47,515 nucleotides of DNA from a virus, in IMG/VR virus record IMGVR_UViG_3300036770_001217, positions 1 through 47,515 of that record. The stretch is one strand, 5' to 3'. The stretch's first letter is position 1. Every line of letters begins with the position of its first letter. A model generated the notes under the pieces. The model saw nothing but the letters and a program-made list of their open reading frames with translations, ran no database searches and was not told the origin of the DNA. This document shows, piece by piece, positions 1 through 47,515 of the stretch. Position numbers and translations under genes: made by a program.

Positions 1-221
1 TTAAATCTTATGGTGAGTTTAATCCCACCACCTGTAATACCTTTTTGCATTTTGCCATCTTTAGGTTTAAACGCATGCCCTTCAAGATAGGCTTGTAACT
101 CAAGATTTTTTGCTATTTCTTTATCTAAAGTTGCCCTTCCGAAAGCACCAGTACCATATTGACTGCTGGCACCTTGTCCAGACAAACCAAACCGCGCTTC
201 TTTTTTCTTATCGTCAGCCAT
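1..221 (-). CDS. Edge-truncated small phage protein (N-terminal 73 aa)
   Basis: The frame starts at the ATG at 221 and runs off the left edge without a stop, giving 73 complete codons. The N-terminus is MADDKKKEARFGLSG, followed by Gly/Ser-rich and charged sequence ending in a GITGGGIKLTIRF segment. The ATG overlaps the TAA of the upstream gene (TAATG), as throughout this operon, which supports the start. It is the last gene of the leftward small-gene series in the window. No function can be assigned; small basic or glycine-rich virion-associated proteins are common at this place in related phages. Its frame would continue into the open frame at the right edge if the two ends were joined. Confidence 0.6.
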   Translation of the reverse strand, partial: MADDKKKEARFGLSGQGASSQYGTGAFGRATLDKEIAKNLELQAYLEGHAFKPKDGKMQKGITGGGIKLTIRF

Positions 222-454
222 TATCGAAACCTCGCTGTCTTCTTTGCAATTCCTGCTGGTTGTTTAACGAATTGCTTTCCACTAGCTTTGCCAGCTCTTT
301 TAGCTCGCGTCGTCGCTGCATACTCTGCTGGAGATAGAGATTGGATCGCTTTCTCTGGTAAATAACGCTCGCCTGTAACGGAAGATTTCTTGCCACTCTT
401 AGTCCTCCAACGCTGGCGCCCCCAATCAACGAGGCTTTGTTGAGACTTCTTCAT
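221..454 (-). CDS. DUF5872-like small basic protein
   Basis: 77 aa, strongly basic, with the series WGRQRWRTKSGK, then GERYLPEKAIQSLSP, EYAATTRAKRAG and GKQFVKQP. This pattern matches what I remember of the DUF5872 family, found in phages and in large DNA viruses; its function is unknown. The basic charge and the position among virion genes suggest DNA or capsid association, which is inference. Its start overlaps the stop of the preceding gene by four bases (ATGA) and its stop overlaps the next start, so translation is probably coupled. Confidence 0.75.
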   Translation of the reverse strand: MKKSQQSLVDWGRQRWRTKSGKKSSVTGERYLPEKAIQSLSPAEYAATTRAKRAGKASGKQFVKQPAGIAKKTARFR

Positions 455-738
455 CCACGGTACCCGCCGCCTTTTTCCTTGTACTTCTTAGCCAAAAGTT
501 GGCTTTTCCTCGCTGACCATTCCCCAGCCTTAGTGCCATGCGTAGACGCTGCCTTAATCTGCTCAAAAAGCTTCTTACGCATTGAAGGCTTTGTATAAAC
601 GCCTGCCTCATTAACGCGAGATTTAACCTTGCCGCCATCCTTATACGTCGTGAACGTGTCACCATCTTTGCGCCTTCCTGTCTTAGCGTTAGGCATCTTA
701 GAAGGGCGGATAGCGCCCATCCCGCGAGAGGGCATCAT
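451..738 (-). CDS. Small basic phage protein, partner of the DUF5872-like gene
   Basis: 95 aa, Lys/Arg/Gly-rich, with a middle segment KPSMRKKLFEQIKAAS and a C-terminus WSARKSQLLAKKYKEKGGGYRG. The end pattern (basic helix followed by GGGYRG) is familiar from small virion-associated proteins of aquatic phages and usually sits beside a DUF5872 gene, as here. No enzymatic motif is visible. Two ATG codons stand in tandem at the start; either could be used, preceded by a purine-rich AAGGCGGGG about 10 bases upstream. Function unknown. Confidence 0.7.
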   Translation of the reverse strand: MMPSRGMGAIRPSKMPNAKTGRRKDGDTFTTYKDGGKVKSRVNEAGVYTKPSMRKKLFEQIKAASTHGTKAGEWSARKSQLLAKKYKEKGGGYRG

Positions 739-1035
739 TTAGCAGGCCCCGCCTTTAGCCATTTTGGCTTTGCCACCGTAGGCCATTTTCTTAGCCTTAC
801 CGGCTTTGTCCATCTTGTTGCCAGCCATCTTGATCATTTCTGCGCCACGCTTAGATTTCTTTTGAACCGAATGCTCGCCCTTAGAAGCCATCCGACCGCC
901 TGTTGACATCTTCTTCATATCTTTCATTTCAAACTCCTTACCAACTGATTGAGGGACGCCAACCTTCTTAGCAAACTTGGGCGAGTTGGCAACCGCCCGC
1001 ATAAATTTTTCCTGCTTCTTACTCACCGTGGGCAT
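739..1035 (-). CDS. Small Lys/Gly-rich protein with SKKQEKFMRAV N-terminus
   Basis: 98 aa. I chose the ATG at 1035 because it overlaps the TAA of the preceding gene (TAATG); a longer reading from 1074 would run back through the repeated C-terminal tag of the neighbour. The N-terminal SKKQEKFMRAVANSPKFAKK resembles the small DUF3008-type 'KSKAQQRFM' proteins, and the rest is Lys/Gly/Met-rich low complexity ending in MAKGGAC. Likely a small virion-associated or DNA-binding protein. No catalytic motif. Confidence 0.65.
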   Translation of the reverse strand: MPTVSKKQEKFMRAVANSPKFAKKVGVPQSVGKEFEMKDMKKMSTGGRMASKGEHSVQKKSKRGAEMIKMAGNKMDKAGKAKKMAYGGKAKMAKGGAC

Positions 1036-1388
1036 TACACCATCTTCCCACGAGTCTTGCCACGAATTGCACACCCATCAGCCCGCTTAGATGCAGATGA
1101 AACCATCCCGCCTTTTGCCTTCTTTACGGGCTCTTCCTTCTTCTTGTCTCCAGTGAATCCAAGACGATCCAAACCTTCGCTAAGCTTTGTGGCGCCATAT
1201 CTAACGCCTTTCTTGATGCCCAAGAAATCGTCAGTAATCTTAGATTCTTTCAAGCGCTTAGTGCGCTCGGAGTCTTTGCTTTCTTCTTGGGACGCTTGCC
1301 CATCTATTTTTTCACGAACCTTTTCTGCGGCTTTTTCTGCATAAGGTTTCGTCACTTTCTTGGCAATCATGCTTTCTATAACAGCCAT
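1035..1388 (-). CDS. Virion-associated protein with RADGCA C-terminal tag (copy 1)
   Basis: 117 aa from the ATG at 1388, one base after the TGA of the preceding gene. The N-terminal two thirds are helical and highly charged (MAVIESMIAKKVTKPYAEKAAEKV), unlike its neighbours. The last 21 residues, SSASKRADGCAIRGKTRGKMV, are nearly identical to the ends of the next three upstream genes. Bodies differ while tails are shared, so the tail behaves as an exchangeable module. A role in targeting to the virion or binding a common partner is inference. Confidence 0.7.
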   Translation of the reverse strand: MAVIESMIAKKVTKPYAEKAAEKVREKIDGQASQEESKDSERTKRLKESKITDDFLGIKKGVRYGATKLSEGLDRLGFTGDKKKEEPVKKAKGGMVSSASKRADGCAIRGKTRGKMV

Positions 1389-1389
1389 C

Positions 1390-1620
1390 TCACACCATCC
1401 TTCCGCGAGTTTTACCTTTAATTGCACAACCATCGGCCCGCTTTGAAGCTGAAGAAACTACACCGCCTTTTTTCATAGCCTGTGGTTTTTGTTTTTTCTG
1501 TTCATCCATAAGTCGGTTACCAGATGCTGATTCAAACATAACACCAGGCCCAAAACCTTTAGTTGGATCTTCGGTAGTAAGCCTAATAGCCGCTTTATCG
1601 GGGTCTTTAGTTGTAAGCAT
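1390..1620 (-). CDS. Small protein with RADGCA C-terminal tag (copy 2)
   Basis: 76 aa from the ATG at 1620, which overlaps the preceding TGA (TGATG); a GTG one codon earlier is also possible. The body is short and polar (MLTTKDPDKAAIRLTTEDPT) with a KKQKPQAMKKGG linker, then the shared tag SSASKRADGCAIKGKTRGRMV at the C-terminus. About 30% of the protein is the tag. No known domain is recognised in the body. Translation is coupled to both neighbours. Confidence 0.65.
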   Translation of the reverse strand: MLTTKDPDKAAIRLTTEDPTKGFGPGVMFESASGNRLMDEQKKQKPQAMKKGGVVSSASKRADGCAIKGKTRGRMV

Positions 1621-1922
1621 CACACCATCCTTCCCTTAGTCTTACCACGGACAGCGCAACCATCGGCACGCTTAGAGGCTGAATATTTAACGATGCCACC
1701 TTTAGCTGCGGTATGTTTTCTTTTTATAACGTGCTCTTTACGCACATCCCCGCCCATATTCGGTTGTTTAACCATATTATCGTCCCTATGATATCCAGGC
1801 TCTACCGTCTTAATCCTAGGCCCAGGTGGGGGGATAATTTTAATTTCTGACATTGGTTTTTCATCGGGATCAATTTCAATATCCCGCTTACGAACCTCAG
1901 ACTGGGTGTGCTTTTTCTTCAC
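1620..1922 (-). CDS. Small protein with RADGCA C-terminal tag (copy 3)
   Basis: 100 aa if started at the GTG at 1922, directly after the TAG of the preceding gene; this start copies the arrangement of the other tagged genes. Reading from an upstream ATG at 1964 would translate the tag-coding DNA of the neighbour in another frame. The body has an acidic stretch (RDIEIDPDEKP), a Pro-rich IIPPPGPRIKT segment and a basic region, then the shared tag YSASKRADGCAVRGKTKGRMV. No enzymatic motif is visible. Confidence 0.6.
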   Translation of the reverse strand: MKKKHTQSEVRKRDIEIDPDEKPMSEIKIIPPPGPRIKTVEPGYHRDDNMVKQPNMGGDVRKEHVIKRKHTAAKGGIVKYSASKRADGCAVRGKTKGRMV

Positions 1923-1924
1923 GA

Positions 1925-2686
1925 CTACACTATCTTTCCACGGGTCTTGCCACGGACGGCACAACCATCGGCCCGTTTAGAGGCTGAGGACTTAACAATG
2001 CCTCCCTTTTTCATTCCGGCGGCAGCACGACGCTCTTTGCCCTCTTGGCGGATACGCTCATACTCTTTGTATCCTGTATTGAGAAACTTGCCAGTTGGTT
2101 TTGGAGCGGTGTCTCGTTTCCTCTGTTCAGCCATTTCTTGCGCTCGACGAGCAGCCGCTATAGCATCTTGTTCTTGCATATATTGAGTGCGCTCATCACG
2201 CCTACGCGCAGCAGTTGTAGCAGCCTCAAGACGATCTATATCTTGAGTAGACGGCCCTTGATTTTTTGAAGATTTTGCAGCTGGCTTGGCTAGTTCAGTA
2301 GTGTATTTCTTCCCGCCAAACGTAAACGTCTTATCCCCGGCTTTACGCGCTGCAGCAAATGCTTGACCAAAAGATTGTCTTTGTGGCGCCTCTGGTTTTA
2401 CCACGCTTACCTGAGCTTCTCGGGCTACGGTGGTTCTATTAGCAGGAGGTTCTTCAGCCTTTTTTAAGTTCTTGGCATCCTCTGTTTCAGAGTATGGGGT
2501 CATGTCAGGGGCGGGAATGGACCGGCCACGGCCAGCGCCAAAACGCTTATAAGCCTCTGAGGTGGGGTCATCAATGTTCCCCATGCGGAGACGCTCAAAG
2601 AAACCGACCTTTTCCCCTTCGGAAGCTTTTAGACCACGGCGCTTATCATCAACATCACCCCCGTTTTGAAACTTGCGTTTTTTCAT
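1925..2686 (-). CDS. Charged, disordered virion-type protein with RADGCA tag (copy 4)
   Basis: 253 aa, rich in Lys, Arg, Ala and Glu and probably largely disordered or coiled. Around residues 100-130 it carries SFGQAFAAARKAGDKTFTFG followed by GKKYTTELA, a segment that recurs in many uncultured aquatic phage proteins. Residues 150-200 form a charged helical stretch. The end is the shared SSASKRADGCAVRGKTRGKIV tag. It is the first and longest of the four tagged genes in transcription order. A structural or internal virion role is likely from context; no direct proof is visible. Confidence 0.7.
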   Translation of the reverse strand: MKKRKFQNGGDVDDKRRGLKASEGEKVGFFERLRMGNIDDPTSEAYKRFGAGRGRSIPAPDMTPYSETEDAKNLKKAEEPPANRTTVAREAQVSVVKPEAPQRQSFGQAFAAARKAGDKTFTFGGKKYTTELAKPAAKSSKNQGPSTQDIDRLEAATTAARRRDERTQYMQEQDAIAAARRAQEMAEQRKRDTAPKPTGKFLNTGYKEYERIRQEGKERRAAAGMKKGGIVKSSASKRADGCAVRGKTRGKIV

Positions 2687-2687
2687 G

Positions 2688-2933
2688 TCAACCCCTTTTA
2701 GCTAAAAGGTCAATCTTGGCCTCTAATCGCTTGAAGCCGTCGTCAAAATGTTCTCGGATCTTATCCAAGTCCTGTCTCACCTCAGCACGAGTAATGTGTT
2801 CTCGTGCAACTTCCTCACGAGTTTTATTCAGCAGAATACTAATCCGCTGTAGCTCGTCGAATTTTCCCTTAAGCAGCATGCCCATCACCGCCACTATTGC
2901 CGTGAGCAAGACATTCCAAAGCATCATTTCCAT
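2688..2933 (-). CDS. Small membrane-anchored coiled-coil protein, holin-like candidate
   Basis: 81 aa. Residues 4-21 (MLWNVLLTAIVAVMGMLL) form one hydrophobic segment. It is followed by a long charged heptad-like helix (residues 23-78: KFDELQRISILLNKTREE and onward). One N-terminal membrane segment plus a coiled coil is seen in some phage holin or spanin-like proteins, and this is the best lysis candidate in the window. The assignment rests on topology only. Its stop abuts the next gene. Confidence 0.5.
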   Translation of the reverse strand: MEMMLWNVLLTAIVAVMGMLLKGKFDELQRISILLNKTREEVAREHITRAEVRQDLDKIREHFDDGFKRLEAKIDLLAKRG

Positions 2934-3215
2934 TTAGCATTTCCACCTTTTTCTCGCCTGCCGGATGCGGCTGTTGGGGTCTTTTGCAGCTTCAGGAAAC
3001 TTCTTCATCTGCCCTAAAGAGCGAGCACAGAATGACTTCCTACGCTTAGCTCTTTCTCCAGTGGGCTTATCTTCTGTCACCGCAGTCTTGAGCTTAGAGC
3101 CTGGATTAGCACGACGATAGGCAGCTACGCCTTTCTCAGTCATACCTGCACCCTGCTTAGTCGGGCGGAAGTTGCCAGACTTCACAGAGGTTTTAATCCC
3201 CATACCCTTAGCCAT
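2934..3215 (-). CDS. DUF6321-like small basic protein
   Basis: 93 aa, very basic. It contains GMTEKGVAAYRRANPGSKLK, then AKRRKSFCARSLGQMKKFP and a C-terminal ARKRWKC with two cysteines far apart. This arrangement matches the DUF6321 pattern I know from phage and giant-virus proteins; the function is unknown. Start ATGGCTAA overlaps the stop of the previous gene by eight bases. Basic charge suggests DNA or RNA contact (inference). Confidence 0.75.
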   Translation of the reverse strand: MAKGMGIKTSVKSGNFRPTKQGAGMTEKGVAAYRRANPGSKLKTAVTEDKPTGERAKRRKSFCARSLGQMKKFPEAAKDPNSRIRQARKRWKC

Positions 3216-3495
3216 AAAACACCGTAATAGAGGTTAGGTCTGTCACGTCAGCATAAATGTCCGTCTCACAACGAATACCTTCTGCTGGAACAACGACATT
3301 AAACGGCGAAGGCTCGGTATTAGCAGGCCAAGTAGACTGAAAAACTACAGCCCCACCTGACCCACCGTCTTTAAGAACCAACCCACCTGCGGTAGCTGCC
3401 GGGGAAATTAGAATCCCTTTGATCCGTGCAGGCCCACCATAGACCGTACCATCGTTAATTCTGTACGAACTTTTAACATCAGTCTGCATGCCCAT
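3208..3495 (-). CDS. Small beta-rich virion structural protein
   Basis: 95 aa, Gly/Val/Thr-rich, with alternating hydrophobic residues typical of beta sandwiches (RIKGILISPAATAGGLVLKD, then VVFQSTWPA and ITVFYG). The style resembles small head-decoration or head-completion proteins annotated only as virion structural protein in related phages. It overlaps the upstream coiled-coil gene by 17 bases. No enzyme motif. Confidence 0.6.
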   Translation of the reverse strand: MGMQTDVKSSYRINDGTVYGGPARIKGILISPAATAGGLVLKDGGSGGAVVFQSTWPANTEPSPFNVVVPAEGIRCETDIYADVTDLTSITVFYG

Positions 3496-3637
3496 CTTGG
3501 TTCTCCAGTTCGCTTAGCTGCGCTCTTAGCTCTGCTAACTGCTTTGCTTGCGCTGCTACGAGGCCCATTAAATGATCTCTTTGGCTTTCCAGAAGCCCAA
3601 GCATAGCCTGAACTTCTGGATCTTTATGGGTCAGCAT
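3479..3637 (-). CDS. Short coiled-coil phage protein
   Basis: 52 aa from the ATG at 3637, which overlaps the TGA of the preceding gene (TGATG). The sequence MLTHKDPEVQAMLGLLESQR followed by QAKQLAELRAQLSELENQ shows leucine-rich heptads across most of its length. Such small coiled coils occur in many phage structural operons. Function unknown. Confidence 0.6.
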   Translation of the reverse strand: MLTHKDPEVQAMLGLLESQRDHLMGLVAAQAKQLAELRAQLSELENQDGHAD

Positions 3638-4377
3638 CAGGTCTGAGTTCCAACAACAGTCCAAGTTGGGTTGCTGATTGCGCCAGTATTGATGTAAAGA
3701 ACGCCGCTGGTCGAATCAATATAAAGAGAACCCGTACCGGCGAAGTTATCTCCAGTTGTTCCGTTAGTGGGAGCACCAGCATCTACCATGACGCAAACAT
3801 CGTCTTCCATACGGATATTCGCTTTGGTGTAGGGGAAAACGCTCGTTGGGCCACCAGCATCAGCAACCGGATCTTGCATCTTCAGGTCAAGCCCATACTC
3901 AAACCCAGAACCTGCTGTGGTCTGAGACATTGCAACACCAAACGCGGCGCGGCAGGTCGTTACGCCAAGATCACCATCCATGAAGGCCATAACAGCGGCA
4001 TCACCAGAGAGAGTGTTGGTATTGATAATACCCATCACACCAGCCATCAAACCGTTATTGGAATAGGAACCAATAACAGCAAACTCACCCACGGCACCAG
4101 CCATGTGGTTAAAAGTAGTTGAAGGGACGGTTGCAAACGGTGCGCCAGTCTGAACTCGACCAAACACAGAAAAAGCCTCACCGGGAGTCTGATATGCGCT
4201 TGAGCCAAACCCAACAGTAGGCATCACACGGCTATAAAAACCTGAAGCCGCAGTTCCCTCATCTACGGGAATTACCGTACCGGAGTTGATTGTGGTGGGG
4301 GTAAGGGGTTGTTGGGCGCTTGCGTCGCCACCCTGGTAGCCAGCTCTAACTGGCCCAGAAAAAGTAGTACGTGCCAT
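3637..4377 (-). CDS. Virion structural protein (Gly/Ala/Thr-rich)
   Basis: 246 aa from the ATG at 4377, preceded by GAAAGGACTGTC; the GAAAGGA site decides this start over an upstream ATG. N-terminus MARTTFSGPVRAGYQGG. The protein is rich in Gly, Ala, Thr and Val, suggesting beta structure, and ends SGVLYINTGAISNPTWTVVG, a pattern common in phage surface or head-fibre-type proteins. It follows the capsid gene and HNH cassette, so a head decoration or fibre role is likely; the precise role is unknown. Confidence 0.7.
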   Translation of the reverse strand: MARTTFSGPVRAGYQGGDASAQQPLTPTTINSGTVIPVDEGTAASGFYSRVMPTVGFGSSAYQTPGEAFSVFGRVQTGAPFATVPSTTFNHMAGAVGEFAVIGSYSNNGLMAGVMGIINTNTLSGDAAVMAFMDGDLGVTTCRAAFGVAMSQTTAGSGFEYGLDLKMQDPVADAGGPTSVFPYTKANIRMEDDVCVMVDAGAPTNGTTGDNFAGTGSLYIDSTSGVLYINTGAISNPTWTVVGTQT

Positions 4378-4404
4378 GACAGTCCTTTCGTGTAGTAGCA
4401 CATC

Positions 4405-4447
4405 CCCATACAGTCTCTACTAAGTCTGCCAAGCCAGTCTGTATGGG
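4405..4447. repeat. 9-bp inverted repeat beside the HNH cassette
   Basis: CCCATACAG at 4405-4413 and its perfect complement CTGTATGGG at 4439-4447 flank a 25-base spacer between the HNH stop (4475) and the next gene. It could be an RNA hairpin processed or read at the junction, or a recognition or insertion site associated with the endonuclease. No T-tract follows it on the minus strand, so it is not a standard terminator. Confidence 0.5.
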
Positions 4448-4474
4448 TAAAGATCTTGGAATAATTCCTTTGTA

Positions 4475-5077
4475 TCAGGTTATTTGGGGGGAGTCAAGGA
4501 GCTTGTTAGATTTCTTCAAGTTCTCTTCTTGGGTGATGATTTGAAGATTCCAGGGTACGTGGAGGCCACAGACAGACTCTCCCCTAATTGGGATTATGTG
4601 ATCCACTACGTAGTGAACTTTAGTTACTTTCGATGTAGTCAAAGCATCCAGATACATCTGCCTAATTTCAGCCTTTTGCTCCTTGGTTAACCACTTAGGC
4701 GTGGCATTTTTATGCCTTCTACGTCGGTCATTCGTGCTGGCTTTTACTTCAGACGGATTGTTAACTTTCCAATTTTTCCTGTACAAGCGCCGCTGAGCAT
4801 TGGGTCTGGAAAGCGCCTTTAGCACTACTAGCTCTTTATTTGCTTCGTAGTACCGTTGTTTAGCGGCTTTCCCAGCTTCAGAGTCGTTATACGCACGGAA
4901 GTATTCTGCGCGTTTTATGTTGCCCTCTTGCCATTCAATCTTTAGGCACTCAACACAGGTTCCTTTGGTTTTACGCAGAGCAACATGCCCGTGCTTACAA
5001 GGCTCGCCAGTGAAGTAGTACTTAGCACCGGTAGCTTTAGCATCAGCGCGGTTTGTGGGGTATTGGCTGTAATCCAT
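4475..5077 (-). CDS. HNH homing endonuclease with N-terminal zinc finger
   Basis: 200 aa from the ATG at 5077, preceded by AAGGAGATCAGT; an upstream ATG at 5119 lacks such a site. The N-terminal part has the phage HNH signature YYFTGEPCKHGHVALR with CxxGH and a following CVEC, a probable zinc site. The C-terminal part has VVDHIIPIRGESVCGLHVP and NLQIITQEENLKKSNKL, the HNH core (His-Asp/His-Asn). Such free-standing enzymes cut unoccupied alleles and spread their own gene. It stands between the capsid gene terminator and the next virion gene and has its own promoter. Confidence 0.85.
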   Translation of the reverse strand: MDYSQYPTNRADAKATGAKYYFTGEPCKHGHVALRKTKGTCVECLKIEWQEGNIKRAEYFRAYNDSEAGKAAKQRYYEANKELVVLKALSRPNAQRRLYRKNWKVNNPSEVKASTNDRRRRHKNATPKWLTKEQKAEIRQMYLDALTTSKVTKVHYVVDHIIPIRGESVCGLHVPWNLQIITQEENLKKSNKLLDSPQIT

Positions 5078-5107
5078 ACTGATCTCCTTATGTCTTTGAC
5101 ACAGGAA

Positions 5108-5135
5108 AGTATACACCAAATTTTTTAGATGTCAA
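5108..5135 (-). promoter_or_regulatory. Near-consensus sigma70 promoter of the HNH gene
   Basis: On the minus strand TTGACA (5135-5130) and TATACT (5113-5108) are separated by 16 bases. Initiation would fall near 5101, leaving a short leader with an AAGGAG site before the ATG at 5077. It is the most consensus-like bacterial promoter noticed in the window. Confidence 0.75.
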
Positions 5136-5140
5136 AAGGC

Positions 5141-5169
5141 AATAAAAAAGCCACCCCGAAAGGTGGCTT
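5141..5169 (-). terminator. Rho-independent terminator after the major capsid gene
   Basis: On the minus strand AAGCCACC, a six-base loop, and GGTGGCTT are followed by TTTTTATTG. The perfect 8-bp stem with a T-tract lies 25 bases after the capsid stop. It separates high-level capsid expression from the HNH cassette. Confidence 0.9.
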
Positions 5170-5193
5170 AGTAGGCTAGAAGCCTTGTGCTGC

Positions 5194-6102
5194 TTAAGCG
5201 CCGGGGCTGCCGAACATTCCAAGCGGATCGGAAAATCCAAAACTATAGCGCTCTCTTGATTTGTACCTGACGTTACCGGTGTCAAAGTCACCATCCATTG
5301 AGTTCGACAAAGGTGTACGCACAAAGTGCTTCATGCCGTTGGGAACATCAGTGGTCAGGAACCAAGCATCCGTATCTGTCAACCAGTGGTTGATAGCGTA
5401 ACCGCCAGGGATAGCGCCGTTGTTCTTCAGAGCATTGATATCGTTGTCAGCGGTACCGACGCGGAGTTCAGTCTCAAGAATACGGGTTGCCACGAACTGA
5501 AGGTTAGTGGGGATGATCAGCTTCCGGGGCTTAGCAGCGATCAGCAGGCCACGCTCGTCTGTCCACAGGGAGATCTGAATGACTGCCGCCTCAAGGGAGG
5601 TTTCAGACAGGTCTGCCGGGGTTGCCGGAGTGTTGCTGTTAACGCCGCCAGATACTAGCGGGTGCTGGGTAGAGAACAGAGGAACACCGTCACCGCCGGG
5701 GAAAGAAGCACTGAAACCGTTGTTAAGAACGGATGCGCCCTTTACCTCTTTGGTGTACGCCATAGCACGGGCCAGCGACTTGGTATAGCGCGTAGACAGG
5801 GAGTCATAGAGGTTGTCCTCAATAGCCTCTTCAGTCAGCGAAAATCCAAGAGCAATGGTCTCGTGGGTATAGCGAGCGGTGAACACTTCCTGCGCGTTAT
5901 CGTAGGCAATTGCGCTGCCTTCGTTCTTCACCGGGGCGGCGGAGAATCCAGACAGTTTGGTTTCCTCTTCAAACGAACGCTCAGAAGTCTCGGTCTCGTA
6001 AATCTCCTTGTACTCTTCGCCGTAGCGAGCGTACTCCAGACCAAACAAAGCGTTCAGGCCGGGAAGGAGTTCTTTAAGTAGTTGTGCACGTGAAATAGCC
6101 AT
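5194..6102 (-). CDS. Major capsid protein
   Basis: 302 aa. N-terminus MAISRAQLLKELLPGLNALF, followed by SERSFEEETKLSGF, a TARYTHETIALGFSLTEEAI segment and C-terminal KSRERYSFGFSDPLGMFG. These are hallmarks of a widespread major capsid protein family of marine and freshwater phages, probably HK97-fold (the fold is family knowledge, not seen). Its place after portal, scaffold and accessory head genes and in front of a strong terminator fits. An AAGGAG site precedes the ATG. Length is normal for the family. Confidence 0.9.
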   Translation of the reverse strand: MAISRAQLLKELLPGLNALFGLEYARYGEEYKEIYETETSERSFEEETKLSGFSAAPVKNEGSAIAYDNAQEVFTARYTHETIALGFSLTEEAIEDNLYDSLSTRYTKSLARAMAYTKEVKGASVLNNGFSASFPGGDGVPLFSTQHPLVSGGVNSNTPATPADLSETSLEAAVIQISLWTDERGLLIAAKPRKLIIPTNLQFVATRILETELRVGTADNDINALKNNGAIPGGYAINHWLTDTDAWFLTTDVPNGMKHFVRTPLSNSMDGDFDTGNVRYKSRERYSFGFSDPLGMFGSPGA

Positions 6103-6113
6103 GATTTAGCTCC

Positions 6114-6770
6114 TTAAGCAATACCCAGCGGGTTGTTGTACATATGACCGCCAGACGGTGTGCCGTCGCCATCAACAGACGGAGCATTGATCTTGACAAT
6201 TACCTCGGGGAACAACACATTTCCACTAGAGACATAAGAAGTGTCAGGAACAACATCCACGATGCGGATTGGTTTGGTCTTGGCAGTTCCGGTAGTTGCG
6301 TTAATAGCAACAGCCGAATTACCCGTAACCGTAGAACCTACGTTTTGTACAAGATCAGCATTTTCGCCAATAGCGCTGTACTGAACGCCGGTAACAACGG
6401 TCGTGCCGGATACCACAGCCACCTTAAACAGCGTGTCAGGATCATCAGCAATAATGGCCTCAATGAATGTTCCCGTAGGAGCAACCGTATTGGCCTGATA
6501 AAACTGTTGAAACTGCAACTGCTTGGTAGAAGAGTTGATGAAATTACAGCCAAGAAACACGCCAGCAAAGCCCGTAGAAGGCCCAGTAGAGGTTTCGTCA
6601 GCAAGAACAATCGTGCCGTCAGTGGTCAGCTTTACCAGATCACCGAAGAAGATGCTCGTATTGTAGTTACTAGCAATACGGCGCTTCCGGGTAGCTCCAG
6701 CAAACACCTGACCGCCGATCAGATTGATCGGGATAAGCCCATAAGGCTTGTCTACAGTAGGGTAAGCCAT
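6114..6770 (-). CDS. Capsid accessory (decoration-type) protein
   Basis: 218 aa. It begins MAYPTVDKPYGLIPINLIGG and continues GQVFAGATRKRRIASNYNT with an FFGDLV segment, a pattern found directly beside the capsid gene in many uncultured phages. The protein is Thr/Val/Gly-rich with predicted beta structure and few charged helices. It probably coats or stabilises the head; this comes from position and composition. The 11-base gap to the capsid gene and strong ribosome site suggest equal expression. Confidence 0.75.
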   Translation of the reverse strand: MAYPTVDKPYGLIPINLIGGQVFAGATRKRRIASNYNTSIFFGDLVKLTTDGTIVLADETSTGPSTGFAGVFLGCNFINSSTKQLQFQQFYQANTVAPTGTFIEAIIADDPDTLFKVAVVSGTTVVTGVQYSAIGENADLVQNVGSTVTGNSAVAINATTGTAKTKPIRIVDVVPDTSYVSSGNVLFPEVIVKINAPSVDGDGTPSGGHMYNNPLGIA

Positions 6771-6786
6771 AATAAACTCCTAAAAG

Positions 6787-7236
6787 TTAAATTCCTTTAC
6801 CGAACGACGTTTGAGATTTTCGCTCCTTAAATAGCGGCATCCTTGGGTCGTTCTCTCTCATTAAGTTATTGTCTACAGCTTCCATGTTGTCCTTGGCGGC
6901 TTTGCCAAAATAGGCAGCGCGTTGATCCTTGAACTCCTCTGGCATTTTGCAGAGCAACAACTCACCAATTCGGACATTATCCGTTTGCTTGATTCCAGCC
7001 GTTACCAATGAACGGTATTGCGGTTGTTCTTCAAGCTTTACTGGCTCCCAACCCTCACGGAACTTAGACGACACATTGCGCTCGTCGTCTTTTCCATCCA
7101 GAACCGTGCGTATCCAGCGATACACATATCCAGGCTCTTTCTGAGGTTCAGGTAACGCGTCTGGGCGTTGCCATTGTTTCGGACGCTCCGTCCTAGAGCG
7201 GGTTTCTAATTCACGAGCAAGTCTATTTTCAGCCAT
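6787..7236 (-). CDS. Conserved phage head-module protein
   Basis: 149 aa, polar and charged, with YVYRWIRTVLDGKDD, an REGWEPVKLEE segment and C-terminal DPRMPLFKERKSQTSFG. It lies between the scaffold-like and decoration-type genes and overlaps the former by eight bases. Proteins of this pattern are frequent in phage head clusters without known function. A role in head assembly or as minor head protein is inferred. Confidence 0.6.
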   Translation of the reverse strand: MAENRLARELETRSRTERPKQWQRPDALPEPQKEPGYVYRWIRTVLDGKDDERNVSSKFREGWEPVKLEEQPQYRSLVTAGIKQTDNVRIGELLLCKMPEEFKDQRAAYFGKAAKDNMEAVDNNLMRENDPRMPLFKERKSQTSFGKGI

Positions 7237-8149
7237 TTTGAGCCTCCATTTTTAACATTTCCTTTACATACTGTTCAGGCGTAATACCTAATTTCTTAAT
7301 TAGGCTTAGTTTTGACGGGGATAACGTAACCTTTTTGGGGGCCGTACTTCTCGTCGCAGGGGCTACAACCGTGGCTGCTTTAGCTGCTGTACGCTCAGGA
7401 GATTTTGGCTCTTCTTGCGTTTCAAACTGTTCAGGGAACCTTCGGCGCATTGTTTCATCAACACGCTTCCAGTAATCTTCAGACCCGACATATTGACTAC
7501 CTTCTTCACGCTCAAGCTTTTGGTGAAAGCCGAGGGCTAGGGCGGTCATTTCCGGGTCTCTCCCGTACCAAGTATTTTTATCTAACCACGCTTTTGTTTT
7601 CGTGTCAAGTTCAACAGATTGTTGGGGGGCCTGCTGAGAAACCGGTGCATTTTCTTCTTGGGGGTGGACAGTAGGTCGGTAATTATTAACCTGCTGAATC
7701 CTGTAAGAAGCAGCGTTCAGTTTCTCCTGAGCGTTAACAAGCTGTTCAGAATCGCCGGACTCATACGCCTCTTTATAAGCCCGTTTTGCCATCTCAAGCT
7801 CTAAAGTAGCGGCATTTTTAGCCGTATCTATGTAAGACTTCTCACCTTCTGTCAGCGTTGACTTAAGGCGTTTATTCTCTTCCAGCATTCTCTGAGCAAA
7901 TTGCACTGCCTCTTGCTGCTCTCGTAATGCACGCTCTTTTTCTCTGCGCTCGTCATGCCAAACCTTTTTCATCTGCAAAAGTCTGGTTTTAACTTTGTCA
8001 GAGTATTCCTCTAGTTCGTCTTTCTCTAACTCTTCGACGATTTCCTTTGGCATAGGCTGACGCCCACGATCCTCTGGCGGCGTGTCATCTTCAATTTCTA
8101 CCTCAAACTCTTTTTCCTGCTCTTGCACTTCCTGTTGGTTTTCAGCCAT
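7229..8149 (-). CDS. Scaffold-like coiled-coil protein
   Basis: 306 aa, with an acidic N-terminus (EQEKEFEVEIEDDTPPED), a long central helix of heptad character (residues about 55-150, rich in Lys/Glu/Gln) and a basic Ala/Pro C-terminal part ending LIKKLGITPEQYVKEMLKME. Acidic start, coiled-coil middle and basic helical end are typical of tailed-phage scaffolding proteins that bind capsid through the C-terminus. Position just before the head proteins agrees. No protease motif is visible. Confidence 0.7.
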   Translation of the reverse strand: MAENQQEVQEQEKEFEVEIEDDTPPEDRGRQPMPKEIVEELEKDELEEYSDKVKTRLLQMKKVWHDERREKERALREQQEAVQFAQRMLEENKRLKSTLTEGEKSYIDTAKNAATLELEMAKRAYKEAYESGDSEQLVNAQEKLNAASYRIQQVNNYRPTVHPQEENAPVSQQAPQQSVELDTKTKAWLDKNTWYGRDPEMTALALGFHQKLEREEGSQYVGSEDYWKRVDETMRRRFPEQFETQEEPKSPERTAAKAATVVAPATRSTAPKKVTLSPSKLSLIKKLGITPEQYVKEMLKMEAQNG

Positions 8150-8158
8150 TTCCTACTC

Positions 8159-8566
8159 CTATTTGCGAGAGATACCGCGAGGGTCTTGCACTGTTCCCTC
8201 AACAGAATCGTCGTTAATTAGTCTGAACTCTTGACCATGAATCTTTAGCCTAGAGCCAGTGTGGGGGCGCACTAATACAAAATCACCTACCTTGCACCAC
8301 GGGCCGGACGGGAATCTTTCCTTGTCTTGATAGCAATCTGGCCCCATTTTTATAACCCACAACACCGTAGTCAGTAGCTCTTCGTGCTGCCTTGTGATGT
8401 CAGCCTTAATAATTCCACTGTCAAAGGTTTCTTCGATTTCAGGTATCGCACAGAGAATGTGATACCCAGACGGGTCAGGGAGTTGTCGTGCCCTCTCTTC
8501 TGCGGTTTTAGGCAATACCGTTGCTTCGTTTGGATCGTCTGTAGACCCAATTAGTATTTCACTCAC
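8159..8566 (-). CDS. GroES-like co-chaperonin
   Basis: 135 aa. The order of motifs matches the GroES/Cpn10 fold: a first strand YHILCAIPEIEE, a mobile-loop-like region with SGIIKADITRQHE, VIKMGPDCY in place of the V-A-VGPG strand, then WCKVGDFVLVRPHTGSRLKI and FRLINDDSVEGTV at the end. Phage co-chaperonins such as T4 gp31 replace host GroES so that GroEL can fold the capsid protein. The gene lies two genes after portal and just before scaffold and capsid, exactly where this would be useful. Identification is by motif order, not by search. Confidence 0.75.
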   Translation of the reverse strand: MSEILIGSTDDPNEATVLPKTAEERARQLPDPSGYHILCAIPEIEETFDSGIIKADITRQHEELLTTVLWVIKMGPDCYQDKERFPSGPWCKVGDFVLVRPHTGSRLKIHGQEFRLINDDSVEGTVQDPRGISRK

Positions 8567-8744
8567 TATTTTCCATCCTTTCTGAAAGTTCAGCTATTTT
8601 GTTTCTGGCAATAAGTAATCCACGGGATACACCACAAGAATGCTTGTAATCCTCGTAGCTTTTAGCGTTGCCAGCCGCTAAATCCTCTGCAACAACCTTT
8701 AATTCATCGTCAATCTGACTGATAAGAAACTCTAAAGCGTTCAT
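8559..8744 (-). CDS. Small helical protein between portal and co-chaperonin
   Basis: 61 aa, predicted fully helical (MNALEFLISQIDDELKVVAE, then SRGLLIARNKIAELSERM). It overlaps portal by four bases (ATGA) and the co-chaperonin by eight. Small proteins of this type occur between portal and head genes in related phages. The pattern NKIAEL with a preceding Cys-Gly is seen, but no function is known. Confidence 0.6.
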   Translation of the reverse strand: MNALEFLISQIDDELKVVAEDLAAGNAKSYEDYKHSCGVSRGLLIARNKIAELSERMENSE

Positions 8745-11221
8745 TGCTCACCTTTCGGTTGCTGTGTTTGCTGTGCCTGCCGAAGTTGTTGGTCTTCTTG
8801 CGAGGCTTCACGTGCTGCATCCAGCCCAATTCTTAACCCTTCCATCTGTTGTTTTGCAGACAAGTTGGCTCTGTCTGTAGCAATCCTGGCACCCACCTGC
8901 ATACCCGCTACGCGTTCCTGAGAGGCTATGCGCTCACGCTCAATGTCAAGTTGGTCTGCCTTTGCGGCGGCATCTGCCAGAAGTTTCTTCTCTTTAATCT
9001 CGGCTTCCTTAGCCTTAATCTGCAGTTCTTGCTGTTGCATTTGTACAACAGGATCTTGTGCAGCCTGATTAGCCTGTTGTTGTGCAACCTCGGCTTGGCT
9101 TTTCTGGAGAAGTTTTTGTGCACCTGCAGCAGCGAGGCGAGAGATCTCAACCTCCATATCCTCAGGGATATCTTCATCAGGCTCTGGGTACTTGACTCCC
9201 AGCATTTCTTCTATCTGACGACGGTATTCAAAGGCTATATGCTCGTTGATATGCGCCATCATGGCAGCTTGAATCATAGGCGCTGTTGGGTTTTGACCAA
9301 CCATTTGCTGAATCTTAGGATCCTGCATAGCTGACATGTGGACTGTGATATGTGCCTGGTGGTCTTGGTAAATAAATGCTTTTACCGGCTTACCATTAAG
9401 CACATTCATATTCTCTGATACAGGATCACGTGGCTTCTGATCCTCGGGTAGCGGCACCAGCTTTGCAGCGTCTTTGATCCCTAATACTTCTAGCATCTGC
9501 CGGTGAAGGGCAGGCATGTCATAAATTAGGGGGGCTGTCTGGGCTAACTGAAGAACCGCCTGATACTGAACAACCTTCTGCGACATAGTTGCCGCGTTAG
9601 GATCCGATACCGGGATGACCTCAACCATATCGTAGTCGGAGCGTTTCGCGTGAGGAACTCCGTCTTCTGGCTCGTAGTCGTATTTTTCTGGGGTGTAGTC
9701 ACGGATGATGTCTTTGAGAAGCTTGAACTCTTGGCGCATGGCATAGTGAACCCGAGCCTGCACTGCGCTCATCACTTTTAGCGTCCGTTCCAATATAGCC
9801 AGAGTCGTGCCCACAGGAGACTGGGCGCTCATGTCAGATACTTTTAAGTCGGCTGCACTAGCAAACCGCCTACCTTCATCAATGATGGTGCCTAACAGCG
9901 TATACAGAACCTGGCTCGGCTCCTTATACGGCAAGGTCATGATGTTGTCTTTGATCGTGCCAGAGGCTACGTCTACGTCTCTAAACTCGGCAGGTGCGAT
10001 GGGCGTGTCGTCGCCTTTTACGCGTAAACCCTTAGTCTTAAACCCACCAGGCAGGTTTGACAGGGTGCCAGCATCCACCAACTGACGCAGTAGCGAAGTG
10101 CCTGATTTAGAGTACGCCCCAATGAGGTGTATCAACCCCAAGGCATAGAAGCCAAATCCAGGGATATAGGGGTAATGAACGAAGTGCTGGCGCTTTTGTT
10201 TTAGCTCATCATCAGGGTGCCAATTGCGCCGTATTGATAAAACGGTCTGGGTAAACTTCTCAATAGTAATGACGTAGGGAAGTGCAATGCCTGTCTCTTT
10301 GCCATCTTCTTTATCCTCAAACCCCGGCAGATCATAGTCTACGTGCATCTCTAAGATCTTGAACCGGTTATCGCTGTCGGCCCTAAAGCCCATCTTCTCG
10401 GCAATCTTCTTCTCTACTTCATCAAAAGAATCAACCGGATCACCTAAATCTTCATCTCTGTAGAACCCCGCTATCTGCAGCTTGCGTAGCTCATTTTTGG
10501 TCTTACGCATTACGTGAGTTACACGCTCGGCGGTCTGAATGTTTGAGGCGCCATAGGGAACAACGATGTCATCAGCCGTGCAATAAATGGATACCTGACG
10601 ACCAAGGCTCGGGTCGTAATAGACCTTCTTAAACGCATTACCCGCTAGGCCCAGACCCCAGAGCATCCTCTCATGCTCAGGCCGATACTCCACCATCACC
10701 TCGGTCAACTGATAGTTCATATCAGATTTAACCCGTCTAGCGGCTTCTACTTTCTCTTGTGTCTCTTTACCAAGAATCTGGGTTTTAACTGGCCCGTGCG
10801 CGGGGAAAGTCTCCATCATTGTCTCGGCTTGGAACTTCACAACAGCTTCAGCCAAGAGGGGGTGGAACACTCCACAGGCACCAGGCCAAGGCTCTGTGCG
10901 CTCTTCTAGCTTTAGCCCCAGCAGTTCAATGCCATCTACGTAAGTCTGCATCCAGTCTTTTCTGGAATTAACATCTTCTTCGTAAGCGCTGGTTAACTCA
11001 TCAGCGATAGTGGCTAGAACCCCGTCATCAATCTTATCGGCAAGGTTGGCATTAAAGTCGTCATCATCTTTACCCGGCTCTAAGATAATTTCTAACCCAC
11101 CCATACCGATCTTTACTGACTCGGGGTCTTCGATCTCTATCTCGATGGCAGGCTCCATATCTTCTACAGACGCTGCAGAAAGCCCCAGCGGAGCGCGGTT
11201 TAGTGCTTTATCAATTGCCAT
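8741..11221 (-). CDS. Portal protein
   Basis: 826 aa, long for a portal and in the size range of P22-like short-tailed phages. It has ETMMETFPAHGPVKTQIL, then VMVEYRPEHERMLWGLGLAG with a KVYYDPSLG segment, and EGRRFASAADLKVSDMSAQS, typical of the podoviral portal clip/stem region. The final 120 residues are Gln/Ala/Lys-rich coiled coil (AQQQANQAAQDPVVQMQQ), like a barrel. It forms the dodecameric DNA channel at one head vertex and docks the terminase encoded just upstream. The start lies nine bases after terL. Confidence 0.9.
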   Translation of the reverse strand: MAIDKALNRAPLGLSAASVEDMEPAIEIEIEDPESVKIGMGGLEIILEPGKDDDDFNANLADKIDDGVLATIADELTSAYEEDVNSRKDWMQTYVDGIELLGLKLEERTEPWPGACGVFHPLLAEAVVKFQAETMMETFPAHGPVKTQILGKETQEKVEAARRVKSDMNYQLTEVMVEYRPEHERMLWGLGLAGNAFKKVYYDPSLGRQVSIYCTADDIVVPYGASNIQTAERVTHVMRKTKNELRKLQIAGFYRDEDLGDPVDSFDEVEKKIAEKMGFRADSDNRFKILEMHVDYDLPGFEDKEDGKETGIALPYVITIEKFTQTVLSIRRNWHPDDELKQKRQHFVHYPYIPGFGFYALGLIHLIGAYSKSGTSLLRQLVDAGTLSNLPGGFKTKGLRVKGDDTPIAPAEFRDVDVASGTIKDNIMTLPYKEPSQVLYTLLGTIIDEGRRFASAADLKVSDMSAQSPVGTTLAILERTLKVMSAVQARVHYAMRQEFKLLKDIIRDYTPEKYDYEPEDGVPHAKRSDYDMVEVIPVSDPNAATMSQKVVQYQAVLQLAQTAPLIYDMPALHRQMLEVLGIKDAAKLVPLPEDQKPRDPVSENMNVLNGKPVKAFIYQDHQAHITVHMSAMQDPKIQQMVGQNPTAPMIQAAMMAHINEHIAFEYRRQIEEMLGVKYPEPDEDIPEDMEVEISRLAAAGAQKLLQKSQAEVAQQQANQAAQDPVVQMQQQELQIKAKEAEIKEKKLLADAAAKADQLDIERERIASQERVAGMQVGARIATDRANLSAKQQMEGLRIGLDAAREASQEDQQLRQAQQTQQPKGEQ

Positions 11222-11230
11222 GATTTGTCC

Positions 11231-12724
11231 TTAGTAATATGCTACTGGCCGCCTAAAGTAAGGTGGTTCATCTTCTTCGTCCAAGGAGGTCTTAATAAAA
11301 CCACCCTTTCTAAATCTCATAAGTGCTAACGATACTGTATCAACGTAGTCGTCGTGTTCTCCGCCAGGGAAACTTGCTACTTCATCTACAACTTCTTCCG
11401 CCCAGCGTCTATTTGGCGCCCAAACTCGCCCAGATGCAAATATATCGGAAATAGCATTTAGCCTAGTAATCTTGTCATTTCCCCGAACTGGGGTAAATTC
11501 TTGCACGGGGATGCCCATTGCTCTCATTTCATAGATTAAAGGTGCTCCCGCAGCCTTTTTTTCAATGATTACAGAGTCCGGAGACCACTCTTTGTACTCT
11601 TCTATGGCCCTTCTCTTAAGAGTTGGGAACTCCATTCGGTCTCTAAAAGCGTTTAGTAAGATGATGTTCGTTTGACTGACGCCATTTTCGTCTGGATGTT
11701 GAAAGATTCCCCACAAAGTACACGCCGAATAGTCTGCTCGGTTGTTTGCCTCAAACGCCGTGTCCCAGGACATGAGTGTGAACTCACAAAAAGGCGGATC
11801 GTCTTCCTCCCAAACCTTCCACCACTCCCTTTTTACTATCGCCGCAGACTCAGAAGTGGGGTTTTGCTGATATTGTGCCTGCCACTTACTATTAGGCAAC
11901 TCATTTCTTAACGCTTCTAGCTCTTCTAACGGCCAAAACTCAGGCCAAAGTGCTTTTCCTGAAGGCAAAATAGCAGGAAATTCTATAACTTCCCACTCAT
12001 CTCCCTCTCTCTGAGCGCTAGCTTTTAAAACTTGGCCAACTAGATCTCTTTTCGACCACCTAGTAGCTACTATTATTATAGCCCCGCCAGGTTGCAACCG
12101 CTGTCTTGGCCCAGAGGTAAACCATTCATAGGTTTTATCATAAATCTCAGGATTGGACTCAGCCAACGCAGCCTCTTGTTCTGAGTGCGGATCGTCGATT
12201 ATCAAAAGATCTGCACCTTTACCGGTGACAGCACCTCCTACCCCGATAGCAAAGTACTCGCCCGCCTTATTTGTAGACCAACGTCCCGCTGCCTTTGAAT
12301 CGTGCCGCAAGGAAACATTAGGGAAGATCTTTGCATACGCTTCGCTATCTACCAGGTTTCTAACTTTCCGGCCAAAACCCACTGCAAGTTCTGCCGTATG
12401 GGAAGTCTGAATCACTTTCTTGTCTGGATACTTCCCCAAAAACCACGCTGGCAACAAAAATGAAGCAAATTCAGACTTTGTATGCCGAGGTGCCATGTTA
12501 ACTATCAGCCTCTTGATCTTTCCAGAAGCAATGTCTTCAAACTTCTTAGCCATCACAGCATGGTGTCTTCCATGTATAAACCCCGGCCACATAGCCTTCA
12601 CAAAAGATAAAAACCTCTCCTGGCCCTGCTCCCTCTTCAAAGCATCTTGATACTGCAAAGCCATCTCTAATAAAGACTCCCTCTCCCCATCAGGTAAAGA
12701 ATCTAAGATCTCTAAAATCTTCAC
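11231..12724 (-). CDS. terL: Terminase large subunit
   Basis: 497 aa. The ATPase part has a variant Walker A MAPRHTKSE at residues 77-85 and Walker B LLIIDDPHSE at 173-182, followed by the coupling motif VATRWSKRD near 219-227. The nuclease part has SWDTAFEANNRADYSA near 319-333 and a C-terminal GEHDDYVDT, giving the RNase H-like acidic triad. It powers DNA translocation into the head and cuts concatemers. The ATG overlaps the stop of the small winged-helix gene, so it is translated from the operator-controlled transcript. Confidence 0.95.
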   Translation of the reverse strand: MKILEILDSLPDGERESLLEMALQYQDALKREQGQERFLSFVKAMWPGFIHGRHHAVMAKKFEDIASGKIKRLIVNMAPRHTKSEFASFLLPAWFLGKYPDKKVIQTSHTAELAVGFGRKVRNLVDSEAYAKIFPNVSLRHDSKAAGRWSTNKAGEYFAIGVGGAVTGKGADLLIIDDPHSEQEAALAESNPEIYDKTYEWFTSGPRQRLQPGGAIIIVATRWSKRDLVGQVLKASAQREGDEWEVIEFPAILPSGKALWPEFWPLEELEALRNELPNSKWQAQYQQNPTSESAAIVKREWWKVWEEDDPPFCEFTLMSWDTAFEANNRADYSACTLWGIFQHPDENGVSQTNIILLNAFRDRMEFPTLKRRAIEEYKEWSPDSVIIEKKAAGAPLIYEMRAMGIPVQEFTPVRGNDKITRLNAISDIFASGRVWAPNRRWAEEVVDEVASFPGGEHDDYVDTVSLALMRFRKGGFIKTSLDEEDEPPYFRRPVAYY

Positions 12725-12948
12725 TTCACTACCTTATGCACTCTCATATACGAAGGCCGTATAGACCTCGGCGCCCTAGGTCTCCCCTTCAAATGCCCCG
12801 CCTTAAGAAGCGCCTTAATCTTCCTGTGCACATTCCCCCGCCCTTTATCACCCGTTACTAACATGATGTTATCTATAGAAGGCCCATAGCCAAACTTATT
12901 CCACCACCCCTCTATAACAACATATATCTCTCTCTGAGCATCCGTCAT
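12721..12948 (-). CDS. LexA-like winged-helix DNA-binding protein
   Basis: 75 aa. QREIYVVIEGWWNKFGYGPS, then IDNIMLVTG, GRGNVHRKIKALLKAGHLKG and RAPRSIRP follow the LexA N-terminal DNA-binding domain closely, including the Gly-x-x-Pro-Ser turn and the wing. The LexA protease domain is absent. It stands directly downstream of three operator-like palindromes and overlaps terL by four bases. The position suggests a repressor or activator of its own late operon. Alternatively it could assist the terminase in DNA recognition. A GAGGAAAAG site precedes the ATG. Confidence 0.7.
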   Translation of the reverse strand: MTDAQREIYVVIEGWWNKFGYGPSIDNIMLVTGDKGRGNVHRKIKALLKAGHLKGRPRAPRSIRPSYMRVHKVVK

Positions 12949-12957
12949 CTTTTCCTC

Positions 12958-13104
12958 ACTATAACATTATGTTACAGTAACTAACACTTGTTAAAGTTAC
13001 ACTTCCTTACTATAACATTATGTTACAGTAACGAACAGGTGTTACAAACTATATCTGATGTTACGAACTGTAACATTATGTTACAGTAACGAACACCTGT
13101 TACA
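12958..13104. promoter_or_regulatory. Triple operator/promoter array before the packaging operon
   Basis: Three 17-bp palindromes stand at 12960-12976, 13011-13027 and 13069-13085; the third is perfect (TGTAACATTATGTTACA). Each is preceded on the minus strand by an AACANNTGTT element and GTTACTG, forming a composite site of GTAAC/GTTAC half-sites. The minus strand of the first two reads TGTTATAGT, an extended -10-like sequence, at the end of the palindrome. The array fills the gap between terS and the winged-helix gene. Confidence 0.8.
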
Positions 13105-13107
13105 AAA

Positions 13108-13875
13108 CTATCCCCCGGTCTTTTGGGGGGACCCAATTTCTCTAGGGGGGGGTTCCTCTATAACAGCTGTGTCATCTGGCTGGCTGGAATCGAAGGGGGG
13201 AGGGGATAGGGAAGCGGATTCGATGAGCGGAGTACTATGCGTACTACATCCCGCGTCCTCGCTGTGCGCTGGGGGGTCGGGGGGCGGTGGGGTCTCCGCA
13301 TTGGCGTTTTCTCGCGCCGGGGCCAGCTCGGCTAATAGTTCTGTCGCGTCTATGTCCACGGCCTGCGCCTGCATTGCCTGCCGTAGTGTGGCCAATAGTT
13401 TTTCCCTTGCATCTGCCGCATTAGTCGTGCGCACTACTTCGCGCCGTTCGGTGAACGCTGCCACTTCGGTGACTGTGCCTAATGCCTTGAGCGCCTGAAC
13501 CCTGGTAGCAGGTGGGAAGTTAGGATTGAGTGCCGCCTCTGTCAGCTGATGGATCACCAGAGCCCTTAAGTGGGCGGGGGTTTGATAACGCTGCGCCTCT
13601 ATCGCCCGTTGAAACGCCTCGACTTGTGTTTGCACTGTGGGATCCTTCAAGATCTTTTGCCCCATCCGCGACTGATTCCCGGCATTCGCTCTGCTTCCCG
13701 GTCTGCTTTTCCTGTATGCCCCTGCTTTACTTTCCCCTAGTGCTATCGCTCTGGCGAACTCTATTTCCTTTGGGCTAAGCTTTTTTTCACCTGATATCGC
13801 TGCGCTCCCCAATAGGACAACATCCATAGGGACGCTATCTAATGCTTCTTTCATTGCCTTACGGGATAACTTCAT
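13108..13875 (-). CDS. terS: Terminase small subunit (probable)
   Basis: 255 aa. Residues 28-80 have KKLSPKEIEFARAIALGESK and AYRKSRPGSRANAGNQSRMG, the N-terminal HTH pattern of terminase small subunits (recognition of a pac-type site). A central helical segment of about residues 90-170 suits oligomerisation. The final 60 residues are Pro/Ser-rich and probably disordered. Position immediately upstream of the terL operon agrees. Unlike usual arrangements, an operator array separates it from terL. Confidence 0.75.
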   Translation of the reverse strand: MKLSRKAMKEALDSVPMDVVLLGSAAISGEKKLSPKEIEFARAIALGESKAGAYRKSRPGSRANAGNQSRMGQKILKDPTVQTQVEAFQRAIEAQRYQTPAHLRALVIHQLTEAALNPNFPPATRVQALKALGTVTEVAAFTERREVVRTTNAADAREKLLATLRQAMQAQAVDIDATELLAELAPARENANAETPPPPDPPAHSEDAGCSTHSTPLIESASLSPPPFDSSQPDDTAVIEEPPPREIGSPQKTGG

Positions 13876-14056
13876 CTTTGCCTTCCGCCCTTCGGGCTAA
13901 ACACCCGCCAGCGCCGCCGCCGAACCGGGTACAAAACAGGAATAGGCTAATCCTATCAACACCCGAAAACAATAGCAACAAAGAATGGAACCCCCCTTGT
14001 TTTTCAATATCATATGGGCTGCTGTACCAATTTACTTAACTTAAGGAATAACCAAC
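13876..14056. other. Divergent intergenic region between terS and the plus-strand operon
   Basis: 181 bases separate two divergent transcription units. A GCCCTTCGGGC hairpin lies next to terS. Near 13,940 a short ATAGG..CCTAT inverted repeat is visible. The plus-strand gene is preceded by AAGGAAT. No palindrome of the TGTAACAT type is present and no convincing -35/-10 pair was found, so the promoter type here is open. Confidence 0.4.
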
Positions 14057-14434
14057 ATGAACCGCACCTATACCGCTTATGTCGCGTCCGACCTTTATAA
14101 CGCTGGTCATTCATGCGATGGCCACCCTTTTATCGCTGAGTGCTTCTATGTCGTAATTGAAAACGAAGCTGGCCGGCGCTTCCGTCATGCAAATACTTTC
14201 AATGGAACCGCTCCATTGTTTTGCGATGAAACCGGAGAACCCCACTTTCCCGATCTGCGGCAAGAGTCATCTGCTAAAGCTGCGCGTCTTGCCGACCGCG
14301 TTAACGCCGCCCTGGTAGCAGGCATTGCCCTCGACGCCGCCCGCTGGTACGAAGTAGATCCCGCTTATGGTTCACCAGAGTATCAGTCGCAGGGCATCGA
14401 AGCACAACGCGCCTTTTCTGACCGCAACGCTTGA
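14057..14434 (+). CDS. Unknown small phage protein, first gene of plus operon
   Basis: 125 aa, MNRTYTAYVASDLYNAGHSC at the start, soluble, with an alpha/beta look and no known motif recognised. It has ENEAGRRFRHANTFNG and later helical Ala-rich sequence (AARLADRVNAALVAGIALDA). It opens the rightward operon and is preceded by TTAAGGAATAACCAAC. Proteins of this type are common in the early regions of proteobacterial phages, often against host functions, but nothing specific can be claimed. Confidence 0.65.
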   Translation: MNRTYTAYVASDLYNAGHSCDGHPFIAECFYVVIENEAGRRFRHANTFNGTAPLFCDETGEPHFPDLRQESSAKAARLADRVNAALVAGIALDAARWYEVDPAYGSPEYQSQGIEAQRAFSDRNA

Positions 14435-14480
14435 TTAACCAATGGGGCTTCGGCCCCTCTACTCGGAGAGACAACACCAA

Positions 14481-14645
14481 ATGAAATTTGCCCTTTATAC
14501 CTTGACCGCCTTATCTGTATTCATTGGAACCCTTGTTTTAGTAGTCAATGGGAACCTTCACCCCTTCCATGCCCGCGTAGTTATCGGAGTGCTAATCGTG
14601 GGTTCTCTACTCATTGGCTTTATGTCCAACAATCGGAGTAACTAG
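14481..14645 (+). CDS. Two-pass membrane miniprotein
   Basis: 54 aa from the ATG at 14481, with GGAGAG ten bases before; an upstream ATG at 14442 has no such site. Two hydrophobic segments are seen: residues 3-20 (FALYTLTALSVFIGTLVLVV) and 30-48 (VVIGVLIVGSLLIGFM), with a short polar loop NGNLHPFHAR between. It probably sits in the inner membrane. Role unknown; superinfection exclusion or membrane remodelling are possibilities only. Confidence 0.65.
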   Translation: MKFALYTLTALSVFIGTLVLVVNGNLHPFHARVVIGVLIVGSLLIGFMSNNRSN

Positions 14646-14646
14646 C

Positions 14647-14859
14647 ATGAAAGACCACGCCACCACTTTAATGCTTTTTAGAGCTGAAGTCGCCGCTATT
14701 CCTGGCCTTGAACACCGCACAGAACAGGCTAGCCGCAAACTAAAAACCATTGGGACTCACTACATCGAGCGCCTTGCTCAACTAGGCTTACCCCGCCCGC
14801 TTGCTTTGGATTTATTAAACGAAGTCGTAAACGACCTCACCACCACGAAAGGAAAGTAA
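14647..14859 (+). CDS. Small helical phage protein
   Basis: 70 aa from the ATG at 14647, preceded by CGGAGTAACTAGC and one base after the stop of the membrane miniprotein. Helical: TTLMLFRAEVAAIPGLEHRT and YIERLAQLGLPRPLALDLLN. No motif is recognised. The tight packing indicates translation from the same transcript as its neighbours. Confidence 0.6.
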   Translation: MKDHATTLMLFRAEVAAIPGLEHRTEQASRKLKTIGTHYIERLAQLGLPRPLALDLLNEVVNDLTTTKGK

Positions 14860-14862
14860 ACC

Positions 14863-15198
14863 ATGCACACTCTCGGCCCTTGGCACATGGAAGTTGAACT
14901 AGGACAAATTGCCGGATATATCCACAATGACAACGGAGACGATACCGGGCGCGCTATATGCGACCTGCGCCCCGGTTCCCGCGTTAAACACGCCGACAAA
15001 AGGCGCGCCGATTCTTTTGTATTCAATGAAACCGATTTAGCCAATGCTCGATTAATCGCTGCCGCGCCTGATCTACTTCACGCCCTGCGGATGATGCTAC
15101 GCGAACACGACGCCCTGCAAATAGCAGAAAACCGCACTGATGACCGCTGGCCTGCCGCGACACTTGCCCGAAACCTCATTGACCGACTGGAGCCCTAA
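14863..15198 (+). CDS. Ead/Ea22-like phage protein
   Basis: 111 aa. It contains DLANARLIAAAPDLLHALRM, a pattern found in a very large set of accessory phage proteins (Ead/Ea22-like and similar). The N-terminus has a short beta-like region with HTLGPWHME. The motif is well known, its function is not. Three bases after the preceding gene, with a GGAAAGTAAACC ribosome site. Confidence 0.7.
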   Translation: MHTLGPWHMEVELGQIAGYIHNDNGDDTGRAICDLRPGSRVKHADKRRADSFVFNETDLANARLIAAAPDLLHALRMMLREHDALQIAENRTDDRWPAATLARNLIDRLEP

Positions 15199-15200
15199 AC

Positions 15201-15404
15201 ATGTACCGCACCAAAACCCCGTATTTCACCACCGCGCGCTTTAATAGCGTATGCCCCGAAACCGGAAAAGCCATAGGCATAGGCGACCGCATTGCCTACT
15301 TTCCCGCTACGCGTAAGGCATACCACGAGCATAGCGAGAGCGCAGACCGCATACGCGCCCTAGAGTTTTCCGCCGCTTATGGCATGGCGGACGCCAATTA
15401 TTAA
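15201..15404 (+). CDS. Unknown small basic protein
   Basis: 67 aa, MYRTKTPYFTTARFNSVCPE followed by TGKAIGIGDRIAYFPATRKA. The CPETGKAIGIGDRIAYF segment looks like a short zinc-ribbon-like or SH3-like beta motif with KPI/GxxI, seen in other phage small proteins ('C..TG..I..G..I.Y'). Only one cysteine is present, so no metal site can be claimed. Gene is in the overlapping operon, two bases after the previous stop. Confidence 0.6.
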   Translation: MYRTKTPYFTTARFNSVCPETGKAIGIGDRIAYFPATRKAYHEHSESADRIRALEFSAAYGMADANY

Positions 15405-15426
15405 ACCACCAACGGAGAGAACCACC

Positions 15427-15765
15427 ATGAAAGAATATCTCGACTTATCCCCCACGCCCGTGGACGAACCCTGCGCCATGCTAGGCGCTGACGAATACTC
15501 GCGCCGCGCCCGCCTAGAGTGCCGCGCATTCATCCATCAACTAGAACGAACCTTCCCCGACGCGGTGAAATCCGGGGTTTATTTTTCGATCAAGGGACAT
15601 CCGCACGACTTCGGGACTTATTACGAGGTGCGCGCCCATTACGACGACGAAGACGAGAGCCAGACCGAATGGGCCTTCGTAATCGAAGGAACACTCCCCG
15701 AAAAATGGGACACCGACGCCCGGAATGAACTAGCCGCGCACGGGTACGAAACGATCCCCGCATAA
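15427..15765 (+). CDS. Unknown acidic phage protein
   Basis: 112 aa from the ATG at 15427 with CGGAGAGAACCACC before it; reading from 15379 would overlap the previous gene without a ribosome site. Acidic, with FHDFGT-like segment KGHPHDFGTYYEVRAHYDDE and a C-terminal helix. It ends directly at a strong terminator, closing the first part of the operon. Coding GC is high (hand count about 57-63% in two lines). Function unknown. Confidence 0.65.
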   Translation: MKEYLDLSPTPVDEPCAMLGADEYSRRARLECRAFIHQLERTFPDAVKSGVYFSIKGHPHDFGTYYEVRAHYDDEDESQTEWAFVIEGTLPEKWDTDARNELAAHGYETIPA

Positions 15766-15773
15766 ATAACCCG

Positions 15774-15797
15774 GCCCGGATTCGTCCGGGCATTTTT
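15774..15797 (+). terminator. Rho-independent terminator inside the plus operon
   Basis: GCCCGGA, loop TTCG, TCCGGGC, then ATTTTT. A perfect 7-bp stem with the stabilising UUCG loop and T-tract. The next gene starts 13 bases later, so either read-through or a separate promoter must supply it. Confidence 0.85.
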
Positions 15798-15809
15798 GGA
15801 GCCCATACC

Positions 15810-16277
15810 ATGCAAACACTAGCCAAACTCATTAAAAACAATACACGCGCCCGCCTGTACGAATCGCGCTATTTTTCCAACCCGCTGCACTATGCTCAAG
15901 ATCAACTACAGGGCAGAACCCACTATGTAGACGATTCCACCCTGCGATTTTTCCACGCCAGGATTGTTGGCGCACATGATGACGCGAACGGCCTTTTGTT
16001 CTGGATTGTAGAGAGTACCGCTCGAGACCACGAGAACACCGCCCGAGGTTTCCGGCCTGTAGTGTTCGACATCTTCGGCGAAGTGGTTTTCCGCCTTGAT
16101 CTGTCGGACATGGTGAAAACCAGCGATAAAGCCCGAGCCCTCTATCGTGAATGGCTAGAGTCGTTCGACCTTGAAGCCCACTACCGCGAAGCCCTAGAGA
16201 ACCGCGCGAGACGCCTAGAGACCGACGCCCAACAGTACCGCAAAGCCCTGCAAGCCCTAGAACCCGCAACCGCCTAG
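15810..16277 (+). CDS. Unknown phage protein with charged C-terminal helix
   Basis: 155 aa. Central RIVGAHDDANGLLFWIVEST and VVFDIFGEVVFRLDLSDM suggest beta strands. The last 45 residues are a charged helix ending LETDAQQYRKALQALEPA. It has a GGAG site (TTTTGGAGCCCATACC) that begins right after the terminator T-tract. An equally long frame lies on the opposite strand but has no ribosome site or operon context. Function unknown. Confidence 0.65.
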   Translation: MQTLAKLIKNNTRARLYESRYFSNPLHYAQDQLQGRTHYVDDSTLRFFHARIVGAHDDANGLLFWIVESTARDHENTARGFRPVVFDIFGEVVFRLDLSDMVKTSDKARALYREWLESFDLEAHYREALENRARRLETDAQQYRKALQALEPATA

Positions 16278-16302
16278 AACCCGGCCTATAGCCCCTTATT
16301 GG

Positions 16303-16332
16303 GGTTATGGGACGCGCTCTAGCGTCATAACC
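16303..16332 (+). promoter_or_regulatory. RNA hairpin in leader of the gene at 16349
   Basis: GGTTATG at 16303-16309 and CATAACC at 16326-16332, with an inner ACGC/GCGT pairing after a GG bulge. It ends just before AAAGGAGAG, the ribosome site of the gene at 16349. A second stem GCCCC-TTATT-GGGGT lies directly before it and competes for the same bases. This could be a processing or translation-control element; no T-tract. Confidence 0.5.
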
Positions 16333-16348
16333 AAAGGAGAGTAAAACT

Positions 16349-16618
16349 ATGACCGAATTTTATCACTACGCCGACCCAGGCCATGGCTGGCTAGAGGTTC
16401 CCCGCGACTTATTGCATGAGCTGAATATTGCCGACGACATTAGCCACTTTTCGTATCAGAGGCTCGACAAGGTTTTTCTTGAGGAAGATTCCGACTTTAT
16501 GAAATTCGCTCGGGCAATGCGCGCCGCTGGCCGTGAGTTTAAGACCGCCGAAATCTACACCGATGGCGATTCTTTCGTTCGCTCCCTTCCGTCCTACTGC
16601 GCCGAGGTGCGGTCATGA
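16349..16618 (+). CDS. Conserved phage/plasmid small protein (HYADPGHGW family)
   Basis: 89 aa. TEFYHYADPGHGWLEVPRDL, then LNIADDISHFSYQR and a VFLEEDSDFMKF segment. This pattern is widespread in phages and plasmids of proteobacteria as a small hypothetical protein. No function is known to me. An AAAGGAGAG site lies nine bases before the ATG. Confidence 0.7.
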   Translation: MTEFYHYADPGHGWLEVPRDLLHELNIADDISHFSYQRLDKVFLEEDSDFMKFARAMRAAGREFKTAEIYTDGDSFVRSLPSYCAEVRS

Positions 16619-16884
16619 GGAAAGACGCCAGAGCCCAATTTCAGGCGATTAGACGCGCCTACAGACTCGCCCGGAAAGTATCCCCTCTCGCTCATGAAAA
16701 CGCCGTGGCGGTTTATATGTCCACGGTGTCGGCAATGCGTAGTTTTACTGGAAAATGGGATTGTTGCGAACCCATAAACTTAGCTAGCACTTACGAACAG
16801 GGGAAAAAACGCGGAAACCATTGGAGCAGACCGCTTCATGTCGCCGCCGCTTGCACTCGTTTTTTTAAAGGGGTTCGATCATGA
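16615..16884 (+). CDS. Unknown small basic protein
   Basis: 89 aa, basic. MRKDARAQFQAIRRAYRLAR at the start and a middle MSTVSAMRSFTGKWDCCEPI. Adjacent Cys-Cys but no zinc motif. Its ATG overlaps the previous stop (ATGA), as does its stop with the next start, so the three genes are translated as a coupled set. Function unknown. Confidence 0.6.
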   Translation: MRKDARAQFQAIRRAYRLARKVSPLAHENAVAVYMSTVSAMRSFTGKWDCCEPINLASTYEQGKKRGNHWSRPLHVAAACTRFFKGVRS

Positions 16885-17225
16885 ACACGCGCGAGATCAA
16901 AACCGCATTAGAACGCGGAGACCGGGTGTTTTGGGTGCATAACGGCTACGAGGTCGTGAGGGATAGCCTGGGGCAATACCTCATCAAATGCCACGACAAC
17001 GGGCATTGCATCGGCCTGACTCATCGGGACGGGGAAACATTGAACGGGAAAGAAAAAGAGTTTTTCTCTATTCCTTCGTTCAAGAAAACGCCAGCCCGAG
17101 CCTTTGTGGTAGTGAGTGATGGTGATGCCGTGGGGGTTTTTGAGACCCACGGAGCCGCGATGCAGTATGCAATGAAGCACTTCGACGACTTTACAGTTAA
17201 TGACTGCCCACTTTTTGAAAGGTGA
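16881..17225 (+). CDS. Unknown small phage protein
   Basis: 114 aa. It starts MNTREIKTALERGDRVFWVH, followed by NGYEVVRDSLGQYLIKCHDN and GLTHRDGETLNGK, a short beta-barrel-like pattern often seen in phage small genes ('I..AL..G..V.W....Y.V..D'). It ends with the helix-turn DGDAVGVFETHGAAMQYAM. Function unknown. ATGA overlap with upstream gene. Confidence 0.65.
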   Translation: MNTREIKTALERGDRVFWVHNGYEVVRDSLGQYLIKCHDNGHCIGLTHRDGETLNGKEKEFFSIPSFKKTPARAFVVVSDGDAVGVFETHGAAMQYAMKHFDDFTVNDCPLFER

Positions 17226-17228
17226 ACT

Positions 17229-17432
17229 ATGGAAAAGTTTATTGACTATTGCATGAGTTTCTACGGGCCAAAGGGTCTTAGTCCGATGGGAATGACGCCC
17301 GAGGAAATCACCAAGGCGGCGAGACTTATTAGCCTGTGGGGAGACCTAGAGGGCGATTCAGTAGATCGTGAGAGAGCGCGGGATATTGTACGAATTATGC
17401 GCGGCGAAAACCTAACCAAGTGGGAGATTTAA
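17229..17432 (+). CDS. Unknown small helical protein
   Basis: 67 aa. MEKFIDYCMSFYGPKGLSPM, then GMTPEEITKAARLISLWGDL and RERARDIVRIMRG. The sequence resembles short phage proteins of the type 'FY...G.Y....T..EI..A'. GAAAGGTGAACT provides the ribosome site. No function is known. Confidence 0.6.
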   Translation: MEKFIDYCMSFYGPKGLSPMGMTPEEITKAARLISLWGDLEGDSVDRERARDIVRIMRGENLTKWEI

Positions 17433-17434
17433 TT

Positions 17435-17674
17435 ATGACACTTACCAAGTGGGCGAATATCGCCTCAGATCAGCTGCTCGGACGCCGCATCGTGGGGGTT
17501 CGGTATATGACTATCCCAGAAATGCAGCAGCACTTCTGGCAGTCCCGAGCCCTGGTCTTAGAACTCGACGACGGGAACTTGATCTTTCCTGCAGCTGATG
17601 ATGAAGGAAACGACGCGGGCGTACTGTTCACGACTAACAAAACAAACCCGGTAATTCCGGCCTGGAGAGAGTAA
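17435..17674 (+). CDS. Unknown small phage protein
   Basis: 79 aa from the ATG at 17435, two bases after the previous stop, with GGGAGATTTAATT before it. Segments GRRIVGVRYMTIPEMQQHFW and ALVLELDDGNLIFPAADDEG followed by NDAGVLF suggest a small beta domain; this arrangement (LELDDG..IFP..DDEGN..G) is common in phage hypothetical proteins. Its stop overlaps the ATG of the membrane miniprotein. Confidence 0.65.
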   Translation: MTLTKWANIASDQLLGRRIVGVRYMTIPEMQQHFWQSRALVLELDDGNLIFPAADDEGNDAGVLFTTNKTNPVIPAWRE

Positions 17675-17754
17675 TGGGACAACTGCTATTTATCTTTTAT
17701 TTCATCGTTCTGGCGATATGCGCCGGGTTAATCCTTTTAAATACGGGGGTTTAA
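17674..17754 (+). CDS. 26-aa single-pass membrane miniprotein
   Basis: MGQLLFIFYFIVLAICAGLI followed by LLNTGV. Nearly the whole peptide is one hydrophobic helix. Its ATG shares the last A of the previous stop (TAATG), CTGGAGAGAG lies before it, and the next gene starts two bases after its stop. These features support real translation. Function unknown; small toxins or holin-like peptides look similar. Confidence 0.55.
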   Translation: MGQLLFIFYFIVLAICAGLILLNTGV

Positions 17755-17756
17755 AC

Positions 17757-17909
17757 ATGACTGATTTTGAAAAAATCGAACTGGCCTGTGACATTCTGGA
17801 AAATGCCGAGGTCATGCAAGAGTACGACGATTGCCTGTGGATTAAGGTAGACCGCCAAGATTGGCAGGCATTTTTTGGTAATGAGGAGAGTGACAATGAA
17901 AACAAGTGA
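17757..17909 (+). CDS. Unknown acidic miniprotein
   Basis: 50 aa from the ATG at 17757, two bases after the membrane miniprotein. MTDFEKIELACDILENAEVM then QEYDDCLWIKVDRQDWQAFF; strongly acidic. Its last 14 bases overlap the DUF2591-like gene. Acidic early phage miniproteins often act as DNA mimics or host inhibitors, which is speculation here. Confidence 0.55.
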   Translation: MTDFEKIELACDILENAEVMQEYDDCLWIKVDRQDWQAFFGNEESDNENK

Positions 17910-18225
17910 ACTACAAGGGCCCGCCCTTGATTGGGCGGTGGCGAAGTGCGAGGGGCTAGAAGGTTTCAATAAGGAAAACCTTTGTTTTTATGACGATGAG
18001 GGTATGCCGTTTGAACCGTCATGTGTCTGGTCGCAAGCTGGCCCGATCATTGAACGAGAGAAGATTGCCCTCTATTTGAACGGTGACGATGGATGGACGG
18101 GTGAAGACGGATGGAAAAGAGCAACAGGCCCTACCCCACTCGTGGCGGCAATGAGGGTTTATGTTGCAATCAAACTCGGTGATGAGGTGGAAGTACCCGG
18201 TGAACTATTAACACAGGAGGTTTAA
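17896..18225 (+). CDS. DUF2591 family phage protein
   Basis: 109 aa from the ATG at 17896 with GAGGAGAGTGACA before it. MKTSELQGPALDWAVAKCEG is the exact start pattern of DUF2591, followed by PFEPSCVWSQAGPIIEREKI and the end LVAAMRVYVAIKLGDEVEVP. The family is abundant in phages and prophages of proteobacteria. Its function is unknown. Length normal for the family. Confidence 0.88.
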   Translation: MKTSELQGPALDWAVAKCEGLEGFNKENLCFYDDEGMPFEPSCVWSQAGPIIEREKIALYLNGDDGWTGEDGWKRATGPTPLVAAMRVYVAIKLGDEVEVPGELLTQEV

Positions 18226-18227
18226 TC

Positions 18228-18605
18228 ATGGGATTCTTTTCTAAGGTATGCGTTAAAACGAATAAGCCAGTCGTCCACGAGATGCGGGGATTCCCTGCGC
18301 TCTCCGAAGTGGTGGCCTTATATCCTGATGGTCGGACGATCACGGGCTCATATGACGGATACGGGCGGGTCGGTGGTGAGGATTTATGCCCCGATGGATA
18401 CGACGAAAAGACCTGGGGTTCGATCAAGTTTGTTCTGGCTAGTGCTTACGAGGGTGAGGAGTGGAAAAATTTACCAAAATCCCACGACGAACTAGCACAA
18501 GGGCATTTCATGGACGATAGATTCTTGCACCATTGCGAATCGATTGATGGATTCAAAAACTACGCCGAGTACAAGCGGGTTTTCAAAACGATGGCGAACT
18601 GGTGA
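18228..18605 (+). CDS. Unknown phage protein
   Basis: 125 aa. MGFFSKVCVKTNKPVVHEMR, then FPALSEVVALYPDGRTITGS, DGYGRVGGEDLC and LASAYEGEEWKNLPKSH. The start (G-F-S-C-I/V-C-x-K-T-x-K/P) resembles proteins that begin with a small Cys motif, but only one pair of cysteines is present. Ribosome site ACACAGGAGGTTTAATC. Function unknown. Confidence 0.65.
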   Translation: MGFFSKVCVKTNKPVVHEMRGFPALSEVVALYPDGRTITGSYDGYGRVGGEDLCPDGYDEKTWGSIKFVLASAYEGEEWKNLPKSHDELAQGHFMDDRFLHHCESIDGFKNYAEYKRVFKTMANW

Positions 18606-18754
18606 GACGCCGAGTCTATGTCTTACTAAATAATCGCGGGCAAGCCTTGGGCGTTTTCTGGTCGGTGGCACAAGCTGACTGGTGCGCCCGAGAGGTTTTT
18701 GAACTGAAAGCCTGGACGGTGGATTCTGTATACCTTTATGGAGAAAAGAAATGA
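18602..18754 (+). CDS. 50-aa protein with GTG start
   Basis: Reads VRRRVYVLLNNRGQALGVFW then SVAQADWCAREVFELKAW. GTG overlaps the previous TGA (GTGA), and its stop overlaps the next ATG (ATGA). The compact beta-alpha pattern 'VYVL.N..G..LGVF' is common in small phage proteins. I found it by reading between the longer frames; no function is known. Confidence 0.6.
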   Translation: MRRRVYVLLNNRGQALGVFWSVAQADWCAREVFELKAWTVDSVYLYGEKK

Positions 18755-18882
18755 ACTGGCTTAGAGAACTTTTTTGGTGCGATACATGGTCGGAGTTTTT
18801 CCGTCACCTGGGGCTCGCTCTGGTGCTGCTTGCTGGCCTCTGGGCTGGCCTCTGGGTAGTGATGATAGCGGGGGAACTATGA
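18751..18882 (+). CDS. 43-aa single-pass membrane miniprotein
   Basis: MNWLRELFWCDTWSEFFRHL then a membrane helix GLALVLLAGLWAGLWVVMIA. Amphipathic, Trp-rich N-terminus followed by one strongly hydrophobic segment of about 20 residues. TTATGGAGAAAAGAA before the ATG contains a ribosome site, and both ends overlap neighbours (ATGA). It is the third membrane miniprotein of this operon. Function unknown. Confidence 0.6.
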   Translation: MNWLRELFWCDTWSEFFRHLGLALVLLAGLWAGLWVVMIAGEL

Positions 18883-19151
18883 ACCTACGCGAAGGAAATG
18901 GACGGGTTCCTGTACCCGATAGTGAGGGTTATAGGCTGGTTCCTATGCCTGATCGTGAGACCTTTGATGCCCTGCTGCCGCATCGATCTGCCGAGACCCT
19001 TGACAAAATCTGGTCAATCGTCAACATGAGACTATCGGGAAAGAGACTACGAGAAATCGCCAGCGCCCATCAAATCAGCGCCGAACGGGTCAGACAGATC
19101 GAAGCACACTTTCAGCGTCGGCTCTCGACGCATCTATCAAAACCTTCTTGA
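18879..19151 (+). CDS. Sigma-region-4-like HTH protein
   Basis: 90 aa from the ATG at 18879, which overlaps the previous stop; reading from 18774 would cover the membrane miniprotein in another frame. Residues 41-86 (LDKIWSIVNMRLSGKRLREI, then ASAHQISAERVRQIEAHFQR) follow the region 4 HTH of sigma70 factors, with the hallmark S.ERVRQIE. The other sigma regions are missing, so it may be an anti-sigma-like or -35-binding regulator or appropriator. Last gene of the plus operon, overlapping the opposing primase gene by 62 bases. Confidence 0.75.
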   Translation: MNLREGNGRVPVPDSEGYRLVPMPDRETFDALLPHRSAETLDKIWSIVNMRLSGKRLREIASAHQISAERVRQIEAHFQRRLSTHLSKPS

Positions 19152-19914
19152 GTGATTGTGAGGCATGGAAAACTCCCTTCAGTTGGTGAAAGTCGTTGAA
19201 GTCTTCCCCGACTGTGGGGGAGATCCAGTACGGTTTGGCTACCTCACTAGCCGCCTTCTGCCCGGTGGAGTTGTGGTCGTTATCGGCGACGACGATGCCC
19301 CCGACGATGTTCCGCGCTACTTCCTTCATGTTTCCTGCCGAAAAGCATACATGGATACAGTAGCGCATATTTATCGCCTTCATAACGGTTCTGATGGACA
19401 GAGCAGTCGCGTAACCCTCGCAGAAGATGGGAATACCTTTTGCGTCTACGGTGAAAGATGCCCCCTTCGTTACTTGACCATACAAGAACTTCTTTTCCCC
19501 CTCGCCGCTTATGAGTTGGCAACCGATAAGCCTGCCAGACTTACGCATCGGTATCACCAGTAAATCCTTCCAGACATTCCCTCGTTCGTCAGGGAATCCC
19601 TTCTTTTCCAGATAAGGGTGCGTCTTTAACTCGCACTGATTGAGAATCCAGGCTGCTTTCTTTGCTGCCTTGTCTGCCAGCTCTGCCCTATCGTCCTTGA
19701 TCGTGACGGGCCTGATCGTGACGGGTCGGTCGGACTTCCACATCGCCGGAGAATCCATTGTTGCCCAATTCTGTACCCACCCGATATTATTGATTAGCTT
19801 GTACCTGCCGTTACGCTTGTGAGGGTGATCTTCTGTCGGGACTGCCACCCACCGATGGGGGACGATGCTTCTTATGATGAGCCCATGAGCCCGTGCGAAA
19901 TCTTCAAATGTCAT
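19090..19914 (-). CDS. Toprim-domain primase-like protein
   Basis: 274 aa. The Toprim signature is visible: IPIFCEGYATALSIRT (Glu166) and GIVVADNDHNSTGQKAA (DND at 211-213), followed by GEDFNDFHQLKG with a late DFND. The N-terminal half resembles the zinc-less or primase-associated part of plasmid/phage Toprim proteins (WILNQCELKTHPYLEKKGFP). Family members synthesise primers for DNA replication. It is short compared with fused primase-helicases; the helicase is encoded separately just upstream. Convergent overlap with the sigma-like gene. Confidence 0.8.
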   Translation of the reverse strand: MTFEDFARAHGLIIRSIVPHRWVAVPTEDHPHKRNGRYKLINNIGWVQNWATMDSPAMWKSDRPVTIRPVTIKDDRAELADKAAKKAAWILNQCELKTHPYLEKKGFPDERGNVWKDLLVIPMRKSGRLIGCQLISGEGEKKFLYGQVTKGASFTVDAKGIPIFCEGYATALSIRTVMKAINMRYCIHVCFSAGNMKEVARNIVGGIVVADNDHNSTGQKAASEVAKPYWISPTVGEDFNDFHQLKGVFHASQSLKKVLIDASRADAESVLRSV

Positions 19915-20696
19915 TGTGCTACCTTGTAATCGTGATGAATGAATCCCTCTGTTGGGATCTTGTGCCGATTGATTGTATGGGGGCGGACATAGACTGTCCT
20001 GCCGCTTTTGAGTCTGCGCTGGTGGCCTCGACGATCATGGGGCTTCGGGCTGGCGTGAGTACCACCTTGACACGCTACTTCTTGACGCCTTGGTTCAAGA
20101 TCAATCTCGACCGTTGTCCACTCAAAGAACTGTCTTTTGCCTTTCGCTCTGCGCTTAGCGTTGTGGTGATGGTCTTTTAGCTTTGCACCTACGACCTTAT
20201 AACCTTTTGCCGGGATGCCATAACACAGCAAAAATATTTTGCTCATAACAAACTCAACCATACCCGCATATTCTTCATCAAGCTGCGATACATCCTTAGG
20301 GTGTACATTCACCGCTTTCAAGTATTTCGGGTGATAACGAATTGTAAAAGGATCTTCATCGTTAAAATTCTCTTTGAAGATTACCGTGAAACCCGGCTCT
20401 GCAAAACTTGGCATGAAACATTTGACAGTAAGTTCTGCACCGTTGCGATCAATCATTACAGGGTATGGAACCCAATTCACGTGATTTTCTGGTGATCTTA
20501 GTGTGATAACCAGACCTATGCGATCAAAAGGCATAGGCAAGTCTATAATTTTGTCGTTCAGGCTTTCCAATACATTTTTACTTGTCCACTCAGCAAACAT
20601 CCGTGTAAATCCTGATTCCTCCGTAACATCAAACCAGACATGAGAGACCGGGCTGACTGGCAGGAGAGATATGTACTCAGCAACGATGGGGCTCAT
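19911..20696 (-). CDS. Conserved phage replication-module protein
   Basis: 261 aa from the ATG at 20696, preceded by AAAGGAGGTCGGC and overlapping the helicase stop (ATGA). An upstream ATG at 20723 lies within the helicase gene. The N-terminal part is mixed alpha/beta. The last 60 residues have GGTHASPKPHDRRGHQRRLK followed by SGRTVYVRPHTINRH and HDYKV, a C-terminal pattern found in many phage proteins next to helicases and primases. It is basic and His-rich. Nucleic acid binding is likely; the function is unknown. Confidence 0.65.
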   Translation of the reverse strand: MSPIVAEYISLLPVSPVSHVWFDVTEESGFTRMFAEWTSKNVLESLNDKIIDLPMPFDRIGLVITLRSPENHVNWVPYPVMIDRNGAELTVKCFMPSFAEPGFTVIFKENFNDEDPFTIRYHPKYLKAVNVHPKDVSQLDEEYAGMVEFVMSKIFLLCYGIPAKGYKVVGAKLKDHHHNAKRRAKGKRQFFEWTTVEIDLEPRRQEVACQGGTHASPKPHDRRGHQRRLKSGRTVYVRPHTINRHKIPTEGFIHHDYKVAQ

Positions 20697-22168
20697 GCCG
20701 ACCTCCTTTTGCTCTTGGCCCATGCTATCTGGCGGCTGCGTATCCAGTTCAAAGTGGTGAACTCTGGAATCTTGGTGACTTCTTGCAGACCACGGGGCCA
20801 GACGCCGAACTTCTCCCGATACTTATGCGCCGCCCATCCTCTGTTATATCCCCGATCATTGGCAATATAGATCAATTGAGAATAGAACGACTGCTTGTCA
20901 TCCTTTATGGGCAGAGCGCCTAGCTCTTGCAGCTCACCTGGGACGCTTTCGACAAGAGACTTTCTCTGCCGGACATGACCACAAGCAGGACAACTGTCTG
21001 CCATCTTGGGCCATAGGAAACCACAGGCGGGGCATTTCGATTCCTTCTTCTCTTTCTCGGTCGGCTCCTTGCGGGCCTTTTCCTTGGAGTCATCTAACTC
21101 TTTGACGCCGTCATGGAATACTTCTTCCCAATCGTCTCTGAATCGGATGAAGTTTCCTGAATGGTCAAGCCAGACACCGTACTCTTTTCCTGGATACGAA
21201 CGCATCACGCGTCCCATCTGCTGGACATGGGAGGAAAAAGACTTAGAGAACGGCCTAGCAGAGACCCCGATCATTACATCCGGGACATCGAATCCTCTGG
21301 TGAGGATGTCCGTAGCAATTAACCCGTTGATGGTCGTATCAGGTTTAGCAAAGTCCTCAATGGCCTGCCGCTTGAACTCGTCATCATCCTTGTAGCTGAT
21401 GCTCACAAAGTTATAGCCACGCTCTGCAAACTTTGCAACTAGATCCGCCCCATGCTGAACCCCAGAGCAAAAGACAATCGTCTTCCGAGGGGCTCCAAAT
21501 ATCTCATGCGTCTTTGTGATCCATGACTCCACGATGTCACCCGTGATCTTCATGCCGCGCTCTGTTGCGACATCCTGAGACCATTCGCCTGCGACCTTCT
21601 TGGCGCCAGTCATGTCTATCTCTTTTGCGATGTAGACACGCAGAGGTGCAAGCCACTTGTTGGTCACTAGAAAGTCCGTGGTGCTGCCGTTGACCACGTT
21701 GGTATAAATGTCACCTAAGCCTTTTGTAAACGGCGTAGCAGTCAATCCAATGACCTTCATCTCTGGCCGTGACTTGATGAACTCTAAAGTCTGACGACGG
21801 TTGATATGGCATTCGTCGATAATTAACAGTTCTGTCTGTGGAAAATTGTCTCGGCGCTCAAGGGTTTGTGCAGAACAGACCTGCAGTCTTTCAAGAGGGC
21901 GATACCGCCAATGATCTGCCTGGTAAACGCCGTGTGCTAGTCCATACTTAGAAAGTCTGGCGCTTGTTTGATCTACTAGAACGATCCGATCCATCAACAT
22001 GACGGCCCGCTTGTAGTTCTCTGCGGTGGCCTTCATGAGATAGAGCGAACACTCCGTTTTGCCATACCCGGTGGGCGCATATAACAACTGACATCTATGG
22101 CCCTTCTTAAATCCTTCTCTTAATGCTTCGATAGCGCGCATCTGATGATCGCGTAGTGCTAATTCCAT
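20693..22168 (-). CDS. DEAD/DEAH-family (UvsW/RadD-like) helicase
   Basis: 491 aa. Walker A APTGYGKTE at 31-39, DECH box at 118-121, VIGLTATPF (motif III) about 136-144, then ILTRGFDVPDVMIG and QMGRVMRSYPGKE (motifs V-VI, arginine fingers). After the helicase core come two CPAC motifs (CPACGFLWP and CPACGHVRQ) forming a zinc ribbon. This arrangement is close to phage UvsW and bacterial RadD-type superfamily 2 helicases acting at forks and recombination intermediates. It shares the operon with ParB-like and primase genes. Confidence 0.9.
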   Translation of the reverse strand: MELALRDHQMRAIEALREGFKKGHRCQLLYAPTGYGKTECSLYLMKATAENYKRAVMLMDRIVLVDQTSARLSKYGLAHGVYQADHWRYRPLERLQVCSAQTLERRDNFPQTELLIIDECHINRRQTLEFIKSRPEMKVIGLTATPFTKGLGDIYTNVVNGSTTDFLVTNKWLAPLRVYIAKEIDMTGAKKVAGEWSQDVATERGMKITGDIVESWITKTHEIFGAPRKTIVFCSGVQHGADLVAKFAERGYNFVSISYKDDDEFKRQAIEDFAKPDTTINGLIATDILTRGFDVPDVMIGVSARPFSKSFSSHVQQMGRVMRSYPGKEYGVWLDHSGNFIRFRDDWEEVFHDGVKELDDSKEKARKEPTEKEKKESKCPACGFLWPKMADSCPACGHVRQRKSLVESVPGELQELGALPIKDDKQSFYSQLIYIANDRGYNRGWAAHKYREKFGVWPRGLQEVTKIPEFTTLNWIRSRQIAWAKSKRRSA

Positions 22169-22180
22169 ATGTTCTCTCCT

Positions 22181-22199
22181 GCCGAGATTCCCCCTCGGC
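22181..22199 (-). promoter_or_regulatory. RNA hairpin before the helicase ribosome site
   Basis: GCCGAG, seven-base loop, CTCGGC: a perfect 6-bp stem ending one base before AGGAGAG of the helicase gene. No T-tract follows, so it is not a terminator. It may protect or modulate the ribosome site of the transcript. Confidence 0.45.
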
Positions 22200-22211
22200 G
22201 TGGGCTTGAAA

Positions 22212-22367
22212 CTATTTTGACAGAAGCGACTGTATTAGTTCTGTAGATAGAATCTTTAAATCAACAGCAAGTTTTAATGCAGCCTCTCTATCGCCTTCAT
22301 TAGCCAGTCTGTAGATCTCATTAATCTTGGCTCTTATGTCGATGCTAACTTCAGAGTAATCCCTCAT
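22212..22367 (-). CDS. 51-aa helical protein
   Basis: MRDYSEVSIDIRAKINEIYR, then LANEGDREAALKLAVDLKIL and STELIQSLLSK. The ATG overlaps the ParB-like stop (ATGA). Predicted helical hairpin. It fills the gap between ParB-like and helicase genes on the same transcript. Small acidic helical proteins of this kind may be adaptors; the function is unknown. Confidence 0.55.
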   Translation of the reverse strand: MRDYSEVSIDIRAKINEIYRLANEGDREAALKLAVDLKILSTELIQSLLSK

Positions 22368-23176
22368 CTGTCCACCTTCTTTAACTTCGCTTGCAATGAC
22401 TTAACGGTCTTTTTCAGTTCCGCGTTCTCGTTTTGAAACATGTCACGACTTTCCTTGAGGGCCTGGATCTCGATGTCCTTTACCCTGATCTGCTCACGTA
22501 GATCCTTGATCGTGTCCTCAATGTCTACCTTCTCAATTTCGCTTCCGTCGAACTGGCCTATGGCGATAGAGTCTTTCAATCGCTCGTTCTCTTCCGATAG
22601 TTTTGTTATTTCATCTAACAACTCCTCGGGAATTTCATTCTCAGGTTGTGTTGGTTCCTGCTTCTTTTTCCGGGCTCTGGGGGCCTTGCCAATAGAGGAG
22701 GTATCCATGGTAGTCTGCACCCCTTTGCGGGTGTAGGAGACCGATTTTGGGGCTTCCTCAAGGGATGACTTCACTCTTGAGACTGTCATTGCCGAGCAGC
22801 CAATAAGGTCGGCGATCTTTCTAGTCGGCCAGGTTCCCCATGTAGGGTGCTTGATGATGCGCCCAATGATCTCTTTTAGATCTTCCCTGTTAAAAGGGAG
22901 TCCTCGTTTACGGGTAGCGCCTATGGCATACAAAGTTGCGTCGTCTACCGTCCCTTGGTGGATCTCTACTTCGATTTCTAGCATTCCGTTTTGCCGAGTG
23001 GCAAAGTATCGATGGAATCCGTCGGCCAACCAGTTATCTGATCCGTCGTTAAAGACTATTACTGGAGGGAAGACCGCCCCGTCTTGCATCTGTTGGGCGT
23101 ATTCGTTGACTACATCTTGGTTCAAAGACTTTCTTGCTTGTGTTCCACCATCGGTACGGATTTCTTTCAATAACAT
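22364..23176 (-). CDS. ParB/Srx-fold protein with HTH and coiled coil (IbrB-like)
   Basis: 270 aa from the ATG at 23176, preceded by AAAGGAGAGCACT; the upstream ATG at 23206 would start within the PAPS-reductase stop region. Residues 1-95 are a ParB-type domain: LLKEIRTDGGTQARKSLNQD, PPVIVFNDG and LADGFHRYFA at 50-59. Residues 117-139 form an HTH (RKIADLIGCSAMTVSRVK). After a basic linker (RARKKKQ) the last 75 residues are coiled coil. It lies next to a PAPS-reductase-like gene, as in the IbrB/IbrA pair. No ParA is encoded, so plasmid partition is unlikely. Confidence 0.8.
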   Translation of the reverse strand: MLLKEIRTDGGTQARKSLNQDVVNEYAQQMQDGAVFPPVIVFNDGSDNWLADGFHRYFATRQNGMLEIEVEIHQGTVDDATLYAIGATRKRGLPFNREDLKEIIGRIIKHPTWGTWPTRKIADLIGCSAMTVSRVKSSLEEAPKSVSYTRKGVQTTMDTSSIGKAPRARKKKQEPTQPENEIPEELLDEITKLSEENERLKDSIAIGQFDGSEIEKVDIEDTIKDLREQIRVKDIEIQALKESRDMFQNENAELKKTVKSLQAKLKKVDR

Positions 23177-23187
23177 AGTGCTCTCCT

Positions 23188-24003
23188 TTAGTCCCCGCAG
23201 TAACACGGGATGGTTTCGTCGGTAAATAAATCTTTTTGGTCTCGGGCAAACTTAGCCATCTGGGCGTATGAGGGGCGGTCTGATCTGAACCTAGCACCAT
23301 CCCCTCTAGTCATGCCTGAAGACTGGACTAGCGTCTCCATACGCGCCCACCAGACAGCCCGCTCTGGCTTCTCCCGGATGAGGGATAAGACTTGATTCCC
23401 ACCCTTGAGATAGCACAGGTCACAGTTCCCGTGCATGGTTTTTCCATTGATGTTGGGTAGTCCTAGATCAAACGAATGGTTCGCCCAAAACTCCCCGACA
23501 TCTTTTGCCGTGACGCCAGCCGTGACTAGTGGCGTCCGAGACCTATCCATCTTGACGGCGCGCCTCATCTCGTCAGCTCGGATTCCTACCCAGTCCATGT
23601 TTTCGTCGTGATCCCAGCCTAGGCTTTTGACATACCTGTCGATAGTTCTGATCTTAAGGATCGCCGTACAGAACCTGGTAACTGGATTGGGAAGGTACTT
23701 GCGCTGCCGAATGAGCGCCTCAAAAGGTTCTCCGTTCCTGCTGGCTGTCTCATGCGTGACCCGCCGGAACTTGGGATCTTCCACTTGAAACTCTAACCAA
23801 TGGATCTCGCAGCCCCAATGGAACTCACAGTCACGAACGAAGTATAAGGTCGCCTCTTCTTCCTTGCCGGTGTTGGCAAAGACTACAAGAGCATCATCAG
23901 GCAGACCGCCATTGGATTGAAGAACCCGCCAGAGAAGATACGCAGACGTCCTTCCACCAGAGAAGCTGATGACAGTAGGCTCCGTAATCTTAAATGGGTC
24001 CAT
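23188..24003 (-). CDS. PAPS reductase-like PP-loop protein (IbrA-like)
   Basis: 271 aa from the ATG at 24003, with AACAGGAGAGTGC before it. The PP-loop ISFSGGRTSAYLLWRVL is at residues 12-28. Then come VVFANTGKEEEATLYFV, PVTRFCTAILKIRTIDRY, DWVGIRADEMRRA and CDLCYLKGG. This is the layout of phage PAPS reductase/CysH-like adenylyl-sulphate or nucleotide alpha-hydrolases, but the usual C-terminal sulfonucleotide reductase Cys motif (ECGLH) is absent, while CDLC and CYC pairs are present. Reaction unknown; adenylation of a macromolecule or DNA is possible. Operator site stands just upstream. Confidence 0.8.
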   Translation of the reverse strand: MDPFKITEPTVISFSGGRTSAYLLWRVLQSNGGLPDDALVVFANTGKEEEATLYFVRDCEFHWGCEIHWLEFQVEDPKFRRVTHETASRNGEPFEALIRQRKYLPNPVTRFCTAILKIRTIDRYVKSLGWDHDENMDWVGIRADEMRRAVKMDRSRTPLVTAGVTAKDVGEFWANHSFDLGLPNINGKTMHGNCDLCYLKGGNQVLSLIREKPERAVWWARMETLVQSSGMTRGDGARFRSDRPSYAQMAKFARDQKDLFTDETIPCYCGD

Positions 24004-24034
24004 GCACTCTCCTGTTTTGTACCACCGTTCCAAC

Positions 24035-24051
24035 TATAACATAATGTTACA
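24035..24051. promoter_or_regulatory. Operator palindrome before the PAPS-reductase-like gene
   Basis: TATAACATAATGTTACA on the plus strand, with GTAACGAACAGCAGTTATA behind it, the same composite arrangement as in front of the packaging operon. On the minus strand it ends TGTTATAGT, an extended -10-like sequence about 30 bases before the ATG at 24003. This fits a promoter under palindrome control. Confidence 0.8.
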
Positions 24052-24083
24052 GTAACGAACAGCAGTTATAGTTGTAACCCTTG

Positions 24084-24269
24084 TTATTTTTTTGATTTGT
24101 TCACGCACATCAAACAAATTTTTCGTCCCAACGGATTGTCGACAAGCTGATATTTTTCTTGCCTCATTCCGCCAGTCGAATACATCTTGCAAGCGGTATC
24201 AGATCCGCTCCATAGATGAGCTGCCGACACGCGCTTATCAAGATTTAGAAGGTACTTTTGCAATTCCAT
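24084..24269 (-). CDS. Small Cys-containing protein between two operators
   Basis: 61 aa: MELQKYLLNLDKRVSAAHLW, SGSDTACKMYSTGGMR and NPLGRKICLMCVNKSKK. The C-terminal CLMC pair and a single earlier Cys could form an incomplete zinc site. Purine-rich GAGGGATAGGAC precedes the ATG, following a TGTTATAGT element. Both sides are occupied by TGTAACAT-type operators. Coding is likely but not certain; function unknown. Confidence 0.55.
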   Translation of the reverse strand: MELQKYLLNLDKRVSAAHLWSGSDTACKMYSTGGMRQEKYQLVDNPLGRKICLMCVNKSKK

Positions 24270-24289
24270 GATGTCCTATCCCTCGTTAC

Positions 24290-24327
24290 TATAACATTTG
24301 TTACAGTTGAAATGTAACTTTGTTACA
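24290..24327. promoter_or_regulatory. Two shortened operator palindromes
   Basis: TATAACATTTGTTACA (16 bp, 24290-24305) and TGTAACTTTGTTACA (15 bp, 24313-24327) stand in tandem. Compared with the 17-bp form one and two central bases are missing. The minus strand of the first ends TGTTATAGT just before the gene at 24269. The different spacers may mean a different affinity. Confidence 0.7.
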
Positions 24328-24329
24328 GT

Positions 24330-24860
24330 GAAAACCGTCAGACAATAGAGGGAGCCGTAGACTTTGCCCACCCAGCCAACCACTGACTTAGGGGGTTTGT
24401 CTTTCAGCCAGCCACCGCCATGACTCCGACGGCGCCCACTGCTGCCTAGGGCAAACTGTTCATCTATCAGGCACCTATCCGGCTGCACCCACCAGCCTGG
24501 GGCGGTCAACCCCCACCACGGCAATTCGTCATAGCCTGTTTTCGTTGGTCCCCAGTTTAAGGCCAACACGCGCCGGCTCCCTTCTACTGCAATTGGGCGC
24601 ACCCTGTTTCTTTTACGTGCTCGGACATTAGCACTGAGCCATGTAAGGTAGCTGGCCCCAACCGTCTGTATCGCCGCTCTACGGCCCAAAAACAAAAACC
24701 CCACTACGGCTGGGTTCCAGGCTTCGACGGAAGTGAGCGTACCAAGGGATGCTCTCGACACCGAAACCCATGCGTAGTAGGGTTCATATCCTTGGTGCCC
24801 ATCACCCTTCCGAGGTGGCCTTGTGCTTCTAGGCAAGACTAGGATAACACAACTTAGAAA
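24330..24860 (-). other. GC-rich block without convincing gene; structured RNA candidate
   Basis: About 530 bases lie between the operators and the plus-strand XF1762-like gene. GC is visibly higher than in the flanks (hand count 58% in two 60-base lines). Many complementary segments occur: ACCAAGGGAT (24741) with ATCCTTGGT (24788) enclosing GAAACCC with GGGTTC; AGCCGTAG (24353) with CTACGGCT (24703); GTGCT with AGCAC; GCCG-CTCTA-CGGC; CTTC-GACG-GAAG. A 198-codon frame is open on the minus strand, but it is Trp-rich, resembles no family known to me, and its last codons run through the operator DNA, so I do not call it a gene. A promoter faces it from 24841-24868. Confidence 0.4.
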
Positions 24861-24868
24861 AAGTTCAA
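24841..24868 (-). promoter_or_regulatory. Sigma70-like promoter reading into the GC-rich block
   Basis: On the minus strand TTGAAC (24868-24863), 16-base spacer, TATCCT (24846-24841). Initiation would fall near 24,833. It gives a transcript through the structured block towards the operators at 24327. Strength is moderate; it is a prediction by eye. Confidence 0.5.
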
Positions 24869-24889
24869 ACAAAGCAATACAATTGATGA

Positions 24890-25330
24890 ATGGAAATCAC
24901 TCCAATTAACTTGGACGAAGCAAATGCTTTTGTTGCCAAACTACATCGGCACCATAAGCCTGTTCCTGGATGCAAGTTCGCCATCGCGGTTTCCGACGGT
25001 GACAAGGTTGTAGGTGTAGCCATCACTGGCAGGCCGGTAGCAAGACTACTAGATGACGGCTGGACTTTAGAGGTAAACAGGTGCTGCACGGACGGGACAA
25101 AAAATGCCTGCTCCATGTTGTACGGGGCGTCTTGGAGAGCAGCCAAAGCTCTTGGTTACCGTCGGTTAATTACCTACACCCTGCCAGAAGAGGGCGGCGC
25201 AAGTCTGAAGGCATCAAATTGGATATGCCTTGGTCTCAGAGGTGGAGGAAACTGGAACGTAAAGTCTCGGCCCCGGATAGATACGGATGCCTTATTGCAG
25301 GGGCAAAAGCTTCTTTGGGAAGCAGCCTAG
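24890..25330 (+). CDS. XF1762 family (GNAT-like) protein
   Basis: 146 aa. ITPINLDEANAFVAKLHRHH followed by KPVPGCKFAIAVSDG, VGVAITGRPVARLLDDG and LEVNRCCTDGTKNACSMLYG is the XF1762 family pattern, related to N-acetyltransferases. The family is spread among phages and prophages of proteobacteria; the substrate is unknown. It is an isolated plus-strand gene in a minus-strand region and its ribosome site is weak (AATTGATGA). Length normal for the family. Confidence 0.85.
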   Translation: MEITPINLDEANAFVAKLHRHHKPVPGCKFAIAVSDGDKVVGVAITGRPVARLLDDGWTLEVNRCCTDGTKNACSMLYGASWRAAKALGYRRLITYTLPEEGGASLKASNWICLGLRGGGNWNVKSRPRIDTDALLQGQKLLWEAA

Positions 25331-25424
25331 GTGGGACCAGGATTCACATTTGCACGGATAGATTTACAGGCAGTTTAACGACGCCGAGCCGTCGCCTGGC
25401 CCCGAGAGAAGAGTACCAAAAAAA

Positions 25425-25452
25425 AGACCCAGAGAGCGAATCATCTGGGTCT
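25425..25452 (-). terminator. Terminator of the long minus operon
   Basis: On the minus strand AGACCCAGA, ten-base loop, TCTGGGTCT, then TTTTTTTGG. The 9-bp perfect stem with a long T-tract closes the leftward operon that begins near 32,352. It also separates this operon from the plus-strand XF1762-like gene. Confidence 0.92.
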
Positions 25453-25505
25453 AACCCTTTGGAGGGAGGAGAGTAACACATAGGGAAAATACCACTATCC
25501 CCCCG

Positions 25506-25802
25506 TTATGACAAGACCTTGAGTTTTTCGTTCTGAAAAAGCCAGCCGATGGTAGCCCGGTGCGCCTCCTCCCATGCTTCCATCCGTTCTTCTTTACTCA
25601 TGTCCACCCCCTGGTCGATGCGTGAATGGCACCTGTAACAGAGAGCTGCCAGCCTGAAGTCATGAGCTTTGATCGCTTTGCCTTTGCCGTCCCGAAGCTG
25701 ATTGCTGTGCGCCGCACAGACCGTCCCGTCTTTGGCCCCGCACATCTGACAAGGAGACTCCCGGACAACCTCCAGGAGCGCCTTGTTACGGTAATTAGAC
25801 AT
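25506..25802 (-). CDS. HNH/DUF1364-like nuclease
   Basis: 98 aa. Two CxxC pairs (CQMCGAKD and CYRCH) frame VCAAHSNQLRDGKGKAIKAH, and the second half has RLAALCYRCHSRIDQG. This is the pattern of the small HNH nucleases (NinZ/DUF1364 type) in lambdoid 'nin' regions, thought to work in recombination. It overlaps the upstream gene by eight bases and is the last gene before the operon terminator. Catalytic His-His-Cys pattern partly recognised by eye. Confidence 0.75.
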   Translation of the reverse strand: MSNYRNKALLEVVRESPCQMCGAKDGTVCAAHSNQLRDGKGKAIKAHDFRLAALCYRCHSRIDQGVDMSKEERMEAWEEAHRATIGWLFQNEKLKVLS

Positions 25803-25953
25803 ACTTCTGCAGGGCCTCTATGGCCTCAGTACGCAGCCTATTGGCTGAAGTCTTGGGAAGCATCTCTTCCCATAGGAGAAGGGCTTCTAGGGCCAATTTC
25901 ATGGCTTCCTTTTGGTTTAACTGCTCTTTTGTAGTTGGTTCAGACCAAAGCAT
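25795..25953 (-). CDS. 52-aa helical protein
   Basis: MLWSEPTTKEQLNQKEAMKL followed by ALEALLLWEEMLPKTSANRL and TEAIEALQKYV. AAAGGAGTAGCCC lies before the ATG at 25953. It has leucine heptads and may dimerise. Frequent phage type ('A..ALE.L......A..AIEAL'), function unknown. Confidence 0.65.
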   Translation of the reverse strand: MLWSEPTTKEQLNQKEAMKLALEALLLWEEMLPKTSANRLRTEAIEALQKYV

Positions 25954-25956
25954 GGG

Positions 25957-26142
25957 CTACTCCTTTAACTTGAAGGTCATGGACTTGGGGATCTTTTCAA
26001 CGATCCCGCGCTCGACAAGGTGGGTAAGGGCTCGTGTAACAGCTGATTCAGATAGGATGAACTGTTTAGATAGCTGCTTGACGGTCACGGGTTTCTTGGA
26101 ATGAGTAAGGTATTCCAAAACTTTATCTTCTGTGGTTTTCAT
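25957..26142 (-). CDS. Small winged-helix HTH protein
   Basis: 61 aa: MKTTEDKVLEYLTHSKKPVT, VKQLSKQFILSESAVTRALT and HLVERGIVEKIPKSMTFKL. The order helix, HTH and beta wing is like MarR/DnaD-type small wHTH proteins. It overlaps the DUF3310 gene by four bases. As a second winged-helix candidate in the genome it could also control the operators, but it has none nearby. Confidence 0.75.
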   Translation of the reverse strand: MKTTEDKVLEYLTHSKKPVTVKQLSKQFILSESAVTRALTHLVERGIVEKIPKSMTFKLKE

Positions 26143-26384
26143 TTCCCTCTTTTCTTAGGCATTTCCTCAATCAGGATCTCCAAAAGCTTCTCCATATAGT
26201 GCTGGCCCTTGGCGATCTCTTCGGCAGATTCGTCCTTTGACCCCATACGCATTAGGTATTTTAGTGCCCCGCCCCTGTAGTAGCCAATCCGTTGCTCCAA
26301 CGGCCAGGTATCTACGACGTCCCAAGGTTCCACATCCATGCGCTTATAGTGGTCACCGCCTATCTGTCTGTCTCGTGCTGGCAT
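26139..26384 (-). CDS. DUF3310 family protein (SaV-like)
   Basis: 81 aa: QIGGDHYKRMDVEPWDVVDT, RGGALKYLMRMGSKDESAEE and AKGQHYMEKLL. GGDHY..M...PW and A.KYL.R.G.KD...D..K..HYL are the DUF3310 signature, seen fused or next to nucleotide kinases in phages. It probably binds nucleotides or DNA metabolism enzymes. GGAACAGATATGCC lies before the start. Full length for the family. Confidence 0.88.
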   Translation of the reverse strand: MPARDRQIGGDHYKRMDVEPWDVVDTWPLEQRIGYYRGGALKYLMRMGSKDESAEEIAKGQHYMEKLLEILIEEMPKKRGK

Positions 26385-26407
26385 ATCTGTTCCTTTTTAA
26401 AGTAGGT

Positions 26408-26450
26408 GCGGGGTCACCTAGGGAAGAAAAGTTAAAACCTAGGCCCCCGC
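26408..26450. promoter_or_regulatory. Two-part inverted repeat upstream of DUF3310 gene
   Basis: GCGGGG-TCA-CCTAGG (26408-26422) pairs with CCTAGG-C-CCCCGC (26438-26450) around a 15-base A/T-rich loop. It lies in the 110-base gap between two genes of the minus operon, the largest gap there. It may be an RNA processing or attenuation element; no T-tract of terminator length. Confidence 0.5.
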
Positions 26451-26494
26451 TGCGGGTGTTGTTTGGCTGCTACCGCGTCACCGCCCGCTGGACG

Positions 26495-26758
26495 TTACCT
26501 CATCCAAAGGTGTTCGTAACAAATCCTAGCACCAGCCTCTAAAAGCTCTTTTCTTGTGTAGATACGCGTGTTGTACTTAAATGAAGGAGGTTCCGTCTTT
26601 TCGGTTTTTACGTCAGGTTGCCAGTATCCAAGACCAACCCACCCACTTCTCCCGTTAAACAACGGCACCAACAGCATGTCTATCTTCATGCCATTGTATT
26701 CGGAAGGAATGGTGAAGCACTCCACCAAAGTTTTTGACATACGCACTTTATCATTCAT
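26495..26758 (-). CDS. Unknown small phage protein
   Basis: 87 aa: MNDKVRMSKTLVECFTIPSE, MKIDMLLVPLFNGRSGWVGL and YNTRIYTRKELLEAGARICY. A beta-rich core (LLVPLFNGRSGWVGLGYW) and C-terminal helix with RKELLEAG. No family recognised. Ends before a 110-base gap that contains an inverted repeat. Ribosome site AAAGGAGAGTAGCA. Confidence 0.6.
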   Translation of the reverse strand: MNDKVRMSKTLVECFTIPSEYNGMKIDMLLVPLFNGRSGWVGLGYWQPDVKTEKTEPPSFKYNTRIYTRKELLEAGARICYEHLWMR

Positions 26759-26760
26759 TG

Positions 26761-27003
26761 CTACTCTCCTTTGTGTTTAACAGTTCCATGTTCAAAACCA
26801 TCTTCATCTTGGCAAAACCAAACGTGCGGGTTTTCACACCTTCCTTCTTTAATCATTTTCTCTTGATAATTTTTAGTGCAGTCTTCACAAAAACCTGCTC
26901 GTGAATAAGGTCTGCAGGTCCTCGCAACTTCTTTCCATCGAATAAATTGTTCTGCGGTAGCACAGCTAGGTATTACGTTTTTGAAGTGAATCGACGTTTT
27001 CAT
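26761..27003 (-). CDS. Small cysteine-rich, zinc-binding-like protein
   Basis: 80 aa with TCRPYSRAGFCEDCTKNYQE, KMIKEGRCENPHVWFCQDED. Cys at TC, FCEDC, RC and FC could hold one zinc ion; the CEDC pair resembles a treble-clef finger. Such proteins ('GFC.DC...Y...M...GRC') are frequent in phage early genes. ATG overlaps the stop before it. Function unknown. Confidence 0.7.
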   Translation of the reverse strand: MKTSIHFKNVIPSCATAEQFIRWKEVARTCRPYSRAGFCEDCTKNYQEKMIKEGRCENPHVWFCQDEDGFEHGTVKHKGE

Positions 27004-27239
27004 GGCTCCCTCACGGGTTGTTTATCTGCCCACATGTTTAGGCAGGTTTGCTCAAGATCCCAGCTTGCTGGGTTTGTTTTTAAAGCATCCTTCAACCCCG
27101 TGTTATAAGCCTCGATAATATCTTTGGGCATTTCTACATAAGACTGTGGCATCTGCTCTTTGTGTAGTTTGCTCACACCAACAGCAATCAAAGCGGTTGC
27201 TACAAAACCCACTACAACACCCATCGTAAATTGACTCAT
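27000..27239 (-). CDS. Single-pass membrane-anchored small protein
   Basis: 79 aa: MSQFTMGVVVGFVATALIAV is one N-terminal membrane segment, followed by a charged soluble part with IIEAYNTGLKDALKTNPASW. The segment 'AYN.G..DALKTNP.S..LE..CL..W' is common in small membrane proteins of related phages. ATGA overlaps on both sides. Orientation probably N-in with the domain in the periplasm or vice versa; unknown. Confidence 0.6.
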   Translation of the reverse strand: MSQFTMGVVVGFVATALIAVGVSKLHKEQMPQSYVEMPKDIIEAYNTGLKDALKTNPASWDLEQTCLNMWADKQPVREP

Positions 27240-27472
27240 TTGCCTAACCTCACAAATCTTTCTGCCCTACGTTGTACCTTAACCTCCACGCACCAGCTAT
27301 CTGCGTAGGCGCCCTTTTTTGGTATGGCCTTGTAGAGGTTGTTTTGGGTGAATTCCTGACATGCCTTCTGTGTCATAAAGTACCCTTGGTGTTGCATTAG
27401 CTGGCACTCAGTGACGTTCGGTGTTTCGCACAGCAACACCACAGGCACAAATAGCGTTATCAGTTCTGTCAT
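27236..27472 (-). CDS. Small secreted or membrane-attached Cys protein
   Basis: 78 aa. N-terminal ELITLFVPVVLLCETPNVTE is a short hydrophobic stretch that may be a signal or lipoprotein-like segment, followed by a soluble part with further Cys residues (CQLMQHQ, ACQEF, SWCVEV). Four cysteines could form two disulfide bridges in the periplasm. ATGA overlaps to neighbours. Function unknown. Confidence 0.6.
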   Translation of the reverse strand: MTELITLFVPVVLLCETPNVTECQLMQHQGYFMTQKACQEFTQNNLYKAIPKKGAYADSWCVEVKVQRRAERFVRLGK

Positions 27473-27681
27473 TTTCTTTCCTTTACATGAAGTGGTTCTT
27501 TAATTTCGGCGTACCCATTTTCTACTGCGTATTCTTCCCACGTCTCCTCCAACAATATTGCGGCTCTGATCAACATCCCAATGAGTGATTCGTACTTTCT
27601 ACTATCTCCCTCTAGTCCCTCGGCATAACCACGCAACCGTTGGGCCATGGTGAAATACTGCAGTTTTTTTGGATCGATCAT
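27469..27681 (-). CDS. Small helical phage protein
   Basis: 70 aa: KKLQYFTMAQRLRGYAEGLE, RKYESLIGMLIRAAILLEET and WEEYAVENGYAE. Fully helical, no metal or catalytic motif. It overlaps the HNH-AP2 gene by four bases. Proteins of this pattern ('LI..A..LLEE') are frequent in phage operons with no known role. Confidence 0.6.
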   Translation of the reverse strand: MIDPKKLQYFTMAQRLRGYAEGLEGDSRKYESLIGMLIRAAILLEETWEEYAVENGYAEIKEPLHVKERK

Positions 27682-28133
27682 GTGTTCTCCTTGTATGCTT
27701 TGTGCGCAAGCTCTGCGGTTGGAAATAAACCTAAATAAATCTGTTTGCCTTTTTTGTGAATATGCGCCGCATACTTGTTTTTTCTTTTAACAACCCCAAG
27801 AAATCCGGTTTTATTTATTCTTGTAGCTGACTTTCGATTTTGAAGATTAACGCTATGCGGAACATCTCTTAAGTTTTTAATCTTGTTGTTTAGTGGGTTT
27901 CCATCAATGTGGTCAATATCTCCTTTCGGCCAAGATCCGTAATACAAAAACCAAGCAATTCTGTGGGTAAGGTATTGCCGACCCTCAAACTTAATTTTTC
28001 TATACCCATTTTGCGTAACATTTCCAGCTTCTCTTCCTGAATAGGAAGGCCATCTTGGGTGCTTAACCCACAGTACTTTTCCTTCCTTTGGCATGTAAGA
28101 CAAACGCTCAAAAATTAACTTTTCTACACCCAT
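27678..28133 (-). CDS. HNH homing endonuclease with AP2 domain
   Basis: 151 aa. Central part HRIAWFLYYGSWPKGDIDHI followed by DGNPLNNKIKNLRDVPHSVN is the HNH core (H-x, DHIDGNPLNN). C-terminal TGFLGVVKRKNKYAAHIHKK and YLGLFPTAELAHKAY are an AP2 DNA-binding domain. N-terminus is a short beta part. This is the common HNH_3/AP2 homing endonuclease of phages. ATGA overlap with the downstream gene indicates old insertion into the operon. Confidence 0.9.
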   Translation of the reverse strand: MGVEKLIFERLSYMPKEGKVLWVKHPRWPSYSGREAGNVTQNGYRKIKFEGRQYLTHRIAWFLYYGSWPKGDIDHIDGNPLNNKIKNLRDVPHSVNLQNRKSATRINKTGFLGVVKRKNKYAAHIHKKGKQIYLGLFPTAELAHKAYKENT

Positions 28134-28156
28134 ACTAATCTCCTATAAAAGTTTCA

Positions 28157-28912
28157 TTATAAACTATTCTTCTCCTTGAGTTTGGCTTCGATGGCGTGAA
28201 TAAACGGCATAAGACCACGAAAATTATTTAATTCGTGTCGTTCCTCATCTGTCAGCCCAACCCATTCACGCTTTGAAATTGCTTCAACGACAGACGGGCC
28301 AATGAAGTCGGTAGTGGGTCCGTATACTTCCGAACCGTAACCGTTCTTCTCCTTCAACTGATCTTCAATATCAACTAACATCGCTCCCACCAAAAGAAAC
28401 AAAGTTTTTTCGTCGTGGTTAATAAAACTTTTTACCAACATCGGAATTATCTTTTCTAGTTCTGCGGCGGTAAAGCCAACCCACGTAAGATCTATTTGTT
28501 TGTTTATCGCTATCGTGTGGTCGTACATTGCCATCATTGCGTTTGCAAACCAACCAAGCATCAAGCCTTCGTCAATGTCATCAATGCACCACTCTTTTTC
28601 TTTAACAGTAGCCATAAAGAACTTAGCCCATGCTTGTGCGTCTGGGTTGCTATGTATGCTTCTGTCGTAGTCGTTTGGCACAGGCTCATGTTTACGTTTT
28701 GCCGTTTCATCGACACGTTCTTGGCTCATGTCGCTGGCGTGTACAGGTGCGGTGTAATTAGGCTTGCCCCCTGCATAGGTCTTAACCCAAGGCTTCTCTG
28801 CTTCTGCTATGGCTTGGCGTAGCGCACTGGCGGCATTGTGTGTTTTGTAGGTATCGCCAGCGTCAAGTGTTTCCAACGCCTCCAACGCCTGCTTCATTGT
28901 TTCAATGCTCAT
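28157..28912 (-). CDS. Mosaic phage hypothetical protein
   Basis: 251 aa in at least three pieces. N-terminus MSIETMKQALEALETLDAGD with SALRQAIAEAEKPWVKTYAG is a module shared by many phage proteins. The middle (DAQAWAKFFMATVKEKEWCI and GLMLGWFANAMMAMYDH) resembles another small phage protein type. The end has EWVGLTDEERHELNN, a third frequent module. Fusion of such pieces is typical for phage accessory genes. Role unknown. Overlaps the HTH gene by four bases. Confidence 0.65.
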   Translation of the reverse strand: MSIETMKQALEALETLDAGDTYKTHNAASALRQAIAEAEKPWVKTYAGGKPNYTAPVHASDMSQERVDETAKRKHEPVPNDYDRSIHSNPDAQAWAKFFMATVKEKEWCIDDIDEGLMLGWFANAMMAMYDHTIAINKQIDLTWVGFTAAELEKIIPMLVKSFINHDEKTLFLLVGAMLVDIEDQLKEKNGYGSEVYGPTTDFIGPSVVEAISKREWVGLTDEERHELNNFRGLMPFIHAIEAKLKEKNSL

Positions 28913-29157
28913 TCCCTAACTCCTTTCTGTATAGCCGCACCCCTACTGCTTACGTCTAGTTTGTAATAAATGCGGTCTAAGTGTTTGTACAACGTATGTC
29001 TTGTAACGCCCATAACTTCAGCAACCTCATGCGTCTTGAGCTTTGCGTTATACAAGTGCAAGATCATCTTCTGCCTTGGCATCATGGGCCACTTCTTCCC
29101 TTTGCGGGGGTTGTGCCGGACATACTTGCATCGTCTGAATGGGTCGTGCCATTTCAT
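28909..29157 (-). CDS. LuxR/sigma-4-type HTH protein
   Basis: 82 aa. The basic N-terminus (RRCKYVRHNPRKGKKW) is followed by MPRQKMILHLYNAKLKTHEV and AEVMGVTRHTLYKHLDRIYY, an HTH of the GerE/LuxR or sigma region 4 type, and KLDVSSRGAAIQKG, which matches the last helix of LuxR-type HTH ('K L.V..R..AI'). Probably binds DNA and controls phage or host genes. Overlaps neighbours on both sides. Confidence 0.75.
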   Translation of the reverse strand: MKWHDPFRRCKYVRHNPRKGKKWPMMPRQKMILHLYNAKLKTHEVAEVMGVTRHTLYKHLDRIYYKLDVSSRGAAIQKGVRE

Positions 29158-29483
29158 ACACCCGTGCCTCTCGGCGGAGTACTACAAGGCCAACGAGTAC
29201 TGAGCATGTCACCAAGGAGTACGTCAGCAGAAAGGTTCCTCGTCGATGCGTTGGCAATCAGATACTGCTCGGCCATGTCACGCAACTGACTCAGAACAAT
29301 GCCTTCTGGTGGGCAATAACGTATGGACTGATTCGCATCTGCAACGCCTGCTATGTACCCCATAGCAAATGCAATATTGATCGTCTCTCTAGACTGAATG
29401 TCCTTTAGCAACTTATTCCCCGTAACAAACTCCGCGTTTGCCATAACGGGCACGAGCAACAGACTGGCTAATATCTTTTTCAT
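29154..29483 (-). CDS. Rap1a/Tai-like secreted protein
   Basis: 109 aa. N-terminal MKKILASLLLVPVMANA is a clear Sec signal peptide with an ANA cleavage site. The mature part has AFAMGYIAGVADANQSIRYC, then a YLIANAS segment and final STRWPC. This corresponds to the Rap1a/Tai4 immunity protein family (GYI.GV.D....CP, ..WPC; two Cys for a disulfide). In phages these proteins are of unknown role; protection of the periplasm or lysis control is conceivable. Overlaps the neighbours (ATGA). Confidence 0.8.
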   Translation of the reverse strand: MKKILASLLLVPVMANAEFVTGNKLLKDIQSRETINIAFAMGYIAGVADANQSIRYCPPEGIVLSQLRDMAEQYLIANASTRNLSADVLLGDMLSTRWPCSTPPRGTGV

Positions 29484-29653
29484 TGTTCCTCCGGGGCTTC
29501 AATGTTCACGTCCTCGGCTGGCATCTCTATGGTCCAGAACATGTGGTCACACTCTGGACAGACCCGCCTTCTCTTGCTCCACCGTGGCTGCTCTTCAATC
29601 ACCCGCGTCTCCTTTACCTTGGTGTAGTGGTGTTCACAGGACGGGCAGTTCAC
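29480..29653 (-). CDS. Small zinc-ribbon protein with GTG start
   Basis: 57 aa: VNCPSCEHHYTKVKETRVIE, RWSKRRRVCPECDHMFWTIE. Two CPxC pairs 30 residues apart and the R.I...RRRVC.EC..F pattern are like the NrdR/transcription-factor zinc ribbon. The GTG at 29653 overlaps the preceding TGA (GTGA) and the stop overlaps the next ATG. Possibly binds nucleic acid and regulates; without the ATP-cone domain it is not NrdR itself. Confidence 0.75.
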   Translation of the reverse strand: MNCPSCEHHYTKVKETRVIEEQPRWSKRRRVCPECDHMFWTIEMPAEDVNIEAPEEQ

Positions 29654-29922
29654 TTGAGCATCATCTCTAACTGGTTCTTTAAATGAGCCCCTAGGTCTTT
29701 ACCTTGGACAGCTACCATCTGGGCCTCGGGAGATTCGTAGACAACCTTTATTGCGTCTCTTATTCCTGAGTTATAGCCAGCATCAAAAGCGCTTTGATTT
29801 TCAAGAATCATGGTCAAACCATCTCTTACCAAAGACGCCGCCTTACGATCTTTAGCCGCCATCTTAAGAAGCTTGTAGTGTTCCTCAGGGATGAAACACG
29901 AATACGATATTAGTTTTCCCAT
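29650..29922 (-). CDS. Ribbon-helix-helix-like small protein
   Basis: 90 aa: GKLISYSCFIPEEHYKLLKM then AAKDRKAASLVRDGLTMILE. A beta strand followed by two helices (S.FIPEEHY.LLK..A..R..A.LVRDGL) looks like RHH proteins of the Arc/CopG type. C-terminal part helical with VVYESPEAQ. It is another candidate for the TGTAACAT sites, though RHH sites are usually different. Overlap with zinc ribbon gene (GTGA). Confidence 0.6.
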   Translation of the reverse strand: MGKLISYSCFIPEEHYKLLKMAAKDRKAASLVRDGLTMILENQSAFDAGYNSGIRDAIKVVYESPEAQMVAVQGKDLGAHLKNQLEMMLK

Positions 29923-30326
29923 GCTTGAAAATCCTTATAAAGTGAATCCAGTCTGATACGTGCTTGAGCATTAGTCTTGAGATCCGACCTTGACTGGATC
30001 TGAAGATAGTGCCGAAGATACTCAGCCGCCTCTTCCTCGTTCTCTTCTAAAATCAAAGCTTGTCCATTGAGATACGCCCAGAACTGAGGATTGCGACATA
30101 GCATCCCAGCTAACCTGATAGAACGCTCGGCCTCAAACTCTGATTGACGGTCTAAAGGTTCCTCAACTAGGTTGATACGAACCATGACGACCTGATACCG
30201 GGCGCCAATAAAGTCTCTCAACAGGTCTTCTGGCACATCGTCTGGGTGCATCCCAAGGGTGAGGACATACCCATTCTTGTCCTGCTTGAGAGCGATCTTG
30301 ACCCCTTCAAATTGAAGCGTCTTCAT
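29910..30326 (-). CDS. Conserved phage recombination-region protein
   Basis: 138 aa. N-terminal beta part (QFEGVKIALKQDKNGYVLTL) and a helical C-terminal part RSIRLAGMLCRNPQFWAYLN followed by EEEAAEYLRHYLQI, SRSDLKTNAQARIRLDSLYK. This combination is frequent in phage genomes close to ERF or SSB genes; it is annotated only as hypothetical. It overlaps the downstream gene by 13 bases. Its position suggests a role in recombination or ssDNA handling. Confidence 0.65.
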   Translation of the reverse strand: MKTLQFEGVKIALKQDKNGYVLTLGMHPDDVPEDLLRDFIGARYQVVMVRINLVEEPLDRQSEFEAERSIRLAGMLCRNPQFWAYLNGQALILEENEEEAAEYLRHYLQIQSRSDLKTNAQARIRLDSLYKDFQAWEN

Positions 30327-30328
30327 GA

Positions 30329-30634
30329 TCAGAAAGGAATCTCAGAATCGTCCAAGGGCGGCTGCTCTTGGGGTTTAGGCTCTGGTTTGGGCTCTGGCTT
30401 AGGCTGCTTAACATAAGGCGCCTGGATGCTTAAACCCAGGTACTCCGCCCCCTTGGCGCTGATGTTCTCCCAAGCAGATATGTCCATCACTACTAGTTCC
30501 CCATCCTGCTCCAGCATCTTCTCTAGGAACTCCCGAGACAGGTGGATCTGACCACGCCGGTCTGGATGCTTGTCACTTTGTTTGTTATGGTTTGTGAATA
30601 ACGTACCGGTGTTTGGTTTTTGCTGGTAGTTCAT
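30329..30634 (-). CDS. Small protein with SSB-type acidic C-terminal tip
   Basis: 101 aa. The N-terminal part (TGTLFTNHNKQSDKHPDRRG, then IHLSREFLEKMLEQDGELVV and YLGLSIQAPYVKQ) has a short beta-sheet pattern but is too small and different for a full OB-fold SSB. It has a PKPEPKPEP linker and ends DDSEIPF, the tip by which SSB binds RecO, exonuclease I or PriA. It sits next to ERF, so it may recruit host proteins to recombination. Gene overlaps ERF by four bases. Confidence 0.65.
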   Translation of the reverse strand: MNYQQKPNTGTLFTNHNKQSDKHPDRRGQIHLSREFLEKMLEQDGELVVMDISAWENISAKGAEYLGLSIQAPYVKQPKPEPKPEPKPQEQPPLDDSEIPF

Positions 30635-31329
30635 GCGGCCTCCTGGAATTTGTTCTTGGTGTTGGTAAAGATGGTCATCAAGTCTTTGTGGGCTGAAGCA
30701 TCTACATTCTTCAACGTCTCAAACAAAGATTTGTTCTTTTTGTAGATCGCCATGACATCATCTTTAGACTGAGCAGCTTGCAAAGCAATAGTCGATGCCT
30801 TGTTGACAAGGGCTAACCACTCTTCAGAATCCTCATCTGGCTCAGGTGGAGCATTGATCTGCCAGCTTCCCTCAGCACCCACTATCCTGGGCTTTGGTTC
30901 TGGGCTTTTCGCTTCTGGCTTGGGTTCAGGTTTGGGTTCGGGCTTCTTTTCCACACTACCGGTAGTGGCATCCAGAGCATCATGCTCGACAATCTCAAAT
31001 GCCGCCATCCACATGTAACGTCTGAGGTAAGTCTGAACCGCCCCTAGATTCTGAATATTGTGGGAACCTTTCAGTTCTATAGATCCCATGGGGGAACTAA
31101 AGACTATGCAGTCGCTACTAGTGGTGTCGTAGATGTTCAGATAGGCCATCCCATCGGTGAAACTAATCACCCCGCAAAGGCCCACTTCGTTACAGATCTC
31201 TTGAACAGACGGGAGGAAATCTCCTAGTTCAAAGTATTCGTACCCAGCAAACTTGTTCTTGCCGGACTTAGTGAGTTTTCGGCCCTGGAGTTTGACCCGG
31301 GCCTGTTGAAGCTTAGCGTATACAGTCAT
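30631..31329 (-). CDS. erf: ERF-family ssDNA annealing protein
   Basis: 232 aa. Residues 3-115 (VYAKLQQARVKLQGRKLTKS, FAGYEYFELGDFLPSVQEIC, then SPMGSIELKGSHNIQNLGAV and QTYLRRYMWMAAFEI) follow the ERF superfamily core. After a repeated PKPEPKPEPKPE linker, a helical C-terminal domain comes (residues about 165-230). ERF proteins anneal single strands for phage recombination and circularisation, with a partner exonuclease, here the PD-(D/E)XK protein upstream. Translation is coupled through TAATG. Confidence 0.88.
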   Translation of the reverse strand: MTVYAKLQQARVKLQGRKLTKSGKNKFAGYEYFELGDFLPSVQEICNEVGLCGVISFTDGMAYLNIYDTTSSDCIVFSSPMGSIELKGSHNIQNLGAVQTYLRRYMWMAAFEIVEHDALDATTGSVEKKPEPKPEPKPEAKSPEPKPRIVGAEGSWQINAPPEPDEDSEEWLALVNKASTIALQAAQSKDDVMAIYKKNKSLFETLKNVDASAHKDLMTIFTNTKNKFQEAA

Positions 31330-31481
31330 TACGAAATCCTTTTGTAGTATTCGTCAACCAACTCATCGGCAAAGTTGGCAAGGTCACTGGTAAAGTTTTT
31401 ATCTGCCAACCAGTCCATGACTTCAGCATTAGCCGCCAAAGCCAGCATGAACTTAAGTAGCAGTTCCTGTCTTGTTTCCAT
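31329..31481 (-). CDS. 50-aa helical protein between exonuclease and ERF
   Basis: METRQELLLKFMLALAANAE then VMDWLADKNFTSDLANFADE and LVDEYYKR. Start at 31481 with ACCAGGAGAGCATCA before it; it overlaps the exonuclease gene end by 29 bases. The pattern is typical of small proteins next to phage recombinases ('AA.A..FA..LADEY...'). Function unknown. Confidence 0.65.
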   Translation of the reverse strand: METRQELLLKFMLALAANAEVMDWLADKNFTSDLANFADELVDEYYKRIS

Positions 31482-32352
31482 TGATGCTCTCCTGGTAGTC
31501 GCGCCATTGCTGGCAATAGGTGTTAACAGGGCAGAAAGACTCGCACCGGGTTCGGCTGCCCCCCCGAACCTCAATCTCTTGAATCTTTGGATCACAGGCC
31601 GCTTCGGCCTCTTCTTTGGTCTCGTAGACCTTAATAGCACGGACACCCCCCTTCTTCTTCAAGGCATAAGTCGTGGGCCTTTCCCACATCTCTTCAGGAG
31701 TGCAATCAGGTAGATCCTCCCCGGTTTCAATAGCAAACTCGCAGGCCGAATGCAGGGCCAAGCGCTGTGATATGTAAGCTTCCCTGTCTTGGTAGGGCCA
31801 AATCTTTATGGGGATCTCTTTGATAGGAGCCTGTGGATAATCAGGATTCTTCGTAGCTTCCCGCCGAGACCAGTCCCGAATGATCGCCACGATCCCTAAG
31901 TTGGTTACGTGATGGTTATGCTTGCAAGTCTCCACTAGCCAAGCATAGATGTTTAACTGGTTCTCCCAGTCAATCTTCTCGTTCATCACCGCCCAGGCAG
32001 AGGTTGTCTTGTAGTCCCGTATGGCGATACCGCCCTGCTCATCCAAGATCTGTAGATCTACCGCCCCAGAAATCCGCCAGCCTTCTAAGGTGGCGTGTAG
32101 ACGCTCCTCGACAATATGATTCTCAGCCTTGCCATGCTCCAGCACTCCATGGACAGCTGTACCAAAGATACTCCAAACCATATCAGAGACGTCTGTCTCT
32201 ATCTCGTCTTCAAACTTCTTGGTTAAGGAGACGATCTTGGGACTGTTCAATAACTGCGTGGCCGAGAGATGCGCCTTACCCTTGGAGTAGGTTGGACGTT
32301 GTAACACGTTTACAAAGGTCTCGGGTATATTGTGCTTGTTGGTTAACTTCAT
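31453..32352 (-). CDS. PD-(D/E)XK exonuclease (Cas4/RecB-like)
   Basis: 299 aa. The nuclease core GWRISGAVDLQILDEQGG (Asp99) and IAIRDYKTTSAW (Asp113, Lys115) gives the D..(D/E)xK motif; IFGTAVHGVLEHG supplies the preceding H-containing helix. C-terminal RCESFCPVNTYCQQW, with another Cys upstream, looks like the iron-sulfur site of Cas4/AddB nucleases. It probably degrades DNA ends to make single strands for ERF. First gene of the long minus operon with AAGGAGAGTCT as ribosome site. Confidence 0.85.
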   Translation of the reverse strand: MKLTNKHNIPETFVNVLQRPTYSKGKAHLSATQLLNSPKIVSLTKKFEDEIETDVSDMVWSIFGTAVHGVLEHGKAENHIVEERLHATLEGWRISGAVDLQILDEQGGIAIRDYKTTSAWAVMNEKIDWENQLNIYAWLVETCKHNHHVTNLGIVAIIRDWSRREATKNPDYPQAPIKEIPIKIWPYQDREAYISQRLALHSACEFAIETGEDLPDCTPEEMWERPTTYALKKKGGVRAIKVYETKEEAEAACDPKIQEIEVRGGSRTRCESFCPVNTYCQQWRDYQESINGNKTGTAT

Positions 32353-32438
32353 AGACTCTCCTTGATATGTTGTTCCTACGAGTCATAATATAACAGAAAG
32401 TTCACCCACAAGCGGGGGATAATAACCCTACAAGTAAC

Positions 32439-32455
32439 TGTAACATAATGTTACA
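32439..32455. promoter_or_regulatory. Perfect operator palindrome between exonuclease and RuvC genes
   Basis: TGTAACATAATGTTACA, symmetric apart from the central base, preceded by GTAAC. It lies 33 bases before the RuvC-like ATG and 87 bases before the divergent exonuclease start. On the minus strand near 32,390 a TGTTATATT extended -10-like element can serve the exonuclease operon. Thus one site could act on both divergent units. Confidence 0.8.
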
Positions 32456-32488
32456 GTTAGCAAGTTGTTGATTTATAAGGAAACAGTT

Positions 32489-32941
32489 ATGTTGTATCTC
32501 GGTATCGATCCTGGCTTTACTGGCGCATGGGGCCTCATAAATCACCACGGAGATTACGTCGGCTGCGGGGACATGGTTCACAACGACAAGTGGATTGACA
32601 TAAATTTTGTCTATCGAGAAATATCTTCGATTAAAGAAAACGATGACCTGATGATAGTGGTAGAGGCAGTCCACGCCATGCCAAAGCAGGGAGTCTCTAG
32701 TTCCTTCAAGTTTGGGATGGCCTATGGAGCCGCTCTATGCCTAGCGCAAAGGTTCTTAGTAGAGTGGGAACTAGTAACGCCTAAGACCTGGAAGGGCGAT
32801 ATGGGCCTGACTTCAGTGAAGACAGACAGCCTAGACATGGCAAGGAAACTTTGGAAAGAAGCCCCATTAAAGCGCCAGAAGGACAATGGGAGAGCAGAGG
32901 CTCTCCTCTTAGCGGAATGGCTAAGGCAGGCTTATTTCTGA
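32489..32941 (+). CDS. RuvC-like Holliday junction resolvase
   Basis: 150 aa from the ATG at 32489, preceded by ATAAGGAAACAGTT; an ATG 24 bases earlier has no such site. LYLGIDPGFTGAWGLI (Asp7) at the start, MIVVEAVHAMPKQGVSSSFK with Glu in the middle and KDNGRAEALLLAEWLRQ (Asp, Glu) at the end form the RNase H-like RuvC catalytic set. Size fits phage RuvC-type resolvases. It probably resolves branched DNA before packaging. Overlaps the convergent giant gene by ten bases. Confidence 0.9.
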   Translation: MLYLGIDPGFTGAWGLINHHGDYVGCGDMVHNDKWIDINFVYREISSIKENDDLMIVVEAVHAMPKQGVSSSFKFGMAYGAALCLAQRFLVEWELVTPKTWKGDMGLTSVKTDSLDMARKLWKEAPLKRQKDNGRAEALLLAEWLRQAYF

Positions 32942-35900
32942 GTTTCAGCCACTCTGTCGTTGAACCGCTTCATCTGGGCGGCTATCTGGTTCTCTAGCAC
33001 CTTGACTTGCTCTTTGGGGGCGCCCTTCTCTAACAGGATGTCACGGCGCTTACGCAGGGTCTGGATGTTTCGCTCCACCTGATTGGCGTAGTTAAACAAC
33101 CTGGCGTCAGGATTGTCCATCAGATACTCTTGGACGTTCTCTTTGTTTGCTCGCCGCCCCTTGATCTCGCGTTCGTGCTTATTGAGCTGAATGATATTGT
33201 TGTAAAACCTGTTACGCTCGGCAGCAAGCCCCTGAGAATCTCCTACGAACCGGCCTACTAGAGGTACCTTATAGATCGGCAAGTCTTCCCCGGTGATCTG
33301 GCTGCGTACAGTCTGCTCGGCCTTCATAATTTCTCGGCCAACACCACCAGTGAACTGACCAATTAGATAGTCAATCTGATCTGGGGTGGGGCTTAGTTCC
33401 CCTGGGGTGTACTTGGTGCCACCAGAAGCGTAGTTCAGGAACTCAGAAAGCCCCTTGCCGACAATACTAGCGGTCTCTCTAGCTCTGGTATATCCGGGTG
33501 TTGGATCAAGGCTGGAGATGTCTTCTTTGGCAATAGGCTTGCCTGTCCAGTCTCGGTTCTCTGTAAGAGCAACAACCGGATCAAGCACTGTTGGGGTGAT
33601 TGTCTGAGCAGACCAACCGGCATTTCCGATAGGGTTAAACATATCTAAGGTAGCCGAGAAGATACTTCCAATTCTCTTAGGCGTATCTTTGAACCCAGAC
33701 AGGAACCATTCCGTAACAATGCGGCTGGTATTAGGAATGACGTTGTAGCCCAAAGGCATGGGTATGGTGATGTACTTTGATCCTCCGATTGGAAGAATAA
33801 TGTTTCTTTCCTTCACAAACTCAGGTGGCTCATCTTCATCAAACCCTGCCATGGCCAATAACATGGCCTGAGCACTTCCCAGAAGCAGCCCGCCCCCGAT
33901 AATCATCTTTCCTGCTGGCCCAGTTAAGGTTTCGTACATCCGCGCAGTACCCTGGACAGAGGCATTAAAGAACGCGTATAGGGCACCCATTTGACGGCCT
34001 ATTTGCCCCTTACGGTTAAAGTTCACCGTCAGGTTCTTGGCTATCGAAGCGGCCTGTTGTTTGGTCATACCCTGATCAAGTGCGACCTTATATGCAGACA
34101 GACGTACAGCGTTTTCCATCGTCTGGTTATAGTCAGACAACCAGTCAAATATGGGAGTTGCAGACTTACGAACAACCTCTATGGGAGCTTTCAGCGTACC
34201 GCCTGCCGTGATGAATTGACCAAAAGTACTTTTTGTCCAAGAGGAAGGATCAAGGATTCGTTGCAACGCCTCAGCCCTTTCTTGGCTGCGGCTGAACATG
34301 TCTCTAAATCCGGTCTGCCCACCCTCTTGTTGGAACTCCTCCCATAGCTGTGCCCAAGGGCGATTGGTAGGTGGTTGACCCTTGCGTTTAGCACGCTCTT
34401 CTCCATAGATTCCACGAAGAGCGGGGCCAACACCAGCAAGAACCTGCTTTTGCTTTCCAGCAATCGGTGTGGTGCTAAGCTGCAACAACGCACTTTGCAC
34501 GTCACGGGTAAAGTTAATTACACCAAAGATCGGGTTGTACTGCGTATTGATTTTGGCAAAGTATTGGGTAAACGCTTGCGTAACACCAAGGGCTTTACTT
34601 AGCTGATCTACGTCTAGGTTCTTTAACGACTCAACCATCCTAACTGCACGAGGATCATTGGAGTTGAAGATGATGAACTTCTCTTCTCCGTTGATACGGA
34701 CAGGCAGAGACAGAGCACCAGTAATCAGCCGCTCATTCGGTATCTCTTTAACCGTATTGGTCGCCTTGTCGATCTCACGACGAGTCGGTGTGTTGGCAAT
34801 ATTCTCAGCGTCTATAGGGTTGATCCCCATTGAGACAAGATCGCTCATTAGCTGTAGAGGATCTTTCTTGACATAAGGATCGTAGGGCAACCAGAAGCCA
34901 GGATTAGGATTGGTAACCGCAAGTGAATAAACCGCCTTCCCTACCCTGATTTTCTCCGCCCGGATGATGGCTCGCTCACGCTGCATAGCTACGTTAGCTA
35001 GTATGTCCACGACCTTTCGGTTAGAACCAACAGAAGACCTGCTAAACGGACCCTTGATAGCGATACCAGATCCAACGCCTACGCCAACATTCTTGACGTC
35101 ATAATCCGCTTCCTCACGGTTTAATGGAACGTAGTGCTTGTAAGCGTTATTCCAGTTATCAATTACTCCTTGTTTCTCTTGGCCGCTTGAGACAATAAGA
35201 TCCTGTGTTCCTTGGACGATCTTATCGACCATCTTGGCGACGTCTTCAAAGTCTTTCTTCTGCTTAGGAGTCAATCCTGCAAGGTATGCCTTAGCATCTG
35301 CCGTGAGGATTCCAGATCCACCATCAGGCATATTGGGATCACGCTTGGCATTCTGGATATTCCGTTCTTCAGCATGCCGATTGTGCAGATACTCTTCTAC
35401 CTGTTCCATCGTCAGCCCGCGATCACGCAGCGCTTTCATCAACGGCTCAAGCTCTTTATTCAGAAAGTCATCGGTCTGTTTCGCGGTACGCCCGTGATAT
35501 AGCTCTTCTTGTAGGTACGGGTTCCACTTGTCTATGAGACCTTTACGCTGTTGAGTGATGGCCTGGACAACCCTCTTGGTATCGATGTTCTTGTCTTGTA
35601 GAACGTAGAGGATGTCATCGATCTTGGATTCGTCAGGAGACCCCCAGGTCGCCTTGGGCATCGGCTGACCAAAGATATTTTTGCTAACGTTCTGAGGAAC
35701 CATTGCCCGAACGCCTGTCTCTGTAACAAAGTCTGTGAGCGTTGCATTGTTCATGCGCTCTGGCTTATCCGCCATGAGACGATCAAATACCTGATGTACG
35801 CCCAAGCGGTTATCGAATCCAAAGACCTTCTTCAGGGACTCAATTAACTTACGAACCGCAGACTTAAACCGCTCCCACTGAGTCCCTAGCTTGGCAGCAA

Positions 35901-38900
35901 AGAGTTTTTCAGCGTTTACCGCCCAATACTCTGATGGACTCAGATACTGATAGAAGTCATACGACGGCATGGACTGAACAGTCGCAGCAAAGGACGAATC
36001 GCTAGGCGTGTCTAAAAACTTTAAAACATTTTCAAAAAACAACAGTGACTGCGCGTCTGTGCTTTTTTTGACAGCAGCTTTCAAAGCATCTTGCCAAGAG
36101 TCAATCACTATTTTTCTCTGATCGGCAGTCATCATCTGTTCAAGAGAGTGCATGACTTCATGGCGAACCGTGGAGGGATTCTCAATGCCCCTTGTCCCAT
36201 TCCACAAAGTGACTAACTTCATAAAAGGATCGAAGTTTCCTGTTGCCGCACTAGGTCTCTTGGGAGTTCGAATGGACAACCTTATGCCATTAAGAACCCA
36301 CGGCGTCTTGACATACGCATCACGAATAGTCGCTAGAACATCTGGACTCAGATCACCCTTTTCATAAGCATCTAGGGCGCGGCGCAAGAAGTTCTCTGCG
36401 CTAAGAGAAGGTGCTGCTGAAGCGTCAATGTCTTCTTTTAATTCTTTGGCAAGCTGATCCGTAAGCGCTAGGTTACGTTGCAGGTCAATGCTCGGGCCTT
36501 GGGCAATGTACTGCTTGACTAACTGGCTGCGCTTGGCACGGAGACGGGCGTACTCGGAGATCTTTTCTTCCCTAGTTTGATCTATGTCTGTCTCTACCTG
36601 ATCTTCAGTTATCTGAGGGTATTGGTTGACATCAAAAAGGAAGTCGCTCTTTGATCCAAACTTGGCCCCTTTTGCCAGGATAAAGTTTCCAATCTGCAAC
36701 ACCTCATCCGCGCTGACCACAGGAGTCATTGTGTTGCGATCATAGAAATACGCATGGCGAGTCGGATTGAAACCGATCTGTATATATGCGGGGTCTTTAA
36801 TTAACTCTTGGGCTTGCTTGTATGCGTCCTCTGGGGAGATGCTTACATACTCCCCTTCCATAGTTTGAAGCTTGTCCTTAAACTCGCCAGCCGCAATACG
36901 GAGTGTCTTTGCTTGGTTTCCAACGCCAAACTTGACGTTCTTAATTTTGGCTACGCTGCGGTAGCTCAGAATCTCGCTCGCCTTTGGAGAGGTCAACGTA
37001 GGCTTGGGAGCATGGATAGCAACCACCCAAGTCTGTTTGTTCTCCCAGGCCGGAATGTCCAGCCTTAGACCAACCTTCGTGCCGCTATCTATATCAAGAT
37101 TGGCATACGGTCTCTTATTCTTGTCAAGTGCGTCTTCTATCTTTTGATCGCTCGGGGGCGTAGGAGGCTCTGCATACAAAGTAACAGGGCTGTACTTCTT
37201 GACGGCAGCGTCATATTCCTCTTTGGTGATCTCACCTTTGCGTAGCTTGTCAGCGGCCTCTGTAAGCTCTGGAGACCTTCCCTTCGTAACAACCTTGAAG
37301 TCTGGAAGCGTACCCTCTGCTTGTTTTAGTGCTTTGGCTTCATCGTTACCGAACAGGCTGCTCTGGGAATCAATGTTATAGAGGAAGTTCTGCTTAGACC
37401 CGTACTCAACGCCACGGGCCAGAATCATGTTGCCAATCTGTAGGACCTCATCGGCCTTCACTACCGGTAGTGTTGTGGCTCTGTCAAAGAAATAAGAGTG
37501 CCTGACAGGATCAAATCCTATTTGGACATACCGAGGATCTTTAATAGCTTGCTGCGCTAGGCGATAAGCGGCTTCAGGGGAAATTTCTATGTATTCCCCT
37601 TCCATGGTTTGAAGAGCGTCTTTTCCAGCTCCAACAGCAATTTCCAGTGATTTCTCTTGATTGCCAAGACCAAACGTAACATTCTTGGCCATAGCAACGC
37701 TTCTATATCCAAGAGTAAGGCCGGCACCGCCTGACGTCATTGATTTTCTTGGCTCATGGATTGCCACAACAAAAGTTTTTTTGCGGTTCCAAGCAGGAAT
37801 GTCTAGGCGTAGGCCAACCTTGGTTCCAGTAGGAATAGATATGTTTGCTTTGGGCTGTTGGTTTGAATACAAAGCATTGACTACCTGCTCGTCCGTGGCA
37901 GGCTGTAGTGGCTCGGTATAGACAGGGATAGGGCGATATTTGTTGACCGCCGCATCGTATTCTTCTTTCGTCACTTGCCCAGCCTGAAGTTGAGCTGCTA
38001 GCGCAGCAAGCTCAGGTGAACGCCCAGGAGGTAGCTTCTTCTTGGCCTTGGGAAGCTCTTCGTTTATCTGGCTAAGAGTCTTGGCGTCCTCTCCAAAGAG
38101 GTCTGTCTGAGGGCTGGCTACGTCTATGGTAATAGTTTCTTTAGCCTCTACAGATCTTGGGCTTACCTTGGTTCTTCCAAGCTCTCTCAAATCTTTATCT
38201 AGCTCGACCAATGGACTAGAAAGTAACTTATCTGAGGTGCTAACAAGAGCTTCAAGCGCAGATAAAGTGTTTGTCGGAAGACCAAGTATGCGACGAGCAA
38301 TATCTACCAGCTTGCCAAAAGCTGTAAATTGTTTACTTACTTGGATGTCTTTTAAGTAATTTTGAACATCACCCTCAGACATCCCCATTGCCATCAATTC
38401 ATCTATGTTTGATAGCGTGTACGTAACTTTAAAAATGAATTTTTTATCTTTAACTGGATCGTACTTGTTTGCTTTTAATTCGTCTCTAAACTTTTTTCTC
38501 AGTTCTTGACGAAGACTTTCAAGTTCTTTAATTCGTGGATCTGATTTTTTTAGCCCCGCTGTCTGGATAACTGTTGCCGCATGAATTAGCTCATGCAAAA
38601 TAGTTTGATACTCCAGCCCATTGCCGCGAGGCGCTTCTTTCCCTTGCACCAAACCGTTCAGGCGATAGTCAAACTTGAATCCATCTCTGTTCAGTCTGTA
38701 AGTTACCTTGCCCTTATATCCTTGAACCCGACGGCTGTCGTTAAGGATGATTGGGCCATTCATCTCTATACCGCGAGACGCAAAGTCTTTAATTCTGTTT
38801 TCTATCTTGGACGCTATTTCTTTTGCTAACTCATTTGGCGCGTTATCAACGGCCCATTTAGCCAACCCAGGAACGTCTAATCCTTTTATCTCTTTGTAAA

Positions 38901-41900
38901 TTTGTTCCGCAGACTTTTCTATCTCTGCTTTAAATTCTTTTGGGGCGGGCGGTGGTGTAGGTGCAGGGGGTGGTGCAGGTGGTTTGGTTTCCGTGGGCGG
39001 CTCACCAAACAAGTCTGGTTCTTGCTCAATGCCTTTCAGAGAGTCAAATACCTGATCTAGCGTAGGACGGGGAGGCACCTGTCCAAACATGTCTGGCTCT
39101 TGCGAAACTTGACTAGCGTCCATGGCTGCATCAGCAAGTCTGGATAGACCGTCAGCAATGCGCCTGGTAGATCTACCGCTCTCAGCAATAAACTCCATGA
39201 CCTTCTGAGCATAGGGATCTAACCCAATAGCACCCTGCTTCACGAAGGTAGGCATCTCCTTGATAGGAATGCCTTGACGTACCGCTGACACAAGGTTTTC
39301 GATTCCCTCAACTACCTTTGGCCGAATGTCGTAGTCTCCGGTCCCAGCAAGCTTAACCATCTTGGGAGCAACCCTAGCCAGACTGTTGAGATACATCTTA
39401 GCGTCAGGGTTCGTAGTCGCTGCATACAGGTCTATCAGTGCATCGTTCTCATAGGCGCCATAGAAGATAGCGTTCATTAGCCTAGAACTTGCATCTGGAT
39501 TTGGTAACCCAGTGGCTTTGTTGATAAGTTCAGACTGCTCACTCTCGGGCATGGCCTGAATAAACTGTCTAAGCGTAGAGAGTTGAGGCACGCCTTCTTC
39601 AGTAAACTGAAGCCCTGTGAGATCAAACTTACCCGCTAACCGCTTGAGATCGTTCTTTGCTCTGTCTACAGGTTCAAGCCCAGCGATACCAGAGACGTTA
39701 GATAAGTCACCAATGTTCTCAGGAACCAGCCCTTTTGGCATGATCCTCACAAGAACCGGATTTGGTATAGAAGAAATTACCTGCGGATCGACACCATGAG
39801 ACGGGTCGTTGATAAGTTCATTAAGGTAATTCTCTGTTGTATTGCGGTTGTATGCTTCTTGTATTCCGGCGATACGTCCATTACCAGCAATGGCCCTCAT
39901 CCCAGGGATGCTCATATCCCCGTAATTAGTATTGACCGTGCCATCAGCAAGGTTTGATGTTAAAACTTCTGTGGCTGGAACAACCGCGTAACGAACTGGG
40001 AAGCGTTGCCCATTAGATGCCGTAGCCATATCGGTACGACCTAACAATTCAGTCGGGATGTTTATGTCACTAATAATTACAGGAGCGCCCTCGGCCAATA
40101 CCTTGGAAGGCCCAACAAGAGAGTAATCTGGCGCTGATGCAATCTTCTGCATCTGAGCAACCGATCCTTTGCCAGACCTATCTCGGTTCTGAAACACAGT
40201 TTGCGCGTTTGGTATCTGCCCTTGGAAGTAGTTATCCAGCGCCTGCTGTTCCTCTGGGGTGAACTCCGTCGGCTTAATCTTGGGGGGCAGCCCAGGTGGT
40301 GTTGTAGGTGGTGTTGGCGCTGTACCACCAGGAGGTGTAGGTGGTGTTGTCCCTGTTGGAGGGGGCGGTGTAGGCGGTGCTGATGGAGGAGTGGGCGCTG
40401 ATGGGGTGGGAGGCGCTGATGGAACAAAGGTAGCTGGATTTACGCCAACAAGCATTGCTGCCGTTGAGTTCGCGCCATCAAAGTCATCAAATGTCCCTGC
40501 ATCCGACGTCTGTCCCGTATTCGTATCTACGTAAACTACTTGGAACTTTCCGTTTGGTGCTGGAACAATTCTTACCTGTGTGTTGTTTCCAGCGTCTACA
40601 TATCCACCAAGAAGACCTGGCCCTGGGCTCATAGGTATGACAGGGGATATGCCAGAAGGAGGCGCACCGGGTAGAGTGGGGGTAGGTGGTACAGTGGGGG
40701 GTGTCGTTGGCGCTGCAGCGGTTGGGGGTGCGGCAGGAGCAGGAGGGGCTGCAGGAGGGGCTGTAGGTTGATCTGGCAACGCACCACGTACCATGCCAAC
40801 AGGGGCGCCACCAATAAAGCCCAATACTAAGTTTGCAAAAGAGTCTTCACCAATTTCCTTGATGACTTCCTTGCTGATTCCAATGTCTGCTGCCACACCT
40901 TCTAAGAACTCTTGAGCGCCCTCTTCAGCACCAGCTAATGCACCGCCGATTGCAATACGAGTTAATTTCTGCCGACCAGCCGCATTGATCACTTTGTCTG
41001 CAGCACCGGAGACGATTTTTTGAGTAGCCGCACCACCAATAGTAGCTACCGTTCCTTGTAAGAACGCAGCTTGTTCTGCAGCCCGATTAGAAATTATTTG
41101 TCGCGCTTCTTGAGAAGGAACACCTGCCGCAATTAAATCTTTATAGTACGGACTCGCTGCGGCTAGTTCTACATCAGACTTGCTGTTGACATACTCCTTG
41201 GCATTCTGTGCAGCTTCTCCAGCTGCCATACCACCACCAACGGCACCAGCAGAAATAGGACCTACAGCACCGGCAATCACTACAGGAAGAAGAGACCCAA
41301 GGACGTCTGCCGCCTGGAGGGCGTATCCATACAATGTTGGATTTTCGCCAAAGCTTAATTTGCTGTAGTCCCCGGTCGTTACGGCTTCAAGAATGTTTCC
41401 TTGGACTTGAGATCCCCGGACGGCTTCTAATGCTTCTGGAGACTGACGCTCACGAATAAAGTCAGCTACATCCCGGCCACCCTCAGCAAGTTCTTGCAAA
41501 CCTGGGATTAACGGAATTGATTGATTGATAGCCATATCAGCTTCAATCTTCCGAGCTTTGGTTTGTTCTATTTCTTCTGGTGTTGGTTCTCTGCCAAATA
41601 ACCTGCGACCAAGTTGATACAGTTCACTCTGCTCTAGCAATCCTTCGCCCATTACTTGACGAACAGGAGCACGAACGGCTGCTTCTACGCCAGCAGGAGC
41701 GCCCGTTATACCTTGAATAGCTGATGACAACCCGCGCTTAACTACATCAAACTCTGGAACAGCAGCCTCAGCAAATTCTTTTGCGGATACTCCAAATAAC
41801 GTCGAAACTTCTGCTGGCGGTTTAACTCCTATGCCAGTTAAATACTTGTCTGGATCAAATCCTTGAGAACCAATTCTCCGCAGGTATGCGTCTGGATCGA

Positions 41901-41907
41901 AAGCCAT
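32932..41907 (-). CDS. Giant polyvalent protein (2,991 aa) with ParB-like and metallopeptidase-like domains
   Basis: It takes about 19% of the window. Residues 1-30 repeat FDPDAYL/FDPDKYL. Two Ala/Gly-rich hydrophobic stretches follow around 195-330, then Pro/Thr low complexity (about 375-550). Near 590-790 a DdrB/ParB-like domain has MSIPGMRAIAGNGRIAGIQ. HELIH at 1105-1109 and HEVMH at 1916-1920 are two zinc-peptidase-like motifs. Between them lies a tandem pair of ~225-aa modules. The C-terminal 500 residues have a membrane-like GGGLLLGSAQAMLLAMAGF and PLVGRFVGD, like LPD38. Polyvalent proteins of this build are thought to be injected with phage DNA and act in the new host. Translation coupled by TAATG. 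Confidence 0.85.
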   Translation of the reverse strand: MAFDPDAYLRRIGSQGFDPDKYLTGIGVKPPAEVSTLFGVSAKEFAEAAVPEFDVVKRGLSSAIQGITGAPAGVEAAVRAPVRQVMGEGLLEQSELYQLGRRLFGREPTPEEIEQTKARKIEADMAINQSIPLIPGLQELAEGGRDVADFIRERQSPEALEAVRGSQVQGNILEAVTTGDYSKLSFGENPTLYGYALQAADVLGSLLPVVIAGAVGPISAGAVGGGMAAGEAAQNAKEYVNSKSDVELAAASPYYKDLIAAGVPSQEARQIISNRAAEQAAFLQGTVATIGGAATQKIVSGAADKVINAAGRQKLTRIAIGGALAGAEEGAQEFLEGVAADIGISKEVIKEIGEDSFANLVLGFIGGAPVGMVRGALPDQPTAPPAAPPAPAAPPTAAAPTTPPTVPPTPTLPGAPPSGISPVIPMSPGPGLLGGYVDAGNNTQVRIVPAPNGKFQVVYVDTNTGQTSDAGTFDDFDGANSTAAMLVGVNPATFVPSAPPTPSAPTPPSAPPTPPPPTGTTPPTPPGGTAPTPPTTPPGLPPKIKPTEFTPEEQQALDNYFQGQIPNAQTVFQNRDRSGKGSVAQMQKIASAPDYSLVGPSKVLAEGAPVIISDINIPTELLGRTDMATASNGQRFPVRYAVVPATEVLTSNLADGTVNTNYGDMSIPGMRAIAGNGRIAGIQEAYNRNTTENYLNELINDPSHGVDPQVISSIPNPVLVRIMPKGLVPENIGDLSNVSGIAGLEPVDRAKNDLKRLAGKFDLTGLQFTEEGVPQLSTLRQFIQAMPESEQSELINKATGLPNPDASSRLMNAIFYGAYENDALIDLYAATTNPDAKMYLNSLARVAPKMVKLAGTGDYDIRPKVVEGIENLVSAVRQGIPIKEMPTFVKQGAIGLDPYAQKVMEFIAESGRSTRRIADGLSRLADAAMDASQVSQEPDMFGQVPPRPTLDQVFDSLKGIEQEPDLFGEPPTETKPPAPPPAPTPPPAPKEFKAEIEKSAEQIYKEIKGLDVPGLAKWAVDNAPNELAKEIASKIENRIKDFASRGIEMNGPIILNDSRRVQGYKGKVTYRLNRDGFKFDYRLNGLVQGKEAPRGNGLEYQTILHELIHAATVIQTAGLKKSDPRIKELESLRQELRKKFRDELKANKYDPVKDKKFIFKVTYTLSNIDELMAMGMSEGDVQNYLKDIQVSKQFTAFGKLVDIARRILGLPTNTLSALEALVSTSDKLLSSPLVELDKDLRELGRTKVSPRSVEAKETITIDVASPQTDLFGEDAKTLSQINEELPKAKKKLPPGRSPELAALAAQLQAGQVTKEEYDAAVNKYRPIPVYTEPLQPATDEQVVNALYSNQQPKANISIPTGTKVGLRLDIPAWNRKKTFVVAIHEPRKSMTSGGAGLTLGYRSVAMAKNVTFGLGNQEKSLEIAVGAGKDALQTMEGEYIEISPEAAYRLAQQAIKDPRYVQIGFDPVRHSYFFDRATTLPVVKADEVLQIGNMILARGVEYGSKQNFLYNIDSQSSLFGNDEAKALKQAEGTLPDFKVVTKGRSPELTEAADKLRKGEITKEEYDAAVKKYSPVTLYAEPPTPPSDQKIEDALDKNKRPYANLDIDSGTKVGLRLDIPAWENKQTWVVAIHAPKPTLTSPKASEILSYRSVAKIKNVKFGVGNQAKTLRIAAGEFKDKLQTMEGEYVSISPEDAYKQAQELIKDPAYIQIGFNPTRHAYFYDRNTMTPVVSADEVLQIGNFILAKGAKFGSKSDFLFDVNQYPQITEDQVETDIDQTREEKISEYARLRAKRSQLVKQYIAQGPSIDLQRNLALTDQLAKELKEDIDASAAPSLSAENFLRRALDAYEKGDLSPDVLATIRDAYVKTPWVLNGIRLSIRTPKRPSAATGNFDPFMKLVTLWNGTRGIENPSTVRHEVMHSLEQMMTADQRKIVIDSWQDALKAAVKKSTDAQSLLFFENVLKFLDTPSDSSFAATVQSMPSYDFYQYLSPSEYWAVNAEKLFAAKLGTQWERFKSAVRKLIESLKKVFGFDNRLGVHQVFDRLMADKPERMNNATLTDFVTETGVRAMVPQNVSKNIFGQPMPKATWGSPDESKIDDILYVLQDKNIDTKRVVQAITQQRKGLIDKWNPYLQEELYHGRTAKQTDDFLNKELEPLMKALRDRGLTMEQVEEYLHNRHAEERNIQNAKRDPNMPDGGSGILTADAKAYLAGLTPKQKKDFEDVAKMVDKIVQGTQDLIVSSGQEKQGVIDNWNNAYKHYVPLNREEADYDVKNVGVGVGSGIAIKGPFSRSSVGSNRKVVDILANVAMQRERAIIRAEKIRVGKAVYSLAVTNPNPGFWLPYDPYVKKDPLQLMSDLVSMGINPIDAENIANTPTRREIDKATNTVKEIPNERLITGALSLPVRINGEEKFIIFNSNDPRAVRMVESLKNLDVDQLSKALGVTQAFTQYFAKINTQYNPIFGVINFTRDVQSALLQLSTTPIAGKQKQVLAGVGPALRGIYGEERAKRKGQPPTNRPWAQLWEEFQQEGGQTGFRDMFSRSQERAEALQRILDPSSWTKSTFGQFITAGGTLKAPIEVVRKSATPIFDWLSDYNQTMENAVRLSAYKVALDQGMTKQQAASIAKNLTVNFNRKGQIGRQMGALYAFFNASVQGTARMYETLTGPAGKMIIGGGLLLGSAQAMLLAMAGFDEDEPPEFVKERNIILPIGGSKYITIPMPLGYNVIPNTSRIVTEWFLSGFKDTPKRIGSIFSATLDMFNPIGNAGWSAQTITPTVLDPVVALTENRDWTGKPIAKEDISSLDPTPGYTRARETASIVGKGLSEFLNYASGGTKYTPGELSPTPDQIDYLIGQFTGGVGREIMKAEQTVRSQITGEDLPIYKVPLVGRFVGDSQGLAAERNRFYNNIIQLNKHEREIKGRRANKENVQEYLMDNPDARLFNYANQVERNIQTLRKRRDILLEKGAPKEQVKVLENQIAAQMKRFNDRVAETQK
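36620..38035 (-). repeat. Tandem ~225-aa duplication within the giant protein gene
   Basis: Two copies, about residues 1291-1520 (38035-37345) and 1535-1760 (37300-36620). Both contain GRSPEL, (V/I)TKEEYDAAV.KY.P, GTKVGLRLDIPAW, YRSVA.(A/I)KNV.FG.GNQ.K, LQTMEGEY, QIGF(D/N)P.RH.YF(F/Y)DR and VLQIGN.ILA.G. Amino-acid identity is high in the motifs, but DNA has diverged strongly, so the event is old and both copies seem selected. Confidence 0.88.
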
Positions 41908-43454
41908 TATTGAACTCCAAGATATTCTTTAATTTGTTTTGCCCTTGGATCATTTGGATTTGAATTTGCCCAGTTTAATGCTTGTTGATCTTGCGGTGAT
42001 AGAGATGTCTCTCTAGAACCTTGTTGTTTAAAGTACCGCTTTAGTTCTTCAAACTGCCTTTTTCCATCAGGAGTTGTGAGATCTAACCCTGTATTTTTAA
42101 GTGCATCTACTGCCATCTGTGTAGCTTGGCGATCTGTTACAACAGCACGGCTACCTTCAAGCGCCCTGCGGAATCCATCAAGAGTAGGCTCTTCTTTCCT
42201 GGCTTTGGCGTCTTTCGTGTACTGCGCCCACTGCTTATCAAAGTCTGTCATCCTAGAACCATACGCAGATCGTGCTATACGCTCTTGAATTTCACCGGAT
42301 AACATTGTTTTAGCAATGTCACCTCTAATTCTAGCGTTATTCTCTGCCGCCCTATCGAATCGCTCTTGTGCTTGTTGAATGGTCTTCTGGGTAATTCCAG
42401 CCCTTCCCATCGCGGCTTCATTTTGTTTCAACATCAAATTCTGTTCTGCCAAACGTAGATCCCGATCTGATTTCTTGATGTCCTTCAGATCTTCTGCTAG
42501 CCCTCTCAACGCACCGCTTGCGCCTTTTCCAATGTTTACAAAGGCATAAGGAGATTCGCCTGCCATAATGCCAAGACCAGCCTCTATGAGGCGCATATTC
42601 ATAGCCTCTTTTCTATCGCCTGCTGACCCTTCTCTTTGACTCTGTATGTCTTTTCTTATGTCTTCAAAAACATTCTCTTTGTATCCCGCAGATTCTAATA
42701 GCTCTTTTGTATTTTGAGATGCCTGTTGAATACTTGGTACGGAAGAGTATGATGTTGGCCCTAGACCGCTTGCAAAGGTTTCTGCCCGTTGCATGATTCG
42801 ATCAAACGGGATATTAGATAAACCCGCCGAAGGCATGGCGGCTTGATTGACATCTTGTATTACTGGAGGTTCTTTCCCTAGTTCTTGCCCAGTAGATACA
42901 TCAATCGGAATCGGCCTGCCACTTTCCATTCTAACGGGCGCTCTCAAATCACGGGCTTGCTCAGGAACCTGTAGTCTCTCAGGTATCGCTCCTGTCCTAT
43001 CAAAAACCGCCTGCTCTTGAGGAGTCATCTGCTCTCGTAATTGCAGTCTTGTTGCTATTGGCAAACTAACAGACGCACCATTACTAAACGCAACAATCCC
43101 GCCACCTGCATAGTCGAACATACCGTCATCGAACGGAATACTTGCAAGCCCACCTTCAGCCATCATAGCCATCTGGGGTTGGCCTTCTACCGGCTGGCGC
43201 ATCTGAGCAAACTGATCTTGTGATTGACCCACACCCTGAGGCTGACCCATCTGCTGCGCTGCACCTAAAACATCATCGGCTACAGTAGTCTCAGGCATAT
43301 TCTGCCGCATCTCTTCCGACACAATCCGGTCACGCATCATGCCAGCCATAACCGCAGTCATGGGGTCAATCTCACCACGTTGGGCAAGGCCGGATAACTG
43401 TTGCTTGCTGAACTTCAGCGCAAGATCTTTAATTTCTTCTGAACGAGGAAGCAC
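41907..43454 (-). CDS. Internal virion-type protein
   Basis: 515 aa. Helical N-terminus (LPRSEEIKDLALKFSKQQLS), a Gln/Met/Pro-rich segment, then MMAEGGLASIPFDDGMFDYA followed by GGGIVAFSNG, a Gly motif seen in virion proteins of many aquatic phages. The second half is long helix (RDLRLAEQNLMLKQNEAAMG and on). It is located between the ejection-type gene and the polyvalent protein, so it may be an internal or injected protein. It shares the overlap TAATG with the giant gene. Confidence 0.7.
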   Translation of the reverse strand: MLPRSEEIKDLALKFSKQQLSGLAQRGEIDPMTAVMAGMMRDRIVSEEMRQNMPETTVADDVLGAAQQMGQPQGVGQSQDQFAQMRQPVEGQPQMAMMAEGGLASIPFDDGMFDYAGGGIVAFSNGASVSLPIATRLQLREQMTPQEQAVFDRTGAIPERLQVPEQARDLRAPVRMESGRPIPIDVSTGQELGKEPPVIQDVNQAAMPSAGLSNIPFDRIMQRAETFASGLGPTSYSSVPSIQQASQNTKELLESAGYKENVFEDIRKDIQSQREGSAGDRKEAMNMRLIEAGLGIMAGESPYAFVNIGKGASGALRGLAEDLKDIKKSDRDLRLAEQNLMLKQNEAAMGRAGITQKTIQQAQERFDRAAENNARIRGDIAKTMLSGEIQERIARSAYGSRMTDFDKQWAQYTKDAKARKEEPTLDGFRRALEGSRAVVTDRQATQMAVDALKNTGLDLTTPDGKRQFEELKRYFKQQGSRETSLSPQDQQALNWANSNPNDPRAKQIKEYLGVQ

Positions 43455-43456
43455 CG

Positions 43457-44428
43457 TTATCCCCTTTCCATTCGATACAAGCCAGCATTGATTAGACCGC
43501 CATCTTTAGCTCCAAGTGCTTTAGCCCCCTGAGCAAGACCATACCCTGCAAGCCCAAGTCCTGCAACCTGAGAGATCATTGACGGCGGCTGAGCATAAGT
43601 TGTTTGTGTAGACCCCATCTGCATAGGCAGACCACGAAGCAGAGCACTGTAGTACCCAAGCTGCTCCATCGGATAGTCACGCTGCCGTAAAAAGTCGGCA
43701 TAGCGTTGGTCAAGCATCTGTTGTTCAAGAGCACGTTGTTGGGAACCGACCGACTCTTGTGCGGCAAGTCTTTGAAGATTTGCCTGTTGTTGCGCAGTGC
43801 CAAGTTGGCCTAGAGTCTGCCCTGCTTGGATAGCCTGCCCTGTACCTTTTAAACCCAGTTCAGCACCAAACTGCTGTGCCTGTCTGGCCTGATCAAACGC
43901 CGACTGTAGCCCACGAGCCTGAATATCACCCAACTGTCCAGCTAGAGCACGTTCACGTTCTGTCTGAGCCAGCAACTGCCTAGCACCGCCGTAAGTACCC
44001 TGACGGGCTGCGGCAAGATTTTGCCCTAACTGTGCCTTTTGTGCGTCACGAATCGCAGCTTGCTTCTGTACATCAACAACATTCTGCATAAAGGGCGACA
44101 TAAATGCTGCCGTGGCGTAGGGGTCTGTTGCCATCCCCATGTACTGTTGTCCAGCCGCAAGACTTCCTAGCCCACCAGCACCTGCCATCCCCGTGCCAAC
44201 ACCAAACTGTCCAGGGGTCTGCATACCCATCGTCTGCCGCTGCACTTCCATCTGCGCAGGGGTAAAGCCAGCAATCCGTTCGCCTTCGTATGGGGTGTAC
44301 TGCCGATAAGACTCAGCCTGTCCACGCTGCAGTAGGTTCTCAAAGTATGGGCGAGCATACTCAGGCAGATTGGTCTGCGTTGACGTTACTTGTTGTGGTG
44401 GTGGTGCACCGCCGCCGCCTTTACCCAT
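43457..44428 (-). CDS. Ala/Gln-rich ejection-type virion protein
   Basis: 323 aa. N-terminus MGKGGGGAPPPQQVTSTQTN, then LPEYARPYFENLLQRGQAES and GFTPAQMEVQRQTMGMQTPG; centre Ala/Gln/Gly-rich helical (QARGLQSAFDQARQAQQFGA); C-terminus VAGLGLAGYGLAQGAKALG with a hydrophobic patch. Such proteins are placed between tail and polyvalent genes in short-tailed phages and resemble DNA-ejection proteins. Overlap of eight bases with the GNAT-like gene. Exact function unproven. Confidence 0.7.
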   Translation of the reverse strand: MGKGGGGAPPPQQVTSTQTNLPEYARPYFENLLQRGQAESYRQYTPYEGERIAGFTPAQMEVQRQTMGMQTPGQFGVGTGMAGAGGLGSLAAGQQYMGMATDPYATAAFMSPFMQNVVDVQKQAAIRDAQKAQLGQNLAAARQGTYGGARQLLAQTERERALAGQLGDIQARGLQSAFDQARQAQQFGAELGLKGTGQAIQAGQTLGQLGTAQQQANLQRLAAQESVGSQQRALEQQMLDQRYADFLRQRDYPMEQLGYYSALLRGLPMQMGSTQTTYAQPPSMISQVAGLGLAGYGLAQGAKALGAKDGGLINAGLYRMERG

Positions 44429-44861
44429 TTTGTGCTCCTAGTCCTGCATCAGCCGCAGGTAATTGAAATGTTTGCCACAACGGTTTGTGCCCGTCGTCTT
44501 TAAATATTTTCGTCCATCCGAGTCGTGCTGTAGCCTCAACTCCATCACAGTTATTGTCTTTAGCCCACTGTTGCAACAACTTTAACATTGGATTTTTCCA
44601 CTGATCTAACTCGACGCCACCGCAAAATGTCATACAAAGGTACTTCTTTTTTGGGTAGTGGATAAAGTTTGTTACCACCGCCCCCTTTATACCGCCTTCA
44701 TTAAACGCAATCCATAACTGATGGTCATAGTCCATGATTGCATCATAGATATCCTCTACTTCGTACCTACCATGCGTATAGTCTGCTGCCCCCTGTAAAT
44801 ACTCTTTAACTTCGCTCCAAACTTGATTAACAAAGTCGTGAGGTACGAGGGAGCATTGCAT
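44421..44861 (-). CDS. GNAT-like acetyltransferase-fold protein
   Basis: 146 aa from the ATG at 44861 with TTATGGAGAAGAACA before it. EYLQGAADYTHGRYEVEDIY and HQLWIAFNEGGIKGAVVTNF, then KYLCMTFCGGVEL and LLQQWAKDNNCDGVEATARL and GWTKIFKDDGHKPLW follow a short GNAT-fold pattern known from phage genomes. Its first 106 bases overlap the end of the hydroxylase gene in another frame. Catalytic competence cannot be judged. It may modify a virion or host protein, or be structural. Confidence 0.75.
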   Translation of the reverse strand: MQCSLVPHDFVNQVWSEVKEYLQGAADYTHGRYEVEDIYDAIMDYDHQLWIAFNEGGIKGAVVTNFIHYPKKKYLCMTFCGGVELDQWKNPMLKLLQQWAKDNNCDGVEATARLGWTKIFKDDGHKPLWQTFQLPAADAGLGAQNG

Positions 44862-45574
44862 TGTTCTTCTCCATAAAATTTCTTTTCCCAGCGCTTGTGT
44901 CTGAAATACGGTATCCAAATATATGGGAAAAAGACCGACATACGCAATATCGCCCAGTTAATAAAATTCCATGGCTGAGACAGTGGACGCATTACATCTA
45001 AAAACAAAATGGCGCGAATCTTATCTGTTTCATTTACAGCAATATGTTCGTAGGTGTCATCAAACAACACCACCTTGCCTTCTTCCCAGTGGTACTTTTC
45101 TCCGCCATTGACCAGAGTACAGGCTTTATCGCCAGGAATGATCACGCCCAAGTGCATCCTCAGTATGCCAGACCACGGCCCCTCGTGAGGCATTAGCATT
45201 TTACGCGGCCCAAGCACAGAAATATAGGCTGAGATAACTTCTTTGTGCTTATTTAAAATCTTGAAAGTTTTAGGAGCAAAGGTCTGGTTTCGTCTAAAGT
45301 TTACACCGGCAGCTTTAAAAAAGAACATCCTCCACTTGTCATCATTGGAAATGTAGGTCTGATCTGGCGAGATACTTTGGAAGGGGGCAAAATCATCGTA
45401 GCGTTTTAATATCTCTTTGAGTTCGGCTTGAATGGCAGGGAAGTTGTCTTCTAACTCTTTTGCAACTGAAAAGTAGTAGGGGTCAAAGTACTTTTTATCG
45501 CCCAGCAGACAATGCTTATGGAAAGACTTTTTTAATAGCCTTTCGATCCACAGCGTTTTAATCTGCAATTCCAT
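44756..45574 (-). CDS. Aspartyl/asparaginyl beta-hydroxylase (AspH/LpxO-like)
   Basis: 272 aa from the ATG at 45574 (TGATG with the preceding stop). The 2-oxoglutarate/Fe(II) oxygenase core is clear: LMPHEGPWSGILRMHLGVII (His130, Arg139, His141), YHWEEGKVVLFDDTYEHIA (His177) and TDKIRAILFLDVMRP (Arg187). It agrees well with the AspH motifs. Behind it lies a hydrophobic segment (NWAILRMSVFFPYIWIPYF), as LpxO lipid A hydroxylases are membrane attached. Substrate unknown: virion protein, host LPS or host protein. The last 106 bases overlap the GNAT-like gene. Confidence 0.85.
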   Translation of the reverse strand: MELQIKTLWIERLLKKSFHKHCLLGDKKYFDPYYFSVAKELEDNFPAIQAELKEILKRYDDFAPFQSISPDQTYISNDDKWRMFFFKAAGVNFRRNQTFAPKTFKILNKHKEVISAYISVLGPRKMLMPHEGPWSGILRMHLGVIIPGDKACTLVNGGEKYHWEEGKVVLFDDTYEHIAVNETDKIRAILFLDVMRPLSQPWNFINWAILRMSVFFPYIWIPYFRHKRWEKKFYGEEQCNAPSYLTTLLIKFGAKLKSIYRGQQTIRMVGTK

Positions 45575-47217
45575 CACGCACGGCGCTCCGCTGCCTTCAT
45601 CAAGGCGTAGAACTTTTTAGCCCCACCTTTTCTTTCCACTTGCTTCCTAGGAACGTAGGCTTCGCCGTTAGAAACCAAGGCAGGTTGCTTGCCCTCAATC
45701 GTGGTTTTAATTGAATCGCTTGTCCCGGTGCCAGGGCCTTTGATTGGTACAGCACCCAGACCACGGCTTGCTACCTTCTGACCCTTCTTATTGTTACCTT
45801 TGCCAAGACCATCTACAGCCTTCTTGGTAAGCACAAAGCCACCATCTTCAAGCATGGGGACAGAAACACGACCGCCGGTAGCGTAGCCACCGCCTTTGCC
45901 AGCCCTAAACATTGATCCAAACATATCGCCAGCATCAGGTTTTACAACATAACCCCCAACAGCAGGATCGTACTCATACTTTTTAGGGTCAAGCTCACCA
46001 GTCACTAAGAATGGCGTGTACTCAGAACCTGACTTGCGGTAAACAATCGTCCCCGCGCCGCCCAATAAATTTTGTGGTGACTTACTTAAAGCTTTAAACC
46101 CATAATTCTGTTCCGTCCTTGGCATTTCAGAGGCGCCGTACTCAATAGGGTTGTAAACCAGGCTACGCATGTCACCCTGAGGCGCCACCATCATCGGCAT
46201 ATTGGCAATCGACGGGATACCCGCCATTCTTTGCACGTTAGCAATGTTTCTATAGACATCGGCTTCTGCTGGAGTGACGTTTAAGCCCACATTGCCACCG
46301 TCTTGGAACGGCACAGGGTTTGAGGGGGTGAAGTAGGTAAACTCACTTGTCCTGCGGCGGCGAAGCTCATCAGGGTAACTTACTCCCCGTTCTGAAGGGG
46401 TGTATGGGCCTTCGTAGTTTGCATATGGGTCTTCTGCTTCTGGAAATTTAACCGGTTCCGGTTGCAGGAGAGGCGCAGCAGCCATACCGGCTGATTTAGC
46501 TAAACCGCCGTAACCTCCGATATTGGACATGAACGCCGCACGTCCAGGCTCGGTACCAAGCGCTTTAAAGCCCTGGCCCATTGCGTCAAAAGATGTTGCT
46601 GCTGGTATATTTGCCCCCATAGTGGAAGCAGTTGTAATAGGATTAGCTGTTAACAACGAGCCAGCTTGACTTCCCGGTGCTGGAAAAGAAGCTTGTAAAG
46701 TTCGTTCGATTCCAGAAGGAAGTGGTGTAGCTGTGGGAGCAACCAAAGAGGGGGTAGACTGAGCTAAAGTTACTTGCGGTGCAGCAGTGCTTAAAGGAGG
46801 GGGTATAGATCCTACAGTCATAGCTTCAGTTACCCCTGGAGCAGCAGTTGCTGCCGTTTGTGCGCCAGCCGCCCCTAACCCAGCACCCAAACTAGCACCG
46901 CCAGCAGCACCAAGACCTGCCATAAGCCCTTGACCGATGTCACCGGTGCGCACAGTCTCAATACCACCCACGGTCAAGCCAGCAGCCATCGGCCCCATAA
47001 ATGGGGTTAGAGCAATACCAGCAATCATCGGCAGCAGGTTGCGTAGAGAAAACGCCTCAGGCAGTCCCGTATCAGGGTTAATAGTTAGGGAAGTCCCGTG
47101 CTGTTCGGCAATAGCCTGTAGACCCCTGACTTCTCCTGGGGTCATATGTACGAGAACTGAGTCACCGTTTCTGCCTTGGGAGGCTAGGTGTTGGGCGATA
47201 GCTGGGAGTCCGTTCAT
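45574..47217 (-). CDS. Large Gly/Ala-rich virion protein
   Basis: 547 aa. N-terminus MNGLPAIAQHLASQGRNGDS with VLVHMTPGEVRGLQAIA, then a hydrophobic Gly/Ala stretch (residues about 60-130) like membrane-interacting ejection or tape-type proteins, a Pro/Thr-rich centre, and a C-terminus GNNKKGQKVASRGLGAVP, KQPALVSNGEAYVPRKQVER and GAKKFYALMKAAERRA. The end pattern is very frequent in virion proteins of aquatic phages. First of the complete right-hand late genes; precise role not known. Confidence 0.72.
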   Translation of the reverse strand: MNGLPAIAQHLASQGRNGDSVLVHMTPGEVRGLQAIAEQHGTSLTINPDTGLPEAFSLRNLLPMIAGIALTPFMGPMAAGLTVGGIETVRTGDIGQGLMAGLGAAGGASLGAGLGAAGAQTAATAAPGVTEAMTVGSIPPPLSTAAPQVTLAQSTPSLVAPTATPLPSGIERTLQASFPAPGSQAGSLLTANPITTASTMGANIPAATSFDAMGQGFKALGTEPGRAAFMSNIGGYGGLAKSAGMAAAPLLQPEPVKFPEAEDPYANYEGPYTPSERGVSYPDELRRRRTSEFTYFTPSNPVPFQDGGNVGLNVTPAEADVYRNIANVQRMAGIPSIANMPMMVAPQGDMRSLVYNPIEYGASEMPRTEQNYGFKALSKSPQNLLGGAGTIVYRKSGSEYTPFLVTGELDPKKYEYDPAVGGYVVKPDAGDMFGSMFRAGKGGGYATGGRVSVPMLEDGGFVLTKKAVDGLGKGNNKKGQKVASRGLGAVPIKGPGTGTSDSIKTTIEGKQPALVSNGEAYVPRKQVERKGGAKKFYALMKAAERRA

Positions 47218-47244
47218 AGCAGTATTTTAGAGAATTATCAAGGT

Positions 47245-47515
47245 TTAAGGAAGTGCCGACACAAACGTAATTGACCCTATCGCAGACGGTATGGCAGGTC
47301 TAACGAAGGGGGATGCTTGGGCAGCGTCATGGAACATATAAACCCCATCAAGCGGCGTTACGGGGTCATAGGCTAAATCAGTAGCCCAGTAAAGTTCTAT
47401 ATCGTCTCCAGCGTCTACAGTAAAAGTAGCTTCAGAATAAGCGGCTAAATAGCCTTCTTCGCCTGGGGTAGCACTCTTACGGGATGGGACAGCAAAAATA
47501 GTTGCTGAATTGGCT
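47245..47515 (-). CDS. Edge-truncated virion structural protein (C-terminal 89 aa)
   Basis: The frame enters from the right edge and ends at TAA (47245-47247). Beta-rich sequence: ATIFAVPSRKSATPGEEGYL, FTVDAGDDIELYWATDLAYD and C-terminal SAIGSITFVSALP. Such proteins (IELYWATD) appear as small head or tail decoration proteins in phages. The 27-base gap to the next gene fits the operon. Its start is outside the window. It would continue in phase from the frame at position 1 if the ends were joined. Confidence 0.65.
   Translation of the reverse strand, partial: ANSATIFAVPSRKSATPGEEGYLAAYSEATFTVDAGDDIELYWATDLAYDPVTPLDGVYMFHDAAQASPFVRPAIPSAIGSITFVSALP

What the first reader, a model, noticed from the sequence alone, without database searches (positions are those of the whole stretch)
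1035..1990. Four consecutive genes share one C-terminal peptide tag
Unrelated protein bodies end in SASKRADGCA(I/V)(R/K)GKT(R/K)G(R/K)(M/I)V. DNA has diverged at third positions while the peptide is kept, which points to selection for the peptide. I know RADG(I/C)A.RGKT+G-type tails from single virion proteins of other phages; a row of four suggests a family of cargo delivered to one acceptor, like a sorting tag for the capsid interior or the virion surface.
Basis: partly seen in the sequence, partly recalled or inferred. Interest (0 to 1): 0.72.

Follow-up and report, generated by a model that had tools for sequence, protein, structure and literature searches.

The report
Shared C-terminal tag on phage genes
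A common group of mainly aquatic phages puts the same short tail peptide on the ends of many otherwise unrelated small proteins made from a fast-changing gene slot beside the capsid genes, much as a postal label would; it probably marks proteins for loading into the virus particle, but no experiment has yet shown where they go.

Summary
Four consecutive minus-strand late genes (1035-2686) end in one peptide, about KKGGxVxSSASKRADGCAxRGKTRGKMV; their bodies are unrelated. The same tag ends about 290 distinct ORFs in about 170 IMG/VR contigs of one phage lineage (capsid protein mostly 71-91% identical). It sits at a fixed, hypervariable slot, MCP - DUF6321 - holin-like - P0005 - [1-4 tagged genes] - g451 - g221. 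Of 31 loci chosen by capsid alone, 20 carry the strict tag and 27 a loosened form. The tag is an add-on: three unrelated families (DUF6321, phrog_16759, a 'YRNMS' module) occur with and without it. The four window copies differ mainly at third codon positions, so the peptide is what is kept. The tag is bipartite, [M/Y/F]xxGG plus R(A/G)DG(I/C)Ax(R/K)GKT(R/K)G, and its last codons also look like the next gene's ribosome-binding site. Best explanation: a sorting/docking tag that loads rapidly swapped small basic proteins into the virion, a C-terminal counterpart of the T-even capsid targeting sequence. Virion location, acceptor and cargo function are inferred: no proteomics, solved structure, paper or covarying acceptor was found.

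The parts
1925..2686 (-). tagged gene A (253 aa): N-terminal MKKRKFQNGGDV element, mostly polar body, C-terminal tag
   Evidence: ORF and translation; body belongs to a cluster of 20 tagged bodies
1925..2014 (-). C-terminal tag of A: MKKGGIVKSSASKRADGCAVRGKTRGKIV + stop
1620..1922 (-). tagged gene B (100 aa from GTG; no similar body found)
1620..1709 (-). C-terminal tag of B: AAKGGIVKYSASKRADGCAVRGKTKGRMV + stop; stop overlaps the ATG of C
1390..1620 (-). tagged gene C (76 aa); one similar body, in L037
1390..1476 (-). C-terminal tag of C: MKKGGVVSSASKRADGCAIKGKTRGRMV + stop
1035..1388 (-). tagged gene D (117 aa; no similar body found)
1035..1121 (-). C-terminal tag of D: KAKGGMVSSASKRADGCAIRGKTRGKMV + stop; stop overlaps the ATG of P0005
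739..1035 (-). P0005 (98 aa), phrog_16759 family; 45 of 77 homologues end in a class-2 tag DGxAxKGKTKGxxxxMxxGGKxC, the window copy keeps only a decayed form (RGEHSVQKKSKRGAEM-like stretch ... GGAC)
   Evidence: in a tagged relative the N-terminal helical domain has pLDDT 81-92 and the tag region about 50
451..738 (-). g451 (95 aa, phrog_17747): conserved 3' boundary gene of the slot
221..454 (-). g221 (77 aa, phrog_14910): conserved 3' boundary gene of the slot
2688..2933 (-). small N-terminally hydrophobic (holin-like) protein: conserved 5' boundary gene of the slot
2934..3215 (-). DUF6321 (PF19846) protein; relatives in L065, L082, L106, L131, L161 and L213 have the tag appended after their usual C-terminus
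5194..6102 (-). major capsid protein (PF25209 Phage_capsid_4); candidate acceptor, most conserved protein of the lineage
32932..41907 (-). 2991-aa polyvalent protein (LPD38, ddrB-ParB; DarB-like): the type predicted to be packaged and injected

Best explanation
The tail is a short sorting/docking tag. Phages of this lineage keep a cassette slot in the late operon where small, mostly basic, mostly low-hydrophobicity bodies are swapped quickly. Each body carries at its C-terminus [MYF]xxGGxV followed by (S)AS(K/S/R)R(A/G)DG(I/C)Ax(R/K)GKT(R/K)G(K/R)xx. The tag, flexible on its own, is recognised by a constant component of the assembling particle (most likely the inner capsid/scaffold surface or the portal/ejection complex), so that whatever body is attached is loaded into the virion and, by analogy with T-even internal proteins, delivered with the DNA. 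Shown here: the tag, its modularity, its C-terminal position, the fixed late-gene slot, body hypervariability, and peptide-level selection in the window copies. Inferred: virion incorporation, interior location, injection and an anti-host role.
For: In the first pattern scan 142 of 188 tagged ORFs stop exactly 3 residues after the last motif glycine, and most of the rest have a 10-15 aa extension ending in GGxC or GGG-type sequence. Bodies form 145 clusters of 279. The tag is gained or lost by three unrelated families: DUF6321, phrog_16759, and the YRNMS module, tagged in L131/L293/L294/L297/L094 and untagged inside an 825-aa protein in L296. The slot is constant between conserved head and late genes. 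In loci sampled by capsid only, 20 of 31 carry the strict tag and 27 of 31 the loosened one. Substitution pattern of the four window copies. The one body family with a database relative, phrog_16759, shares its N-terminal domain with PHROGs called virion structural protein. The phage encodes other probably delivered proteins: a phrog_4287 DNA ejection protein and an LPD38/ddrB polyvalent protein (PMC5512222). Precedent for one tag plus unrelated bodies: T-even internal proteins share only the capsid targeting sequence (PMC3012670; PMC12373910).
Against: No virion proteomics or structure for any phage of this lineage was found. No acceptor was identified: tag type does not covary with MCP, portal, scaffold or decoration protein. 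None of 105 bodies has a convincing Pfam domain, so no effector function is visible. T-even tags are N-terminal and differ in sequence. Capsid-related phages in other hosts (HTVC023P, CRP-902, DSL-LC04) lack the tag by pattern search, so it is not needed for this capsid type.
Confidence: 0.5

Rival explanations
1. The tail is a nucleic-acid-binding peptide: small basic proteins use it to coat or condense packaged or replicating DNA, with no protein acceptor.
For: Tag net charge is about +5 in about 25 aa, and bodies average +6.6 per 100 aa. No protein partner covaries with the tag.
Against: A general charge patch would not need the strict DGxAx(R/K)GKT spacing and the [MYF]xxGG element, or exact C-terminal placement.
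Confidence: 0.2
2. The tag docks proteins to the outside of the particle or to the neck/tail/ejection machinery; tagged proteins are variable surface or pilot proteins rather than head cargo.
For: The slot lies between head genes and the ejection/tail-side genes if the record is circular. Several bodies have a short Gly/Ala-rich hydrophobic segment.
Against: Most bodies are polar and low in hydrophobic residues (median 0.21). No fibre or receptor-binding domain was found.
Confidence: 0.15
3. The conserved stretch is kept as a nucleic-acid element: a ribosome-binding/translational-coupling signal and a homology block for cassette exchange.
For: An ATG lies within -5..+18 of the stop in 229 of 239 tags. 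The last glycine codon is GGA/GGG in 159 of 239 against 30 and 10 of 239 at two other tag glycines, which fits a Shine-Dalgarno role for the next gene. Where two contigs share flanks but not bodies, similarity resumes in the tag region in 152 of 172 cases. The phage has an ERF annealing protein.
Against: In the window, differences are concentrated at synonymous third positions across the whole 24-codon stretch, which a DNA element would not produce. Resumed similarity at the tag is also what peptide conservation alone would give. So this holds for the last codons only.
Confidence: 0.08
4. [MYF]xxGG and the basic tail form a processing signal (double-glycine cleavage or proteolysis), and the tail is removed during maturation.
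For: GG elements also separate modules inside the 825-aa L296 protein and occur near N-termini of 79 of 292 tagged ORFs (shuffled 7.6). Head proteases remove the T4 targeting sequence (general knowledge).
Against: No dedicated peptidase was recognised beyond HExxH-like motifs read by eye in the polyvalent protein; no cleavage data.
Confidence: 0.07

Closest known systems
T-even (T4) internal proteins and their capsid targeting sequence (CTS)
   Same: Several small proteins per phage share only a targeting peptide; bodies are unrelated and vary between related phages at a hotspot (PMC3012670; PMC12373910).
   Different: CTS is N-terminal, unrelated in sequence, and shown to direct packaging into the scaffold core; here the tag is C-terminal, in Pam1-like-capsid phages, and packaging is not shown.
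Encapsulin cargo-loading (targeting) peptides
   Same: Short peptide on unrelated cargo that is loaded into an HK97-fold shell (PMC8346489, PMC10960027; abstracts); often C-terminal (general knowledge).
   Different: Cargo enzymes of cellular compartments; peptide sequence differs; no shell binding tested here.
Phage polyvalent proteins (P1 DdrB/DarB type)
   Same: Late-gene, predicted packaged and injected; this phage has one (LPD38, ddrB-ParB). The YRNMS module seen with the tag also occurs in a large multi-module protein.
   Different: Polyvalent proteins join modules in one chain; here modules are separate genes carrying a common tag.
phrog_16759 / jumbo-phage virion protein N-terminal domain
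   Same: Neighbour P0005 and about ten of 105 tagged bodies share this domain.
   Different: The jumbo-phage members seen here match only the N-terminal domain, not the tag.

Membership tests
T-even internal proteins with CTS | N-terminal capsid targeting sequence | tested here: not met
   The shared peptide is at the C-terminus
T-even internal proteins with CTS | multiple proteins with unrelated bodies sharing one short peptide | tested here: met
   145 clusters of 279 bodies; four unrelated bodies in the window
T-even internal proteins with CTS | variable gene hotspot | tested here: met
   Fixed slot with changing bodies
T-even internal proteins with CTS | packaged in head and injected | not testable with these tools
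   needs virion proteomics and a delivery assay
Encapsulin-type cargo | peptide binds the inside of an HK97-fold shell | not testable with these tools
   MCP is PF25209 Phage_capsid_4; no complex modelling available; no covariation found
One homologous protein family with a diverged body | detectable common domain in all bodies | tested here: not met
   No body similarity in the window; three independent families gain or lose the tag
Walker A P-loop NTPase | GxxxxGK[ST] between a strand and a helix in a folded domain | tested here: inconclusive
   The core (D)GxAx(R/K)GKT fits the string, but it ends the protein; the related class-2 tag has low confidence and no structure; K is replaced by H in 5 of 239

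The most novel reading that the evidence does not exclude
An abundant aquatic phage lineage has its own C-terminal virion-targeting code (bipartite [MYF]xxGG + RADG(I/C)AxRGKTRG) that loads an open-ended, rapidly swapped repertoire of small proteins into the particle for delivery to the host. The tag could then be used to find hundreds of new injected effectors and to load foreign proteins into virions.
Probability: 0.4. Interest if true: 0.82.

Novelty: new variant of a known kind. Interest (0 to 1): 0.64.

Why it matters
If the tag is a loading signal, it names hundreds of candidate delivered proteins, almost none with a recognised domain, in one of the commonest phage types in these data, from sequence alone. 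It would give a second phage system, after the T-even capsid targeting sequence, in which one short peptide decides what goes into the particle, and it is directly testable by fusing 30 residues to a reporter. The slot is also a natural place to look for anti-defence genes.

Tried and rejected
tblastn of the 29-aa tag against cultured phages found nothing; short, low-complexity queries are probably masked. Text search for RADGIA, RADGCA, RGKTRG, RGKTKG gave no relevant paper. PDB and PHROG searches with the tag gave nothing significant. Pfam on 105 bodies gave two weak single hits judged chance. AlphaFold2 of the YRNMS module failed (pLDDT 39.8, six sequences), so my guess that it is an ADP-ribosyltransferase-like effector is not claimed. 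A Mantel test for an acceptor found none (best g221, rho 0.19, a linked gene). The genome-contig scan gave few true hits (L130, L131, L133); L135 (tag on a bacterial acyltransferase at a contig edge) looks like an assembly chimera. Conservation figures from regex-selected tags (invariant D, G, A, G, T, G; pN/pS 0.32) are partly built in by the search pattern and are not used as evidence; the window copies and the capsid-sampled loci are.

Full report
What is there. The window is a 47,515-base virus record. Its MCP (5194-6102) matches Phage_capsid_4 (PF25209), and the capsid is related to Planktothrix phage Pag-Yong1 and to DSL-LC04, which is annotated with a Pam1 adaptor protein. On the minus strand, downstream of terminase, portal, scaffold-like gene and MCP, four consecutive ORFs (A 1925-2686, B 1620-1922, C 1390-1620, D 1035-1388) end in the same peptide. 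A back-translated core matches 4 times in the window; shuffles give 0.00. Without tails the four bodies have no similarity; with tails each pair aligns at E 1e-12 or better. Between copies, third positions take 11-15 differences per pair and first plus second positions 4-10 over 24 codons, so the peptide is what is kept.

How general it is. Reading all frames gave 188 tagged ORFs; 142 stop exactly three residues after the last glycine, and most of the rest end in a short GGxC or GGG extension. After later scans there were 316 tagged ORFs, 292 of them non-redundant. Their bodies fall into 145 clusters of 279, 106 of them singletons. The scan stopped at its limit, so the true number is larger. 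Of the contigs that include the capsid gene, nearly all carry an MCP 71-91% identical to the window's, although the scan knew nothing of the capsid. Conversely, among 31 loci chosen only for the MCP and holding the whole block, 20 have at least one strict tag and 27 at least one loosened tag, class-2 tags included.

Where it sits. The order is nearly constant: MCP - (DUF6321) - holin-like - P0005 - [tagged genes, 1 to 4] - g451 - g221, with occasional shuffling. Flanking genes are conserved while the bodies are not: window bodies B, C and D had no tblastn relative among the loci and A had three, whereas MCP, g451 and g221 had 52 to 100. In 16 longer contigs (22-66 kb), 1-4 tags were found, clustered in one part of the contig in nearly every case. 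The slot is therefore a hypervariable cassette inside a conserved late operon.

It is an add-on. Three unrelated families occur with and without the tag. (i) The DUF6321 protein (window 2934-3215) normally ends in RxWxC; in L065, L082, L106, L131, L161 and L213 the tag follows. (ii) P0005 (phrog_16759): 45 of 77 homologues end in a class-2 tag DGxAxKGKTKGxxxxMxxGGKxC; the window copy has a decayed version. (iii) A 'YRNMS' module is tagged in L131, L293, L294, L297 and L094 but lies untagged in an 825-aa protein beside terL in L296, where GG-containing linkers separate modules.

Anatomy of the tag. It is bipartite. The first element is GG preceded at -3 by M, Y or F (223 of about 277), often KKGGxV. 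Some 8-10 residues later comes (S)AS(K/S/R)R(A/G)DG(I/C)Ax(R/K)GKT(R/K)G(K/R)xx-stop. The [FYM]xxGG element also lies near the N-terminus of 79 of 292 tagged ORFs, against 7.6 in shuffles, including gene A (MKKRKFQNGG). Net charge is about +5. In a model of the P0005 family from 56 sequences, the N-terminal helical domain is confident (pLDDT 81-92) and the class-2 tag region is not (about 50), as expected for a flexible tail. The invariance of D, G, A, G, T, G in the collected set is partly imposed by the search pattern; looser variants (RGDG, GKTRA*, GKTKC) do occur.

DNA-level side role. An ATG lies within -5..+18 of the tag's stop in 229 of 239 cases, and the last glycine codon is GGA or GGG in 159 of 239 against 30 and 10 at two other tag glycines. 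The tag's 3' end thus also looks like the Shine-Dalgarno of the next gene. This explains codon choice at the end, not the 20-residue peptide.

Within-genome matching. Tags in one genome resemble each other more than tags of different genomes (aa identity 0.803 vs 0.727; permutation sd 0.010), mainly at the I/C position, the following variable residue and R/K. Codon identity at shared residues is only modestly raised (0.486 vs 0.408, with 0.36 vs 0.33 at non-homologous positions), so most copies are old. The tag type does not track divergence of MCP, portal, scaffold, decoration or other genes (rho -0.04 to 0.13; g221 0.19). Either local gene conversion or an acceptor not sampled could explain this; it is not evidence for a particular acceptor.

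Function. Bodies are short (median 104 aa), basic and low in hydrophobic residues (median 0.21), and nearly devoid of database domains. The exception is phrog_16759, whose N-terminal domain is shared with PHROGs called virion structural protein and with small proteins of phiKZ-type jumbo phages. The same phage encodes a DNA ejection protein (43457-44428, phrog_4287) and a 2991-aa LPD38/ddrB-ParB polyvalent protein, a class argued to be packaged and injected (PMC5512222). Tag plus unrelated, exchangeable bodies is what T-even internal proteins look like: they share only a capsid targeting sequence and are injected (PMC3012670; PMC12373910). I therefore favour a virion-loading tag with delivered cargo, at about 0.5; the main rivals are a DNA-binding tail and docking to the outside or ejection machinery.

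Relation to known kinds. It works like a capsid targeting sequence or an encapsulin cargo peptide but is not a member of either: the defining N-terminal CTS is absent, and shell binding is untested. No earlier description was found in the open-access library, which does not hold most subscription journals. Novelty: a new variant of a known kind.

Noticed in passing
window 32932-41907 (-): 2991-aa polyvalent protein with LPD38 and ddrB-ParB, DarB-like by PHROG; two HExxH-like motifs (HELIH, HEVMH) visible by eye.
   Followed up: partly
L296:1312-3789: 825-aa protein beside terL made of modules separated by GG-containing linkers (KHGGVAHMADGG, YKQGGLAHMADGG); one module is the YRNMS module that elsewhere is a tagged single protein.
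   Followed up: partly
window 1925-2686, within gene A; also L009:3887-4474: Internal motif SFGQAFAAARKAGDKTFTFGGKKYTTEL recurs in other tagged bodies (SFSEAFRAARKAGDSTFTWRGKKYTTEM); another short module shared by otherwise different late proteins.
   Followed up: no
L294:5383-5640; L127:26698-27081; L126:23016-23243: Other small late proteins of related phages carry RGxGxAx(K/R)G-type stretches (IRGTGAATKGTMARGPMG, AVRGMGFKG, GRGMGCATRGGG) that resemble the tag core loosely.
   Followed up: no
window 2934-3215 (-): DUF6321 (SFCAR...RxWxC) is a C-terminal module in many PHROG families of different length (at the very end of 336-928 aa profiles); here it stands alone. It looks like a second C-terminal tag system.
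   Followed up: partly
window 44756-45577 (-): Aspartyl/asparaginyl beta-hydroxylase (PF05118, E 9e-41) among the late genes.
   Followed up: no
window 30631-31329 and 31453-32352 (-): ERF annealing protein and a PD-(D/E)XK nuclease, which could drive cassette exchange at short homologies.
   Followed up: no
L135:162-1841: In a Patulibacter MAG contig the tag ends a 560-aa acyltransferase ORF near the contig edge; probably an assembly chimera.
   Followed up: no
L125:21650-22576 (Planktothrix phage Pag-Yong1): Cultured phage with one degenerate tag (YASGGMIGRDGCAKRGRTKGRFI) on a 308-aa hypothetical protein close behind the minor capsid gene; an isolate on which the idea could be tested.
   Followed up: partly
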